DNA of 64,000 nt from Picochlorum sp. 'celeri' (lineage: Eukaryota; Chlorophyta; Trebouxiophyceae), in the NCBI GenBank assembly GCA_010909725.1, contig JAACMV010000024.1, positions 434,001 to 498,000 on the forward strand, read 5' to 3'. This document shows, in pieces, positions 1 through 64,000 of this stretch. Position numbers and translations under genes: made by a program. The notes below the pieces were generated by a model. It did not search any database. It was given only the letters and a program-made list of their open reading frames with translations, and had not been told where the DNA came from. Within the stretch, counting starts at the first letter, position 1. Every line of letters begins with the position of its first letter.

Positions 1-334
1 AACGAAGAAGCATCAACTGTACAAGTTTATATCCGCCAAGAATAGCCATTGTCTTGAACAGTGCCATAGAGCGACAGTCATTCCCAAAATTCCACGCTTC
101 CTGAACCTTCTTCCAGCATACCACGGAATCTAGAACCTTTGGTAAATGTGGTAGATCCTCCAGATCTAATGTCTCTTTCCGCTTCGCGATCGCAAACAAA
201 TCATTCATCCACAAAAACCCCAACCTAGAGAAAATGTTTCTCTCTTCCTGTTCCTCTAACGTCACCTCAGCATCACTCACGTTGGTGGATTCCTCTCCAC
301 CACTGAGAAAACCTTCCTCAATATCATCAGTCAT
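1..334 (-). CDS. ABCC-type (MRP) ABC transporter, N-terminal fragment cut by the window edge
   Basis: The reverse strand is open from the ATG at 334 to the window edge (about 111 residues). After an acidic leader of about 30 residues comes SRLGFLWMNDLFAIAKRK, then LDLEDLPHLPKV, then a stretch ending MALFKTMAILGGYKLVQLM that begins the first membrane domain. This order (F-x-W-M-N/D-x-L, then LEDLP, then the start of TMD1) is characteristic of the linker before TMD1 in ABCC transporters, which export glutathione conjugates and organic anions, often into the vacuole. The short leader suggests that the extra TMD0 is absent. The start is the first in-frame ATG before the conserved block. It is divergent from the gene starting at 508, with about 170 bp shared between them. 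The ATPase domains lie outside the window. Confidence 0.7.
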   Translation of the reverse strand, partial: MTDDIEEGFLSGGEESTNVSDAEVTLEEQEERNIFSRLGFLWMNDLFAIAKRKETLDLEDLPHLPKVLDSVVCWKKVQEAWNFGNDCRSMALFKTMAILGGYKLVQLMLLR

Positions 335-507
335 GATTCCCACTGTATGTCTTGGGCAACACAAGACCTTTCGCCATGGAAAGGCAAATGGTTGTTCCGA
401 CACCAGAATTCAGACATGACACGTGATTTCAGACCACAGAAATCACCCGCACATGTATAAGCCTAATGAAAATTAATTAATTACACCTCTTCCATCGCTG
501 ATGGGTC

Positions 508-1642
508 ATGGAGCATCCCTCGATCGAGCTGGATGAACTTCATCTTCGGAAGATAATTGGCCCTTCATGCCTTCAGCAATCTTCAGTCATCACAGAACCA
601 GGTGCGGCTAAAACCCAATCCTAACCTTACTTTAAAGTTTATTAAAGTTGATAATGGAATATCTTCATATGTACAGTCTGTTATCGATATGATTCGGGTG
701 TGGCCTTGCTTGAGACTTGCACCGACTGCGGGAGTCTCTCCGCCTTTGGGGAAGCGCAAGCATTCTTGGCATAGACTACAGCGGTATAACTCTCTTTCTA
801 AATTTGATGAATGCATTGATGAGCAGAACGTGCAAAAATTAGATGGGATGGATATTCAGCAGTTTGAAAAGACATTTGGGTATACCTGGTTGACTCACCT
901 GAAGCTTCTTGAGGAGGATTCAGCGTTTCGACAGCAAATACTGGAAATGAAATTCTATCGAAGGCTCCAGAGGAGGAGTCATATTATGCCTAACCCAGAA
1001 AAGCCGCTCAAGAGAGTGAAGCCCCTTGAGTTTGGGGAGGTTTCAGATAGCTCTTCTGATATCCTGGAAGAATTAGAATGGATATCTGATCAAAATGATG
1101 TAGCAGAAGATCAGACCATAAAAAGTACGAAAGACGGCGTGAAAGTTTTTCTTAGTGGTCAGGAGTTCAACATATCTCCTCTCTGGATATCAGTGTTAGT
1201 AGACGAGAATACCATGGTGGCAAAACTTTTTGAAAGTATCGTTCCAATAGAGGAACGGTTGCTGGAAAAATTGGAAACACCGATAAGTCCTTTTTATGAG
1301 ACGGAAGGTTTGGCGTTTAATACGATGGCGGAGTACACGTCTGGGCCTTGGAGGAATTTCTTTGTTGGGCTTGTGGGTGAAGTTTCAGCAGAGGAAGATG
1401 GCAACTTGTGGCCAAATCAGGTCTTACACAAGGATAGAAGTTTATATAATGTTAGAAATGCGTCCGATCTCGCGAAATTTTTAGCTGACCCCAACAAAGA
1501 AGACATTGAAAGTCATCTCGGCAACTTGGAGAGAGTGGCAGTTGAGCGCAATTATAAAAAGGGCTGGTGCTGGCATATGTTGAAAACCCGGTGGGGACAG
1601 AAGACTTTGGAAAACTTTGGAATGACAATAAATTCTATTTAA
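508..1642 (+). CDS. Conserved-looking protein of unknown function with a zinc-ribbon-like N-terminus
   Basis: I do not recognise the family. The likely start is the ATG at 508 (MEHPSIELDELHLRKIIG). A probable GT-AG intron at about 602-678 leads into a frame containing ETCTDCGSLSAFG, a zinc-ribbon-like CxxC. That frame is interrupted near 773, probably by one missing base. From about 830 the frame is open to the stop at 1642 and encodes an acidic middle (SDSSSDILEELEW) and a well-formed C-terminus with NYKKGWCWHMLKTRWG. The K-G-W-x-W/Y-H-x-L-K-x-R-W/F-G pattern resembles the tail seen after some helicase cores, but no helicase motifs are present, so I assign no function. Exon structure at the 5' end is uncertain. 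Confidence 0.45.
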
Positions 1643-1685
1643 ATAAATACATCTTGACTAAAGAATTGACTATTAGCATTTGTTT

Positions 1686-2389
1686 TCATGGTGTGAATAT
1701 TGCCTCACAGAAGTTCCTGCTATGTGTTCCACAGTCTATTTTTGCTTTATCTTCACATGCAGATGAGTAGTTCTCTTCACATAATTGTCTTCTTTCTTTG
1801 CTGTCTCCTGCAGCATACTTATAACTATCAACTGTTCCCAAAGAAACGACCAAAATGAGAGTCATACCTTTCCTCAGAAAAGATGAAATCCATGATGGAC
1901 GGCATGCTTTCAATGCCTGGACACTACAGACCTTTCTGCATGAAGTACACAATATGATTCAATGATTCGTCTTATTACATCGAAGAGGGACGTACCTTGC
2001 ACCCTCAAAGCAGTTATGGCTGACTTTAACTCTGCAACATTGTTGCTGTTCTTTCCTAGAAGTTTCAGAGGGGAAAATCTGCGAATGAGCGGGCAAGTTG
2101 TTTAATTGTATGGCATTGGCTCCTAAAAATAATTTAAATTGGGATTTTTTGCCAAGAAACCTACCAAGTCAAAAGAACCATCGGCTAGTTGGGTCGGAAC
2201 CCTTGGTAAAGGAAGACCAGGACTTTGAAACCAACTGACCAAGCGCTGTGTCGGGTCGTCATGAGGCATATTGCTATTTTACATTTTTATCAAAAGTATT
2301 GCTTAGATATTCTCTGATAAAGGTACAACAGGAGGGCTGCGCATTGGCCTATCTCGATCAATCCCCATCGACGGGGCGTCCTCGCCCAT
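1686..2389 (-). CDS. Probable small spliced gene, product unknown
   Basis: Several reverse-strand segments look coding and are bounded by GT and AG. They are an ATG at 2389 followed by MGEDAPSMGIDRDRPMRSPP, a segment containing LVSWFQSPGLPLPRVPTQL, a segment containing LKSAITALRVQ, and a C-terminal segment with SMPSIMDFIFSEERRQQRKK that would stop near 1777. Frame and phase cannot be reconciled through all junctions, which may reflect a one-base error like those seen elsewhere in the window. An alternative frame stays open to about 1686. The ATG lies about 115 bp downstream of the succinyl-CoA ligase stop on the same strand. I recognise no domain. Confidence 0.3.
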
Positions 2390-2503
2390 TCGACCAATTG
2401 GTGCACTTGCAAGTGCAAGGTTTGCGGCGTCCACTGACCGGTTGCGACATCGTTCGAGGAGATATGAAGCGATCATGCTTTTCCTCTTGGCATATCTGGT
2501 ACC

Positions 2504-3895
2504 TCAGTCAATAGCCTTCACTGCTTTAACAGCTGCATCATCCAAGTCAGATGCGGTTATGATGGCAACATTGCTGGAACTCAGAATGCGCTTGCCTTCC
2601 TCCACATTTGTTCCCTCTAGTCTCACAACTAGAGGAACTTTCAAGTCTACTTGTTTTGCAGCATTTACTATACCTGAAGCAATGACATCACAGCGCATGA
2701 TTCCCCCAAAAATATTCACCAGAATTGCTTTGACATGAGGATCTGATGTCAAGATCTTGAAAGCTGCCACAACTTGTTCTTCTGATGCATTCCCACCCAC
2801 GTCCAAAAAGTTTGCTGGGCTGCCACCCTTTGCTTGGATTATATCCATGGTAGCCATGGCTAGTCCTGCACCATTCACCATGCACCCTATATTTCCATCG
2901 AGACCAATGTAATTCAGATCATACTTCCCAGCTTCAACTTCCCTGGGATCCTCTTGCGATTCGTCCTTCATGGAAAATAGACCTTTTTGTCTAAAGCTTG
3001 CATTGTCATCAAATCCTAACTTTGCATCAGCAGCGAGAAGCCCCTCCTCTGTCTCAGCAAGCGGATTCACCTCAACCATGGTACAATCGCATTCATCAAA
3101 CAGCTTGTAAAGTGCCTTTATTTGCTCAGCGGCCTTTGTTTTGTCCGTCAAAACTCCTAGACCTTCTACCATTTGATTTGCCTGCTCATCTGTGATCCCT
3201 GACCTGATATCAATGGGTATTTTGATAATTTTATCAGGAAACTTCTCGGCTAGATCCTCGATGCTTGTGCCACCCTCTCCACAACCAATCATCATCGGCC
3301 CCGCTGACTTGCGATCTAAAAGAATTGCAAAGTACATTTCTCTCTTTAGCTTCATCTTCTCTGCAATGTACAAGGTGTTGACTGGTTTGCCCCTGGCACC
3401 TGTTTGCTTTGTTACCAGGGTCTCACCAAGCATATTCTTCGCTATAGCAGGTGCTTCCGACGCCTTGACGATATGCACCCCCCCTTCGAATCCATTCTTA
3501 AACGTTCCCAGACCTCTTCCACCCGCGAGAATCTGAGATTTGACGACAACCTCGCCCTTATCGTCGGCAAACTTCTCAGCAGCAGCGGGAACCTCTTCCA
3601 GAGACTTGATTGCGACTCCGTGGGGCACATTCACCCCATATTTCCCCATCAATTCAGCTCCCTGCAGAAAAGATATTTTCCATCACGCACGAAACAGAAA
3701 AGCAGAGAAGAACGATCCTTGATGCGGAAAGTGGGCCCTTTCTCCAAATAGGGTTTATACCGCTGCGTCCCACGAAATAGATGCAAAAGTACTTACTTGG
3801 TATTCATGAATGTTTAACAAACGAATCTGCTCCGATTGTGCGCCTGGAAGCCTCCTTGCAAGAACATGGGCACCTTGACGGAGCCTGTTGAACAT
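2504..3895 (-). CDS. Succinyl-CoA ligase (ADP-forming) beta subunit, mitochondrial
   Basis: Beta subunit of the TCA-cycle enzyme that converts succinyl-CoA to succinate with substrate-level phosphorylation. Two exons, about 3797-3895 and 2504-3661, give about 418 residues, close to the plant enzyme. Exon 1 encodes a basic presequence (MFNRLRQGAHVLARRLPG) followed by NIHEYQ, and the splice restores the HEYQ-x-ELM-KYGV start of the ATP-grasp domain. Visible family motifs are KSQILAGGRGLGTFKNG, EKFPDKI, VEVNPLAET, GLDGNIGCMVNGAGLAMAT and NIFGGIMRCD with IVRLEGTN-like residues near the C-terminus. The KSQILAGGRGLGTF block is the plant-type form. The presequence and pathway put it in the mitochondrial matrix. 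The frame is intact. Confidence 0.95.
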
Positions 3896-3969
3896 CTTGT
3901 TACTGATATCGAACCAAAGATTTTAAAGAATGAAGAATGACTATTATGCCGTTTGAATGCATGTAAACT

Positions 3970-5298
3970 TTATTCGGCGAATTTGGTCAGGTTATCTTGG
4001 AGGAGCTGTTTCTTATACCCCATCAAACGAAGGCTCTCGTCCTCCTTTCCTCCAGAGTAAAATCTGAAAGCAGGGAGGCCTTTGACTCCCAGCTCCGAGC
4101 AGAAGATCTCCAAATTTTCATCAGTAGTGTCAACAGATACTACTCTGACTTTTCCTGACAGGTTGGAGGCCAGATCCTCTACGAATGGGGCAAGTTGTCT
4201 GCATTTTCCACACCATGGAGCCCAAAACTTGACCAAAATTTTCTCTCCAGATTGGATCAATTCTTCGAGTTCTTTGGGATTTTCGATAGGTTTCACAGCA
4301 TTGGATGATATTTCATCCGCATGTGATGCCTCTGCTGTCTGGAAATAGTCCAAACTCTTCTCCGGGTCTGCTACCATTGCCCTATCCCCAGGCTTCCATC
4401 CAGCTGGACACACCTCCCCATGCTCAGCCACGTGCTGGATTGCCTGAAGGGTTCTCAAAGCTTCGTCAACGCTTCGACCAATTGGGAAATTGTTGATCGT
4501 AGCATGCTCGACGACACCTTCCGGATTGATGATGTACAGCCCTCGAAGTGCAATACCTGCATCTTCTTTTAGCACACCATACCTGGCTGCAACTGATTTC
4601 GTGACATCTGCGAGGATTGGAATCTGCATATAACCCAATCCTCCCATAGTTCGAGGAGTTTTTATCCATGCGAGATGGACTTCTGGCGTATCTGTAGAGG
4701 CTGCAAGCAGTTGGCAATTCAACTCCTCAAATTCTTTAGCTCTGTCGCTGAATGCAATAATTTCCGTTGGGCACACAAACGTAAAGTCTTTCGGGTACCA
4801 GAAGAGGATAACATACTTTCCCTGCATACATACAAAAGATCAGACGACAGCAGGCGACCATGCGTGATTCTGCGATGCTACAATACCTTGTAATCTGAGA
4901 GATTCACAGTTTTCGTATCCCCATCAACAACAGCTGCACACAGAAGATACCACAGTCAGTGCATCGCCATCGTTTCTCTTCATTCCGAACATATATACCA
5001 TACCTTCAAGGGAAAAATCAGGAGCCGGGCTTCCGACCTGCAGCTCAGTCTCGGGATACAGAATATTATCCCAAGCGCTCGTTGAAAAAGCACGACCTGC
5101 TGAGACAGGTGATCCCCATGGAATATCGCCATTGGATCGGTTTGATTCAAAATTTACTCCAGATAATTTTGATACCAGGGAAGTCCCAACGCAGCTGTGA
5201 AGGGTTCTTGCTTGAGTTACCTTGGAAGCAGACCCTCCAACAAGACTGCTTTCCCGCTCGATCAAGCGCACAAAAGAAGAGACGAGTCTGTTTCTCAT
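3970..5298 (-). CDS. 2-Cys peroxiredoxin fused to a C-terminal thioredoxin domain, probably mitochondrial
   Basis: Three exons (about 5004-5298, 4887-4933, 3970-4821) join in phase into 397 residues. Residues 1-75 are a presequence rich in Ser, Arg and Thr ending RAFSTSAW, typical of mitochondrial import. A typical 2-Cys peroxiredoxin follows: peroxidatic Cys131 in FTFVCPTE, the GGLG motif at about 174-177, resolving Cys252 in [11 protein letters not shown], and a YF pair at about 273-274. GGLG plus YF marks the eukaryotic type prone to over-oxidation. After a short linker a complete thioredoxin domain runs from about residue 290 to the end, with active site WCGKC (Cys318/Cys321, Lys for the usual Pro) and the cis-Pro segment [11 protein letters not shown]. 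The enzyme should reduce H2O2 or alkyl peroxides, and the attached domain could reduce its own disulfide. Both splice junctions fall inside the peroxiredoxin domain, so the fusion lies in one uninterrupted exon. Confidence 0.93.
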
Positions 5299-5778
5299 GA
5301 TGTACCGTATTTAGATATGGGATAAATAACAAACGATATAATAGTACGGAATGATGGATGCGGCATTGAGCTTTGATGAGGATGGCACCCATGGCTGGTG
5401 AGTCATCAGGGTTGAAATGCTCCACCAAGATTTCCATTCTCATTTGATTATGGGCTATCAGTGGTAGAGTATCCTCAGATACATGTAATTTTTAATATGT
5501 TCGTGCATCAATATGTCGCCTGGGTGATGTCGACTCAATCGATTTGCACGGTATGTTTCTTCAACTACAGACAACGCCATATAGGTCCCATTATCGCATC
5601 CAATTGTTCCGTAATTCTTCCAAAGGATGGAATTATTACTTTTAATGGATGCGGATACGAAAATACTGAGATCAGTAGGCAGCTGGTTTATACTCAATTT
5701 TGTTGGACTAGGCTGCAAAGGCACAGTATACATTCAACTTCAATGCTTTTACAATGTGCAATGCAGATATAATTGCGT

Positions 5779-6867
5779 TTATTGCTCTTCCACTGATTCA
5801 GTTCCAGATTTGACGATGCTGTGAGCATCAATCTTCTCAGGGTTCTGAGAGAGGTTGTCAACCATCCACTTGATCACCAGGGAATTTGAGATGTACAGGG
5901 TGCTCTGTTCAGGAGTCTCGATGATTGTTCTCAGTGGCTCTATAGCCACAACTTTACCCTCAGCAACCAGATTCTGATAGTTCAACAATCTCACCTCATC
6001 ACCGATTGCAAAGGGAGGTGCAGTGTACAGTGTTATTGCAGCTGCAAAATTTTCCAACACATTCCTAGCAGCTATACCAATGACGACGGATGAGGCCCCG
6101 AGAGATGCTAAGAGTGGGCTAATGTCGAAACCAAATGCATTCAAGCCAGCCAAACCTGCTCCAATGTACAAAACATAGTCTAACAGGTAGGAGAATGTTA
6201 GCAACATCCTATTCAACCCAGAATTTGACGTCACCCCATTCAAATATTTATTCAGTACATAGTTCGTCACACGGTCCTTGATATTCTTCACAGTCCAGGT
6301 GGTCATGAGGATGTAACACAAGTCGACGAGATCTTGGCATAACTGCGCAAGCAGGCGTACTCCCCTCACCATGAGTGCTTCGTCAAACATAGTCTTCTCT
6401 AAGGCCTGTTCAAGGTACACATCATATACAGTGATCAACGATAGCACAACTGTACATGTATATGTGTATCCAAGGAATGGCAATATCCGAGACAGTGGCC
6501 CAGTAAAGCTGTACAAGAGAGACTTGATCGGGTTTAAAGGCCGAATGCCCTCCTCTTCGACGGCAATGCTTCCCTTATTCAACCAATCAGAGATAAATTT
6601 CATCAGATAGATGCACACCAACGAAGTTGAGATGATCTGAACTGAATGAACTGCTGCCTCGAATCCAGAAAACTGGTGAAGTTTCTCCAACACCGGAACA
6701 CCTGTTGCCTCCCAAGTAATCAAAAGATTATTTTCTCCAGGCAGTCTTCGGATATTCACATGCCTTTTCGGTGCACGAGTGCATCGAGAGCCAGGTGAGT
6801 GGGCTGTTGAAAGAGTTGGTATCTGCACACCGTCTGTGACCTGGTTTGGAGAAATTACAGGACACAC
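5779..6867 (-). CDS. MscS-family mechanosensitive channel (MSL-like)
   Basis: Membrane channel that opens under membrane tension to release osmotic stress. The reverse-strand frame encodes about 362 residues with several hydrophobic helices. The pore helix and cytoplasmic gate region follow in family order: FDISPLLASLGASSVVIGI, AARNVLENFAAAITLYTAPP, FAIGDEVRLL, and the beta-domain segment EGKVVAIEPLRTIIET with YISNSL. The first 60-70 residues are Ser/Thr/Arg-rich and could be an organelle transit peptide, as in plant MSL2/MSL3, but I cannot tell plastid from mitochondrion. The ATG at 6867 is the first suitable one, and an extra 5' exon is not excluded. The stop is about 480 bp from the start of the peroxiredoxin gene. 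Confidence 0.85.
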   Translation of the reverse strand: MCPVISPNQVTDGVQIPTLSTAHSPGSRCTRAPKRHVNIRRLPGENNLLITWEATGVPVLEKLHQFSGFEAAVHSVQIISTSLVCIYLMKFISDWLNKGSIAVEEEGIRPLNPIKSLLYSFTGPLSRILPFLGYTYTCTVVLSLITVYDVYLEQALEKTMFDEALMVRGVRLLAQLCQDLVDLCYILMTTWTVKNIKDRVTNYVLNKYLNGVTSNSGLNRMLLTFSYLLDYVLYIGAGLAGLNAFGFDISPLLASLGASSVVIGIAARNVLENFAAAITLYTAPPFAIGDEVRLLNYQNLVAEGKVVAIEPLRTIIETPEQSTLYISNSLVIKWMVDNLSQNPEKIDAHSIVKSGTESVEEQ

Positions 6868-6911
6868 TATTCATATTGTTGTATATTATGCAGGGTTTGT
6901 CAATTGCAACC

Positions 6912-7727
6912 ATGCAAACCGATGGTAAATTCATGTGTGCCATTGCCAATGGAACCAAGTTGGTTCGCTAGTAGATCTGTGACAGATATCTGTCCTTCCA
7001 CACTGGCATCAGTCATGATATGGGCCAAATCATCTCTGGGAGGGCACCCGCATCTCTCATATATAGATTTTGGAAAATACTTAACGAGAGAATACTGGAT
7101 AGTAGATGCTACTTGTCACGAGACAATTAATTTGACTACGCATGAGTGTGAAAACGTGAGTATCTTTACATTTTAATTCGACATGGCGTGCTTTGATTTA
7201 GAAATCCATTGTACTTGGTGATGTGCAGAAGACATCCTTGGCTCTCGGAGTATGAGGAATCTGTCTGTTGCGTTCCAAAACATGCAGATGCAGGAGAAGG
7301 TGGCCTAGATTACTGGACAGTTCAGGTTCCAGATGCGGTGCGTGATAGCAACAATTGTATATTTATAAAGTTGAAGATGCGTTTCTTTGACAATTGGTGA
7401 CAATGTTCAGGTTAGTATGGAAAAAATAAACTCATCAAAGTGGTCTAAAAGGAAAGTGGGTGATGGGCCACCCAGCTGGACTTCAGAGATTGATGGTGCG
7501 TTGTCAAGACTACAAATAGTCTGTACATGTCTAGGATGGTGTGACGCTAATAATATGAGTATGCGCCTCGCTAGCATGAGGTCTCCTATACATAGTCTCA
7601 GGTTGGATTGTTTTACCTGACTGATACTGTTTCTGCAGGAGTGCTGTATGTTATGGAAGAGGTTACCTGTAGATCAAAGGTTTACCTCTTGAGTACTGAA
7701 GGAAGGAAGGTGTCAAGGATGTTGTGA
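6912..7727 (+). CDS. Probable multi-exon gene, product unknown
   Basis: Between the channel gene and NAR1 the + strand shows several short coding-like segments separated by GT-AG candidates. They include a first exon starting MQTDGKFMCAIANGTKLV near 6912, a segment with GLDYWTVQVPDA before a donor near 7340, VSMEKINSSKWSKRKVGDGP after an acceptor near 7410, and a last exon VLYVMEEVTCRSKVYLLS ending at a TGA at 7727. The last two exons join cleanly in phase. The earlier ones need a frame change, so the 5' structure is unresolved. No domain recognised. Confidence 0.35.
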
Positions 7728-7926
7728 AACGGCTTGTCATCCGGGTTGAGACAGACTCAATGCCACCAAGGATGACAGCGTTCGGGACAAGAAGAAGCAG
7801 AAAAGACAAGAGTCGAACGATTGAAATTCTCGTCATGCTTATATATTTATATTATTTCATTTATTAATAGCAGAAATTGGCGTTTAAGAGTGGATGGAGT
7901 GAGAGAGGAGGAAGAATTGTCCAGTC

Positions 7927-9411
7927 ATGGCGAACTTCTCGAGTGCACTCAAGATTACTGATGTGAATGATTTCATTGCGCCTAGTCAAGACTGTGTTGT
8001 TTTAGACCAATCCAAGGCGTCTTTGAAATTGGCAGACACCGATGATACGGAGGTATGTTGGAGTTGCAGTCAAAAAGGCATGTGAGTTTGTCAATTCGTT
8101 TCTCATATGCACTGTTCGACAATGTAGATCGGTCAAGTTCAGATTCAGAGTAAAAATATTCCTTCGAGAGAGAACAATGAGCCAGTGAAGATTTCATTGC
8201 ATGACTGCTTAGCGTGCAGTGGGTGTGTCACAACTGCTGAGACAATTTTGTTAGAACACCAGAGTATTGATCAGTTCAAAAACAAGCTGGGAGACAAAAA
8301 CTGCCGAGTAGTTGTTTCAATATCCTTACAAACACTAGCTTCAATTTCTGATGCTCGGGGTATTGGTGTTGCTGAGGTTGGCAGGAAGTTGTCTTGGATA
8401 CTTAGGCAACATGGGGCATTTGCGGTGTTTGATCTCAGCATAGCGTCTGAGATCGCTTTGCTAGAAAATTGCTTAGAGTTTGAGAGAAGATTAAGGAATG
8501 GAGAGAAAATACCCATGATGGCTTCAGCTTGTCCTGGCTGGATATGCTATGTGGAAAAATCTCAGCCTCATTTGATTCCTTACATTAGCTCTGTGAAGAG
8601 TCCTCAGGGTATAATGGGTACTCTCGTCAAACAATTCTGGTCGTCTGAGGTTAATACAAGCCCACAGGGTATATTTCATGTCGCTATTATGCCATGCTAT
8701 GATAAGAAATTAGAGTCAGTCCGTGAAGAGTTGATGGTTGGAAATGTACCAGAAACCGATTGCGTTCTGACGACTGGAGAGCTTGAAAAGTGGTTGGATG
8801 ATATTAATGTGAATATTTCAGAAACCAAAGAAGAGAGTTTTGATGTGTTTTTTGATGATGCAAGTGATTTGGGAGATTTGATGGACTGTGACAATGCATC
8901 GATATGTTGGCCTAGCACTCTCACTGGTGATGACGATCCCGTGGGCTCGGGTGGATATTTGAGTCATTTGGCTAGATATATGTCGTTATCGCATGGTTTG
9001 GGACGGATTCCTCTAAAACAGGGAAGAAATGCTGATATAGCAGAATGTCAGCTGGACAATGGACAAAATCACATCAACTTTGCCATAATCAATGGATTCA
9101 GAAATATTCAAGGGCTGGTGAGAAAGATAAAATTAGGCAAGTGTCATTACCACTTTGTGGAGGTCATGGCATGCCCCTCAGGCTGTGTCAATGGCGGAGG
9201 TCAGCTCCCAGTTGAAACTGGGAGAACAGAGGCATTGGGCAGGATGGAGAAATCTGTCCACGCTGCCAAATTGCGTGGCTCAGACATCGTAAAGCAATGT
9301 GATTTGATCTATAATAGATGGATTCGAGACATGCCAGGATCAATGACTTCGGTTTCGAAATTCACGACTTCCCTGAAGGAAAGAAAAGGTATCTCTGTTG
9401 CAGATTGGTGA
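7927..9411 (+). CDS. NAR1: NAR1/NARFL (IOP1): cytosolic iron-sulfur cluster assembly factor, [FeFe]-hydrogenase-like
   Basis: CIA-pathway component that passes Fe-S clusters to the targeting complex for delivery to cytosolic and nuclear apoproteins. Two exons (7927-8052 and 8128-9411) give about 469 residues, normal for the family. It begins MANFSSALKITDVNDFIAPS, the conserved NAR1 start. The N-terminal cluster site has Cys in SQDC and HDCLACSGC. Cysteines of the second, hydrogenase-like cluster appear in ACPGWICYVEK, MPCYDKK and ACPSGCVNGGGQ. The SGCVNGGGQ block is shared with iron-only hydrogenases, but the protein lacks their ferredoxin-like N-terminal extensions and is a NAR1, not a hydrogenase. 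The last two residues are Asp-Trp, matching the C-terminal acidic/aromatic tail recognised by the CIA targeting complex. Confidence 0.95.
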
Positions 9412-9534
9412 CAGATTTCTTGTGATGGCAACAGAAACGTATCTAAACACATGATGATTAATGAAATATTCAAATAAATAATATTACAACGTAAGAAGAG
9501 CGTATTTCATTGCTCGCCGGTCCGCGAAATCGGA

Positions 9535-11427
9535 ATGCTTGTTCGTCATGCAGGAAGGTTTGGTTATACCCACGCCCTCGTGAGTGATCGAGGAACGACT
9601 AGAGTCCCTCTAAGACAGCCATTTGTCAAATTTCATGCCAATCAATCGTCACATTGTGGCGGTATACTTGGAGCAGACGCCCTCGCTCTTTGTTTGGCTG
9701 TTCCGGAAGGACAAAGAAGTTTGGCAGAAGAAAATGTCAAGGACGTGGTAGTGAGGGTGTATAATGTATCTGTATCGGCTCCAAAAGATCCTGGGAAAGA
9801 CGATTTTGATGTCCATCAAGAGTTGTTGGAGTCAATCAGGAAGAAGTTAAAGCTCAGGTCAACCAAACCACTAGCAGAACATGGGAATGTTGCTATTGTG
9901 AGGAAAGCATTTGATTCTCGAGATAAATCTCGAAAGAAATGGATCTACGTAGTGGATATTCCACTGAGAGCTCTTGATGGGAAGAAAATTGTGGAATCTC
10001 AGGGGAAGATTGAGATAATGGAGGTTTGCAAAGACCATGTCAACTGGAACCGTGTATCAAATGGGCAGGCAATCAATAAATCTGATCCAGTTGTTGTGGT
10101 TGGATCTGGGCCAGCGGGTCTTTTTGCTGCGCTCTCAATTGCTAAATCTGGCATCCCTGTGACAATATTAGAGCGAGGGCGCCCCGTGGAGGATCGAGGG
10201 AAAGATATAGGGGCCTTATTCGCCAGAAAGAAGTTGAACCCTGAAAGCAATCTCTGCTATGGAGAGGGGGGAGCTGGGACTTGGTCAGATGGGAAGTTGA
10301 CCACAAGGATTGGGCGGAACAATGACCCAGTTCGACAAGTATTGGAGACATTGTGTCTATTCGGAGCTCCGAATGCAATATTATACTCCGGAAAGCCCCA
10401 CTTGGGCACTGATAGATTGATTGGAATTCTTAGGTCATTTAGGCATCACTTGCGGGACCTTGGAGTTAAGATTGAATTTGAATCTAAAGTGGAAAAACTT
10501 GAAATAAAAAATGGGCGAGTTGTTGGAGTTCTACTCGAGGATGGAACTGGGTTTCCTTGTCAGAAATGCATTTTAGCTGTAGGACATTCGGCTCGCCAGA
10601 TGTATGAGCATTTGGCAGATCTGGGTGTCAAGATGGAAGCAAAGCCGTTTGCCATGGGTTTTCGGATAGAGCACCCTCAAGCTGTTATCGATGCAATCCA
10701 ATATGGTGAAGAGGATGCAGAGAATCTGGTCAAGAGAGGTAAGGGTCCGATTCCTGTTGCAGATTACAAATTAACAACCAATTTATCTGATAGAGGCATT
10801 TACTCTTTCTGTATGTGCCCGGGAGGACAGATTGTTCCCACCAGCACAAATGAAGCTGAATTATGCATAAATGGAATGTCTTTCAGTAAAAGAAATTCAA
10901 TCTGGGCCAATTCTGCCCTGGTCGCAACTATTTCAGAAACCGACTGGGAACCATTTGAGAACGGCCATCCTGCTTTATCAGGTGTGAATTTACAAAAACA
11001 CATTGAGCGGAGAGCGGCGGATATGGGTGGTGGTAACTTAATTTGCCCAGTGCAGCGTGTGGTTGATTTCCTGTCGGATAGAGAATCTGTAGGAAAACTT
11101 CCTTCATCCTCCTATCGTCTAGGTGTGAAGAGTGCTTCACTGCATACTCTCTACTCAGCAGAAGTTACTGAGGCAATCAAACAAGCTTTGTTCAAATTTG
11201 ATACCATTAAGCCTGGATTTATATGCGAAGATGCACTACTACATGCTGCTGAGACAAGAACGAGTTCACCTGTTCAAATAACACGCCATCCAGAAAGTTT
11301 TGAATCAGTCTCAATAAAGGGTCTCTATCCGGCAGGGGAGGGTGCAGGATATGCTGGAGGCATTGTATCAGCTTGTGTTGACGGATTGAAAATAGGGAAC
11401 TCGATCGTTCAACAAGTCGCGTCCTAA
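9535..11427 (+). CDS. FAD-dependent oxidoreductase of the COG2509 family
   Basis: Single-exon gene of 630 residues. The first ~200 residues form the family's N-terminal domain with a Ser/Arg-rich start that could be a transit peptide. The FAD-binding Rossmann segment follows as VVVGSGPAGLFAALSIAKSG, then LERGRPVEDRGKDI, then GEGGAGTWSDGKLTTRIGR. Later family blocks are CILAVGHSARQMYEHLADLG, KPFAMGFRIEHPQ, YSFCMCPGG, and the C-terminal GLYPAGEGAGYAGGI, which closes the flavin site. Members occur widely in bacteria and in plastids of plants, where loss of one (PDE327) gives pale embryos as I recall; the reaction is not established. It starts 123 bp after NAR1 on the same strand and is convergent with POP1, 37 bp between stops. 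Confidence 0.88.
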   Translation: MLVRHAGRFGYTHALVSDRGTTRVPLRQPFVKFHANQSSHCGGILGADALALCLAVPEGQRSLAEENVKDVVVRVYNVSVSAPKDPGKDDFDVHQELLESIRKKLKLRSTKPLAEHGNVAIVRKAFDSRDKSRKKWIYVVDIPLRALDGKKIVESQGKIEIMEVCKDHVNWNRVSNGQAINKSDPVVVVGSGPAGLFAALSIAKSGIPVTILERGRPVEDRGKDIGALFARKKLNPESNLCYGEGGAGTWSDGKLTTRIGRNNDPVRQVLETLCLFGAPNAILYSGKPHLGTDRLIGILRSFRHHLRDLGVKIEFESKVEKLEIKNGRVVGVLLEDGTGFPCQKCILAVGHSARQMYEHLADLGVKMEAKPFAMGFRIEHPQAVIDAIQYGEEDAENLVKRGKGPIPVADYKLTTNLSDRGIYSFCMCPGGQIVPTSTNEAELCINGMSFSKRNSIWANSALVATISETDWEPFENGHPALSGVNLQKHIERRAADMGGGNLICPVQRVVDFLSDRESVGKLPSSSYRLGVKSASLHTLYSAEVTEAIKQALFKFDTIKPGFICEDALLHAAETRTSSPVQITRHPESFESVSIKGLYPAGEGAGYAGGIVSACVDGLKIGNSIVQQVAS

Positions 11428-11464
11428 CGAATCTTGTAAAAAGTCAAATTAACAAACTATCTGA

Positions 11465-13343
11465 TCAGCTCATAATTTTAACCAACACTGGGGCGATCAG
11501 TTGTCTATCCTGAGCCCAAGCCCACAATACAATCTTCTTTCCCATTAATGGCAATGAGCCACTGGCCACAAGACCTATTGATGGATATTTAGAATTCATG
11601 CCATGCGGACGCGCCGAAGTAACAATGCCCATGACATCCCACCTATGAATGTCTTCCTTCGCTGCGACTGTCAATTCGCCTCTTCTTATGAGGCTGCGTT
11701 GTGAATCAATTCTCATCTTCCCACAAGACGGCAGTATCTTAGGAGATTCAATAGAACATAAAATATCTCCTTGCCTGAGCGTTCCATTCTTGATAATCCA
11801 AATTTCAACTCGAGAAAGTCTCTCGGATCTAGAAAACAATGTCTGAGACTGTCTCATCAAATTTGATGGGAAATTCTCATTCTTGTCCAATCTCGCTGCA
11901 AAGGTCTCCACAATCTTGCCAAATTGGTGAGAATTAGAGTAATCATTCGGATAAAATGCAAGTTTATTTAGAGTGTGATACCAGTGCCATTCCCTTTGAC
12001 CTGCAATGAATGCCCCAGACAAGCAGATTGCTTTGAAGATTACCTGATATATATCCCTGTTCAGATAGATGGAGAACCCTGCACAAGGCAAGACATCAGA
12101 AAATGCCCCACTTGACACCAGAGATATACAATTTTGAAACACACCTGAGCTATTCCGAATGACAGCAATGGTGATACTGTCATCCGAACTAGCACACTTT
12201 CTCCCTTGAGGCTCGCTACAGACACAATATCCCACCAGTCCGGACACAATATCTGACAGGCCATTGGACAAGTCTGAGGCCGAATATATAACTTGTTTCT
12301 TTTTGATTCTATCATAAATTGACCAAATACAGTTGTCACCCAGTGACGGGTCATTGTGATTCTCAATTGTTAAAGGTGCTCCTCTGCTTCCCTCGTCCCC
12401 AAGCTTGCTGATGATCCTTTCAGACACAGGGCCCCTCACTTCAATCCTACCCAGCCTTCCCAGTTTCATGCTGATGTTGTCCGATTTCTCAACCTTTTCA
12501 CACACGTTCCGAATCACTGGGGCTGCATATTCGCAATGTGCCCAGATAATAACCCCGCTACTCTCACAAGCCACGATTTCAAGAGGCCCTGTGCAGCATG
12601 AGCCATTGCTCCCTGGCACATCGGCATATTGATGCGAACTACGTTCTTCGCCCACATATTCGGGACTCGTATAGTTAGATAGATCCGAAAGAATGGGCAG
12701 AATCTCCTTCATCGGCCCAAGTAATTCGATAGAGCACCAATAGGAAGCATCGTGGATTATACAGCCAGTCTCCAGTCTGTGCTTGAATGATCGAGTTCCT
12801 CTTCCGCGACCACACGTACCCTCAGGAACCACAAACTTCCAACTATATGAAACAAATGTGTGTTAGACATAGATCTAATGATGCAATTATCTGGTTAATG
12901 ACGTTACCTGTCAATTCTGGACATGGCCATTCTCTTCGCATGGAAGACATGTGTTGGGAGCCTGCAAACCTCACCAGGGCTCATTGCACCTTTCTCCCAA
13001 GGATTCGAACACTCATCAAAACTCTTTTTCCTTCTCATCCGCCGATTGAGAAACCTACCCGGGGAGTCCTTGTCTTTATGGACGTTGGGTCTCCTGCCAC
13101 CTCTCCGATACCGTTTATGACTCCTAGACCTCCTCCTCAAGCCTCTCGGCAAACCTCGTATTCCATACTCATCTTGACTCGAACCCTTAACCTGATCGTG
13201 AATCGATAGTATCTGCATCGAAAGAAGATCTGATACCTTCAGTAAAGAGGACCAGAGAGACCAGTCGAGTAAAAGGAGCAGCGACGTACCTCCCGAATTC
13301 TGGCCTCAGCCAGTTTATTTACATCAACAGCTCGAGTAGACAT
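11465..13343 (-). CDS. POP1: Ribonuclease P/MRP protein subunit POP1
   Basis: Largest protein of RNase P and RNase MRP, needed for 5' tRNA maturation and rRNA processing. Three exons (13290-13343, 12908-13212, 11465-12842) join in phase to about 578 residues. Exon 1 encodes MSTRAVDVNKLAEARIRE. Exon 2 carries the POP1 N-terminal block: GLPRGLRRRSRSHKRYRRGG, RFLNRRMRRKK, and THVFHAKRMAMSRID. Exon 3 opens with WKFVVPEGTCGRGRGTRSF and CIIHDASYW, matching the conserved glycine/arginine-rich RNA-binding stretch. The POPLD-type region is around IAGQREWHWYHTLNKLAFYP, and the C-terminus has GIVTSARPHGMNSKYPSIG. The protein is shorter than yeast and human POP1 (about 850-1000 residues). The frame is intact. 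Confidence 0.92.
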
Positions 13344-13534
13344 GTAACAAAATAGCCTACGTCAGATCATTCCATTGATAAAATGCATCCATACTTTCGG
13401 GTACAGCAGGAGAGCTGCATGCTTTCGATATTTGTTCACTCGTGGGCACGCTACAGTCCTTTTGACATTGCTCACAACACCGGTAATCTTTTCTGAAACA
13501 TTTAATTGTTTTTATTGGTTCATTGATGAAAGTA

Positions 13535-13918
13535 TCATAGTATGCCTGTAGATCCGAATTTCAAGGTGGCGCCCTCGAGGTCCACTTCAAACAGAACATT
13601 GGTTGATTGAAGTTCAACTTTAAACCTGGGATCCAACAAATCCCCGAAATAATGCTTTCATATGCCATAATATTGTACAGATATGATGAAATGCGGCTAA
13701 AACGTACCTGGAATGATGGCTGGGAGTTTGTATGTGTGATCCAACACCTTTTTGCTACGAAGTATGGTTTGGAAGAGTAGGTCGAAGAACGAGCCATTGC
13801 CTGGTGTTTTAAGCAGTCACCAACCTTGTAGCATCTGATCACTCAAAATGTATAGAATCAGCTCTCTGGAAGTTATAATCACTCTGGAAACTGTATTCTG
13901 ATTAGCCTTTCCTCCCAT
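13535..13918 (-). CDS. Probable small gene, product unknown
   Basis: An ATG at 13918 opens MGGKANQNTVSRVIITSREL followed by ILYILSDQMLQ. Further reverse-strand coding-like segments are FFDLLFQTILRSKKVLDH with YKLPAIIPG, and a last segment DPRFKVELQSTNVLFEVDLE that stops near 13535. The middle and last segments are separated by a normal-sized GT-AG intron candidate. The first and middle are separated by only about 24 bases containing a stop, more likely an indel than a real intron. The residues look coding but I know no matching family. Confidence 0.35.
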
Positions 13919-14187
13919 TTTGCAGGCTCAGCTCTAGACTTGGCCAGCTCTCAAGGGAAGGAATGGGGCTAGAGGGGATAGCTTTGCTTTCCTGCATCCA
14001 CTTGTTTACTGGTATAGATTCGCGGTAGCATATTGGCAATTTCAGTCTAGGGGCTGTATATTGATAATGTCTCCCGCCTTGCGGCCATCATGGCATGTTT
14101 GGAAGCCCAAATCTCGGCTGGTCAACGTTCTGGTTGACCCTGTCAAATTTATTTGCATACCAGGCGTATCCACAATTTTAATAGATA

Positions 14188-17100
14188 ATGAACGATAACA
14201 GAGTTGATCGAGATCCAACAAGAGAGTTGGACCGTGCAAGCGGTGCAAAGTTGGTGTTTCTTCAGTTTCGAACTCTTGTGAGAAAAGAATGGCTCGTGAG
14301 GTGAGTATTGCATCTTTGGAAGCTGTATATCGAACAGAAATAAATTACAACCACCTTGATACAGGAAAAGGAAAACGAGGCTCAACTTCTTGCTTCTTGT
14401 AAGCTCGACCCTCTGTGTTGGAATGATTTGGGTCTTCAATGCTGCGATGGATTTATACCAGCAAATGGATTCCAACCGAAGGGTCGTCAAGTACTCTGAG
14501 ATGATATCAATGACGTCTGCCATTCCAAGCTGCAAGGACAATATCTTCATGAGGCAGGACATTCCATGTTTTAGCCTTCTGTATGCTCCGGTGTGTGGCT
14601 TGAATGCTGCCAGCCTTGCTTGACTCTATGTTTCGAGTTTGTTCTACTTAACACGTTGAAAATGCAGGAAAACAAGGAAACAAGAGAGATCGTCAACAAT
14701 ATTCGTGAGGATAATGTGCCGAGCATTGATGCATCACTTGTCAAAGGCTTTTCCTCTGGAAAAGAGATGGATAAGTATTTGTACACTCATCCAAATTCAG
14801 TGGTATCGGCTGTAGAATTCTTCAAGGAAAGCGATAAAAATTATGCATTTTCGGTTCAGACGAATGGAACAGTCCGCTGGTTCAAGGGAGTTTTTCAGCA
14901 ACCCCATCTGTATGCTCAACTTCCAGTTGTTGTTGCTGTTCAGAAAGCCCTAGCATCCATGATTGCTGGAACGCCTATAGAATGGACAGTTCGCATTGGA
15001 GAATATCCCCATCCAGCTATATCAGTACGTTGACGGGATTTAACCTCAGCATGCTCCGCTTTTTTTGTGCATGAGAGTTGGTATTGTACATGCAGGCTCA
15101 AATGTTCACAAGCAAATTTGCCCCGCTATTTTTTGTGTCGAGCATTCTCTTGGTACTGATACTACAAATCTACGAGATTGTGGAGCAGAAAGAAAGGGGA
15201 ACCATCGGGCTATTGACATTAACTGGCTTGCAGTACGCTAATTTTCTTGTTTTTTCTGTAGGGACCACAATGGTTGACCGACAAATCCACTGAATGTTGC
15301 AGGTTCACTCCGTACTGGAGTTCCCTTGTTGCCACATACTCTACTCTGCATCTCGCGAATGCATCACTTCTTTCCCTTTTGTCGGTAGCAATGCAGCTCC
15401 AACCTGTGAGTTCTCTTGTCTCGTTTTTTGTCCGTTTCTTGTTGGACCTCGGAATCACTGACATTGTATACTGTTCTCTTTTGCAGTTTCACGGAGTCAA
15501 AATACTTTATTGCTTCCTCCTTTTGGCTAATTCTTCTCAGGCAATAATGGCATTAGGCCTACTGTCCTCCTCCCTTTTGAGAAAGGTGTGTATTTGTTGT
15601 GTACATGTTCTCGTTGATGATTAGATATCTTGCTTGGCTATTTACCAAAGTACCTCACCAATTTCTTGCAGACTTCCTCAGCTATATCTACAGGCTTTTT
15701 ACTTTTTTCTTTGGCTTGGATAATGATGGTATTTCTTAGTTTTGGATTCCCTTTTTCCCTGGAAGGTGAAGGAGTCTGGAAAACACTGTTCTGCATGTTT
15801 CCTTGGACGATCACATTTAGAGGATACGAGCTACTCTCCGACTCCAACATAGCGTTAGAGACATCTAACTTTCCCATTCTAATGGCCTCGCTATCCGCTC
15901 AGAATGTGATATACACTGTCTTGGCAATTTACTTTGATGCTTGCCTGCCAGACATTAACGGCAAAAGACGGATACCCTGGTTCTTGTTCAGATTGAAACA
16001 GTTGCACTCAAAGGTACGATACACATTCTAACCGGTTAGTCGGAAGATAATCAATCTGACTCGTTTCCATGATCATTGATAGGGATATGTTAGCAAAAGC
16101 CTACTCTCCGCGACGAATCAGAAGTCCAATCGATGCTCGGATGATGCAATCGATCTCGAGGAGAGAGAAATTAAAGAGCTTTGTCGGAAGTATATTACTG
16201 AATCAATCGAGGATCCTGAATACGCAATCCAAATACATGGGTTGCGGAAAGAATATAATATGCCAGGATGGCTCAACAGAAGTAGCAGGATTGCGTTAGA
16301 TGGTGACTGGTTCGGTGTCAAAGCAGGTAAGATAGCGCAGTAGGTTGACAACAAGTTGAGCGCGACGCGTGTCACAAATAGGTGTGCATTCGACATGTGC
16401 TGATCCCAATATGACGATCGCCATCTTTGCAGGAGAATGCTTTTGTCTTCTTGGGCCCAATAGTGCTGGCAAAACTACTTTGATCAAGTGTTTACTTGGA
16501 CTAACTAAGGCTTCCAGTGGTACGGCTGCTTCGCCTTGATTGCGAGAGTACTGGTTCCTTATTATCTTCGCTAAAATGATTTGTACAGGTCAAGCAATCA
16601 TCGACGGAAAGAGCACTTATACATCGAGCGATCTTCAGGAAGCATCGAAAAACATAGGCTATTGTCCCCAGCATGATGGATCTCTTTGCGATCTTCTGAC
16701 AGTTTGGGAGAATTATGAATTGTTCTGCGCAGCGAAAGGAGTTGTTCCGAGCTTGGCGGAAAAACAGAATGTTCCGATAATCACGGTGCGAGCTAACAAT
16801 GAGTTTTCCTTAATTTCCAACGAATGAATACACCATGCCACCGCCGTAACTTGCGCAGGGACAACCGAATGCCACACTGCTCAATGCGTCTCCCTCCGAA
16901 CGAAGGCAGCTTTCCATCGCAATCGCACTGATAGGAAATCCAAAGGTAAGTGGAGCAATCTACAAGAGTTTGGTCTTAATGCACTAATATCAATTATGCC
17001 ACGTATATTCCAGGTGATAGTACTAGACGAGCCAACTGCAAATGTCGATCCTTTCGTGAAAAGGACAGTGTGGAAACACATTGAAGAATTGAAAAATGAA

Positions 17101-18048
17101 AGATCGACTGTGTTTCTCTCGACCCATAGTATGCATGAAGCTGAAATTCTCTCCGACAGGTGAGTCACAAGATCGATGTCGATGGATAGTAGAGATCGCA
17201 ATGACGATTTTATAACTCAATTCGCAGAATCGGAATTATGGTGCGAGGGAAGTTGCGATGCTTGGGATCTCCTCTGGAACTCAAACGGAGGTTTGGATCC
17301 GGATATAAAATCAGCCTGGGACTTCAAAAAGATGTTGACCTCGACCAAAAGACTATACAAGAAAATATTGTTCAGCTTATGCGGAAAAGCATGACTCTGA
17401 AATCAGGTATGATGATCGCAGTGCTCCAAAGGGTTGATTATTGATTGATAATGACATCTAGTTGCAGTTGAATTCTCAGCTGATTATGTGAATATTACCT
17501 TACCATACGAAATGGAAGATAGGTTGCCACTGATGCTGACGCAGCTCAATGTACGTGCACTTGAAGACTGTGTGTCCTATATTTATACCTAAGGAGCAAG
17601 CTTGTTTTTGACGCAGAATAACATGGAGTTGCTTCATATTCGAGACGTGCAGCTGCGCCCAACTCCGATGGAGGAAGTTTTCATGACCATAACAAAAAAA
17701 GCGGAACTTGAAAATGCTGAGGTGCGTGTGCTCATGTATCGTGTTTGTATCTTTGAGAGTAATCTGATTTCACTGTTGCTCCACAGGCCGAGGGTAGATT
17801 TGAGACATTGCTATTAGCTGAGGAGGGTATTGCTCTCAAAATACCAGTGGGCGCAGATTACATCGAGAGTCCAGGTGAGAATTCGTTTGCAATAATCAAA
17901 TCGGATGTTACAACTATCGATCTTGCTTTATACTGTTACAGGTGGAAATTTTTATACAATCAAATGGACAAAAGATCGCTTAGGTCACCTAAGAATTCAC
18001 GATTATTCTCCTGACAAATTCCGCATTCGCGAGGAGAAAGATCGATAA
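14188..18048 (+). CDS. Half-size ABCA-type ABC transporter with an intact Walker A/B but degenerate signature motif
   Basis: Seventeen exons can be followed in phase (14188-14300, 14365-14590, 14668-15024, 15096-15232, 15303-15405, 15487-15585, 15672-16013, 16083-16326, 16433-16519, 16589-16785, 16859-16945, 17014-17159, 17228-17406, 17468-17550, 17617-17721, 17787-17874, 17942-18048), totalling 899 residues. The order is ABCA-like: N-terminal [20 protein letters not shown] before TM1, an extracellular loop, [20 protein letters not shown] and several TMs, then one ATPase domain. Walker A is GPNSAGKTT (about 548-556), the Q-loop IGYCPQHDG, Walker B VIVLDEP (about 665), and the H-loop [11 protein letters not shown]. 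The expected LSGGM signature is replaced by ASPSE (about 645-649), both glycines lost, and the preceding helical segment is short. The half-size protein must dimerise. See the second ABCA gene at 23596-26748, whose defects are complementary. Confidence 0.93.
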
Positions 18049-18117
18049 ATTTTCTTAGACTGATCTTCGATGATTGCAGCCTTTACTCTGCATGAATAAA
18101 TAAAATTTTAGATGCTG

Positions 18118-20415
18118 TCAACTATCGCACCAATCCTTTTGTATATGATGTAATTCGTACCTGTAATCATCGACGTGTCGTTTCCAGTTTTCCATGTTTA
18201 TCTTTTCAGGCAGGTTCGCATTATAGGCTGACTTTACTTCGTTTTCGCACATCGGTTTCGGATGCTCTTTACCCATCTACACAAAAAAGAATCGAACTCC
18301 ATCACAATTCGTCTCCATGCTTATGAAACTGCCACTCAAAATTCGTACCTGCTTCATTAAGTGAGGGCTACTCCATGAGAGATAGCAGAGGGATATTTGT
18401 AGCAAAGAATACGAAGAGCTTTGAGGTGACGACTGGCATATTACTGGTGGATGCTTTAGTGTGAAATCCATGCCGGTCTTCTTGGAATCTTTGTCTGCTG
18501 GCATTGGTGTTTCATCTAAGCTCTCGGAGCAACTGAATTTTTTCAGCTTGCTCGTGATGAACTCAAAGTCTTCCATGCTTTCGTCGAATTGAAAGTAGAC
18601 GTCCTCGAGATACTTGATATACTTGTCTAGATCTCGTACGTTCAACTGAATAACCTGCAAGTGAAATTAGAAAGAGTGGTTTGTTTAGTCTACTCTGTGG
18701 CCGTTGTTCCAATAGTTTAAAAGATGGTATCAATTGACATACGTCACGGGAGCGAACACGGTGAGGCATCAGCCTATCACTGTGCAGAAGATTTTCAAAT
18801 GATGATTGTATGAGTGAATCCCATGCTGACCGATCTTCCACACAACTAAGTATGACATCAACTGCAGCAAATGTATATTAAATTATTTACCTTGCCATAT
18901 GCGTGAGCAACCAGAAAATATCAATTCCTAGTTTTCATGTAGCTTTTGTCTTTGTTCATACTAGAGGACATATCAACATACAAAACCATGGCTCACCGTA
19001 AAAGGCAGTTTTTGTGGCCTGCATAGCCCAAGGAGTCTTGAATAGGTCACACAAGTAGAGCTCCGAGGAGTTTATATCTCCACCGTAGAGAAATTGACAC
19101 GTTGAGAGCGGTGCGAGTATTTCCTGCATTAAATATCATAGCCATGATGACTGACAAACATTATTCACGGTAGGGTGAAAGAAACAAACCTCTGGCAGGC
19201 CAAGGGTTACTGCATATCGCTGGTTCCAGGCCATGGTGTGAAGCGGAGGAACTTTATAACGAAGAAAAGATCCTAAACGTCGGGATTGTGCATATATCTT
19301 TGCAGGACTGATGACCCCTGCATCACAATTGTCAGAATGTTTGTCTGCCATACATCTACATTCACGGACAATAATGAATAAAACATACCCGGTCGACAGA
19401 AAAAGATCTTGGGAAACATTGTCAAATATTGTTCTAAAGAGGATTTGAATATTTTCCAAAATCCTAAGTATTCAATCCTGCCTGTCGATGACAATGTGCA
19501 AATATCCATGGGGTCTAATGTCTCTCGCATCATCCAGCATCCTAGAAACAAAATGGTCAGGGAAAGCGAAAGAGGCAAGAACTGCAACAAGACGCCACGG
19601 TGAGACCAAATTTTGAAAGCGTGTCCAGAAACAACATACTTTGTTCAAGTGCATGGTGACAATAGCACTTGCTCGGCTTGTCTTCCTACCCTGATCATCT
19701 TCAAGCATCTTCTCCTCGCTCGCAGCAATATCTCTCTCTATGACCCTGCAAGCGTACAATGTTCGTCATGATATCAACATAGGAAAAGTAGGTTCTCTCT
19801 CATGAGGATGACATACTCGTAAAACGACGATTCTAAAACCCCCGATTTCTGGATATATAGGAACCAAATTTCTCGAACACGTTCACGGAACACATCACAA
19901 CGGGAAATAAGATCCAGCCTCTCCAGCTGGGAAATCTGAATCTGCACGAGTGAAATCCATACGTCAAACAATACTTGAAGACCTGTTCCAGCGCCGGTAG
20001 GAATTACAAACCTGAAGTAAATCTTGGAAGGCAAAGATGTATGCTTCAATTCCTTCCTGAATGGGAAGCTTTTCCTTCTCTTCTACGCGCTTCCATTCAG
20101 TCTTGTATTCACTTGGAGCCGCACGAACTTCAGTACGCCTACATAAAATCTCATCTCGCATGAGCCCGAAACTTAAATGAATGGAATCACAGCTGTTTGC
20201 ACACACAACTCACCTGGTTGCAGCTTGGTACTCCTGTGTTTCCTCCAAAAAGTTCTGCAAAGTCAACGTTGTAAAGCCGATTGAGACAAATATAAACTTT
20301 TAATATGAAAACCTACTTGTTGAGTAACCCCGCATGTTTCGCAGACTAAAATCCCAGCTGTCAGTTGCAGAGTCCCTGCAAAGCATGTTTGACACAAACC
20401 CCCTTCTTCTTCCAT
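18118..20415 (-). CDS. TAF1B/Rrn7-like RNA polymerase I initiation factor (TFIIB-like)
   Basis: The ATG at 20415 opens MEEEGGLCQTCFAG, and the first exon (to about 20317) forms a zinc ribbon with two CxxC pairs: C7/C10 in LCQTCF and C27/C30 in LVCETCGV. This is the Rrn7/TAF1B-type ribbon. At least seven more exons follow on the reverse strand, including EYKTEWKRVEEKEKLPIQEG, CDVFRERVREIWFLYIQKSG, ASAIVTMHLNKVC, MAWNQRYAVTLGLPE, VIQLNVRDLDKYIKYLEDVY and a last exon after an acceptor near 18276 ending KRHVDDYRYELHHIQKDWCD at a TGA at 18118. The helical middle fits the cyclin-like folds that bind TBP and rDNA promoters, but similarity there is weak, and the ribbon carries most of the call. Its end lies 69 bp from the ABCA stop (convergent). 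Confidence 0.6.
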
Positions 20416-20691
20416 TGCAGAGGGCAATCAGTACCCCAACAAATGACGAATTCAGTTAATTTATTTTAACACGAAAAAAGATGCAGTCAGTCCCGACTCT
20501 CCTCTCTCGACAAGCCGAAACACACGTCAGTGCTCTCTGCAAATCTGAGCCTGAATTGTCAAACACGGAAGGATGACCTCCGTGAAGGTCACGGGCACAA
20601 TGTAAGAAAATTATACCATAGATCGATATATTGTTGTGATACGTATTTATTTCAATAGCAGAGCACCTGCTATTTGAACAAACTGTTCGAG

Positions 20692-21785
20692 ATGTCTTTG
20701 TCCACATGTGTAATCGGAGGAAGCAAAAACACTGCGTTTGCTGGTAGTGTGCGAGGTAAGTAGCCTAACATGGTATTAAAATGTATATATTGGGTAACAA
20801 TGGAGTTTCTGGGACCCTACGCAGCATTTACTCAGCGAAGAAGGTTGTATCAGAAGAGTACCAGGCCTGCTGTCAAAGTTCAGGCCAACTTGTTTGAGCG
20901 AATCGTCAGAGTTGCTAAATCGTATGCAAATGCCTTTGGTATGTTGAATGAGTGTATCTCTCCCTTGGCTAGATGAACTGGTGTGATGGTCTGTTTCTGT
21001 GTGTCTGCAGTGAGTTCTGTGGAGGATCCAGAAAAAGTATTGGATCAGGCAGTCGAGGATATGCAGAACGATCTGATTAGGCTGAGACAGGCCGCTGCGG
21101 AAGTCACGGCGTCGGAGAAGAGAATGCAGGCGAAGAGGGATCAGGCGCAGAGCACAGCAGTGCGTACTATCATTGCCATGGAGCCCATCCTTGTGCTGAT
21201 CAAATGACTCACGCTGTTATTTGTTTACTCTTGCAGAATGAATGGTATCGCAGAGCTGAACTCGCGCTCAGCAAAAATGATGAGGAACTTGCACGCGAGG
21301 CGCTGTCCAGGCGCAAGGCTTTCCAGGAAAATGCTGACATGTTGGGTTCGCAGTTAGACCAGCAAGCCAAGGCTGTTGAAACTATCGTCTCCAACATGAG
21401 GACACTGGAAGCAAAGTTGGCGGAAGCAAAAATGAAAAAGGATACTCTAAAGGCGAGGGCTCAATCAGCCAAGTCAGCCAGAGCAATCAATGACATGGTA
21501 GGAGGGCTGAGCACTGGCAGTGCCCTTTCAGCTTTTGAAAAGATGGAAGAAAAAGTCATGTCACTGGAGGCCGAGGCCGACGCTGCGACACTTTTGGTTG
21601 GTGGTGCAGATGATCTTGAATCGAAATTCAAGCAGCTGGAAGGTGGAGATGTAGACGACGATTTGGCTGCCATGAAGGCCAAACTCGGCACCACAACCGT
21701 CGCTGGCCAACTGCCCCCCGGCAGACCCGTCAAAGATGCGATTGACGTCGAGCTCGAGAATATGAAGAAAAATATGGGAGATTAA
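20692..21785 (+). CDS. VIPP1: VIPP1/IM30, PspA-family thylakoid membrane protein
   Basis: ESCRT-III-like protein that assembles into rings and rods and maintains thylakoid and inner-envelope membranes. Four exons (20692-20755, 20825-20938, 21011-21159, 21237-21785) join in phase to 291 residues. Residues 1-40 are a Ser/Arg-rich plastid transit peptide. The mature part starts ANLFERIVRVAKSYANAF, the membrane-binding amphipathic helix of VIPP1, followed by SSVEDPEKVLDQAVEDMQND and long coiled-coil helices including ELALSKNDEELAREALSRRK. The C-terminal KAKLG segment and short tail (DVELENMKKNMGD) correspond to the VIPP1-specific extension. The frame is intact. Confidence 0.95.
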
Positions 21786-21825
21786 TTAATTGTAGTATTG
21801 AGGTGTAAACGAATATTTTACCAAA

Positions 21826-22675
21826 CTATTCTACAATACCATCAATGATCCCCAACCCAACAGCCTCCTTTGGACTCAAAAAGTTTTCTCTATCACACTC
21901 TTCTTCGATCCTGTCTGTGGATAACCCTGTCGAATTAGATAAGAACTGGTACATCATCTTCATGGTGCGATTCAGCTCGGTCGTCTGAATATTAACCTCA
22001 TCCGCTGACCCCTGAGCACCCCCATTCGGTTGCTGCAACATTATCCTGGCATTGGGCATGCTAAATCTTCTGCCCTTTGTCCCTGCAGCTAATATCTGAA
22101 CGGCATTTCCTCCCACCATACCGAATGCGACGGTGCTAATTGGTGCCTTGACAGCTTCCATGGTATCCAAAATTGACACCACCGAGTAGGAGGACCCTGC
22201 CGCACAATTGATGTACAACTTAATTTCATCCTCTGTGCTTAATGAATTTAGTGCTAATAAGCTAGCTACTGTCTTAACTGCCACCTGATCGTTGATTCGC
22301 TCACCTAGAAAGATAATTCGATTGCGGAGCAAGTGGCTATTCAGATCTACAACATCCTCGTTGTTCTCACCCATCTGTATTACTGGAGCAATAATTGGAT
22401 CACGCTCTCGACGAGCCATACATACCAATCTGCACGCAACGTTGGAACGGTGATTCAGTACATGAGCGAAAACACAAGCACTCCTGCTATTCTCAAGATT
22501 TCCTTTCATCCACGCACCCTGCACCGCTCTCATACAAAGATGAACTTTCATACGAACTCAGAGGTCTTGATTGAACACCACGCTGGTCCACTGTATGGTG
22601 GAAGAACCTCCTCTCCCGAGGACAGGACTGGGTAGTCCTGCAAAGACTCGTTCCAAGTCGAGCAATGTGAGTCAT
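21826..22675 (-). CDS. ClpR-type (catalytically inactive) subunit of the organellar Clp protease
   Basis: ClpP fold without its active site. Recognisable blocks are LLRNRIIFLGERINDQVA, IKLYINCAAGSSYSVVSILD, AGTKGRRFSMPNARIMLQQP and a C-terminal KEAVGLGIIDGIVE. In active ClpP the Ser sits in GxAASMG and the His in IHQP. Here the equivalents are GMVGGNA (Gly for Ser) and LQQP (Gln for His), so Ser and His are both missing, as in plant and cyanobacterial ClpR. Such subunits sit in the heptamer rings with active ClpP and shape the chamber. The 5' end is unsettled: an ATG at 22675 begins a basic leader (MTHIARLGTSLCRTTQ) that could be a transit peptide spliced in, or translation could start nearer 22430 at MARRERDP. 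The stop is 40 bp from the VIPP1 stop (convergent). Confidence 0.85.
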
Positions 22676-22724
22676 GAGTAACTATAAAGAGTTTATAATG
22701 CATCTATACCGAGAGATGGTGTGT

Positions 22725-22748
22725 GGTGGATTTCCATGGGAATCCACC
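22725..22748. repeat. Near-perfect 24-bp palindrome in a divergent intergenic region
   Basis: The arms GGTGGATT and AATCCACC flank a CCATGG-centred core. The whole 24 bp is self-complementary apart from the centre-flanking bases. It lies between the divergent ClpR and plastid L22 genes, so it could be a shared dimeric-factor site; this is inference from position only. The next 40 bp also contain a short GC-rich inverted repeat around GGCCTTTGGCCAATGGCC. Confidence 0.6.
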
Positions 22749-22896
22749 GTGCCTCATCCATGGCCTTTGGCCAATGGCCGCCGATGGCTTCCATCCGACA
22801 TTGTCGAAACCACTCACATTGCCCACATACACATCGAATATAGCATTCTCTATATAATTATAGCACATTCCGATTTTAACACGTAGATCGGCAGTC

Positions 22897-23585
22897 ATGA
22901 TGAACGTGCGTCCTTCCAGCGTTGCCATGGCCACAAGCACAGCAGGTCTTCCTGTTTCTGTGCCAAGGGTGGCACATTTTGGATCATGTTCTGTAATTCG
23001 TAGAGTACGTTATTTGTTTTAGTTTTTAGCGGTATTGAATGGATGGTTTTTGGCTGAAATGAGGTGAATGGGGTTGTGTGGTAGTGTCGCCTGGCAGTGT
23101 GGTGGCCATGTTTGCCGGCATTGCTATCGGAATGCTTTCTCATTTTTTTAATTCTTTTGATGCAGCAAGCTGGCGTGGTGCCTGTTGAGCGTCCAGCGAC
23201 CCGCACGCTGGCCGCCCCGGTGTGTGTTGCCGCTGCTGCGACAGAGGCTCCAGAGGCAGTGGCCTATCTCAGATTTGCAAGAGGTTCTGCTCTCAAAGTG
23301 CGTAGAGTTTTGGACCAGATTCGCGGAAGATCATATGAAGAAGCTTTGATGATTCTGGAGTACATGCCATACAAAGCCTGTGAGCCAGTGATTCAGACAC
23401 TTCTCTCAGCTGCAGCAAATGCCAAGAACAACCTTGGAATGAAGAAGAAAGATTTGTTCGTAAGCGAGTGTTTTGCTGATGAAGGTCCAGTGATGAAGAG
23501 GTACAGACCTCGTGCGCAGGGAAGAGCAAACAGGATTTTAAAGCCAACAGTGCACATTACAATCAAGGTAGCAGAAAGATCATAA
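22897..23585 (+). CDS. PRPL22: Plastid ribosomal protein L22 (uL22c), nuclear-encoded
   Basis: Large-subunit protein lining the exit tunnel of the plastid ribosome. Two exons (22897-23004 and 23166-23585) join in phase to about 175 residues. The first ~60 residues are a Ser/Val/Ala-rich transit peptide. The mature protein carries the uL22 fold: [40 protein letters not shown], then [20 protein letters not shown] and the basic loop [20 protein letters not shown] followed by HITIKV. In red algae and glaucophytes this gene stays in the plastid genome, so a nuclear copy supports a green-lineage host. The first of two adjacent ATGs is used. Confidence 0.95.
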
Positions 23586-23595
23586 TGTAACATAG

Positions 23596-26500
23596 CTATT
23601 CAATGTCTTCCAGTAGATTGAGGTACACATCTTCTAAACTCAAATTCGAGACACTCCAATCTGCAATATCTACTTTTGGCCCAAGTTTCATCTTTTCCAT
23701 TCTCCTGAAGACAGCATCGATTGTTTGGTTGGCTGTGAGAGGCAGAGCAAATTTGAGCGTTTTGCCAAACTCGCTGACCAGGTCAGCATCCTCAAATGTG
23801 GATCTGACACACTTGATGATTTCTTTTCTACTTCCAGTTGTGTTGAAAGTGATAGTCAGCCACATGAATCTTCCATACCTAGAAATCATCTTTTGTGGAG
23901 ACCCAAGAAATGCGATTTCCCCCTTTCTCAATACAGCAATGCGGTCGCACGGCTCTGCCTCCAGGATATTATTTGTCGAGATGACCACCGAAACGCTTTT
24001 TGTTGCTTCTTTCAGGGCTCTCCATAGTACTTTCCGTGAGTATGGATCCATTCCTGCTGATGGTTCATCAATAAATACAACTTTAGGGCCATTGGGATCC
24101 CCCAGACCCAGCAATGCAATTGCCAATGAGAGCCGTCTTCGCATACCCCCGCTGTATTGGGCGACTCTCGTTTCAATTGAAGAGTGCAAATCAAGAGACT
24201 CTATCATATTTTGTATGTACGCGTCCAGGTTCGCACGTCTTCCAAATTTTATCATACCAAAGATTTTCAAGTTTTGCCACCCTGTAAGCTCATGAAACAA
24301 AATGTCTGTATCCCAACATGCCCCAATAGGTATATTCAGAGGAAGCTTGTCTCTAGAGTCCCAACCGTGGACAAGAATCGTCCCTTGGTCCTGATGAACA
24401 AGGCCGACCGTCATTTTCAATATTGTGCTTTTGAATGAACCTGGCGCAGCACCTAGAAATGCAAAGCATTCCTGGTCTTGGATCACCAAGGAGAGATCGA
24501 TCTCTAACTGATCATATTCGGAAAACTTCTGCACCGCCTGATAGATGACCGAGAAATCGTAATGTTGGATTAAACTTGGATCACGCTGCAGCATTTGGAC
24601 CAGCCTTTTGCTATTTTCTCTTGTGTCATCTTCATCTTCGCGAGCAGCTGGTATTTCGAGACTAGTATCTGCGTATGATCCTAAGTATTCTGCTAGAGAA
24701 GATTTTTTCTTCGCTCTAGAAGTCCTTCCCTTTAACTCTGCTCCACTGAGATGGCCCAAATAATAATCTAACTCATCTTCAGAATTTTTTCCCTGAACAG
24801 CATGACTACTGGAGTTTGCTCCATCTACCCTGCTAGCTTCTTGCTTTGATTTCCTTTTAAGAAAAAACAAATAGCCCCGTCTTATGCCATCAACATTGCC
24901 CATGAGATAATCAGAGTAAAGTGCAAGGAGCGGTATCACCAGGCTCTGAATCAACATGGCAAGCAGAACAAGCATCATGCTATTATCGGTCGCCATGGTG
25001 TTCCATGAGATTCCTTTGTGGGCACCAGATTGATCTGCCAGAAAGGCATACTGAGATAGCTCATAAAGTCCTGCCAAACAACAATAAAGTGTCAAATTTG
25101 CATTGAACACCAGTTCATGCATCTGAGTCAAGCCAGATGATACACACCCATCTAAAAGCGCCAAAGCTTGGCACAAGAAATGAAGAATATTAGCGATATG
25201 TCATTTTCTTGTTCAAATTCAGCAGAACTAGGACGACATTTGCCAAAAACCCCATGATAAGATGTAGAACACTGATGATAATGCTCCTGACCTTCTATCC
25301 TTGAAGAAAGATGCATACAAAAACCCAAAACTGATGATCACGGTTCCCCACAGTCCAAAAAAATGCTATTTGAATTGATATTACTATTCTTAGTAAACAT
25401 CTTGACTCCAAGTCAAAAAGCCAAAAAACCAACAAAGCAAGACATGTAGATGCTATACATGCCCATATACCACACAAATTTGAAGCATAGAATGCAAACG
25501 GTCTCAGTCCATTGATATGCTGGAAAATCCTCAAATCTAGTTCCTTTTTCATATACTAAGAGTTGAGTGGAGTGGAAGTATCGCATGCATCAACCACATT
25601 GAAAACAAAGGACCCAACAAAGTTGAGAAGTCAACATTTAGGACCGAGGACTGCCTTGGCATGTCCCTGATCCCAGCCAGGTTCACAGATCCTATCGAAA
25701 AGTATTTGATATATGCATTCGATGCAATGTTAATAGATTGTGCCCAGCGTTGGATGTCTGGGATATCCATGGGACTATAGACTCTTGGGGGTTTAGCCCA
25801 AATGTCTACCTGCAGGTTTGAGGCATTTGTTAGGTGCCAATCATACGCACCGATAATCTTTGCACTTCTGTCTTCTCCCCAATCTTGGTAAATGGCATTG
25901 TTAATATCGTCAGACGAGTTGAAATATTTGAACAGAATGTTCAGCGTCGCGACATGCATGCCTGTCAGGTTGGCAACAGATTTCTGAATTGAGGACATTA
26001 CTTTGTCAGAATGGGCACCCGTGCTCCGACCATCTTGTAAGAGATACAGCTTCTTCTCCTCATTGATTTCAGGGATTAAAGCGCGTTCCAGTAGTAGAGT
26101 ACCCGAAGATATATCTGAAGTTGCCATGCTAACGCCAAAATCATGTAAACCCTTGACCAAAGCACCCGTAGCCTCGATAAATTCGAGTTCCTCAGCATTT
26201 TCATCCGCCTCTGTCCGACCACTCTCATGAAATCCATCCATGGATTCTATTTCATCCAGTACCATCGACTTGACGTATGATTCTGCGACTTTGGAGGCCA
26301 CCAACGCAGAGTTAGAAAAGAATGAATCCATGATTTTTGTTGTGTCCATTTCGTCCCCCCCTGTAAATGCAATATACCCAGTATCCAGGGTATCTGGCGG
26401 TATCTGCATTAAAGGGGGCCATAGCGGGGGCTGCTTGACGTCACAGAATGGTGCCTGATTGACAGAGGAATACAAAAAGCTACAGGTAGCATTATTCTGG

Positions 26501-26748
26501 CTTGAACAAGACCCAGATGGGGTACATGGCTCGACCCCTGTCGAATTGTAGCAATCCAAACATTTACAACCACATTTGAATGCATTGATATCAACGTGGT
26601 TAGATATCGAGTTCTGTGCGATGATCAGAATGGCCAAGGCAATGAAAGGCGCTGCCCCAAGAGCTAGTACTCCAAAAGGCCTCCGAAACTGTAACAGAGC
26701 ATCCTTGTATACGCATGCAGAGATCTGTGAGACTAATTCCCTTTTCAT
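23596..26748 (-). CDS. Half-size ABCA-type ABC transporter with degenerate Walker A and H-loop but intact signature; several frame breaks
   Basis: The ATG at 26748 opens MKRELVSQISACVYKDALLQ with a long first exon: TM1, a Cys-containing extracellular loop of about 330 residues, and the start of TM2. Near 25550 the frame breaks, then resumes as KKELDLRIFQHINGLRPFAF, the ABCA block after TM2. Further breaks occur at a T7 run near 25360, near 25245, and at an in-frame TAA near 25190. A GT-AG intron leads into GLYELSQYAFLADQ (about 25070). The ATPase domain is uninterrupted to the stop at 23596. The Walker A region reads FLGAAPGSFKST, one residue longer than consensus with Phe instead of the Gly before Lys. 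The signature is YSGGMRRRLS (intact) and Walker B VVFIDEP. The H-loop is VISTNN, with Asn for His. The stop faces the L22 stop, 10 bp apart. Breaks are probably sequence errors; a pseudogene is possible. Confidence 0.8.
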
Positions 26749-27114
26749 TTATTGAAAACGCAGTCTAAATGCATCCAAGTCTGGAAATATGCCGTGCTGT
26801 GAACCGTCAACGCCAATTCTCCTGGTCAAACTAGCATGAGCATGCCTCGTTCAGCGCAAGTAAGGGTTCACTGCCCTAGAAAAATATTAGTTTCATTGAT
26901 ACTCTGAAGAAAACGATTGGATTGCGGATTTATAACTGGCGTTTCGACTGATTCCCACTTCTTCCCAGCGCTCGGCTAAAACTCCCATAGAAAGGCACCT
27001 TTGACAGAGGACGCCCATCCAAGCAAACGTTCAAAGAAAAGAATGAATGGCCAAGATTCATTGTAGGTTCCTGACACATCTTTCGATATTCCACATTCGT
27101 CGACCATATTTGAT

Positions 27115-28872
27115 ATGTTCCATAAAGTTATTCGAAAGTCAGTTCTGTATTCGCAGACACGTCTGAGATTTGCAGGACGACAACCGGCGAGTCACTGTTT
27201 TGCTGTGCTGAATAGTGGGACAGGAGCAGCATTCACCAATACTCTGCACAGAAACAGGTCCTTATTTTCCAATAAAACCTATCACTACAGAGACTATAGT
27301 AAGCCTCAGGGTGTGGTCGGCGGTTGTTCGAGATTTGTGATGACGAAAGCCACAGGTGTGGAGTACTCCTGCATGGAGCAAACGGCGCGAGCTGGCTCGT
27401 GCGTGGTGACCGAAGATCAAATTAATGGAGAACCAATGGAACTGAAGATATTTACGGGGATGGAAGCGAGAGACTGGCTGGACCAGTTGTCAGACAAGGA
27501 CAAGAACTGGGTGAAGGCAAGCAATTTTTCAGGGAAGGATGGGGAATTGGCGCTTCTTCCCGGAAACGATGGTCAGATAGATTATGCTGTCTGCGTCTTA
27601 GACGATTTATTTGACATTTGGGGTTATGCCAGCCTTCCATCGAAGCTGCCACCAGGATTATACCGCTCTTCTAGAAAATTGGAAGGTCACCATCCACTGT
27701 CCATGGCAGATGCTCTCTCTCTTGGGTGGATTCTTGGGACATATTCCTTTGATAGGTATAAATCTAATCGTTCAGACAGCCAAAATCTCTCAAAGGTCAG
27801 TTTGGTGTTGCCAGAGGGAGTCAACAACGCCAATGTGTTGGGAATGGCTGAGGGAATATTTTTAGCCAGGGATATGATCTCTACCCCTGCTGAAGACATG
27901 GGTACGTAACACTTGAGCAGAATCGTGTCCACTAGTTTGTCTGACTGAATTCAATGCATGCAGCCCCTCAACATATCGAGAAAGAAGCAAGAGAACTCGC
28001 ATCCGTTCACAATGCCACGATATCATCAATCATTGGGGATGATCTTCTAAAGGAAAATTACCCAGCAATTCATACTGTTGGTAGGGCATCCGTGAATGCC
28101 CCGCGTCTTATTGATATGAGATGGTCCCCACCTGAGGGAAAGGATCTTCCAAAGATCACACTCGTTGGGAAAGGCTGTTGCATTTGATACAGGTGGTCTG
28201 GACTTGAAACCAGCAAATGCCATGAAACTCATGAAGAAAGATATGGGTGGTGCAGCCTTGGTGTTAGGGCTAGCCCATGCCATCATGAAGACAAATTTAC
28301 CGGTTCAACTGCGAGTCCTGATTCCTGCAGTGGAAAATTCCGTTTCTGGGAACGCTTTCCGGCCTTTAGATATACTGCAGACGAGGGCTGGAATAACTGT
28401 GGAAAATGGCAACACAGATGCGGAAGGTCGCCTCATCTTGTGCGACGCTTTAGCAGAAGCGGTCACCGAGAAGCCCGACTTACTTTTAGATGCAGCTACA
28501 TTGACTGGAGCCGCCCGGGTTGCCCTAGGAACAGAAATGCCGGCTCTGTTCTGCACGGATGATCATGTTGCAGATGAAATCATCAGAACATCCAACCATG
28601 TGCAGGATTACATGTGGAGAATGCCTCTTCACAAGCCATACAGGAAAATGATCAGCAGCAAAATTGCCGATATCGGATCTTGTTCCGAAGGAGGGTATGC
28701 AGGCGCTATCACAGCAGCCCTTTTCCTGGAAGAGTTTGTGAAAGAGGCACCTGTCTGGGCCCATGTAGATACAATGGGGTACAATCTATCATCCAAGCCT
28801 GGCAGACCAGAGGGCGGGGAAGCACTTGCATTGCGGGCTATTTTCACATACCTGAATAAAAAATACTCTTAA
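27115..28872 (+). CDS. M17 leucyl aminopeptidase, organelle-targeted; one frame break
   Basis: Two-metal exopeptidase that removes N-terminal residues. Exon 1 (27115-27901) encodes about 100 residues of basic, Ser/Arg-rich leader and an N-terminal domain ending ARDMISTPAEDMG. Exon 2 begins at 27964, and the phase restores APQHIEKEARELA. Catalytic-domain motifs are LVGKG, FDTGGLDLKP, MKKDMGGAALV and the family signature NTDAEGRL with its metal-binding Asp and Glu, followed by DAATLTGAARVALG. At about 28170 the frame shifts by one base exactly inside VGKG/VAFDTGG: one extra T would account for it, and the rest is intact to the stop. The catalytic residues lie on both sides of the break. The STPAEDMGP block is like alpha-proteobacterial family members, which would fit a mitochondrial origin (inference). 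Confidence 0.9.
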
Positions 28873-28923
28873 TTTAGTATTTGTAAGCCATAGTCATTCG
28901 AAGCTCTCCCGAAGACGAAAATT

Positions 28924-29744
28924 ATGCCACTGTTCATCGCCTTTCACAAGGTACCTGAAGTCACGGCCAAAGTGCCTTTCTCGATAATTCAACTCCATGA
29001 TCAGATTAAAATGAAGAATACCCCGGCAGGTTTTAAATGTAGGCACGTGTTTCCGACCAGTGGGGAGACCAGCGTTTCGGTTTGGGACTCAACGGAAACC
29101 GATGGAACCATCCTTCTCAATTGGCTCACGGAGAATATAAATGCTGATTGTAATCACGAAGTTCATGAGGTGCGTATTTTATTGACTGACTGAATCCCTG
29201 TGGATTGTCTTCCATAGAAGACAGCGACAGGTGGATTCCCGAGGGATCGTATGACTGGTGAACAGTGAACCTCCTTCTCGCAACCGTGTCGCGATCCATA
29301 GTTTACCATCTTGATAATTCTTTCATCCACATGATTCAGATCCAAGAAGCGTTTGCGTTGGGCCTGGGAGAAATTCAGAGGGCAAGGGCAACAGACAAAG
29401 TAGCTTCTGGAACTGCTCAAGTTGCTGACAAGACGGCAAAGGCTATGCATGATCTTGATACGAAAATGCGCATTTCAGAGAGAACAGGAAACGCTGTGGA
29501 AGCAGTGAAAGAATCTGCAGTAATACAGCAAACTGGTGCTGCATTTACCAAGGCTGGAGAGTCTATGAGGAATGCCACAAGAAAGGTGATGGAGCAGCCA
29601 GCGGTTTCGAGTGCAGCTGACAGTGTAAGCGCTGGTTTCAGAAAATTGACTGCAAGCTTTTCATCCATGACAGGGAGAAATACTGCCACAAGCAGTGCAG
29701 ATCCACCAGCTGTTGTGCCAGAGAACACCTCAGGGGATCCATGA
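28924..29744 (+). CDS. Hypothetical protein with a small N-terminal domain and an amphipathic-helix tail
   Basis: Two exons (28924 to about 29168 and about 29340-29744) join in phase to about 216 residues. The N-terminal ~85 residues (MPLFIAFHKVPEVTAKVPF onward, with GETSVSVWDSTETDG) look like a small alpha/beta domain. The rest is a run of Ala/Thr/Lys-rich amphipathic helices: GTAQVADKTAKAMHDLD, TGAAFTKAGESMRNATRK, SVSAGFRKLTASFSSMTG. That layout recalls the C-terminal part of plant ACD11-binding-protein-like proteins and membrane-associated 11-mer repeat proteins, but I cannot confirm homology. No signal peptide or TM helix is visible. Confidence 0.6.
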
Positions 29745-30264
29745 CACGCCCTTTTTTGCCATCATCGAGCGCTTCGAGGTAATTCAAGTCCTATTTTATG
29801 CCATGTGGAGTGCAATCGAACAATTCACGTCTGACCCCGGCACAGAGACTATTCAGGCTCAGAGCTGCATGAATCTCCAGCATGAAGTTTCTTTGGTGAT
29901 TCAATTGGGAGCAGGAATATCATTGTACGCACATGACCTGTTAATTTAATATGTGATATATTGTAATCGCTAACTAGTCATTCTCCCGGCATAGGTTTAC
30001 ACGATCCAAGGGGAAAACAAACCAATATCTAGGGTTTGGGATAACAATGCATCAGAATGCTATAAATTCTGGAGAAACTGGAGAAAGCAACAAAACAAAT
30101 CAATATTTTAGAGTATCACTGGAGTATACACACACGTGTAGTAGATATACAAAAGAAAAAGGAATTCTTTCATTCATTGTTACCGCACAAAAGGTGAGTT
30201 TGAATCTTTGTGACGTTGCTCTGACTATTTGTGATTGAGTTTGAAAGGTGTTTCCAGGGCAACC
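29745..30264. other. Intergenic stretch, no gene seen
   Basis: About 520 bp between the hypothetical protein and the fibronectin-III gene, both on +. Short open frames here show no recognisable protein and no splice-consistent structure. It probably holds the 3' end of the upstream gene and the promoter of the next. Confidence 0.5.
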
Positions 30265-32499
30265 ATGTTCAAGGCGGAGCAAAAAATGTACTTCAACATT
30301 TTCTTTCTCATTTCACAAGTCATATGGATCCAGCCACTCGTGGTAGCAGGACTTCCATCCCTCTCGACATGGCAAGGGGCTTCTCTCCGAGAAATGTTGC
30401 AGCCCCAATCAGGTATGTGACGTCTCGTTGATAGGTTAATGCACATTTCACTATTGACTTTATTTTTTGATGTGCCAACAGAGTTATCCTGTAATTCCAA
30501 GCATAGTAGCTTGATCCAAGGCGAGTCAAAGTTTGTTTTCAGGGCAGAGGATATAATCTCAAATGGAAATATCTCACAGACATTCAAACAAACTGTTTGT
30601 TCTGGGTCCTCGATAATATCAAACGTCTGGGCGACAGAACGCAATATCACATGTTTTAATTCAGAAGGAGTGGAAATGAACTGTCAGGAATTTTGTCTTG
30701 AGGAAAAATCTATTATTTTTGGGGTGCCAACAGTCAGACCTGCCTTCTCTGACCTGGAAGACTGTATCCAGAATCCACACAGGGCGGAATGCAAAAGTAT
30801 CAAGTCCTTCTCCACGATACTCAACCCTCCTTGCACACCTTCAACATCCTCAGGGCGAATCGAAGTGATTGGGAAGTTCACAGCGACGTGCTGTGAGTCT
30901 GATAATGTACTCCCATGGAAAAACAGGTATGTTTGATCTCCTTGTGTGATGGAGTGTGCACAATTTCGCATCGAATCCCTGATCATGAATTTAATGAGTG
31001 CAGAAAGTGCAGCCTGCCCCTTCACTCGATAACCATGCATCCAACGCATGTGCATGTTGACACTTTGGATTCCTGTGATCCCTCTTTGTCTGTCTCATGG
31101 AAAGAGCCTCTCGTGGACTACATTTGCCCTGTAGATATTACTCATTACAAAGTATCTTGCAACTCGGCGAATGATGCCGTCTCCAAGATGGTTTCTGATT
31201 CAGTCTTGAGTACCGAGCTGCCTATTATCGCTGGGGAGAAATATCTTTGCAGTGTTGAGAGTATTTCACATATTGGCAAATCTCGCAAGATTTATGGTCG
31301 ACCGGTAACTTACAGGTAACAATCTTGTTCCTATGAATCGACCTTTGGTAGCTATCTGAATACAATCAATGATCTTCATCATGCTGTGCAGTTATCCGGA
31401 AAAGTGCTTGCCATCTTCTCCTTCTAATGTGACAACGGAGTTTGCTGGGTCCTTCGCACAGGATTCCAGAAAGGTGCTCTGGTTACCAGCTGGAAGTCCT
31501 GACTCACCGATTCTCAACTATAAAGTTTCTTGCGAGTCAGATAGCCTCGAATCATCTACTTTGGTGCCTGGAGATTCCTTACAGGCAATTGTCACAGGCT
31601 TGGAATTAAATTCAACTTACACTTGCACTGTTACTGCCATCACTGCTGCAGGACCTGGACCAATATCAGACCCATCAGATCCGTTTAACACTCCGTCTCT
31701 AGTGACAATCAACAAGTATCCAACGGGACCTGCAAACGCATCTTACGAAGTGTGGCTCGTTGACAGAAAGAAGCCTGCTGTGTGGACAAGTATATCCGAG
31801 TATGAAGGAAAGGCAAATGTCTTGATGACTGGAGTAAAAGACGAAGATGTAGATACTACATCGTCTTTCTACAATAATCAGGGTCGTCAGTATAGATTTG
31901 ACCGCAGCATAAAAACTGGTGACACGATCGTGCAAGCTGCAAGTCTGTACATTCCAAGCACCTGGTCTCAGGTGAATCTGTCTGATTCAAGTACGTGGAA
32001 AACGGCTACATTTTGGTCTTCTATCTATGCGCCTCCCGATGAATCAGGACAAGGACCGTTCTCCGTTTTTGGATTTAAGAATGCCCCATTCAAGGCCTTG
32101 GCAAACGCCAACGATCAGGATGCATCAAGTGATTATGTCCAGTTTGTTGCTTGGGATCCAACACAAGGTTACTGGGCCATTGATCCAAACGATTTCCCCG
32201 TCAAATTCGATCAGTGGAATGATTTGGTCGTCAAATTGGCTGTGAAAGGGGATTTATCTTCGAGGACAGTTTCATACCAATATTTTGTCAATGGAGACCT
32301 TGCAGTAGAGTTCCCAGACATTCCATTGGACAACTCCCTGACGGACCTTGTCTTTTTAGTAAACACGGTCAATGCATGCTCAGGATTCGCAAATTACAAT
32401 GATGCTATCTGTGATAAGAATGCACCTGGGAATACCTGTTGTACAGGATCGACTTATGATACCTATAGGACCATCGATGCTTACTTTGTGGAACAATAA
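30265..32499 (+). CDS. Secreted fibronectin type III domain protein with a C-terminal lectin- or lyase-like domain
   Basis: Four exons (30265-30412, 30482-30926, 31004-31315, 31392-32499) join in phase to about 670 residues. Exon 1 encodes a signal peptide (MYFNIFFLISQVIWIQPLVV). A Cys-rich N-terminal domain with N-glycosylation sequons follows, then two fibronectin-III modules. One has LSVSWKEPLVDYICPVDITH and a C-terminal SVESISHIGKS; the second has VLWLPAGSPDSPILNYKVSC, LELNSTYTCTVTAITAAGPG. The last ~250 residues, from about SLVTINKYPTGPANASYEVW, form a Tyr/Asp-rich, probably all-beta domain with QFVAWDPTQGYWAIDPNDFP and CSGFANYNDAICDKNAPGN. Its shape recalls concanavalin-like glycan-binding or lyase folds, but I cannot name a family. 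Likely role: cell wall, scale or adhesion (inference). Confidence 0.75.
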
Positions 32500-33102
32500 A
32501 CAATTTAGAGCCTGTGATACAGGAATGAAGAGCAACTGTAGCTCGAGCTGGTCATGAAAAATCGTTTCACATTTTATTCATATCCTTGTAAAAATTCGTC
32601 GATGTGTCTGTATAAAGTTGCAAAAGCATATCAGAATGTATGCATGCCGTCCGTACGGCGGAATGAAGCTCGTACAGGCACTCATCTAGCACATGCGCGT
32701 CTGCGACATACATCACGACACAGCAGGCAGACATCACGCTCAGGCGTGCATACTCCGACTCACCATCTATGCTTGAGGAGCTTGTCTGATATGTGGAATA
32801 CAGACAAGGTGTACCAACTATAAGAACGATCCTGTTCAAGTATAGTCGATGGAATGAGAGGAAGATCAAGCATATAAGTACCGGTTCTTTAGATCTCCTT
32901 GAAGATTATGGGCCAAAATATCCTACATACCAACCAACACAAAACTCCCTCTCTATGCGGATACGATATCAACATAATCATACTAAAATGACAATTAGGC
33001 TCTAATTTTGTGGAAACGTTCTCGGCAACCACTGGATACTCCCAGGGCGTCGACCTCTCGGAGAAATCCGTTCAAACGTAGCACGAGAAGTCAGATTAAG
33101 CA
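32500..33102. other. Intergenic stretch, no gene seen
   Basis: About 600 bp between two + strand genes. I see no conserved frame, RNA gene or repeat. It should contain the 3' UTR of the fibronectin-III gene and the promoter of the nucleoside transporter. Confidence 0.5.
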
Positions 33103-34610
33103 ATGACCTTGAATGCCGAGAACATATGCTACTATCTTCTAGGTATCGGTACATTAATGCCATGGAATGCCTTTATAACTGCAGCAGATTATACGCATTA
33201 CAGTTTCCTGTACGTTGATAGAAACTGCCACTGTTCCTGGGTTCATACAGATATTGGTGATACCTTCTGAATAGCTGAAATGTGATGCGCAGGGCAAAAA
33301 CGTGGATAGGTTAATCACAGTGTTTATACCTCCCTTTGAATCTACTTGCCCTGGGCGTATTTGTTTTATGCCACGATGCAAGATACGCTAGACTTCGCAT
33401 GTTGGTGGGCTTCACAGTTATTCAGCATTTCTATGCTTCTGGTAACACTTGGTGCGTTGTAGATCTTTAACCCTCTGAAGATATATGTCGGTATCATTCT
33501 TTCGAGATTCCTTTCTTGAGTAGTCTGTCTGTGTTGGACGCAGTTGGATTCCCTAGATGTTCAGTCTTTTGGGTCTTTTGCTCTCATTTGTTGCTGTTTC
33601 TGGAGCTGCTGATGGAGCAGCTCAGGGGGCGCTATTCGGAGTTGCTGCTGTATCCAGAGATTCTGCGATCAACACACAGATGCTCATTAGCGGAACTTCG
33701 ACCTCCGGGGTCATTGTCTGCCTCATTCGTCTTGGGACAAAAGGTATCTTCCATGGGGAGGAGGGAGTGACTTTGTCATCGAATCTGTACTTTTTGATCT
33801 CTGGCCTCATATGTGTTTGTTGTACATTTATTTTCTGTTGGGTACTTTCAAAGTACGATCACGATATCTCCAGGTTGTATGTGTTTGAGGCATCTGATAT
33901 CACGAATGAGGAATCTTCTTCCCATGGCCTCCAAGAAGAGGCACAAGATCGTTATTTGGGTTTAGACGAGTCTCGTAAGAGAATTTTGAGCATAGAAGAA
34001 TCATCATATCCTATAGAGAATGATAGTTTCACAAAAATCAATGCACAAGCTTTAGAAGTTTCTCGAGAGATCATTCACCCAATGATTGCATTGGTGGTCT
34101 GCTACGTTGTGACACTATCCATTTTCCCTGGGGTTTTAGCAGAGGATTTAGGTCAGGATGCATCGAAGAGCTGGTATCCCATCATATTGATATTTGCATT
34201 CAACGTGAGTGATTTCATAGGGAAAATGTGCCCACCTAGCGTTCAAAGTATATTCGCTTCCAAGAACAAAGTGTTGACAATATCAGTATTACGAGCTCTT
34301 TTCATTCCTCTATTCTTGATAGCGGCTCATTCGTCAGTCTCTTACTCCATTTGTTTCATATTGACTATCCTTCTTGGACTCACAAATGGGGCATTGACAA
34401 CGGTTTGTATGGTATTTGCTCCCACACTTGTATCTCCTGATAAATGGACTTGTGTGGTAACCTAACAGTGTTGGGCGCTAGTGTGTAGGCTAATTTGGCG
34501 TGCCTTCTCTGGTTTTCTATGGCTCTTGTAGTATGCAGATGCATTCACAGGTACTTCATGATCACGAGGAGCCATTTCTAGATGAGAATGCATCTGCAGT
34601 GGAATGAGCT
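33103..34610 (+). CDS. Equilibrative nucleoside transporter (ENT/SLC29 family); frame breaks
   Basis: Eleven-helix carrier for nucleosides. The ATG at 33103 opens MTLNAENICYYLLGIGTLMP and continues WNAFITAADY, the canonical ENT start. After an intron the frame reads GKNVDRLITVFIP, then breaks at a C-run near 33335 and resumes as PLNLLALGVFVLCHDARYAR, LRMLVGFTV. From about 33557 a long exon gives VSGAADGAAQGALFGVAAV, ISGTSTSGVIVCLIRLGTKG, an acidic loop, and NVSDFIGKMCPPSV and LTNGALTTVCMVFAPTLVSP. Near 34455 the frame breaks again, and the final helix block (CGNLTVLGASV, then ANLACLLWFS) is read in another frame that also contains a TAG. Everything fits ENT topology. The breaks are read as probable sequence errors, with a decaying copy as the alternative. 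Confidence 0.85.
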
Positions 34611-34869
34611 CCATTTGACAAGACGCTACGCATCGTGTCAAATCGATTTGTTCATCTGTAAATCGGGGCCCTCGTATTCTAAATAAATGGGTTAATTACA
34701 TTGAGAATATTTGCTAGCAAGGTACTGAGAGCAAGTATCCTCTGTCGTCTCACTTGCTCTCGTTCTGCTGTTTACACAGTGCAAAAGTTCTGTGTTGGCG
34801 ATACATGTCGATCTGGGTAATCAAATGCGTGCATAAAATAGTGTGAATGAACAAGGATATTGAAGAAAT

Positions 34870-35840
34870 ACATGCAGAGGCGTGCCTTTGCCAGACCAAG
34901 AAACATACACTGACCCTGTGACTGGATACACTGGTTTACCTCTCTTGCACATAAAAGCGGGGTGTTTGCTGTGGTTCAGGATGCAGGTATGTAGGAAGAT
35001 GTGTACTGATCTTTTAATGATGTCGCGTTGCTATTTGCTCATCATGAGTTCATACTATGCAAGGCATTGTCCATTTTCTCATGAGCGCTGCCAGCAGTGG
35101 TGCTAGCCAGCGAATGTTTGAAAAGCCTCGGTACATCAAAAATTCTCGTGTTAGAGATGACAACCAATCTACATGCAGACCACCAGTAGTACTGTTTTTT
35201 CTCTGGCGGAAAAGGATTCATTCCTGTCGCTTCGTTTGGCCTCTCAAAGACTCCTCACACAAAGGTGATACTTTTAAGCAACATATGATCCTACAATGGG
35301 GATGAATGGGATACAGCAGGTTCCGATTTTTTGAAATTGAGAATTTCGCATCGATGAATGAACTTGATTTGATTGCCGTGCCTATCAGCTCAAACTCATT
35401 GCCAATATACTGACATGGTTCACTTAGGACTGCAATTAGTTCCTAGGGGGCAAAGGCGATGCTCTCATATCGGCGATATCCATCTAGAACATATCAGAAG
35501 ATGGCGAGAAGATGAGTTCTCAGTCAGGCTAGGATATTTATGTAGATTTCCGTTGTGGAGGCAAGACTACTCTGCATTGATCAAACTCCTGAGAATGGCA
35601 TGTTTGGAGTACAGGTGAATATTGTCTTTTGTGCAATCTACGACGACGATTTGAGAGAGAAGTTATCACCGGGGATGCTTTATGATGATTTGGCGATTCA
35701 AACTATCATAGAATCTGGGAAGGACATGGTTTGGAGAGAATGGGGAGTTTCACACACGTGTACAACTTGCTGCTTGTTCTTCAGTATAGAGGAGTATCAA
35801 TCTTCATCCCCTTCATATCATCACACGTAGACTCTGTAGC
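34870..35840 (+). pseudogene. DUF5522 zinc-binding motif fused to a PP-loop ATP-pyrophosphatase (diphthine-ammonia-ligase-like); many frame breaks
   Basis: No single frame is open, but the pieces are unmistakable in order. Near 34895: QETYTDPVTGYT, then in another frame KRGVCCGSGCR, and after a GT-AG intron RHCPFSHER near 35070. This is the DUF5522 pattern (DPxTGY...RGxCCGSGCRHCP). Near 35190-35260, allowing two one-base changes, it reads VVLFFSGGKDSFLSLRLASQ, the PP-loop SGGKDS of N-type ATP pyrophosphatases. Near 35490 follow GDIHLEHIRRWREDEFSVR and GYLCRFPLWRQDYSALIKLL, typical of the diphthine-ammonia ligase (COG2102-like) group, and then VNIVFCAIYDDDLREKLSP. Five or more indels are needed in under 1 kb. 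I list it as broken as read. It is either a pseudogene or a badly sequenced functional gene. Confidence 0.65.
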
Positions 35841-36071
35841 TTTCTATGTCTCATGTAACATGGACAGAAAAATGATAACACGCCATTCCTCAACAAGTGC
35901 AATCACGAGTGGCAAATCACCGTGGCCTTGAACTGATCAGTCGGATCCAACCTCACGTGAGTGCACTCATGAGTCAGTGGATTCCTTTGACGAAATTATC
36001 TGATGAAGCGTCAGTGGCCATCAAATGCATGCCCTTATTTGAATTGATATATTTGAGCATATCGAAGTACA

Positions 36072-38267
36072 ATGCAACATAGGAATCGTGCGTTGAAGGT
36101 ATGTGTGCAGACGCGAAAGTAGTTTGTTTGACCCCCCTCGATTTCCTGAGACCTTTTGAACTGACGGACGCTTGCTTGTTTCAAACACAGGTCGCTTTAG
36201 GTGATCTAGTTTTCGAAAATGTAAAGTCCCTGTTGCAAGAGGCCCATCTGAGCTGCCAGGGCTGGCTGGAAAACTTTTCTTGCCGTGGAGCAGTTCGGGG
36301 CCAGCGCTGGGCGAATTTCTTGCAGATATCTTTCGAATCTATCGTTGATGGGGTATCTCTGTCAATGGAAGAGTTTTTGAATGTTTTGCTGCTTACAAAT
36401 TTGTGCTTCGCCCCTGTCGAGTTTTTCCGTTGCGCCAACTTTATGGTGTCCCGCCAGGACCCTTGTCTGCTTTCGAGCAAGGGATTTTTGTCGCCTCAAA
36501 TATTCTCTTACCTGCGCTGAAAGTCATGACAGTAGTCAGAAAAGTAGAGATGGTCTTCCATCAAGTATCAGAGCTGGGGAATCAGGACCAATGCTCATTC
36601 CCAAGCACGGATGGTTGTAGAGCACAGCAGCAAGCCTTAATCTCTGAAGCTCGCATGGAGGAGTCTTCCTCGATGCCTGGATCTCTTATTGTTCATAGAA
36701 AAATATGTATGAAACCTATATATCGAGACAGGAATGCGCTCGAGGTTGACAACAGTGCTCTTGTGCAGCAAGTTATGCACCCTTGCCTCTCAGTCCTTGC
36801 GGGAATGATTCTACAGTGCGGCATTGTTTCATCAAATCCTAGCAGTAAGACATCCTCAAGGGGATTAAATGACAAAAGGAAGAGGGTTGACAATCCAGGC
36901 ACAAGAAATGGCAGTAGGAAGAAAGCTTCATCCTCATCCAAGCCAAAGGGGCAGGTTCAGCAGAAATGTCCAGGCTCCTCCTTGAGAGAGACAAATGGTA
37001 CGGAATGAATATTACGGTCTTGTATCATGTTCAGAGTGAATAACTTTACTGTAAACTTCAGGATTTGTAGCCAAGAAATCCGATGACAGCACCAAACTAA
37101 CAAGAGCAGTGCCAATAAGGCAAGAATGAAGGGTAAAAAGAAAAAGGCTATCTCTGAGAACGAATCAAATCGAAATGAATATGATAAAGCATTGGGGAGG
37201 ATGAAAGGCCAGATGTCTAGATTTCGACAAGAGCAGGCGTTGATCATGGCTTATGATGCCGATGGGTGGAACGGTGCCAGCAGGGAAAAAGTTAAACCCC
37301 ACACTGAAATAGCTAGAGCGAGACTATCAATAGCTAAATGCTTGGAGACTATACGGGACTGTATTAGAATCTGCGACGAGGCTGGTGGCGACAAATCTAT
37401 CCCTTCAGAATGTTTTGATGAGGAAGGAGAATTGGATGCTGATAGTATTTTTTGTGGAAAATGTCTCAAATCAGACTCCACAGATGATAACGATATTATC
37501 TTGTGCGATGGTATATGCGATCGAGCGTATCATATGAAATGTATTTTTCCTCCTCTTGACGCATCGGTGCTGGAAGATACTTCTGATGAGGGCTGGCTTT
37601 GTCCAGCTTGCGACAGAAAGATTGACATGATTGACGAAATCAATGACGAGTTTGGGACTGATTATGACTACGAAGAATCGTGGGAGAAAATACTTCTGCC
37701 AGATAGCCTTCCAAAGCACGAACACTATGATTTCCAGACAGTGGAAGAGTGCGAAACTATGAGACAGATATCATGGCTTGATGGCTTGGAACTCCCAAGC
37801 GAAGATGAAAGCGACGAGGATTTCCGGTACGGCATTGCAGTTTTTGCATTTGTTTCCCTTTCTTATATCACTACTTCTGACAAATTATATTTCTTGATCT
37901 CAGTGCCGATAACTCAGCAGATTCTTCCCAGGATGCCAACTCCAACTCTGATAGTGAATCTGTTGACTCTGAAAACGAATTGCACTCTTGTACTAGCGAA
38001 GAATTGAAAGGGACCATCAAAGATGTGGAGATAGATGCATTAGAAGGAGTTTCTCAAGACAAGATGGACAGAGAGCGATTATACAAGCTCCTCGAGGACA
38101 ACTCCCCAGAGCATGTAGAAGGAAAGAGAAAGCGAACCAAAGTCGATTACAAAGCTCTGAACCAGGAACTTTTCGGTGGCATTGAGTCACCTGATATGAA
38201 ATTTCCTGTTCATGGCTCCGATTCTGACTCAGATGATGCCGTGTGGTCCCCCACAGCTAAGAAATAA
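36072..38267 (+). CDS. PHD-finger protein of the HAT3.1/PRHA type, without a homeodomain
   Basis: Probable chromatin reader. Exon 1 is short (36072-36098). Exon 2 starts at 36191 (VALGDLVFENVKSLLQEAHL) and shows one frame break near 36425. A basic Ser/Lys-rich linker follows. From about 37126 the plant-specific block before the PHD is clear: AYDADGWNGASREKVKPH and RARLSIAKCLETIRDCIRIC. The PHD finger has FCGKCLKS, IILCDGICDRAYHMKC and GWLCPACDRKIDMIDEIND, giving C4-H-C3. The last exon begins near 37905 and ends with KRKRTKVDYKALNQELFG, the segment that in HAT3.1 and PRHA precedes the homeodomain. Here the protein stops about 30 residues later with an acidic Ser/Asp tail, so there is no homeobox. 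The junction near 37062-37100 is not cleanly phased. Confidence 0.8.
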
Positions 38268-38570
38268 TAAAGGCTCTGTCGGTTCTTCTACTCATATCTC
38301 TTTTTCAAGAATCCAACAGACTGCATGGTCACCCTGAACCCTCTTTTTTTGCTTGAAGATCAAACATGTATATATATGTGATTTCAATGCCATGGTGGAT
38401 CATTATATTATAATACCGTTGGGTGCCAGTCATGGTTGGGCCAACCATGGCCATGAGCAAATCCCATCATCATCTGATCTTTCAACAAAGATTCAAAATC
38501 CTGGCCTCTACCCTCCAATTCCAGAGAAATAATACAATTTTATTAACATTTCATTTACAGTACAATTGCT
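38268..38570. other. Intergenic stretch, no gene seen
   Basis: About 300 bp between the PHD gene and the START-like gene on +. It is AT-rich, with alternating TA around 38368-38410. I see no conserved frame or RNA gene. Confidence 0.5.
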
Positions 38571-39286
38571 ATGGAGTCACTTTGTATCTCAGGGGCGTCT
38601 TTTGCGTCATCAGTCCCAGGAAGACAGTTGCGCCACTCGTTACTCCAAAGGAATTTAATTCATGTTAGGCATTGCATCAAGCGTCTTAAAGCTGTAGAAA
38701 CCGAATTGTATCCAATAGAACCTCTCATAGATGATGTTAAATACCAAGTATGTTGGTTGTGGTTGGGCGACAAACCGTTCCACTGTTCTAACTCAAAATG
38801 TTCATCATTCAGGACGGCATGTTCTCAGTATCTGGTAGAATATACAGTGAAGTTCCATCCTATGACATCTACAGCACTCTGACTGATTACGACTCTCTGC
38901 CTAGGGTGTTTCACAATGTTGACCATTGCTCTGTCCGTATTTCAGAGGATGGACGCAAATTCATCCATCAAATGGTCTTGTGGAACTTTTTAATTTTCCG
39001 AGGTTCATTTGAGACAGCTTTACAAGTATCTGAAGATTCTCAAAATCTCAAGCTATCTTTCAGTCTGCTGGAATCCGCGTTTATGAAACAATTTATAGGT
39101 ACATGGAGTGTCGAAGAGGACCCAGGGACAGGTATTTCAATGGTCAGGCACTCTCTTTGTGTAGCACCTTCTGTGCGACCACCGCAGAAGATAGGGGACT
39201 TAACCAAACGAATTTTCGAAGCCCAAGTGAGAATGATATTGCAAGACCTTTCTGCAGAATTGTCTCGGCATAGGTCTATGGATTGA
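38571..39286 (+). CDS. Polyketide cyclase/START-like lipid-binding protein, probably plastid
   Basis: Two exons (38571-38747 and 38813-39286) join in phase to 216 residues. The first ~45 residues are Ser/Arg-rich (MESLCISGASFASSVPGRQL) and look like a plastid transit peptide. The START-like helix-grip fold follows: GRIYSEVPSYDIYSTLTDYD, SLPRVFHNVDHCSVRISED, a central strand stretch and a long C-terminal helix AQVRMILQDLSAEL. The Y-x-x-L-T-D-Y-D-x-L-P-x-V-F-x-N pattern is that of the coenzyme-Q-binding/polyketide cyclase group found in plastids. The ligand is unknown. The frame is intact. Confidence 0.75.
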
Positions 39287-39418
39287 GGTGATCTCGTGAT
39301 TGCCAACCAGTTTTGAAAAGAAAAGAAGAATGCATGTACTTCCAAAATAATAAAAATGTTCCGTGGAATATCTAAGAGTAAATGATGTAATTGTAATTAC
39401 CAAGAGAGAGTTTCATCT

Positions 39419-40864
39419 CTACACTCTCAACAGGTCAAAAGGATAGGCTGGTCTGTCCCTTGGTGGGGATGGAGCTTCAAAAAAGTTACGCCTTCGGATC
39501 TTGTCTTCTTCCCTCCGTTCTGCCCACTCTTTCGGATATCGCTCTTTAATTAATAGAGAAAGCTCTTTCAGCGACACCGCACCTTTGTACGCTCCCTTTT
39601 GTCTGCATTGGGGACATGCCATTCTAGACGGAATATAACTGATGATGTTTCTAAATGCTCCAAAAACCTTTCCAAATCCAGCTGCATCCAAAGCGCACTG
39701 GCGACAAAATTTGTGACCACAACTGAGCCCTACAGGCCTGTACAACAACTCCAGGCAAATAGGACACTTGAGCTCATCATCATTAAATGGCTGACGCCCT
39801 GGACCTACGCCAGATGAAGGGTGACCACTAGAGCCAAGAGAGCTGACATTTTTAGAGGGAACTGGCGCATCTGGATCGATTCCAGTATTGAACTTTTCCC
39901 TTTTCCCGCGTTTGCCATCTTCTGCATCTTTTTCAATGAATCTACCATCCTTTAATACGGGCCAATCCTCTGATGTCAATCCATGTTGAGCAACGGGAGA
40001 ATCCTCTTCCCAATCAATATCAGAAGAGTCCAGCAGACATGTTGGCGATTCTTCGATAGCTCTCAGTGCTTCTTCTCGAAGCATACGTAGACTTGGAGTC
40101 GTCTCACTTTTTGGTGGGAATATAATGCCACTTGTGCCCCGATGGAACTGTGGTTCCTTCCTCTTTTCAATCTCCAATTTGGAGGATGGTTCCTCAGCAG
40201 CATCCTTGCTGTGCTGCCCACTTTCATCTCTACTCATCACATCCCTCTCCCCGTCATTCTGATTTGGTTCCTCTTCATCTGCATGCAAGGGGTATGCTGA
40301 TTTGCTATCTTCGTTCGGATCCGGAGGTATATCTTCAACGAGGGACTTTTGTAGCTTTTCTTGAACTGCCTTGAGCTCGTCCAACAATGGGGAATGCAAA
40401 AACAGCCCAATGCTCTCTGATACACTAACTCCCCAACATTTCTGCAAATATTCTCGTCCAAGTCTGTTTCTGCACGTTTTATCATGCTTTTTCAAAATTT
40501 TGCGCAAGGCAACAGCATTCGCCCTGGCATACTTGCGACACCAGTAGACTTCCTTGGCCATCTGTGCAACATTCTTTTCACTCTGAAAGAATGACGAAAA
40601 CACCCACGCAACCAAACCCCTTGTCCTCCTCTTATACTTGGCAACACAACTATCCGCGTACTTGAAGAATATTTCATTCACAAACCGAAGCTCTTTCTCA
40701 ATCTCTTCAAAAAAGGCAGCCTCTGCATCTTTATCCACCTCGCCTCCATTTTCTGAGACACAGGTCTTCAGAACCTTCTTCAACTTTTTATACTGCAAAA
40801 ACTTGCCCTTCCATTGCTTCGGAGCGTCCCTCTCAAGCGTGGTAAGGTAATGGGCAAACTTCAT
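39419..40864 (-). CDS. SPX-RING E3 ubiquitin ligase (NLA/BAH1-like)
   Basis: Single exon, 481 residues. The SPX domain starts at residue 1 (MKFAHYLTTLERDAPKQWKG, YKKLKKVLK) with a second block EIFFKYADSCVAKYKRR and the third VALRKILKKHDKTCRNRLG. The lysines that bind inositol pyrophosphates are in place. A low-complexity acidic linker (about 190-370) leads to a C3HC4 RING: CPICLELLYRPVGLSCGHKF, C, then CALDAAGFG and MACPQCRQKG. In plants NLA uses this architecture to degrade phosphate and nitrate transporters, so a phosphate-homeostasis role is likely. The RING insert GKVFGAFRNIISYIPS is longer than in most RINGs but is usual for this family. The frame is intact. Confidence 0.93.
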   Translation of the reverse strand: MKFAHYLTTLERDAPKQWKGKFLQYKKLKKVLKTCVSENGGEVDKDAEAAFFEEIEKELRFVNEIFFKYADSCVAKYKRRTRGLVAWVFSSFFQSEKNVAQMAKEVYWCRKYARANAVALRKILKKHDKTCRNRLGREYLQKCWGVSVSESIGLFLHSPLLDELKAVQEKLQKSLVEDIPPDPNEDSKSAYPLHADEEEPNQNDGERDVMSRDESGQHSKDAAEEPSSKLEIEKRKEPQFHRGTSGIIFPPKSETTPSLRMLREEALRAIEESPTCLLDSSDIDWEEDSPVAQHGLTSEDWPVLKDGRFIEKDAEDGKRGKREKFNTGIDPDAPVPSKNVSSLGSSGHPSSGVGPGRQPFNDDELKCPICLELLYRPVGLSCGHKFCRQCALDAAGFGKVFGAFRNIISYIPSRMACPQCRQKGAYKGAVSLKELSLLIKERYPKEWAERREEDKIRRRNFFEAPSPPRDRPAYPFDLLRV

Positions 40865-42006
40865 GGCACTACACGTGCTCCTCGTGCACCAGCCCTCCTT
40901 CTCTATTCATATAAATATACGTTATAAATGGATTAAACGACGCCGGAGCAGCTACAATGTCACACGGAACTTGTACCAGCTGGTAGGGCACGTCTATCGG
41001 AACTGAAACGCGAGAACGAAGACAACAAATTCCCGCCGACTATACATTCTTCATTAAAAATGTACTCATCTTGGCTCTAGATATCAACACAAAGATCAGT
41101 ACTGTCACGCTCATCAATCATGTCGAAGACTGCCATCTGGATCCGGATATCCCCACGGATGGATTCCCGACCGGGATTCTGAGAGAAAGCCCATGGGGCC
41201 CCAGGCCAGGGCTCGTGTGGAGGCCTCGGGTCGCCTGAACCAAACCATATTGATCATGCAGGTTGGCTTCCATTGAGCCAGACCACTTACAAACTTGGCA
41301 TCATTGCTTCGCACTGCTTTGCAAGAGCAAAGATAACGACTAGTATCATGTTCATGGCAACTGCCCATAGTTTGGGCGCCTTATGATTTTCAAATTTCGC
41401 GCTCTGGGTGTCCCTGGATGTTGCGTACAATGGGTGAATGCCAGCGCAAGAGTCATCCATAAAATATTTCTTAGTATTAATATCTCATAACTGAGATATA
41501 TAGATATTACATGTCCTACAGGGGAGTGAAACAAGTATCGCTGTGCCTCTAGATCTCTGCCTCAGGAACCCACGAGCGAGAGGTGACCCAGACGGTTCAC
41601 GCCTATTATTTACGATACTGACTGACCAAATAGCATAAGAAATATGGAAAATCATATTGGTACGTTTGGATTATTGTAATTTAGGCAAGGGAGGTTGTAT
41701 GGCGACAACTGCGATTGATTGTCATGACCTTGGAGAGGACCGGTGGGCGATGTGGTCTGTGACGTTCCGGACACATATAGGTGCCTATAATTAGAAATTA
41801 ATGATTATAAACACGTGTGTATGACATTCGGGGAATGGTTTGGCGGGGAAGGTTGGGTCGGTTGGGTGTGCTTGTTGGGCGACCGAATTCAAAATTTCCA
41901 GGGTCGACAGCGATCTTGGCGGTGCATGATTGGGGGCTTGTTTCCCACGCAGCGCAAAGAAAATGTGTCTACTGACTTCATTTAACGTTCTTTGAATGTA
42001 TGTGTA
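40865..42006. other. Long intergenic stretch; possible 5' exon of the next gene, otherwise nothing recognised
   Basis: About 1.1 kb. It has a GC-richer patch around 41110-41250 with short open frames on both strands but no recognisable protein, and AT-rich sequence near 41460-41520. The gene at about 42007 seems to need an upstream exon, which may lie between 41790 and 41990 (for example MIGGLFPTQRKEN near 41930), but the splice phase does not fit. I found no tRNA-like cloverleaf. Confidence 0.4.
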
Positions 42007-43481
42007 GTGAATGTGCCCTCTAGGAATGATGCTGGCAGCATCAAGAGTGAAGACCAGGATGGGCATCTTGAGAATCAGCTGGCCACTCCGCATCAGCAAT
42101 TTCCCGCTGTCAAAGGTACGCCATTTTTCCTGTAAAGTTTTATTGTGGAGGATGTGTGTCATATACTCATGTCTGACAACAAACTATCAATCACTGCAGA
42201 TCATTTTGTGAGCCCTCCAAGATCTGCATTGAAGCAGCTCACTCCAACTGATCAATCTCACCAGCTTTTGTCACCTGCAACCATCTCTAAAAACGAATTG
42301 AATGACGCAGCGTTGGCTTTGACCTGGCTTTCAGAAGCTTGCTTAGGATCAGAGATGGATAGGAGAGAGGAGGCAATAGTGCAACGAGTTATGGAGGGAA
42401 GATCAGATGAAAGCCAAGAAAAGACTGGCAAAAGGGCAGCGTCAAGGAAGTGTGCTGCGATGATTAAAAATGCTTTGAGCGAAGAAAGGAGATCATCAAA
42501 GATTGAAAAAGTTCCGAAAGTTACAGTGCAAAAGGTGACAAAAGCTAAAAAGGGTAAGCAGAACGGCGAGGCACCTCGGAAGAGATCGAGGAATTACAGC
42601 CAGAACTCCCGAGTTGGTAGGGCAGTTCAGGCTATTTATGCCTATATCACGAAACATCAAGTGGAATATTTGAACAAGGGTGCCAAAGGTGTTCCTGAGA
42701 GATCGATTCGGTTGGAATTTGGAAACAATCCAGATACATCAAAGGCACTCAGATTTTTGGTGACTGGAGATCGTATCAATAGGTTGGGCCTTGGGGGCAG
42801 AAAGGACCCATTTTCGTATACAATCAAAATGCAGAGCCCAAATGAGACGGATTCAGCCGGCAAGAATGATTCCGCCCTGTTGAATTCGCTGAAGACTCCA
42901 CCAACTGAAATTGGAAACTCAGGCCCTGCAGCAGCAGCAGCAATTCTCACTGCACCAAGTACCAGAAAGCAGCTGCTGCAAGAAGTTGTATCGACGGCCA
43001 GAACTGAAAAGCAGAAGCCTGTCAAACCTTGTCAGCCGCGATTGTCTTTTGGAGAAACACAGGATCCAATCTCCGGATTTGGTACTGAGAAAGTGGCTGG
43101 AAATCTTCCTCCTTGCACCCTGTCTCCACTGCCAAACTTGAGCATGGGAAATTGTTTAGATCTACAATAATAAAGGAAGACAAGAACCCTGAACCTGTCC
43201 AACAAAATGGGAAAGTTGGCTCAAGCAATCTGAACAACAGTGTTCAACCCAAACCCTGGAAAATGCAGCAGCCTGGCCAACACTTGGTACCATCTGCAGC
43301 TCAGACAGCATATATGATGCACATGTATGCAGCCCAACTGTATTGTAGACAAATGATGATGTCTAATTTGTGTCTTAATGATACCACACAGACTCAAAAT
43401 AATAATACAACGGCTGGGCTGAGTATGCCCTTGGCTGATCATCATGACAGAAATGGTGCGGAGTGCAAATCAGCCCTTTGA
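42007..43481 (+). CDS. Winged-helix-like nuclear protein with a Gln/Asn-rich tail; unknown function
   Basis: An exon beginning after an acceptor near 42007 (NVPSRNDAGSIKSEDQDG) splices at about 42117-42200 into DHFVSPPRSALKQLTPTDQS. A helical region follows (ELNDAALALTWLSEACLG), then a basic stretch (KRAASRKCAAMIKNALSEE, KKGKQNGEAPRKRSRNYS), then a helix-turn-helix-like block: RVGRAVQAIYAYITKHQVEY, LEFGNNPDTSKALRFLVTGD, RINRLGLGGRKDPFSYTI. The C-terminal part has poly-Ala and many Gln, Asn and Met. Near 43150 one missing base seems to break the frame, after which it continues LFRSTIIKEDKNPEPVQQNG to a stop at 43481. The block resembles winged-helix DNA-binding domains, so a transcriptional role is a guess. 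The true 5' end is not located. Confidence 0.5.
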
Positions 43482-43810
43482 TCAAAGCTGGAGATATCTC
43501 TAGACAGTTGCTCTTTTCTCTTTTCCACATTTTCATGCTCGTTTCGTTAGATTGTTAACCCAGTTATATTGCTTGTTTCTTCAAGAGAATAATGAATGAA
43601 TGAATCTGGATGACACCTCGTGCCAAGACGTGTGATGTTCAAGACTGCAACTGCCATGCACAGCAGCTGAGTTCATCATCAAAGGTCCACAAACACCACA
43701 CACATAACCAGCCGTATGCGATAATTTATGTCTAAATTATAGTTAGACCTTATTGGAAACCTACATTGACAGAAAATCAACTAGATCGTTCTTTGTATTT
43801 CCACATTGCC
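43482..43810. other. Intergenic stretch, no gene seen
   Basis: About 330 bp between two + strand genes, with an AATGAATGAATGAAT-type short repeat near 43590. No other structure recognised. Confidence 0.5.
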
Positions 43811-44863
43811 ATGTCAGAGCCAATTGCTACCGTCGGGGAGATCTCACAGGGAGGCGAGGAGAATACTGTAGTAGTTAGAAATTTGACATTTTCATTCCCA
43901 ACAAGTGATGTATTGTGGACAATTTCAGCCTCACATTGCCAAGGGGGTAGCAGAGCACTTTTGTGTGGAGCAAATGGAGCAGGAAAGACGACATTATTAC
44001 AAATCCTCGGAGGCAAATACATGGTCGCCAAGGATACCGTGCGAATTCTCGGACGTTCCTGCATTTCATGATCTACAGCTAGTGTCATCTGGCGATGTCA
44101 GTTTCCTTGGCCCAACATGGCGCGGGACATTGCTTTTGCTGGGAATAACGTTGCCCTTCAGGTTGTGTGCCCTGTGTTGTATGCATATGCCACTGTACAT
44201 ATCGACTCACTATCCTAACACATCTATATGTTACACAGGGAGATATATCCGCGGGTAAAATGATATTTGGAGTGGAGAATGTTGATCCTGCACGCAGAGA
44301 GAGACTGATTCGACTACTGGATATTGACCTGGACTGGAGGCTTAAAAAGTATCAGATGGTCAACGTCGAACGGGTTCAAATTGCCATGGGACTTCTGAAA
44401 CCATACAAAGTACTTTTATTGGATGAAATTACGGTAGATATGGACGTGGTGGGACGCCTGGATCTCTTGAAATTCTTTGAGGAAAGGAAGTGTTCCGAAC
44501 GTGGTGCAACAATCATATATGCAACACATATTTTGAGGGATGGAAAAATGGGCTACTCACATAGCGTATCTGGAAGCGGTAAAATGATTCGATGGTGGGA
44601 GTGTAGACCAGGTGAGGGAATTAAATAGTGACCTGAAGCTATTGAACATTGTGGAGGCCTGGCTTCGGGAAGAGAAGGAAAATCGAAAGACAAGAACAAA
44701 GCCCACATCCAAACCATCCATCCCACTTATGCCAAAGCAAACACATGGCATTTTATCGTTGATCACGATATACCAGGGAAATTGCTCTCAGCAATACTAT
44801 CAAATGCACTGCATGAGGCATAGTGCCACAGAATCAGAAGATTCCTTGCAGATTCCTTTTTAA
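43811..44863 (+). CDS. Soluble ABC ATPase of the CAF16/ABCI19-21 type; several frame breaks
   Basis: Membrane-free ABC ATPase. Yeast CAF16 associates with CCR4-NOT, and the plant ABCI19-21 relatives act in the cytosol. The ATG at 43811 opens [18 protein letters not shown], then [11 protein letters not shown] and the Walker [21 protein letters not shown]. The family-specific segment ([32 protein letters not shown]) is read only after frame changes near 44060 and 44125. After an intron comes [59 protein letters not shown] with Walker B, and [10 protein letters not shown]. The usual signature SDGQRRRVQ appears as MVNVERVQ, altered or mis-sequenced. Further breaks near 44535-44605 precede [24 protein letters not shown] text and [20 protein letters not shown]. 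The C-terminal limit is uncertain. Confidence 0.75.
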
Positions 44864-45099
44864 GAATCGGTCGTCGACAAGAGCGGGCTTGTATGTTGGC
44901 ATGATACAATTCGTTACATTTTATTGTTATTTCAAATATTGTCAGCACACTTATCGCATACTATGGGCGAGTTTCGAAACTGAGCAAGATGACGGAAGTC
45001 ATAGGATGAGAGTAGCAGACAGATACAAGTCAAATGCAAAACTCGCAAGTTAATTCGTCCATTTGCGATCATTCAAATCACATATATTTGTGTGAGAAC

Positions 45100-45705
45100 T
45101 TGTTTGGAATATGTACCAGTCGCATTACTGGTGAGTCTGACTGTTGATTTTTTCATACAACCAGGAGAAGTTGACACCAGTGTTCTCGATGATTATGAGT
45201 ATTGCTGTCTGTAGGGGATGAAATTCAAGTTGCAGATGCACTGATCTTCCTGTTGGGGGCATTGTTGTTTCCTCTGTATCAATATGCCTTTGGTTTTGGT
45301 AGAAAGTCAGTATGAAAAGTTGTGGGCCATAAAAGCGTATGCTATTTTGTCCATCCTGTTGATCGGAGAGGTGGGTACTTCACATCTATGATACATATAT
45401 ATGAATGGTTAAAACGAATAGTGGTATGTATGCAGTGCTTCATTCGGTTTTGGTTGTATCATGTCATGTTTGGACCAAATGCTATTGACCCAGATGTTGC
45501 CATGGCTTATCCTCCCATCCCAAAGGCTGTCATGTATTATTTAGGATATGGAAACAGTACTTCATATCTTTTTAGAGCAATGGACCTGTTTGAAAAGTCA
45601 ATGGATGTCGCTGGCATCGGAGCATGTGTTGTTGGGCTGTTTGTAGTGAAAGAGTATGTCAGCAGCCAGGGTGGAGGCGAAGAAGCAGGCAGCGTCAAAG
45701 AGTAA
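45100..45705 (+). CDS. Small membrane protein of unknown function (3' part clear)
   Basis: The 3' part is coherent: GDEIQVADALIFLLGALLFP and LYQYAFGF form a hydrophobic helix near 45220-45300. After a probable one-base break comes ESQYEKLWAIKAYAILSILL, another helix. An intron at about 45370-45435 leads to CFIRFWLYHVMFGPNAIDPD, VAMAYPPIPKAVMYYLGYG, and a last helix VAGIGACVVGLFVVKEYVSS before a Gly/Glu-rich tail and stop at 45705. Two or three TM helices are likely. The 5' end is unclear, and I recognise no family. Confidence 0.45.
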
Positions 45706-45891
45706 AAAACGAGAATAGACAGCTGAACTAATCCATAACGATTCTTAGTATTACCCTGTGAAGAGTACTCCTGTGACTAACTGTTGCCTGGTGAACATAA
45801 GGTCTAATAATTGCTCTGATTTTGCTATCCGCCACTGTTCTCAAGAGCTCCCATCTTACCCTCTGAATCAGACATATCTCGTTAATGAGAG

Positions 45892-46765
45892 TCACTTTGA
45901 ACTCCGGAGCAAGCGTATTACCGACGTTTGGTCAGCTCTTCCAGGACAATTTTTTTTCACCCGCTTTGCAGTTCGTTTCCTCTGCACATCACTGTCATTC
46001 ACACCTTGATCCCAATCAATATCCGAATCCAAAAGAACGCTCGATTTTCGCTTCGAGGCATTCGTTGGTATGCCTTCCATCGAGAGGACTCGGTCCTTTC
46101 TTGTCTCCCTGCATGGGCTGCGACAGATGCTCATTGTTGGCCTTCTGTATATACGGCTTGTACCAATCAATGGCTGTCACATTCATACTTTTACTTGCAT
46201 ACGACTGATTTGTATGACAGGATTTGAAAAATCTCTTGCTCCTGTTCAATGGCTCTTTCTTTCGCACGTTCAAATGCATGTGGCCGTTCATCCATCTCTT
46301 TCAACACATCTTCCATCGCTTTGGATCCCTCTACATCCTGGATCAAGCACATAATATGCTGACAGGCCAATCTACTCAAAATAATTTTGTCGCTTCTGCC
46401 TACCAATCGCGGATCTGTTCACAAATGGAGCAACTGGAAGCCACTTTGCCGCAACTGCCTTTTCAAGTGCCCGAGACTGTTTTGCGAACGAGAGGACCTT
46501 AGCATCCTGGCGTTTCAAGCCAGCAAGACAACGAACATATGAGCTAATCAGTGGAGCACCATCATCGTCATCTCCGTCCTCGAGTCGTGCAATATCGAGG
46601 ATTGCTTCTGCACAGAAATTCAATTCAATTTTCAAAAGAGTCCTTTTTCACCGCTATTCGTCATTCATACCTTTCCCTACTGGATCCATAAATTCAAAAA
46701 TGTACTCATAATATAGCCCACCATCCGGCAGAGGGAGTATTTCCCTCGATGTGATCTAAAGAGTC
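45892..46765 (-). CDS. Unknown charged helical protein; frame breaks
   Basis: Reverse-strand segments run in order. First is ILPLPDGGLYYEYIFEFMDP near 46720. A GT-AG intron follows (about 46613-46672), then EAILDIARLEDGDDDDGAPL, ISSYVRCLAGLKRQDAKVLS, and ALEKAVAAKWLPVAPFVNRS. After a break near 46375 the text is LACQHIMCLIQDVEGSKAM with DERPHAFERAKERAIEQEQE. After another break it is MNVTAIDWYKPYIQKANNEH, and finally SDIDWDQGVNDSDVQRKRTA to a stop at 45892. The basic tail (KRTAKRVKK) may be a nuclear localisation signal. No family recognised. The start lies upstream of 46720 and is not fixed. Confidence 0.45.
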
Positions 46766-46824
46766 TTTTTAAGGCCAATTGGCCTTGCAAGGAACAAAGG
46801 ACTTCTCATTCCGACTCATCGCCA

Positions 46825-48028
46825 ATGCACTTGGTCAAATACAAAAATAATTTCATTGATATATCGTATTGTAGATCAGAGGAGCGTTTCATGATGACTG
46901 CTCTTGGTAGGACGGCACGGCATGTCAGTGCGTTTCAGGCTGTTGTTCCATTTCGATGCATGTATCCATGTCGCACAGATATAATTAGAAGAAAAGGATT
47001 GTTTAGATGCTATTCAACGGCACCAGATGGCTCGAGGACAGACGAAGTTCTGAGGACACTGAGTGAGAACGGGCAAGTCTCCATCATTGTCGTCGATGGA
47101 ACTCGTCTCGTTCAGGAGGTATGATTTATTATTTTAAATTTTGAATGTGATGATGGAGCGGGATTGTCCTATGCGCTTACTTGGATGTATACTACTTGTA
47201 CAGGCTTGTACACGCCATAATACTGCACCAACAGCGTCAGCTGCTCTAGGGAGAGCAATCCTTGGTACATTGATGATGTCTTGCTTTCGAGGGGAGGGAG
47301 AGAAGACGCAAGTGACGTTCAAGGGTGATGGTCCGTTTGGGATGATACAGGTGGTCAGTGAGTCCTCAGGTCAGGTCAAAGGTCTGATAGGGAACCCAGA
47401 AGTGAATTTTCCTCTGCGAGATAGTGATAATAAGCTGATGTGTCTCAGGGGGTTGGACGGGGAGTACTATCGGTTGTCAGATCGCTTCCTTTTACAGACA
47501 AAGGCTGGCAGGCACCATATACAGGCATGGTTCCAATCACTACAGGGGAAATTGCAGAGGATCTTGCCACATATTTGGCAGATTCTGAACAAGTACAATC
47601 AGCACTTGGGCTCGGTGTTTCTGTCGGTAGAGATTTGCAGATTGATGCTGCAGGAGGTTTTCTTGTCCAGGTTTTGCCTTTTGCAGAGGAGGAGACTATT
47701 GCTCAGTTGGAACTCAACATATCGAAAGCAGGAAGTATGAGTAAGATGCTCAAAGACGGATTGAATCCAAAGCAAATAACATGATATTTTATTGGAAGGA
47801 TTGGGTTCTGGGGGTGTGATGGATTCTCCCTGCAACCAACATATGGGACCATGTGAGCCAGAAAGCTTGAAATCAAGAATGGCGAGTGCCGTGGCTGCAT
47901 TAGGTGAGAAGGAAGTGAAAGATATTATAGAAGAGCAAGGACACGTGGAAGTGACATGCGAATTCTGCAAACAAACGTATCAATTCACAGAAGAGCAAAT
48001 CATGGAAGTACTGCAAGACAGCGAGTGA
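46825..48028 (+). CDS. HSP33 redox-regulated chaperone, organelle-targeted; frame breaks
   Basis: Holdase activated by oxidative unfolding of a zinc-binding Cys domain. Exon 1 (46825-47118) carries an Arg/Ser-rich leader and the start of the domain (LRTLSENGQVSIIVVDGTRL). Exon 2 starts at 47204: HNTAPTASAALGRAILGTLM, KGDGPFGMIQVVSESSGQVK, IGNPEVNFPL. A break near 47430 leads to VGRGVLSVVRSLPFTDKGWQ, YTGMVPITTGEIAEDLATYL, ADSEQVQSALGLGV and AAGGFLVQVLPFAEEE. A second break near 47782 and two more near 47825-47850 precede GPCEPESLKSRMASAVAALG, EVTCEFCKQTYQFTEEQI. The redox domain thus shows one Cys in the first position (GPCEP) and CEFC in the second, instead of the bacterial CxC plus CxxC. The presequence could serve mitochondrion or plastid. 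Confidence 0.85.
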
Positions 48029-48356
48029 TATGACATATTTGTTTCTTATTTCTTATTTCATTGTCGCAAATGTAATTCATTCATAGCTCGATTCTTCATC
48101 GGTGCAGTCTACTTGATGAATAATCATCGACATGCTTCAAAATGTGTCACAGCAGGCGCTAGCCTCTCAGGCTCGAGAGTGAACCTCTTCGCTGAGAGAG
48201 GTTCACTGCAGTGAGAGGGCCCATCTCAAACAAGGTGATTGCCTTTGATGTCGGATTCCTCCTCCAAAGTCTATTAATATCAATAAAAATATACCATGTA
48301 TCATTAATATACCGCAATGCCTATATGAGGCGCTCTATTTGTACTGTACTTGGGTC
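48029..48356. other. Intergenic stretch with one hairpin
   Basis: About 330 bp between HSP33 and XRCC2, both on +. The only structure I see is the hairpin at 48179-48206 (listed separately). No conserved frame. Confidence 0.5.
48179..48206. repeat. Inverted repeat, 10-bp perfect stem with 8-nt loop
   Basis: Arms GTGAACCTCT and AGAGGTTCAC are exactly complementary, separated by TCGCTGAG. It lies 150 bp after the HSP33 stop and 150 bp before the XRCC2 start. It could be a 3' UTR hairpin of HSP33 mRNA or a protein-binding dyad. Function unknown. Confidence 0.65.
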
Positions 48357-49396
48357 ATGGATGAGGCAACACTTGCACTCTTAAAACCCGATGAGAGTCT
48401 TGGACAGTATCTCTCTCGGAGTAAAAAGATAAATAGAGTCTGGAGTGCCAGTTTTGGATAGATGTACAGGCATTTCATAGGTCTGATGTGGTGGAGTTAA
48501 GTGGGGTAGTTGGTTCAGGCAAGACGGAATTTTTATACTCTGTACGTGCGCCATGCCGTGGATACTTTGCAGAAGAAGATGCATGTTGCTTATCATTTGT
48601 GCTGTAGGTCGCTGTATCGTGTATATTGCCACGTGTGGCCAATGGTGTGGACTTTGGTGGAGAGGTCAACATGTGATATTCCTGGATTTGGATTATAAAT
48701 TCGACATTTTTAGGGTGTCGAATCTGCTGCAGCATAGAATACAAAGTACTCTGAGAGCTTCAAGGTATGGATGATGGTGATATTGCTTTTATATGGTCGC
48801 TGACGAATTGTTGTCGATGAGTGTAGGTCGGCAGGATCTACCAAGCTCAATGTGGAGATTGTAGAAATTGTGACGCAGACATTCGAGAGACTTCATGTGT
48901 TTCGATGTGAAACAGCTTTCAATTTCTAGCTACGCTCAAGAGTTTGTCGATTGATTTCCTTCCGACATTGTATAGTGAGGGAGGATCACTTGGTGCAATC
49001 CTGGTGGATGACATTTCATCCTATTGGGATGTCCAAAAGGAATTAAAGGAACATAGACGATCGTCTTCTCGACGTCATAGCTCGAGCAAGGAAGGCACAA
49101 GTACTCTAGAAAGTATTCGAAAGACTTTAGAGGAGCTTCAAACATTATGTCAAGTTCCTATATTTGTCACACGGAGGGTGCCTCGAGCAGTACGTGAGAA
49201 CCCATCGTACGAGCTCAATGCTCTGTGGACAGACTTTATAACAAAGTCGGCCAGTTTAGGGATACTAGGTAAGCAGCCATCAATTGCTGCTCCTTGTAGG
49301 CCGAATGTTCGTAGAATATCATGGGTTAAACCAGAGTTGCACACAGAAGTCAACTTTGTGATTGAAAAAGGTGGTGGAGTTCAATCCTGTTCATAG
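48357..49396 (+). CDS. XRCC2: XRCC2-like RAD51 paralogue; frame breaks
   Basis: DNA double-strand-break repair protein of the RAD51 paralogue complexes. The ATG at 48357 opens MDEATLALLKPDESLGQYLS. A break near 48455 leads to GVPVLDRCTGIS and VVELSGVVGSGKTEFLY, where Walker A (GSGKTE) with Glu after Thr and the LY pair are XRCC2-like. After further breaks the Walker-B-like strand reads VIFLDLDYKFDIFRV followed by SNLLQHRIQ, matching the FIDTDYHFDMLRL block of animal XRCC2. An intron near 48765-48825 separates it from the C-terminal part, where LGAILVDDISSYWDVQKELK and VPIFVTRRVPRAVRENP are clear. The end FVIEKGGGVQSCS matches the FxIxxxGV tail. The 3' exon from about 48944 is open to the stop. 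Confidence 0.82.
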
Positions 49397-49492
49397 AAAT
49401 GTATGTGTCAAATATCGAACCTAATGTTACAACTCATATCCAAAGAAGACAAATCCAAATATCCGATAATAACCACAGCCACATGGCATGGC

Positions 49493-51437
<1,945 letters not shown>

Positions 51438-51621
51438 ACTAGTTATATATTCGTATAAATACAAGATTCTTGGAAGGGTGATTGTTGGCTATGAGGGGAT
51501 GATAGCATGCTGGATTGTTTACTTGATCCTGTCAAATCACATTGTTGACCGGAGGTCTCTTTGCAATTCTATCACCTTGTTCTCTTTTGCAAAACATATT
51601 ACAACATCAATTCAGAGGAAA

Positions 51622-52500
51622 CTACTTTAAGCAATTACCTCCTGAAAAACATACAGAGGCAAAGATAATCACGGCTATCAGGATGACGACGAGAACAACA
51701 ATGATTTGTACTTTGAAATTCTGCCACCACATTTTGTTCCTCAGACTCCTCCCAGTCTTATGAAATTTATCAGCTTGGAAACGCAAATTGTCAGTCTTAT
51801 CAACAAGAAGTTCAATCTTCTCACCTCGTTCGAGGACTCGTTCAATATTCTCTACCATGATGCCTTTGACTTCGTCAACCTTCTTCTGGACCTCTGCTGC
51901 TTTGGAGACTTCGTCGGGATGGGTCTCGCAGTACTCCATCCAGTATTTCAGTCTCGCTCCAAATGATTTATCTAAAGAATGTGCCGAGGCAGAGGCACCC
52001 TTGTCTGCCCATTTGGCAAACCACTCATCCCTGACTTTTTCAACAAAAGCAAAGGGAATGGCCCTCCCATATGCGTCGTCAGCAACAGCTAGGAATGTAT
52101 ATCCTTGAGAAGATAGATAGTTGAATGCTACACAAGGGAAGAAAGGTCCTGTCAGGAGCACAAGTAGACAAGCGACAAGTGATCGGCTTGAGCCGGGTTG
52201 GAATACGTACTATGACCATCACAAGAGTAGGTAAACTTGGCATTGTTTCCCTGAGATCCTTTTTCAAGTGCCTGTATGGACATGTGTGTATTAGTTTGTG
52301 AATATACGAAAATGACAGAGATCACTCCGGACACGCTGTCGACGCGTTCGCCCTGCCATTGCTGTATCTTCTCTTAGAAAGCATTTTAACGCAGTCATAT
52401 ATCACACCTGAATGGCAATAACGCTAAAGTTGCCTGTGTATGCTGTGTAATCAGCAAGGACCGTTGTCCCACGGGCAACGAAACTGTAAATAAGAGGCAT
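51622..52500 (-). CDS. R-SNARE, longin-type synaptobrevin (VAMP7/VAMP72-like)
   Basis: Vesicle-fusion SNARE of the endosomal/plasma-membrane route. Three exons (52408-52500, 52211-52271, 51622-52127) join in phase to 219 residues. The longin domain spans residues 1-120: [51 protein letters not shown] and [20 protein letters not shown]. The SNARE motif follows: [20 protein letters not shown] with the zero-layer Arg, [40 protein letters not shown] then starts the C-terminal membrane anchor. Length and order are typical of the plant VAMP72 group. The frame is intact. Confidence 0.95.
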
Positions 52501-52767
52501 CCTATGAGTGTATCCGCCTCTATTTTGCCATGAAAATATGGAAATATTTCATGAATGAGTTGGATGGGGGTGGTTGGCAGAGTCAAATGATTGGCGCGGA
52601 GGGGTCAGTGCCCTTGATGTATCAGAGAGAGCAACATGCGCAGGGCACGCGCGAGCGACACTTGGATCTATTTATATATACATCTGACGCAGGCCTCACA
52701 TGGTAGGAGAAGTTAGGGTGGTGATGCGCGACTCGATGAGAATATCGTTACAAATAGAAGACAAACG

Positions 52768-54681
52768 TTAGAGAATTCCAGTGCTGCCACAGCAACTTGG
52801 TGGTTCCATGAACCTCACATCAACCTCTGCTGCGGGGTCGACAGCTGCTGTAGCTCCTCCAGATGTAATAGAACCTGCCTTTTCACCAATATGGCCCATG
52901 AGAAGGGCACCTACCATGTATCCAAAGACAACAGCAACAATGATGCCAATGTTGAATGTCATGACAATGAGCATGAGCATGTAATCCAAAAATACAACAA
53001 TACCAGAGAATGCAGAGCGGACAATGTTCCTCTTGAATTGGGCCTTTGTAAACTTGCACCATCCAAACAACTCATCGAATGCTCTCACACCAAAGTTTTT
53101 GACACGTTGGCCAGTTGTTTCTGTCGTGTCTTTTGATGAGCTACCTCCACAACATCCCTCTCCACTGCTATTTCCTGCACCGATTGGGTCTCTTTCATCA
53201 TCGGATTTCTGATCTTCTAAGCGTCCACCGCATGCAATATTGCGGCAAGGCAAAATTGGGCGCTTGGAAGCCCACGTGAGCTCTTGCTGGATCCTGAAAG
53301 CTTTCAACCACTGAACCAAAACTGCTCCGAAGAAACAGGCAACGAGGGTTCCAAAGTAATATCCTCCATTTGTTGGTACCCATTCTTTAATCAAAACAAT
53401 GTCTCGAATACCAGTGTGGAGCCACATTCTCATTGGTGGCAAGCCCTGCTCCTCCCCAGTTCCGCAAAGCTGAGAGAAATCATCTCCTGTTGATGTGCAC
53501 ATGGCAAAGAATTTCGAGCATCCTGCCATATACGGCATTCCCAAGCATATTTCTGATAATGAATCCAATGGATGTGGGCAATTGCTGATGGATGTACATT
53601 TTTCACATCCAACCATGCCATGGTCAGAGCAAAGAGAGATGACAGTATTGGTAGCTTCCTCTGTGCTTGGGGCAGATGGAATTGGCTTTTCTGTTGAGCA
53701 CTGCGCCACAACAGATCCTGGTGAGAAGCAAAGACTGTTGTAATTGGAGCAGTCTCTCATGGAACTCATCTCCTCACAGATTGTTCCCAAAAGGCTGAAG
53801 GGCGAACACCAATCACCCTCTGCAGTCCCATTTGTGCATGCTGTTCTGAAGGAGCAACCAACCATATTTGGCATCGAAATGCACAAATTTTCCAAGTCTT
53901 CCTGCACAATTGATTCTGGCATGATGTAATCGGCACAAGAAGCCTGTGTTGGATCTGAAATGCAGGAGTCATTGGAACTGGCAGTGTTGGTATTCTCCAT
54001 ATCGCCCATGTCAGCAGCACTTGGTGAAGGCTTTCCAGTACAAAGGCTGCTAAATGCACTCTCCTCTGCTGTAACCTTACAGAAGTCAACCCAAATTTCG
54101 CAACCTGTCATCCACATTCCCAAGCAGACTGTCGAAATAGACTGCAATGGATTGGGGCACTGTTGCCTAATGACCAACTCTGTCGAATCTTTTGGTACAT
54201 CTTTGCATGTTTCACAGCCCACCATATCTGGCATCGCGTTACACATGTTGATGGTTGCCTGATAAATGGTGTCTACAGATGGAATCCCCTCAATCACAGA
54301 ACTCTCCTTGCAGGCTGGAACATTCGTGCCATCAGAACAAAGCCTCTGATATTTTGTGCATTCTTGATTGGAATCAATTTCACTGCACGTTGTTAAAAGT
54401 AAACTCAAGGGATCGCACATACTATCCGTCTGTGAGACTGTCTTGCAAGCAGCAGCCATAGAACAACCTGTTGGCCATCCTGATTGGGACACACCCAAGC
54501 TCTCCTCCTTGCATATGGCATCCAAACTTTGCGTGACTTGATCTTGAGACACTTCAAAGGTAGAACAAGCGTCACTCGATGGATCCGTGAAGCATTCTTC
54601 CTGAGCACGTCCAGACCCAACTAGCAAGAGCAAAACCGCAACAAAAATTAGACCTGTGCTCTTATCAGTATACATTTTCAT
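52768..54681 (-). CDS. CTR/COPT-type copper transporter with a large Cys-Met-rich ectodomain
   Basis: High-affinity Cu(I) importer of the plasma membrane; single exon, 637 residues. A signal peptide (MKMYTDKSTGLIFVAVLLLL) precedes an ectodomain of about 390 residues with an internal duplication of two module types. Module B carries the Cys-Met motif: ICLGMPYMAGC (C-x2-M-x2-M-x2-C), VCLGMWMTGC, LCISMPNMVGC and MCNAMPDMVGC. This matches the CX2MX2MXC-type motif reported for Chlamydomonas CTR proteins. The CTR core follows: PPMRMWLHTGIRDIVLI before the first helices, an acidic/Cys cytosolic loop, and the TM2-TM3 block DYMLMLIVMTFNIGIIVAVV with the MxxxM pore motif. GYMVGALLMG then provides the GxxxG packing motif. 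Family members are usually under 250 residues without such ectodomains. Confidence 0.9.
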   Translation of the reverse strand: MKMYTDKSTGLIFVAVLLLLVGSGRAQEECFTDPSSDACSTFEVSQDQVTQSLDAICKEESLGVSQSGWPTGCSMAAACKTVSQTDSMCDPLSLLLTTCSEIDSNQECTKYQRLCSDGTNVPACKESSVIEGIPSVDTIYQATINMCNAMPDMVGCETCKDVPKDSTELVIRQQCPNPLQSISTVCLGMWMTGCEIWVDFCKVTAEESAFSSLCTGKPSPSAADMGDMENTNTASSNDSCISDPTQASCADYIMPESIVQEDLENLCISMPNMVGCSFRTACTNGTAEGDWCSPFSLLGTICEEMSSMRDCSNYNSLCFSPGSVVAQCSTEKPIPSAPSTEEATNTVISLCSDHGMVGCEKCTSISNCPHPLDSLSEICLGMPYMAGCSKFFAMCTSTGDDFSQLCGTGEEQGLPPMRMWLHTGIRDIVLIKEWVPTNGGYYFGTLVACFFGAVLVQWLKAFRIQQELTWASKRPILPCRNIACGGRLEDQKSDDERDPIGAGNSSGEGCCGGSSSKDTTETTGQRVKNFGVRAFDELFGWCKFTKAQFKRNIVRSAFSGIVVFLDYMLMLIVMTFNIGIIVAVVFGYMVGALLMGHIGEKAGSITSGGATAAVDPAAEVDVRFMEPPSCCGSTGIL

Positions 54682-54703
54682 GGGTATAATAGGATTTTTA
54701 ATA

Positions 54704-54937
54704 TCAATATAAACTCAAAATTCGTTTGTTGCTATCAATGTACCACTTTTCCAGCCGTTGCTGCGAGGTCAAGGGATGTTCCAGCTCCGTAAGGTGGTAT
54801 CCTAACTTTTGACCTGTTGCTTCCACCCAATAAGCTGTAAAAGTATATTTTGAATGAATAAACTGACAATTCCCAGTGCAGACACCACTGATATCCTGCG
54901 ATTGGATGACGATCTCGTCACGTATAGCGCAATCCAA
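54704..54937 (-). CDS. Possible small gene or last exon, unknown
   Basis: A 77-residue frame (MDCAIRDEIVIQSQ start) ends GYHLTELEHPLTSQQRLEKW and a stop at 54704, about 20 bp from the CTR start on the same strand. The C-terminal half looks coding. A short GT-AG interval inside it (33 nt) could be an intron but is smaller than others here. No family recognised. It may be only a chance frame in the CTR promoter. Confidence 0.25.
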   Translation of the reverse strand: MDCAIRDEIVIQSQDISGVCTGNCQFIHSKYTFTAYWVEATGQKLGYHLTELEHPLTSQQRLEKWYIDSNKRILSLY

Positions 54938-55156
54938 ATATACTTTAAGTTTTATTTACGAATCTCGCCCTTCTCAGATTGGTAGCATGATCCGGTCAAA
55001 TGATAATTTGAAACCGACCATGAAAGCATTTCTTGATGTCGAGATATTTTTTATTCTAAGGCGATAAGGCGATCTTTTCGAATGGGAGACTCAAGATGAC
55101 TTTAACATGATATAGAGAGTATCTGAATGGGTCAGGAGTAGAGCAAAGTCGTTGGA

Positions 55157-55906
55157 ATGCGCCAGCAGGCTGTCAGAGGAGTTGTTCGAGTGAACCACTC
55201 TTGCCACTCCGTGGGATTTAGGCGTCCTTATGATGCTGTATTTTCATATAGAAGTAGGTTTTATCAGGTTATGGCGTCTGGAAAGAGTCATCAGCACAGC
55301 GCTGAAATCTCGAGAACACTGCCAAAAGAAGAGTTTTATGTAAACGAAATAGAGGTGAAGAAAAGTAAATTTGTGGCGACCGCGTGGCATGTGGGATCTG
55401 CCGAAGAAGCAATGGCATTGATTGATCGATCGAAGGATGTTAGTGCGTCTCACAATTGTTTCGCGTATAGGATTGGAGGCGATTGCAGGGCATCTGATGA
55501 TGGTGAGCCATCAAATACAGCAGGGTCCCCGATTTTGAGGGTTATCGAAGGCATGAATTTAGATAATGTGGCAGTTATGGTAACCAGATATTTCGGAGGA
55601 ACAAAATTAGGAACTGGTGGACTCGTGCGAGCGTACAGTAGCGCAGCAAGGGAGTTGTTACAGCAAACTCCACTTGTAGAGTGCAAGCATGTGGTAGAAG
55701 TGACGGTAAAAGTCCCCGTGGATGCGATAGGAATAGCTTTTAGTGTTCTAGATTCTTTAGGGGCAGTTAAAAAAAATGAAGTCTTCGACGAGTCGGGTGG
55801 TAATACGTTCAACATAACATTCGCAGTTGATGCAGAGAAGGAAAACGATGCCCTGCAACAACTGAAAAATGGGAGCCGTGGTAGAATAGTTCTTGTCTCT
55901 GAATAA
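55157..55906 (+). CDS. YigZ/IMPACT-family (UPF0029) protein
   Basis: Single exon, 249 residues. The first ~45 residues are basic with Ser/His and could be an organelle leader; a second ATG at residue 39 (MASGKSHQHSAEIS) would give a cytosolic form. The Impact-N domain follows: EIEVKKSKFVATAWHVGSAE, SHNCFAYRIGG, SDDGEPSNTAGSPILRVIEG, VMVTRYFGGTKLGTGGLVRA with AYSSAARELL, the hallmark block. A C-terminal domain of about 70 residues corresponds to the DUF1949 domain of bacterial YigZ. Eukaryotic IMPACT proteins that block GCN2 activation carry an RWD domain instead, so this is the bacterial-type architecture. Function unknown. Confidence 0.88.
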   Translation: MRQQAVRGVVRVNHSCHSVGFRRPYDAVFSYRSRFYQVMASGKSHQHSAEISRTLPKEEFYVNEIEVKKSKFVATAWHVGSAEEAMALIDRSKDVSASHNCFAYRIGGDCRASDDGEPSNTAGSPILRVIEGMNLDNVAVMVTRYFGGTKLGTGGLVRAYSSAARELLQQTPLVECKHVVEVTVKVPVDAIGIAFSVLDSLGAVKKNEVFDESGGNTFNITFAVDAEKENDALQQLKNGSRGRIVLVSE

Positions 55907-56002
55907 ACACTCTTTACAATAGTAAGATTGGAAATGAGTTTTGCATGTAATGATCATAGTACAGTGAACGTTACGTTAGCATGTGTGCATGCGGCGTGTC
56001 GA

Positions 56003-57985
56003 TCACTGGCCAAGATGAGCTTTGATTGCCTCTGTGGCAAGCTGGGCTTCAGTTTTTCCAGTCTTCTCTGCGGCAGATTTCAGCAAATCAGCAGCATCTG
56101 TAGATATTCCGATTTGTGGAAGATTTTTCATTTCACTTTGTGGAATATACGAGTCTTGCTGCTCCTTCAGGGCATCAAAGCCGACTCTGCCACAGAAATC
56201 ACCAAATGATTCACCCACACGCCTTTGTGACTTGAAGAGAGCGAAAATTGGTTCAAAGAATGACTCAAAATCGCTCAGCTTGACACGGTCTTGATAACGC
56301 TCTGCCAGACGTGCTCCACTAGGACTTCCCCCGAGCCAAATCTGATATGAGTTGGGCCCATCTCCAACAAATCCTAGTTCGGCATTATATGGTCTTGCAC
56401 AGCCATTTGGGCATCCAGTCATCCGAATGACAAATTTCTCATCTTTATCCATTCCAAGATTCTCCAAAACGTTACGAATGCGACTGATAACGTCTGGAAG
56501 GCCTCGCTCGGCTTCAGCAATTGCCAATCCACAGAGTGGCAATGCAGGGCATGCCATGGAACCAGCTTCCAAGGGGTCCCAGTCTTGGACGTCCTTTATA
56601 CCCGCAGCAGACAATGATGAAATGATATCATCCTTCCAAGCTGGGGATATATTTCGCAGAATGAGATTCTGATTAGCAGTGATGCTCACTGGAATTTCAT
56701 ATCTCTCAATCACAGCTCTGAGTGTCTTCTTTGCTTCACCCTTCAGTCGTCCATTCTGGACATAGATTCCATATGCCAACTTTCCATCTCCTTGGTCCAT
56801 CCAGCCTAAATAATCTTTAAATTCCCAAGCAGGCAGTGGTCGGAATGGCTCCATCTTCTTTCCATAGTACTGCTCCGTCACCTGGCGGAACTTGTCCACT
56901 CCCCAGTCGTGAATCAAATATTTCAGGCGGGCCTGCTTCCTGTCATCTCTGCGACCGTAATCACGCTGCACCGCGACAATCGCCTTGACAATATGGAAAA
57001 TATCATCAGCGGGCACAAACCCTAAAGGATCTGCCAATCTCGGGAAGGTCGTTGCCTTTCCATGAGAACGACCCATGCCTCCCCCAACAAGCACATTGAA
57101 TCCCTGCAACTTGCCTTCGGCATCAGTCATCACCACCAAGGCCAAATCATTTGTCAAAGCATCCACCGAGTTATCTCCAGGAACTGTCACAGCAACCTTG
57201 AACTTACGGGGCAGGAACAAATTGCCATAAATTGGCTCTGGAGAACCCTCAAAATTTGTTCCAAACCCATTGAATGCCCTATCAGCTGTCACTTTGGGAT
57301 CCTCCATCTCATGGGAAAAGAATTTCTCACCATCCAACCAAACATCGTAATACGCTCCACTCTGAGGTGCCAGCAGATCAGCAACGTCATTCGCATATTT
57401 TTGCGCCAATAGATACTCTGGCTTGTCCGAAAACACCTCTGGTGGAGCCATGACATTTCTGTTCACATCCCCACAAGCACCGAGGGTGCTTCCCATGGCC
57501 TTAATGACCGAAGAAAACACAGTCTTCAAATCCTGCTTCAAAACCCCGTGCAACTGGAATGTCTGGCGAGTTGTCAAGCGCAGCGTTCCATTGCCATACA
57601 AATCCGCCAACTCATCCATGACAAGGTACAACTGATTGGTCACGGAACCCGCAGGCTGCCTCGTTCGCATCATAAATTGATATGCCTTACCAGCCCCAAA
57701 TGTCCTCTTCTCTCTGTCATCCTGCTGATACGAACCGTGGAATTTCATGAGCTGCACCGCCTCTTCGCTAATACTTGTCTCCTCAGTCACCAGCTCTTGC
57801 ATAAGAGGGTGCCTCAGAAAGTCGGACTTCTCTTTTATTAATTCTACTTTGGATCGTTTAGGTCCCCTTGAGGATGGAGGGCGAGACGGTGTTGCAACAC
57901 ATACAATTTTACCGCCTGTAAAGCGACTATGCGCCGCAACAGAACGTGTACCCACATGCCTCTTCATTTTTATATGCGAATGCAT
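56003..57985 (-). CDS. SIR: Ferredoxin-dependent assimilatory sulfite reductase, plastid
   Basis: Reduces sulfite to sulfide with six electrons from ferredoxin, in plastid sulfur assimilation. Single exon, 660 residues, as in plants. The N-terminal ~50 residues ([20 protein letters not shown] start) are a basic transit peptide. Two ferrite-like repeats are visible: [40 protein letters not shown] with GDVNRNVM, and [20 protein letters not shown]. The siroheme/4Fe-4S ligands are in [20 protein letters not shown] and [20 protein letters not shown], the four-Cys pattern of the family. [12 protein letters not shown] is near the C-terminus. The frame is intact. Confidence 0.94.
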
Positions 57986-58395
57986 TTTTGCTGCTCAAAT
58001 ATGACTTTGACGACTGCGTTTGACTGCAGATATCATCCACTCTCATAGAGCATGGCAATCCATCGAAGAATTTCAACCATTACGGTCAATGGTGTGTCTC
58101 GATGGGATTCTTCTGCAACGAATTGTCAACGACTCAGCATCCGGTTCATGTCCCAGAGTATTCTCAGATATCATGGTATATGAATACCAGTATTCATTAT
58201 TAGTGGATAAATAATGGTCTCGAGAGTGACTGATAGTAATATAGCGATGGTTGGTGTCATGGGCACCTCAACAAGCTGGTGACGATCTGGTAGGATTCAG
58301 GTACACGAAAACTTGGGTGCTGGGTCAATCACGTCGAATACACACATGCTTTCTATTATTTAGATTAGATAACTTTATATTGACTCTCGAATCAT
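57986..58395. other. Divergent intergenic region, no gene seen
   Basis: About 410 bp between sulfite reductase (minus) and the unknown gene starting near 58396 (plus). It should contain both promoters. Short frames here show nothing recognisable. The next gene might start earlier through an upstream exon. Confidence 0.5.
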
Positions 58396-59268
58396 ATGGG
58401 TATCCGTTTCTTTCGGCGGAAGGGAAAGAGGTTGGAAACCTGTCAAACTGCTGGTCAACAGCTAGGCGATGACCCAAGGGGAGGCAAAAGACGTGGTAAA
58501 GGAAGGAATGGAGGCTCATCGATCGATAATGGGTTGATTCGAGCCGTTGGTGTGGATAGATGTGCGGCTGGGGGTCGGCATTCTCAGAACATGGGCAAGG
58601 TGTTTGTTGCTCCTTGGTCCTATTCCCGTAAAGAGATCCAGGAGAAGATGGACAAGTACAGGGCAGAGAACTCGCGAATTAATTCCCGCCAAATAGTACC
58701 AGGAGATTTGATGCTTGGTGATACGGAAGGGTTGTGGGGGACAAGGTTTCGTATGGATGATGTTGAGGTTAGAAAGGAACATCAAAGGAAACTGGGTCTC
58801 TCTGAGCGGGAAGAAGCACGTTTGGAAAGGATCTTGTACACACAAAATGATGAATCCTCTCTCATTCGTGTCCTGGGCAGATCAAGGCATCGGTGTAGGA
58901 AGAGCATGGGTGCTGAGCGATGGAAGGAGTTTATGAACAGAGAAAAGAAGTCATTGAAGGAGCACGTATCCATGCTGGAAAATAAATGGGGCAGGCGCTT
59001 TGTCGATTCTTGTCGGAGATTTATAGCAGACACACCCTTGGTGAAGAGAAGGGAGTCTGAACCTCTGCAGCGTGCTCATGTGGATGTTATTCATCCACCC
59101 ATAGAATCGTCTCACACATCTAGGTTAGAGATGAAAACTAATGAGGATAGTCACGTAATAGGTAGCCTTAGGGAAAAGTACGACCTGAATATTGGTAAGG
59201 TAGTATCAACGGTTGTCCAAAATGATGACAGTTTTAGAATTCTAGCCCGCCCCACTTCTGCTGCGTAG
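58396..59268 (+). CDS. Hypothetical basic protein, unknown
   Basis: Single frame of up to 290 residues ending at 59268. The ATG at 58396 (MGIRFFRRKGKRLETCQT) gives a long basic Gly-rich leader. A second ATG at about 58591 (MGKVFVAPWSYSRKEIQEKM) starts the region that looks conserved. The middle is highly charged and helical: EVRKEHQRKLGLSEREEARL, GRSRHRCRKSMGAERWKEFM, NREKKSLKEHVSMLENKWGR. There are no TM helices or known motifs. The basic composition suggests nucleic-acid or ribosome association, but that is inference. Confidence 0.55.
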   Translation: MGIRFFRRKGKRLETCQTAGQQLGDDPRGGKRRGKGRNGGSSIDNGLIRAVGVDRCAAGGRHSQNMGKVFVAPWSYSRKEIQEKMDKYRAENSRINSRQIVPGDLMLGDTEGLWGTRFRMDDVEVRKEHQRKLGLSEREEARLERILYTQNDESSLIRVLGRSRHRCRKSMGAERWKEFMNREKKSLKEHVSMLENKWGRRFVDSCRRFIADTPLVKRRESEPLQRAHVDVIHPPIESSHTSRLEMKTNEDSHVIGSLREKYDLNIGKVVSTVVQNDDSFRILARPTSAA

Positions 59269-59324
59269 ACATTACTCAATTCTACATACATGGATTTTGA
59301 TATATCATTCATATATAGCGATAA

Positions 59325-60183
59325 TTACTGTTCTGAAGCATCCTTTGGTTTCCAATTCGAGGTATCATAGTGTACCCAACCATCATCGTCCTGCTCACCA
59401 GAAGCATCAAACATTGAGTATGGCCCACAAGGCCATATTTCCGAGTTTGCAAAAAGAACTTCTCTCAAATAATCCCACTGATAGTCATTAGCACATTCTG
59501 GAAGACTATCAAGACCAGCAACGTTTTGGAAATTGCCACAAGCATCTAAAACTGCATCAAGACAATACTCACTGAGCCCCCCTTTTGAGGCAAAAAGCGC
59601 TGATGCCCTACAACCAGAATTCAATATTACTACTCGTGTGAATGAAATGAGTTCAATATCTGTCAACGCACTCTTTATTCGTATTCGGTACACATTTGAC
59701 ACACGATGTAATCATTCTGGGCTTTGGCAGTTGATTTTGTTGAAGTAGATATGCCACGGTTTCTATGTAATTCGTGAAGCCAACAATCAGGTCTTTTTCC
59801 ACTTCCATTCGCATGTCTGGAGGAAGGAAATTGATCAAGTATACATCAGGATCGTGCATTGCTTGTGCCTCTGCACGAAAACAACAATAAGTTTTAGCTC
59901 AATAACCCCCCTCATCGTAGACGAAACCCCAATAGGCTCCATCCTCATTTACAACTCAAAACAAATTTTGCTCAAATCACATGCCTGGGTACTCTGATAA
60001 GGATTCTCGTAGCAAATCTGCCGAAACATTTGCCGTTTCGAGCATGAGCAACCTGGTCCGTGGGCTCAGGCACCCTCCAATGCAAGCATGACACGAGCAA
60101 AATGACATAGTATCAATAGTTTTTAATCCCATGGTATCGTATACGGTCCTCGTGTATCGAATTCGGAACGACAGTTTGAACAA
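59325..60183 (-). CDS. Unknown protein, with a probable GC-AG intron and one frame break
   Basis: Exon 1 (ATG at 60183) encodes a basic start, then SFCSCHACIGGCLSPRTRLL and ANVSADLLRESLSEYP. The next exon continues in phase as EAQAMHDPDVYLINFLPPDM and EKDLIVGFTNYIETVAYLLQ, QNQLPKPRMITSCVKC. The junction has GC instead of GT at the donor (CAG/gcatgt) and a normal TGCAG acceptor near 59872. After a break near 59655 the frame reads LISFTRVVILNSGCRASALF, YCLDAVLDACGNFQN and ends WVHYDTSNWKPKDASEQ at 59325. Several Cys pairs (CSCHAC, CVKC) could bind metal. No family recognised. Confidence 0.5.
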
Positions 60184-60289
60184 AGTAATTCGTTATTTTT
60201 TTGCATGCAGAGATGACAGCAAAGAATGCCGCCTACATTTGATGAAATGTGATATATTTAATATCATTGATGAATTGTAAAAGCTGAAT

Positions 60290-61585
60290 ATGGAGCATGT
60301 CCCAAAATCAAAGAAACAAAAGCTTGCTGGGCAGCACAGTGGCTGCATGTTCTACTTCGAGAAGAAAGGTCGGTACTGCTCTCTCTCGAAACATGCTGAC
60401 AGTTTATACTGTGGTATTCACCGACCTCAGGTTTCAGGAGAGGAAGAAAGGGTTCAATGCCCGCATGGAAATCACACAGTGGCCAAGAGCTCTTTGGCAA
60501 AGCATGTGAAGATATGTCCAGACTATGTGAAGTTGAAGGAATTAGAGTCCAAGCCATATTTTGAGCGTGGATTCAATAAGGGATTGGACACAAATGTAAA
60601 TCTGCCACATGTAGAGGGACAGAATTCTTTATCCAGGAGGAGATTTGCATTGATCCAGCTTATGGGAGAGAAAGGTTTTCAGGATTTGTTGGACAAAATA
60701 GAGCGTTTGCATAGTGATCTAGAATGCAGTTCGAGAGAAAAGAGCTATATCGAGCCGTCTAGTATGGGAGCAAGCAGCATACCGGAAGGAGACCACCAAC
60801 GACGGTCACTGATGAAGAAAAAGCATTCCAGTCAGCAGGATTCAATCATAGGCAATATGATGAAGTGGGGATTCTTAGACCATCCAAAAACTGTCAAATA
60901 TATGGAATTTGGATCAGGAAAAGGATATTTGACAGGTAGAATGATCGACTGTGTTCCAAGCGTGCAGGATGTGGTGTTGATTGACCGAACAAGTTTCAAA
61001 CTGACAGTAGATCGAAATCTGAGGGATAAGAATTTGCAGAGGGTTCGATGCGACATTGCCGATTTCAACCCATCAAAAGTTGAAAATCCATCCGCTTGGG
61101 TAGCCTATGGGAAGCATTTGTGCGGACCAGCGACAGATATGACCATCCGTTGTGTTGCCAATCAAATGCACACTGATGGTTGCAAGCCCATGGGTTTGGC
61201 AATAGCATCCTGCTGCCATCATCTCACCTCATGGGATCAATATGTTGGGCACAAATTTATGAATGAGCACGATATATCTCCCGAGGAATTCGAGTTGATG
61301 TGCTACATGTGTGCTTGGGCAACCTGTGGGCACTCTTCTAGCAAGAACACGCTGAAGCAACAGGATGACAATGACTGTATGAAGCACGAACATGGTCCTT
61401 GGCGTCCTCAAGCAACCATAGGCAGAGCACGACGTATTGAGATAGGAATCAAATGTAAGGACCTGATAGACAGAGGCAGAATATTGTATTGCAGGCAAGT
61501 TTTAGAGTGGAATGCTGCAGATGTGACATTCGTAGATTCATCAATCTCATTAGAAAATAGACTCTTACTGGCCAAGCGACCTTGA
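60290..61585 (+). CDS. TRM13: TRM13 tRNA 2'-O-methyltransferase
   Basis: Methylates the ribose at position 4 of certain tRNAs (Gly, Pro, His). Single exon, 431 residues. The N-terminal zinc finger (CMFYFEKKGRYCSLSKHADS with LYCGIH) is the TRM13 CCCH type. A U11-48K-like CHHC finger follows (VQCPHGNHTVAKSSLAKHVK, IC). The methyltransferase domain starts near residue 205: VKYMEFGSGKGYLTGRMIDC holds the SAM-binding loop, then VLIDRTSFKL and RCDIADFNP. The family block VAYGKHLCGPATDMTIRC and LAIASCCHHLTSWDQYVG precede ARRIEIGIKCKDLIDRGRIL near the C-terminus. The frame is intact. Confidence 0.94.
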   Translation: MEHVPKSKKQKLAGQHSGCMFYFEKKGRYCSLSKHADSLYCGIHRPQVSGEEERVQCPHGNHTVAKSSLAKHVKICPDYVKLKELESKPYFERGFNKGLDTNVNLPHVEGQNSLSRRRFALIQLMGEKGFQDLLDKIERLHSDLECSSREKSYIEPSSMGASSIPEGDHQRRSLMKKKHSSQQDSIIGNMMKWGFLDHPKTVKYMEFGSGKGYLTGRMIDCVPSVQDVVLIDRTSFKLTVDRNLRDKNLQRVRCDIADFNPSKVENPSAWVAYGKHLCGPATDMTIRCVANQMHTDGCKPMGLAIASCCHHLTSWDQYVGHKFMNEHDISPEEFELMCYMCAWATCGHSSSKNTLKQQDDNDCMKHEHGPWRPQATIGRARRIEIGIKCKDLIDRGRILYCRQVLEWNAADVTFVDSSISLENRLLLAKRP

Positions 61586-61903
61586 ATGAATCTACTCTGT
61601 AAAGCCTTTTTGTTACAGTAATTGCAAAACCAAAAAAAAAATCATATCATTCTCGTCAAGAAAAAAATAAGGGGTTCTTTCCAGATCTCATGCGAATCAT
61701 TTGACATCAAATGGAAAAATTTTCATTAAAATATTCCCCAATCCCATCATATCATACCCATCACAAGCAATACTACATATTGCCACCCAAATAATTCCAA
61801 TCAAAGCACATGTAACATACGTTGTTTAAAACCATTTCATCAGCGATCTCTTAATATACAAATGCGATCAAAAGTAACCGCAGACAGAGATCATAACTTT
61901 TCC
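61586..61903. other. AT-rich convergent intergenic region
   Basis: About 320 bp between convergent TRM13 and the TIGR01589 gene. It is A/T-rich with two A runs (61630-61680). I see no gene or structured RNA. Presumably it holds both 3' UTRs. Confidence 0.5.
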
Positions 61904-62467
61904 CTAGAAGCAAGGAGAATGCCAGTTCCCCACGGCATTGTTATCCACTTGAGTACATGCAACACTACTCAAACTGCAAGCACTGTCACATCTACTCATA
62001 AATGCATTGTTAGCGGCAGCTTCTTTCTCTTGCTGCTCTTTTTCTTCCTTAAGCCTCAAGTATTCTTCATATTCTCTGAAGAAATCAGCATTCTCTGATT
62101 CCAGGCGCTTCCAAACGATCTCGGTAACCTTTGGGTCTACTCCCATGAACGATAGACAATAACAGGTCTCTGGGCAGTCCTTACCGAGTTCAATGCAGTG
62201 TTCGATTAAAATATGCACCTATAATCAGATATGTACCATTAGAACCACTCACAAAAGCATGTTGGCGGAGAAACTTCGTACCTTCTCCACATCCTCCGTC
62301 GTGACCTTTTGTCCGAGCCCTGAGGGAATGGTTGGCCTTTCCATTCCCTCCATATCGTATATCATTTCATTAACTGTCAGATTCCTGAGCGCTACCAAAA
62401 TACTTTCAGATATTCGGGGACTACTCTCCGACCCGCCCACGCGAGGTCGAACATGCGGTCCACACAT
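61904..62467 (-). CDS. Plant-specific TIGR01589 (A_thal_3526) domain protein
   Basis: Two exons (62282-62467, 61904-62218) join in phase to 166 residues. The core spans the junction: TTEDVEK, then VHILIEHCIELGKDCPETCY, CLSFMGVDPKVTEIVWKRLE, SENADFFREYEEYLRLKEEK. The spacing of I-E-x-C-I, V-x-P-x-x-T-x-x-V-W-x-x-L and E-N-x-x-F-F-x-x-Y matches the TIGR01589 family, which is known from plants and has no assigned function. A Ser/Cys tail follows. The short N-terminal part before the domain has no signal peptide. The family supports a green-lineage host. Confidence 0.75.
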
Positions 62468-62757
62468 ACAGTAGCCGTAAAAAACCGAGACGTATGAGTT
62501 TCAAAAGCTATGAATCATTCGTAAATAGTGAATTAATTTACATGTGCTCTGATACAAGTCATACGTGTATGCATCGACCGATAGTTTTGCTACCGAATCC
62601 GCGATTTTCCGACAGAATGGTGGCATTTTGGTGTACACGTCTACCGTTCTCTTGAGCCCACCAAAGAGATGCCTTGATGGGACGCATTGGCATAACGCAG
62701 ATTGCTCTTGTTTGACCCTGGCAACTCCAGATGACGTGAAACATGTGCAAAACACGC

Positions 62758-64000
62758 TCATATCCAGTCTCCTTCCTGAAATTTCAAAGGGAGATAGTGC
62801 TGTGACAGATATTGGAATCCAAAAGAAGACAAGGCCTGGATCTCTGCCTTGACCTTGGTGTTTACCATGATTTCGAGCTCTTTGACCCACAAAGGGTTTG
62901 ACTTGACAAAATCTTCCTCGAGAAGCTTTCTGCCCGTTTTGATATCTTCATCTGTCATTGGAAGTCTACACTGCTGAGGAATATTGAATCGGTCGAGATC
63001 AGACGGCCTCACCCCCAGCCACTTGATATCTGGTGTGGTGAGGTTGCTGCTGTCATATGACATGTTCATGGAACCCTTCATGTAGACTGACAAGATTTTA
63101 AGCCCGTATGGATCCGAATCTACCAAAGCTAGCACTGGTATTCTCAATGTATATCGAAGCTTTCGAAGGAAAAGGCGTGTTGCAACATCAGGTTGGCCTT
63201 TTGCTGTTATTATTATACATGGATATGTTTGGTAGAATCTATCCTCCGCCAAGCGCATAAAAGCTGCATCCTTCTCGACCAACAATATAAATTTTGCATT
63301 AGATTGGATATTTGTCACCTTGTCAATATTCGGTGGTATTGCCTTCCCTCCAACTCCCATTCTGCTACAGTCAATATCATCACCATCCTCTGTGAATTGA
63401 AGTTTTCCTACCACCACACCCTTTTCAGACGCGACTACGTGAAGTGATGATCTAGTACATGTGAGCATGCACGCGATATCATCCAGCACTGCATCAGAGT
63501 TGCCCTGGTCCTCAAACAGTTTCACATCTGTGTAAAAGAGATCACGCTTTGTGACATGAATTCTCTTCAAGCAGAGCTCGTGAACAAGCTGTAATATTCT
63601 GGTTGTTATCACAGTTTTTCTACAAGTCGATGTATTTGCAAATTGTCTGTAAGACACTGAATCCTTGAGAACAATACGATCCAATTCTGCACAGAGAAAG
63701 AATGCTCAACTGATGTTCTGCCATCAAACAATGTGGGGTCACCAGTAAGCACTATAGAGACCCAACATACCTGGAACATATAGCTGATTTGCTTTAGAAC
63801 GGTTCGGGAGAGCATACGTGAAGCCCTCCCCTTTGAGAATTGTATATGCAACCTGCAACACTGAACTCTCTATTTCTCTCAGTATCGCGTCAGCGTCCTT
63901 ATCCACCACTTCTCTACAGGAATGAGGCAAATTAAGATCTTTTAGAGACTTTATATACGTTGTCTGAGCTTTAACTGCACGTTCAAGCTCCTCAACCTTT
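62758..64000 (-). CDS. TOP6A: DNA topoisomerase VI subunit A (SPO11-3/BIN5 type), 5' end beyond the window
   Basis: Catalytic subunit of plant topoisomerase VI, required for endoreduplication. Two exons are visible: 63771 to the edge, and 62758-63686. They join in phase through ANQLYVP to [18 protein letters not shown]. Visible blocks are a coiled leader ([20 protein letters not shown]), [38 protein letters not shown], and [20 protein letters not shown] with the presumed catalytic Tyr. The Toprim metal site follows as [38 protein letters not shown] and [20 protein letters not shown]. The C-terminus [20 protein letters not shown] with LKFQEGDWI is the plant SPO11-3 form rather than SPO11-1/2. 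The N-terminus is outside the window. Confidence 0.93.

What the first reader, a model, noticed from the sequence alone, without database searches (positions are those of the whole stretch)
14188..26748. Two half-size ABCA transporters with complementary ATP-site defects: a candidate obligate heterodimer
The + strand gene (14188-18048) has intact Walker A (GPNSAGKTT), Walker B (VIVLDEP) and H-loop ([11 protein letters not shown]), but its signature is ASPSE instead of LSGG-x. The minus gene (23596-26748) has an intact signature (YSGGMRRRLS), but its Walker A is GAAPGSFKST (Phe for the Gly before Lys, plus one extra residue) and its H-loop His is Asn (VISTNN). In an ABC dimer, Walker A, Walker B and the H-loop of one ATPase domain face the signature of the other. 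Pairing these two gives one fully canonical site and one site in which both faces are degenerate, which is hard to explain unless they evolved as partners. Known ABCA proteins are mostly full-size or homodimer-forming half-size, so a split asymmetric ABCA pair linked in one locus looks new.
Basis: partly seen in the sequence, partly recalled or inferred. Interest (0 to 1): 0.75.

Follow-up and report, generated by a model that had tools for sequence, protein, structure and literature searches.

The report
Lopsided algal half-transporter pair
A tiny green alga carries two neighbouring genes for half-size lipid-type pumps that each lack the opposite half of an ATP-burning site, a pattern seen again in related proteins, so they most likely work as a pair with one live and one dead fuel site.

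Summary
The genome matches the phased Picochlorum celeri assembly. Both genes and both motif defects are real. The + gene is a 17-exon, 899-aa half-size ABCA. The - gene is a 2-exon, 1023-aa half-size ABCA, intact in the other haplotype copy but frame-broken by an indel patch in the window copy. Motif stretches are identical in both copies and recur in Picochlorum BPE23, where the locus tags are five apart.

Orthologue clusters repeat the pattern (window included). The + type keeps Walker A Lys, Q-loop, Walker B and H-loop in 12 of 12 rows and an SGG signature in 0 of 12. The - type lacks the Walker A glycine, Q-loop Gln and H-loop His in 11 of 11 but keeps signature Ser, second Gly and D-loop Asp. 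A canonical, divergent sister pair exists. Trees place the canonical kin of the two types with opposite halves of full-size ABCAs.

Best reading: an ABCA heterodimer with one canonical and one dead ATP site; pairing is inferred. If the half assignment holds, the dead site is the second; in full-length human ABC proteins it is the first.

The parts
14188..18048 (+). A2 gene: half-size ABCA (TMD-NBD), 899 aa, 17 exons (14188-14300, 14365-14590, 14668-15024, 15096-15232, 15303-15405, 15487-15585, 15672-16013, 16083-16326, 16433-16519, 16589-16785, 16859-16945, 17014-17159, 17228-17406, 17468-17550, 17617-17721, 17787-17874, 17942-18048)
   Evidence: spliced by hand on GT-AG introns, no internal stop; Pfam PF12698, PF00005, PF25158; 97% identical orthologue P0121 in Picochlorum BPE23
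16453..16479 (+). A2 Walker [10 protein letters not shown]: GxxxxGK[ST] kept, but the middle Gly of GxxGxGK is Ser
16657..16677 (+). A2 Q-loop GYCPQHD, intact
16883..16915 (+). A2 signature position [11 protein letters not shown], degenerate (canonical sister A1: YSGGMRRRLS)
17014..17052 (+). A2 Walker B VIVLDEP and D-loop ANVDP, intact
17116..17145 (+). A2 H-loop [10 protein letters not shown], intact
23596..26748 (-). B2 gene: half-size ABCA (TMD-NBD), 1023 aa in the C7 haplotype copy; exon 1 26748-25148, intron 25147-25071, exon 2 25070-23596; the window copy loses frame between about 25565 and 25149
   Evidence: orthologue P0001 in BPE23 98% identical over 86% of the length, its annotation starting about 140 residues in
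25071..25147 (-). 77-bp GT-AG intron of B2
26551..26574 (-). Cys-rich start of the B-type outer domain (CGCKCLDC); the canonical paralogue B1 has a similar stretch (CGCLCLTC)
24424..24453 (-). B2 Walker A GAAPGSFKST, degenerate: Phe for the Gly before Lys, one extra residue
24304..24321 (-). B2 Q-loop position ACWDTD, Gln replaced by Asp
24133..24156 (-). B2 signature YSGGMRRR, as in canonical relatives
24043..24081 (-). B2 Walker B VVFIDEP and D-loop SAGMDP, intact
23953..23985 (-). B2 H-loop VISTNNILEAE, His replaced by Asn

Best explanation
The two genes encode the two unlike subunits (A2 and B2) of one ABCA-type lipid transporter made of half-size proteins. A2 (+ strand) supplies Walker A, Q-loop, Walker B and H-loop; B2 (- strand) supplies the signature and D-loop. 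Facing each other in the head-to-tail NBD dimer, they form one canonical ATP site. The other site, made of B2's Walker A and A2's signature, cannot be canonical and probably binds ATP weakly, statically or not at all. Shown: both genes, both sets of defects, their recurrence in related protein clusters, close locus tags in a second Picochlorum genome, and a canonical sister pair A1/B1 in divergent orientation. Inferred: that A2 and B2 bind each other, that only one site hydrolyses ATP, and that the cargo is a lipid (by ABCA family membership only).
For: Motif counts (window rows included): site 1 residues (A2 ATP face, eight positions, plus B2 signature S, G, G and D-loop D) are canonical in 133 of 140 cells; site 2 residues in 54 of 136. 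These leave out the middle Gly of Walker A (with it 133 of 152 and 60 of 147) and the intermediate row P0007. Neither protein can make a canonical site with itself. A2 (6 rows) and B2 (9 rows, P0007 included) are each one clade in the quick tree (support 100). Linkage: 5.5 kb apart in the window; tags M9435_003179 and M9435_003184 in BPE23, which leaves room for the four genes I read between them here. In the whole-genome scans (candidates only, so lower bounds) the only other places where a PF12698 match precedes an NBD are A1 and B1, both canonical, divergent, 335 bp between the start codons. A2's best match among the other three is A1 (347-360 bits), B2's is B1 (349-370 bits). Canonical A-type halves side with N-terminal halves of full-size ABCAs and B-type with C-terminal halves (99/97 on the B plus C-half branch, careful tree; AU against A+B p=0.015, against A + C-halves p=0.008), so an A/B pair looks like the split equivalent of one full-size transporter.
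Against: No interaction, expression or ATPase data. Complementarity by itself has a prior of one half. The A = N-half, B = C-half idea was taken from the tree before it was tested, so the AU values are optimistic; partition trees agree on topology but do not reject the alternatives (NBD only 0.090 and 0.084; TMD only 0.067 and 0.127). Structure alignment does not separate the halves and leans against the assignment for A2: the nine best ABCA rows of the A2 model, and 11 of 20 listed, align to second halves; for B2 it is 6 of 11. B2 keeps the Walker B Glu in 11 of 11 rows, which a dead site would not need. In 7 of 11 B2 rows the first signature Gly is A, M or S, so site 1 is not perfect everywhere. 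Non-Picochlorum A2 proteins also lack a stretch between Walker A and Q-loop. For the unnamed clusters I cannot show that A2 and B2 come from the same organism.
Confidence: 0.67

Rival explanations
1. Each degenerate half pairs with a canonical half of the other locus (A2 with B1, A1 with B2), giving transporters with one canonical and one half-degenerate site, so A2 and B2 need not meet.
For: A1 and B1 exist in the same genome and have the right types. A2 with B1 also gives one full canonical site by motif.
Against: Closeness of A2 and B2 in the window and of their tags in BPE23. Under cross-pairing it is less clear why B2 would lose Walker A, Q-loop and H-loop together while the partner A1 keeps an intact signature.
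Confidence: 0.16
2. A2 and B2 form a complex, but it no longer pumps: it is an ATP-gated regulator, channel or scaffold, like the sulphonylurea receptors or CFTR among ABCC proteins.
For: Five B2 rows have lost Walker A Lys and the Walker B Asp as well (P0008, P0009, P0023, P0027, P0028); A2 rows outside Picochlorum lack a piece between Walker A and Q-loop.
Against: A2 keeps the catalytic Glu and H-loop His in 12 of 12 rows, which pure ATP binding would not demand.
Confidence: 0.1
3. Both genes are redundant paralogues drifting under relaxed constraint, and the complementarity is chance.
For: Long branches leading to A2 and B2 in the tree; B2 is frame-broken in the window copy.
Against: Intact frames over 899 and 1023 codons, near-identical orthologues in BPE23, and A2's eight ATP-face residues kept in 96 of 96 cells although P0121 and P0206 share only 39% identity.
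Confidence: 0.07

Closest known systems
Plant ABCA2-type half-size transporters (Pfam PF25158, ABCA11_C)
   Same: Most of A2's listed land-plant hits that bear a family name are called ABCA2; same C-terminal domain, TMD-NBD order
   Different: The land-plant rows checked are canonical (3 of 3); A2 has lost the signature
Plant ABCA7-type half-size transporters (rest of the ATH group)
   Same: B2's listed land-plant hits that bear a family name are called ABCA7
   Different: The land-plant rows checked are canonical (2 of 2); B2 has lost Walker A glycine, Q-loop Gln and H-loop His
ABCG5/ABCG8
   Same: Two unlike half-transporters, one degenerate site with signature and Walker A changes (PMC7756269). 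Their divergent shared promoter region is recalled, and would match the A1/B1 pair
   Different: Different family with NBD-TMD order; A2/B2 are about 5.5 kb apart and convergent
ABCB2/B3 (TAP), TM287/288, TmrAB
   Same: Heterodimers with one consensus and one degenerate composite site (PMC7756269, passages)
   Different: Type I exporters of other families
Human full-size ABCA transporters with a degenerate site
   Same: ABCA family; a subset has a degenerate site
   Different: In full-length human ABC proteins the degenerate site is always NBS1 and the changed signature lies in NBD2; here, by the two-halves tree, it is NBS2 and the changed signature lies in the N-terminal-type half

Membership tests
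ABCA subfamily, half-size | One TMD followed by one NBD | tested here: met
   A2: PF12698 at 213-431 then PF00005 at 536-673. B2: PF12698 over cut-off in the C7 copy and PF00005. The isolated window fragment 25552-26748 gave no Pfam hit.
ABCA subfamily, half-size | Phylogenetic place among ABCA proteins | tested here: met
   A2 inside the ABCA2-like group, B2 inside the ABCA7-like group; best sequence relatives of known structure are ABCA1, A3, A4, A7
ABCA subfamily, half-size | ABCA fold | tested here: met
Heterodimeric ABC transporter with one degenerate site | Two different half-transporter genes whose defects complement | tested here: met
Heterodimeric ABC transporter with one degenerate site | Defects conserved in orthologues of both genes | tested here: met
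   12 A2 rows and 11 B2 rows; near-copies and the window are among them, so not independent
Heterodimeric ABC transporter with one degenerate site | Physical association of the two proteins | not testable with these tools
   No complex prediction or interaction data on hand
Heterodimeric ABC transporter with one degenerate site | ATP hydrolysis at one site only | not testable with these tools
   Biochemistry needed
ABCG5/ABCG8 (ABCG family) | NBD before TMD | tested here: not met
   TMD before NBD; the resemblance is in mechanism only

The most novel reading that the evidence does not exclude
Half-size ABCA transporters of green algae and plants are generally A/B heterodimers, the unfused counterparts of the two halves of full-size ABCAs. 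A1/B1 (plant ABCA2 with ABCA7 type) is the ordinary pair. [quoted passage not shown]
Probability: 0.36. Interest if true: 0.75.

Novelty: new variant of a known kind. Interest (0 to 1): 0.54.

Why it matters
How half-size plant and algal ABCAs assemble is not settled in anything I saw (search listings; open-licence library only). A pair in which neither subunit can build a canonical site alone makes the question testable in an alga for which Cas9 editing is reported (PMC10808502, PMC12301381; search listing only). It also offers an ABC transporter whose dead site may be on the other side from the human pattern, which would test whether that pattern reflects mechanism or history. Half-size ABCAs are linked to triacylglycerol accumulation in Arabidopsis and Chlamydomonas (PMC9605142, passages), so partner identity matters for oil engineering.

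Tried and rejected
Sequencing error or mis-splicing as the source of the motifs: rejected. Both haplotype copies are identical there, BPE23 has the same motifs, and no frame of the unspliced DNA encodes a canonical replacement.

Pfam on the N-terminal fragment of the window's B2 gene gave nothing; the C7 copy does match PF12698. Fold comparison as an independent test of which half each protein resembles did not discriminate and leans against the assignment for A2; it re-ranks Foldseek's 1000 best chains only. Literature searches for a half-size ABCA heterodimer or a dead second site: I saw none in the listings (rows shown of papers found: 15 of 35; 47 7 of 7; 48 15 of 79; 51 12 of 18,275; 61 10 of 19; 62 4 of 4; 65 5 of 5; 79 8 of 32); I looked into passages of a few of these papers, not all. 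The Tetrahymena survey PMC2984421 (passages) already suggested that full-size ABCAs arose by fusing two unlike halves, with C-terminal NBDs nearer to half-size NBDs, so the two-halves idea is not wholly new. PMC4886425, PMC11092101 and PMC5355449, passages only, added nothing decisive. Co-occurrence in single organisms beyond Picochlorum could not be tested: metagenome contig scans are capped at zero by the tool's description (not called), and protein hits carry no contig names. dN/dS was not computed, for lack of coding DNA from a second species.

Rows left out: P0007 (H-loop Ser, Walker A one residue short, Q-loop and signature intact) is in the table but not in the B2 tallies; P0241 (99% like P0206) and P0002, P0247, P0248 (no NBD seen) are not in the table. 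Group membership of P0207, P0211, P0243-P0246, P0023, P0027 and P0028 rests on similarity, not on the tree. The 6 canonical A-type and 6 canonical B-type rows were chosen by me.
Full report
What the place is. The window is C24:434001-498000 of a 27.41-Mb genome in 30 contigs. Size, contig number and paired contigs match the published phased diploid Picochlorum celeri assembly, 27.43 Mb in two sets of 15 scaffolds (PMC7225527, part 1 of 2 read); the identification is my inference. That assembly was polished with PacBio reads only. The two genes each appear twice, on C24 and C7.

The two genes. The + gene splices into 17 exons and 899 residues. The - gene is broken in the window by a patch of short indels and substitutions, 25082-25792, but the C7 copy reads through 1023 residues with one 77-bp intron. 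The + gene shows the reverse: window intact, C7 copy with many indels from 12600 to 16164. Between the copies gaps outnumber mismatches (17 openings against 4, and 36 against 8), which fits long-read error. The motif stretches are identical in both copies.

Conservation. Three protein searches (the best 120 rows shown of 187, 194 and 4596, each from about 8,000 scored candidates) found orthologues in Picochlorum BPE23 (A2 97%, B2 98%, locus tags 003179 and 003184) and unnamed clusters. In one search, 12 A2 rows and 11 B2 rows, the window included, were scored at 14 motif positions, with 6 A-type and 6 B-type rows, all canonical, as yardstick. A2: Walker A first Gly, Gly before Lys, Lys, Ser/Thr, Q, Walker B D and E, and H-loop His kept in 12 of 12; the middle Walker A Gly is Ser in 12 of 12; SGG in 0 of 12 (S 2, first G 0, second G 10); D-loop Asp 2 of 12. 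B2: Gly before Lys 0 of 11, Gln 0, His 0, Walker A Lys 6, Walker B Asp 6 and Glu 11; signature Ser 11, first Gly 4, second Gly 11; D-loop Asp 11 of 11. Near-copies are among the rows, so the cells are not independent.

Steps of decay. In the quick tree, P0010 (canonical) is sister to B2; within B2, P0007 (named Picsp_1; Walker A one residue short, H-loop Ser) branches first; the Picochlorum B2 and a group of P0003-P0006, P0008 and P0009 are then sisters. P0003-P0006 keep Walker A Lys with Tyr before it; P0008 and P0009 have lost Walker A Lys and the Walker B Asp. In the ATP dimer Walker A, Walker B, Q- and H-loops of one NBD meet the signature and D-loop of the other (established ABC knowledge), so B2's losses fall mainly in one composite site, and its signature Ser, second Gly and D-loop Asp, which serve the other site, stay.

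The sister pair. Whole-genome scans (first-look candidates only, so lower bounds) show one other place with PF12698 ahead of an NBD: A1 (C10:913852-917028, -, 1010 aa) and B1 (C10:917364-920593, +, 1050 aa), divergent, 335 bp between start codons, both canonical, with a second copy on C16. By position the other PF12698 matches lie after an NBD match, as in ABCG proteins, or have none nearby in the lists. A2 matches A1 best and B2 matches B1 best. The window pair is therefore a second, degenerate A/B pair, not two random relatives. In Arabidopsis AtABCA2 is At3g47730 and AtABCA7 is At3g47780 (table in PMC4304824, passage); such close locus numbers suggest that the two types are neighbours there too.

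Two halves. Splitting nine full-size ABCAs into N- and C-terminal halves and adding canonical A- and B-type halves gives an unrooted tree with A and N-halves on one side and B and C-halves on the other (careful tree, 99/97). AU tests on the same alignment reject A+B (p 0.015) and A + C-halves (p 0.008), with the caution that the idea came from the smaller tree. With ten other full-size ABCAs, NBD columns alone give the same split (97) but do not reject the alternatives (0.090, 0.084); TMD columns alone, 11 full-size ABCAs from both sets, likewise (91; 0.067, 0.127). So an A/B pair looks like an unfused full-size ABCA. [quoted passage not shown]

Consequence. If A2 stands for the N-terminal half and B2 for the C-terminal half, the live site is NBS1 and the dead one NBS2. 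A review states that in full-length human ABC proteins the degenerate site is always NBS1 and that the NBD2 signature is changed in every degenerate human site (PMC7756269, section 7 read); it also notes that heterodimers can be aligned with full-length proteins in two ways. The algal pair would be the mirror image. This rests on the half assignment above, which fold comparison does not support.

Verdict. Real, conserved in the clusters seen, and best read as an asymmetric ABCA heterodimer; pairing itself is unproven. The kind of machine is known; the family and the side of the dead site are new as far as my searches reach.

Noticed in passing
window 25082-25792 against C7 copy (L006); window 12600-16164 against C7 copy (L008): Clusters of short indels between haplotype copies that are otherwise nearly identical here, each copy broken in a different gene. 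Looks like unpolished PacBio error; gene models from this assembly need checking against the other phase.
   Followed up: yes
L069 (C10:912400-921400): Canonical half-size ABCA pair A1/B1 in divergent orientation, 335 bp between start codons.
   Followed up: yes
window 18050-23595: Four genes lie between A2 and B2 by my reading: an unidentified intron-bearing one (-, about 18.3-20.6 kb), one that looks like Vipp1/PspA (+, about 21.0-21.8 kb, named from recall), a Clp protease (-, 21829-22557, PF00574) and one that looks like ribosomal protein L22 (+, 23085-23582, named from recall).
   Followed up: partly
P0007 (Picsp_1 NSC_01037): A B-type protein in a half-way state: Walker A one residue short, H-loop Ser, Q-loop and signature intact.
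   Followed up: partly
P0159, P0206, P0207, P0211, P0214, P0242-P0246: A2-type proteins outside Picochlorum lack a stretch between Walker A and the Q-loop, and most carry an acidic insert before the signature; their live site may be altered as well.
   Followed up: partly
window 56006-57985, 52771-54681, 60290-61585: Unrelated genes: nitrite/sulphite reductase, Ctr copper transporter, TRM13 methyltransferase (Pfam).
   Followed up: no
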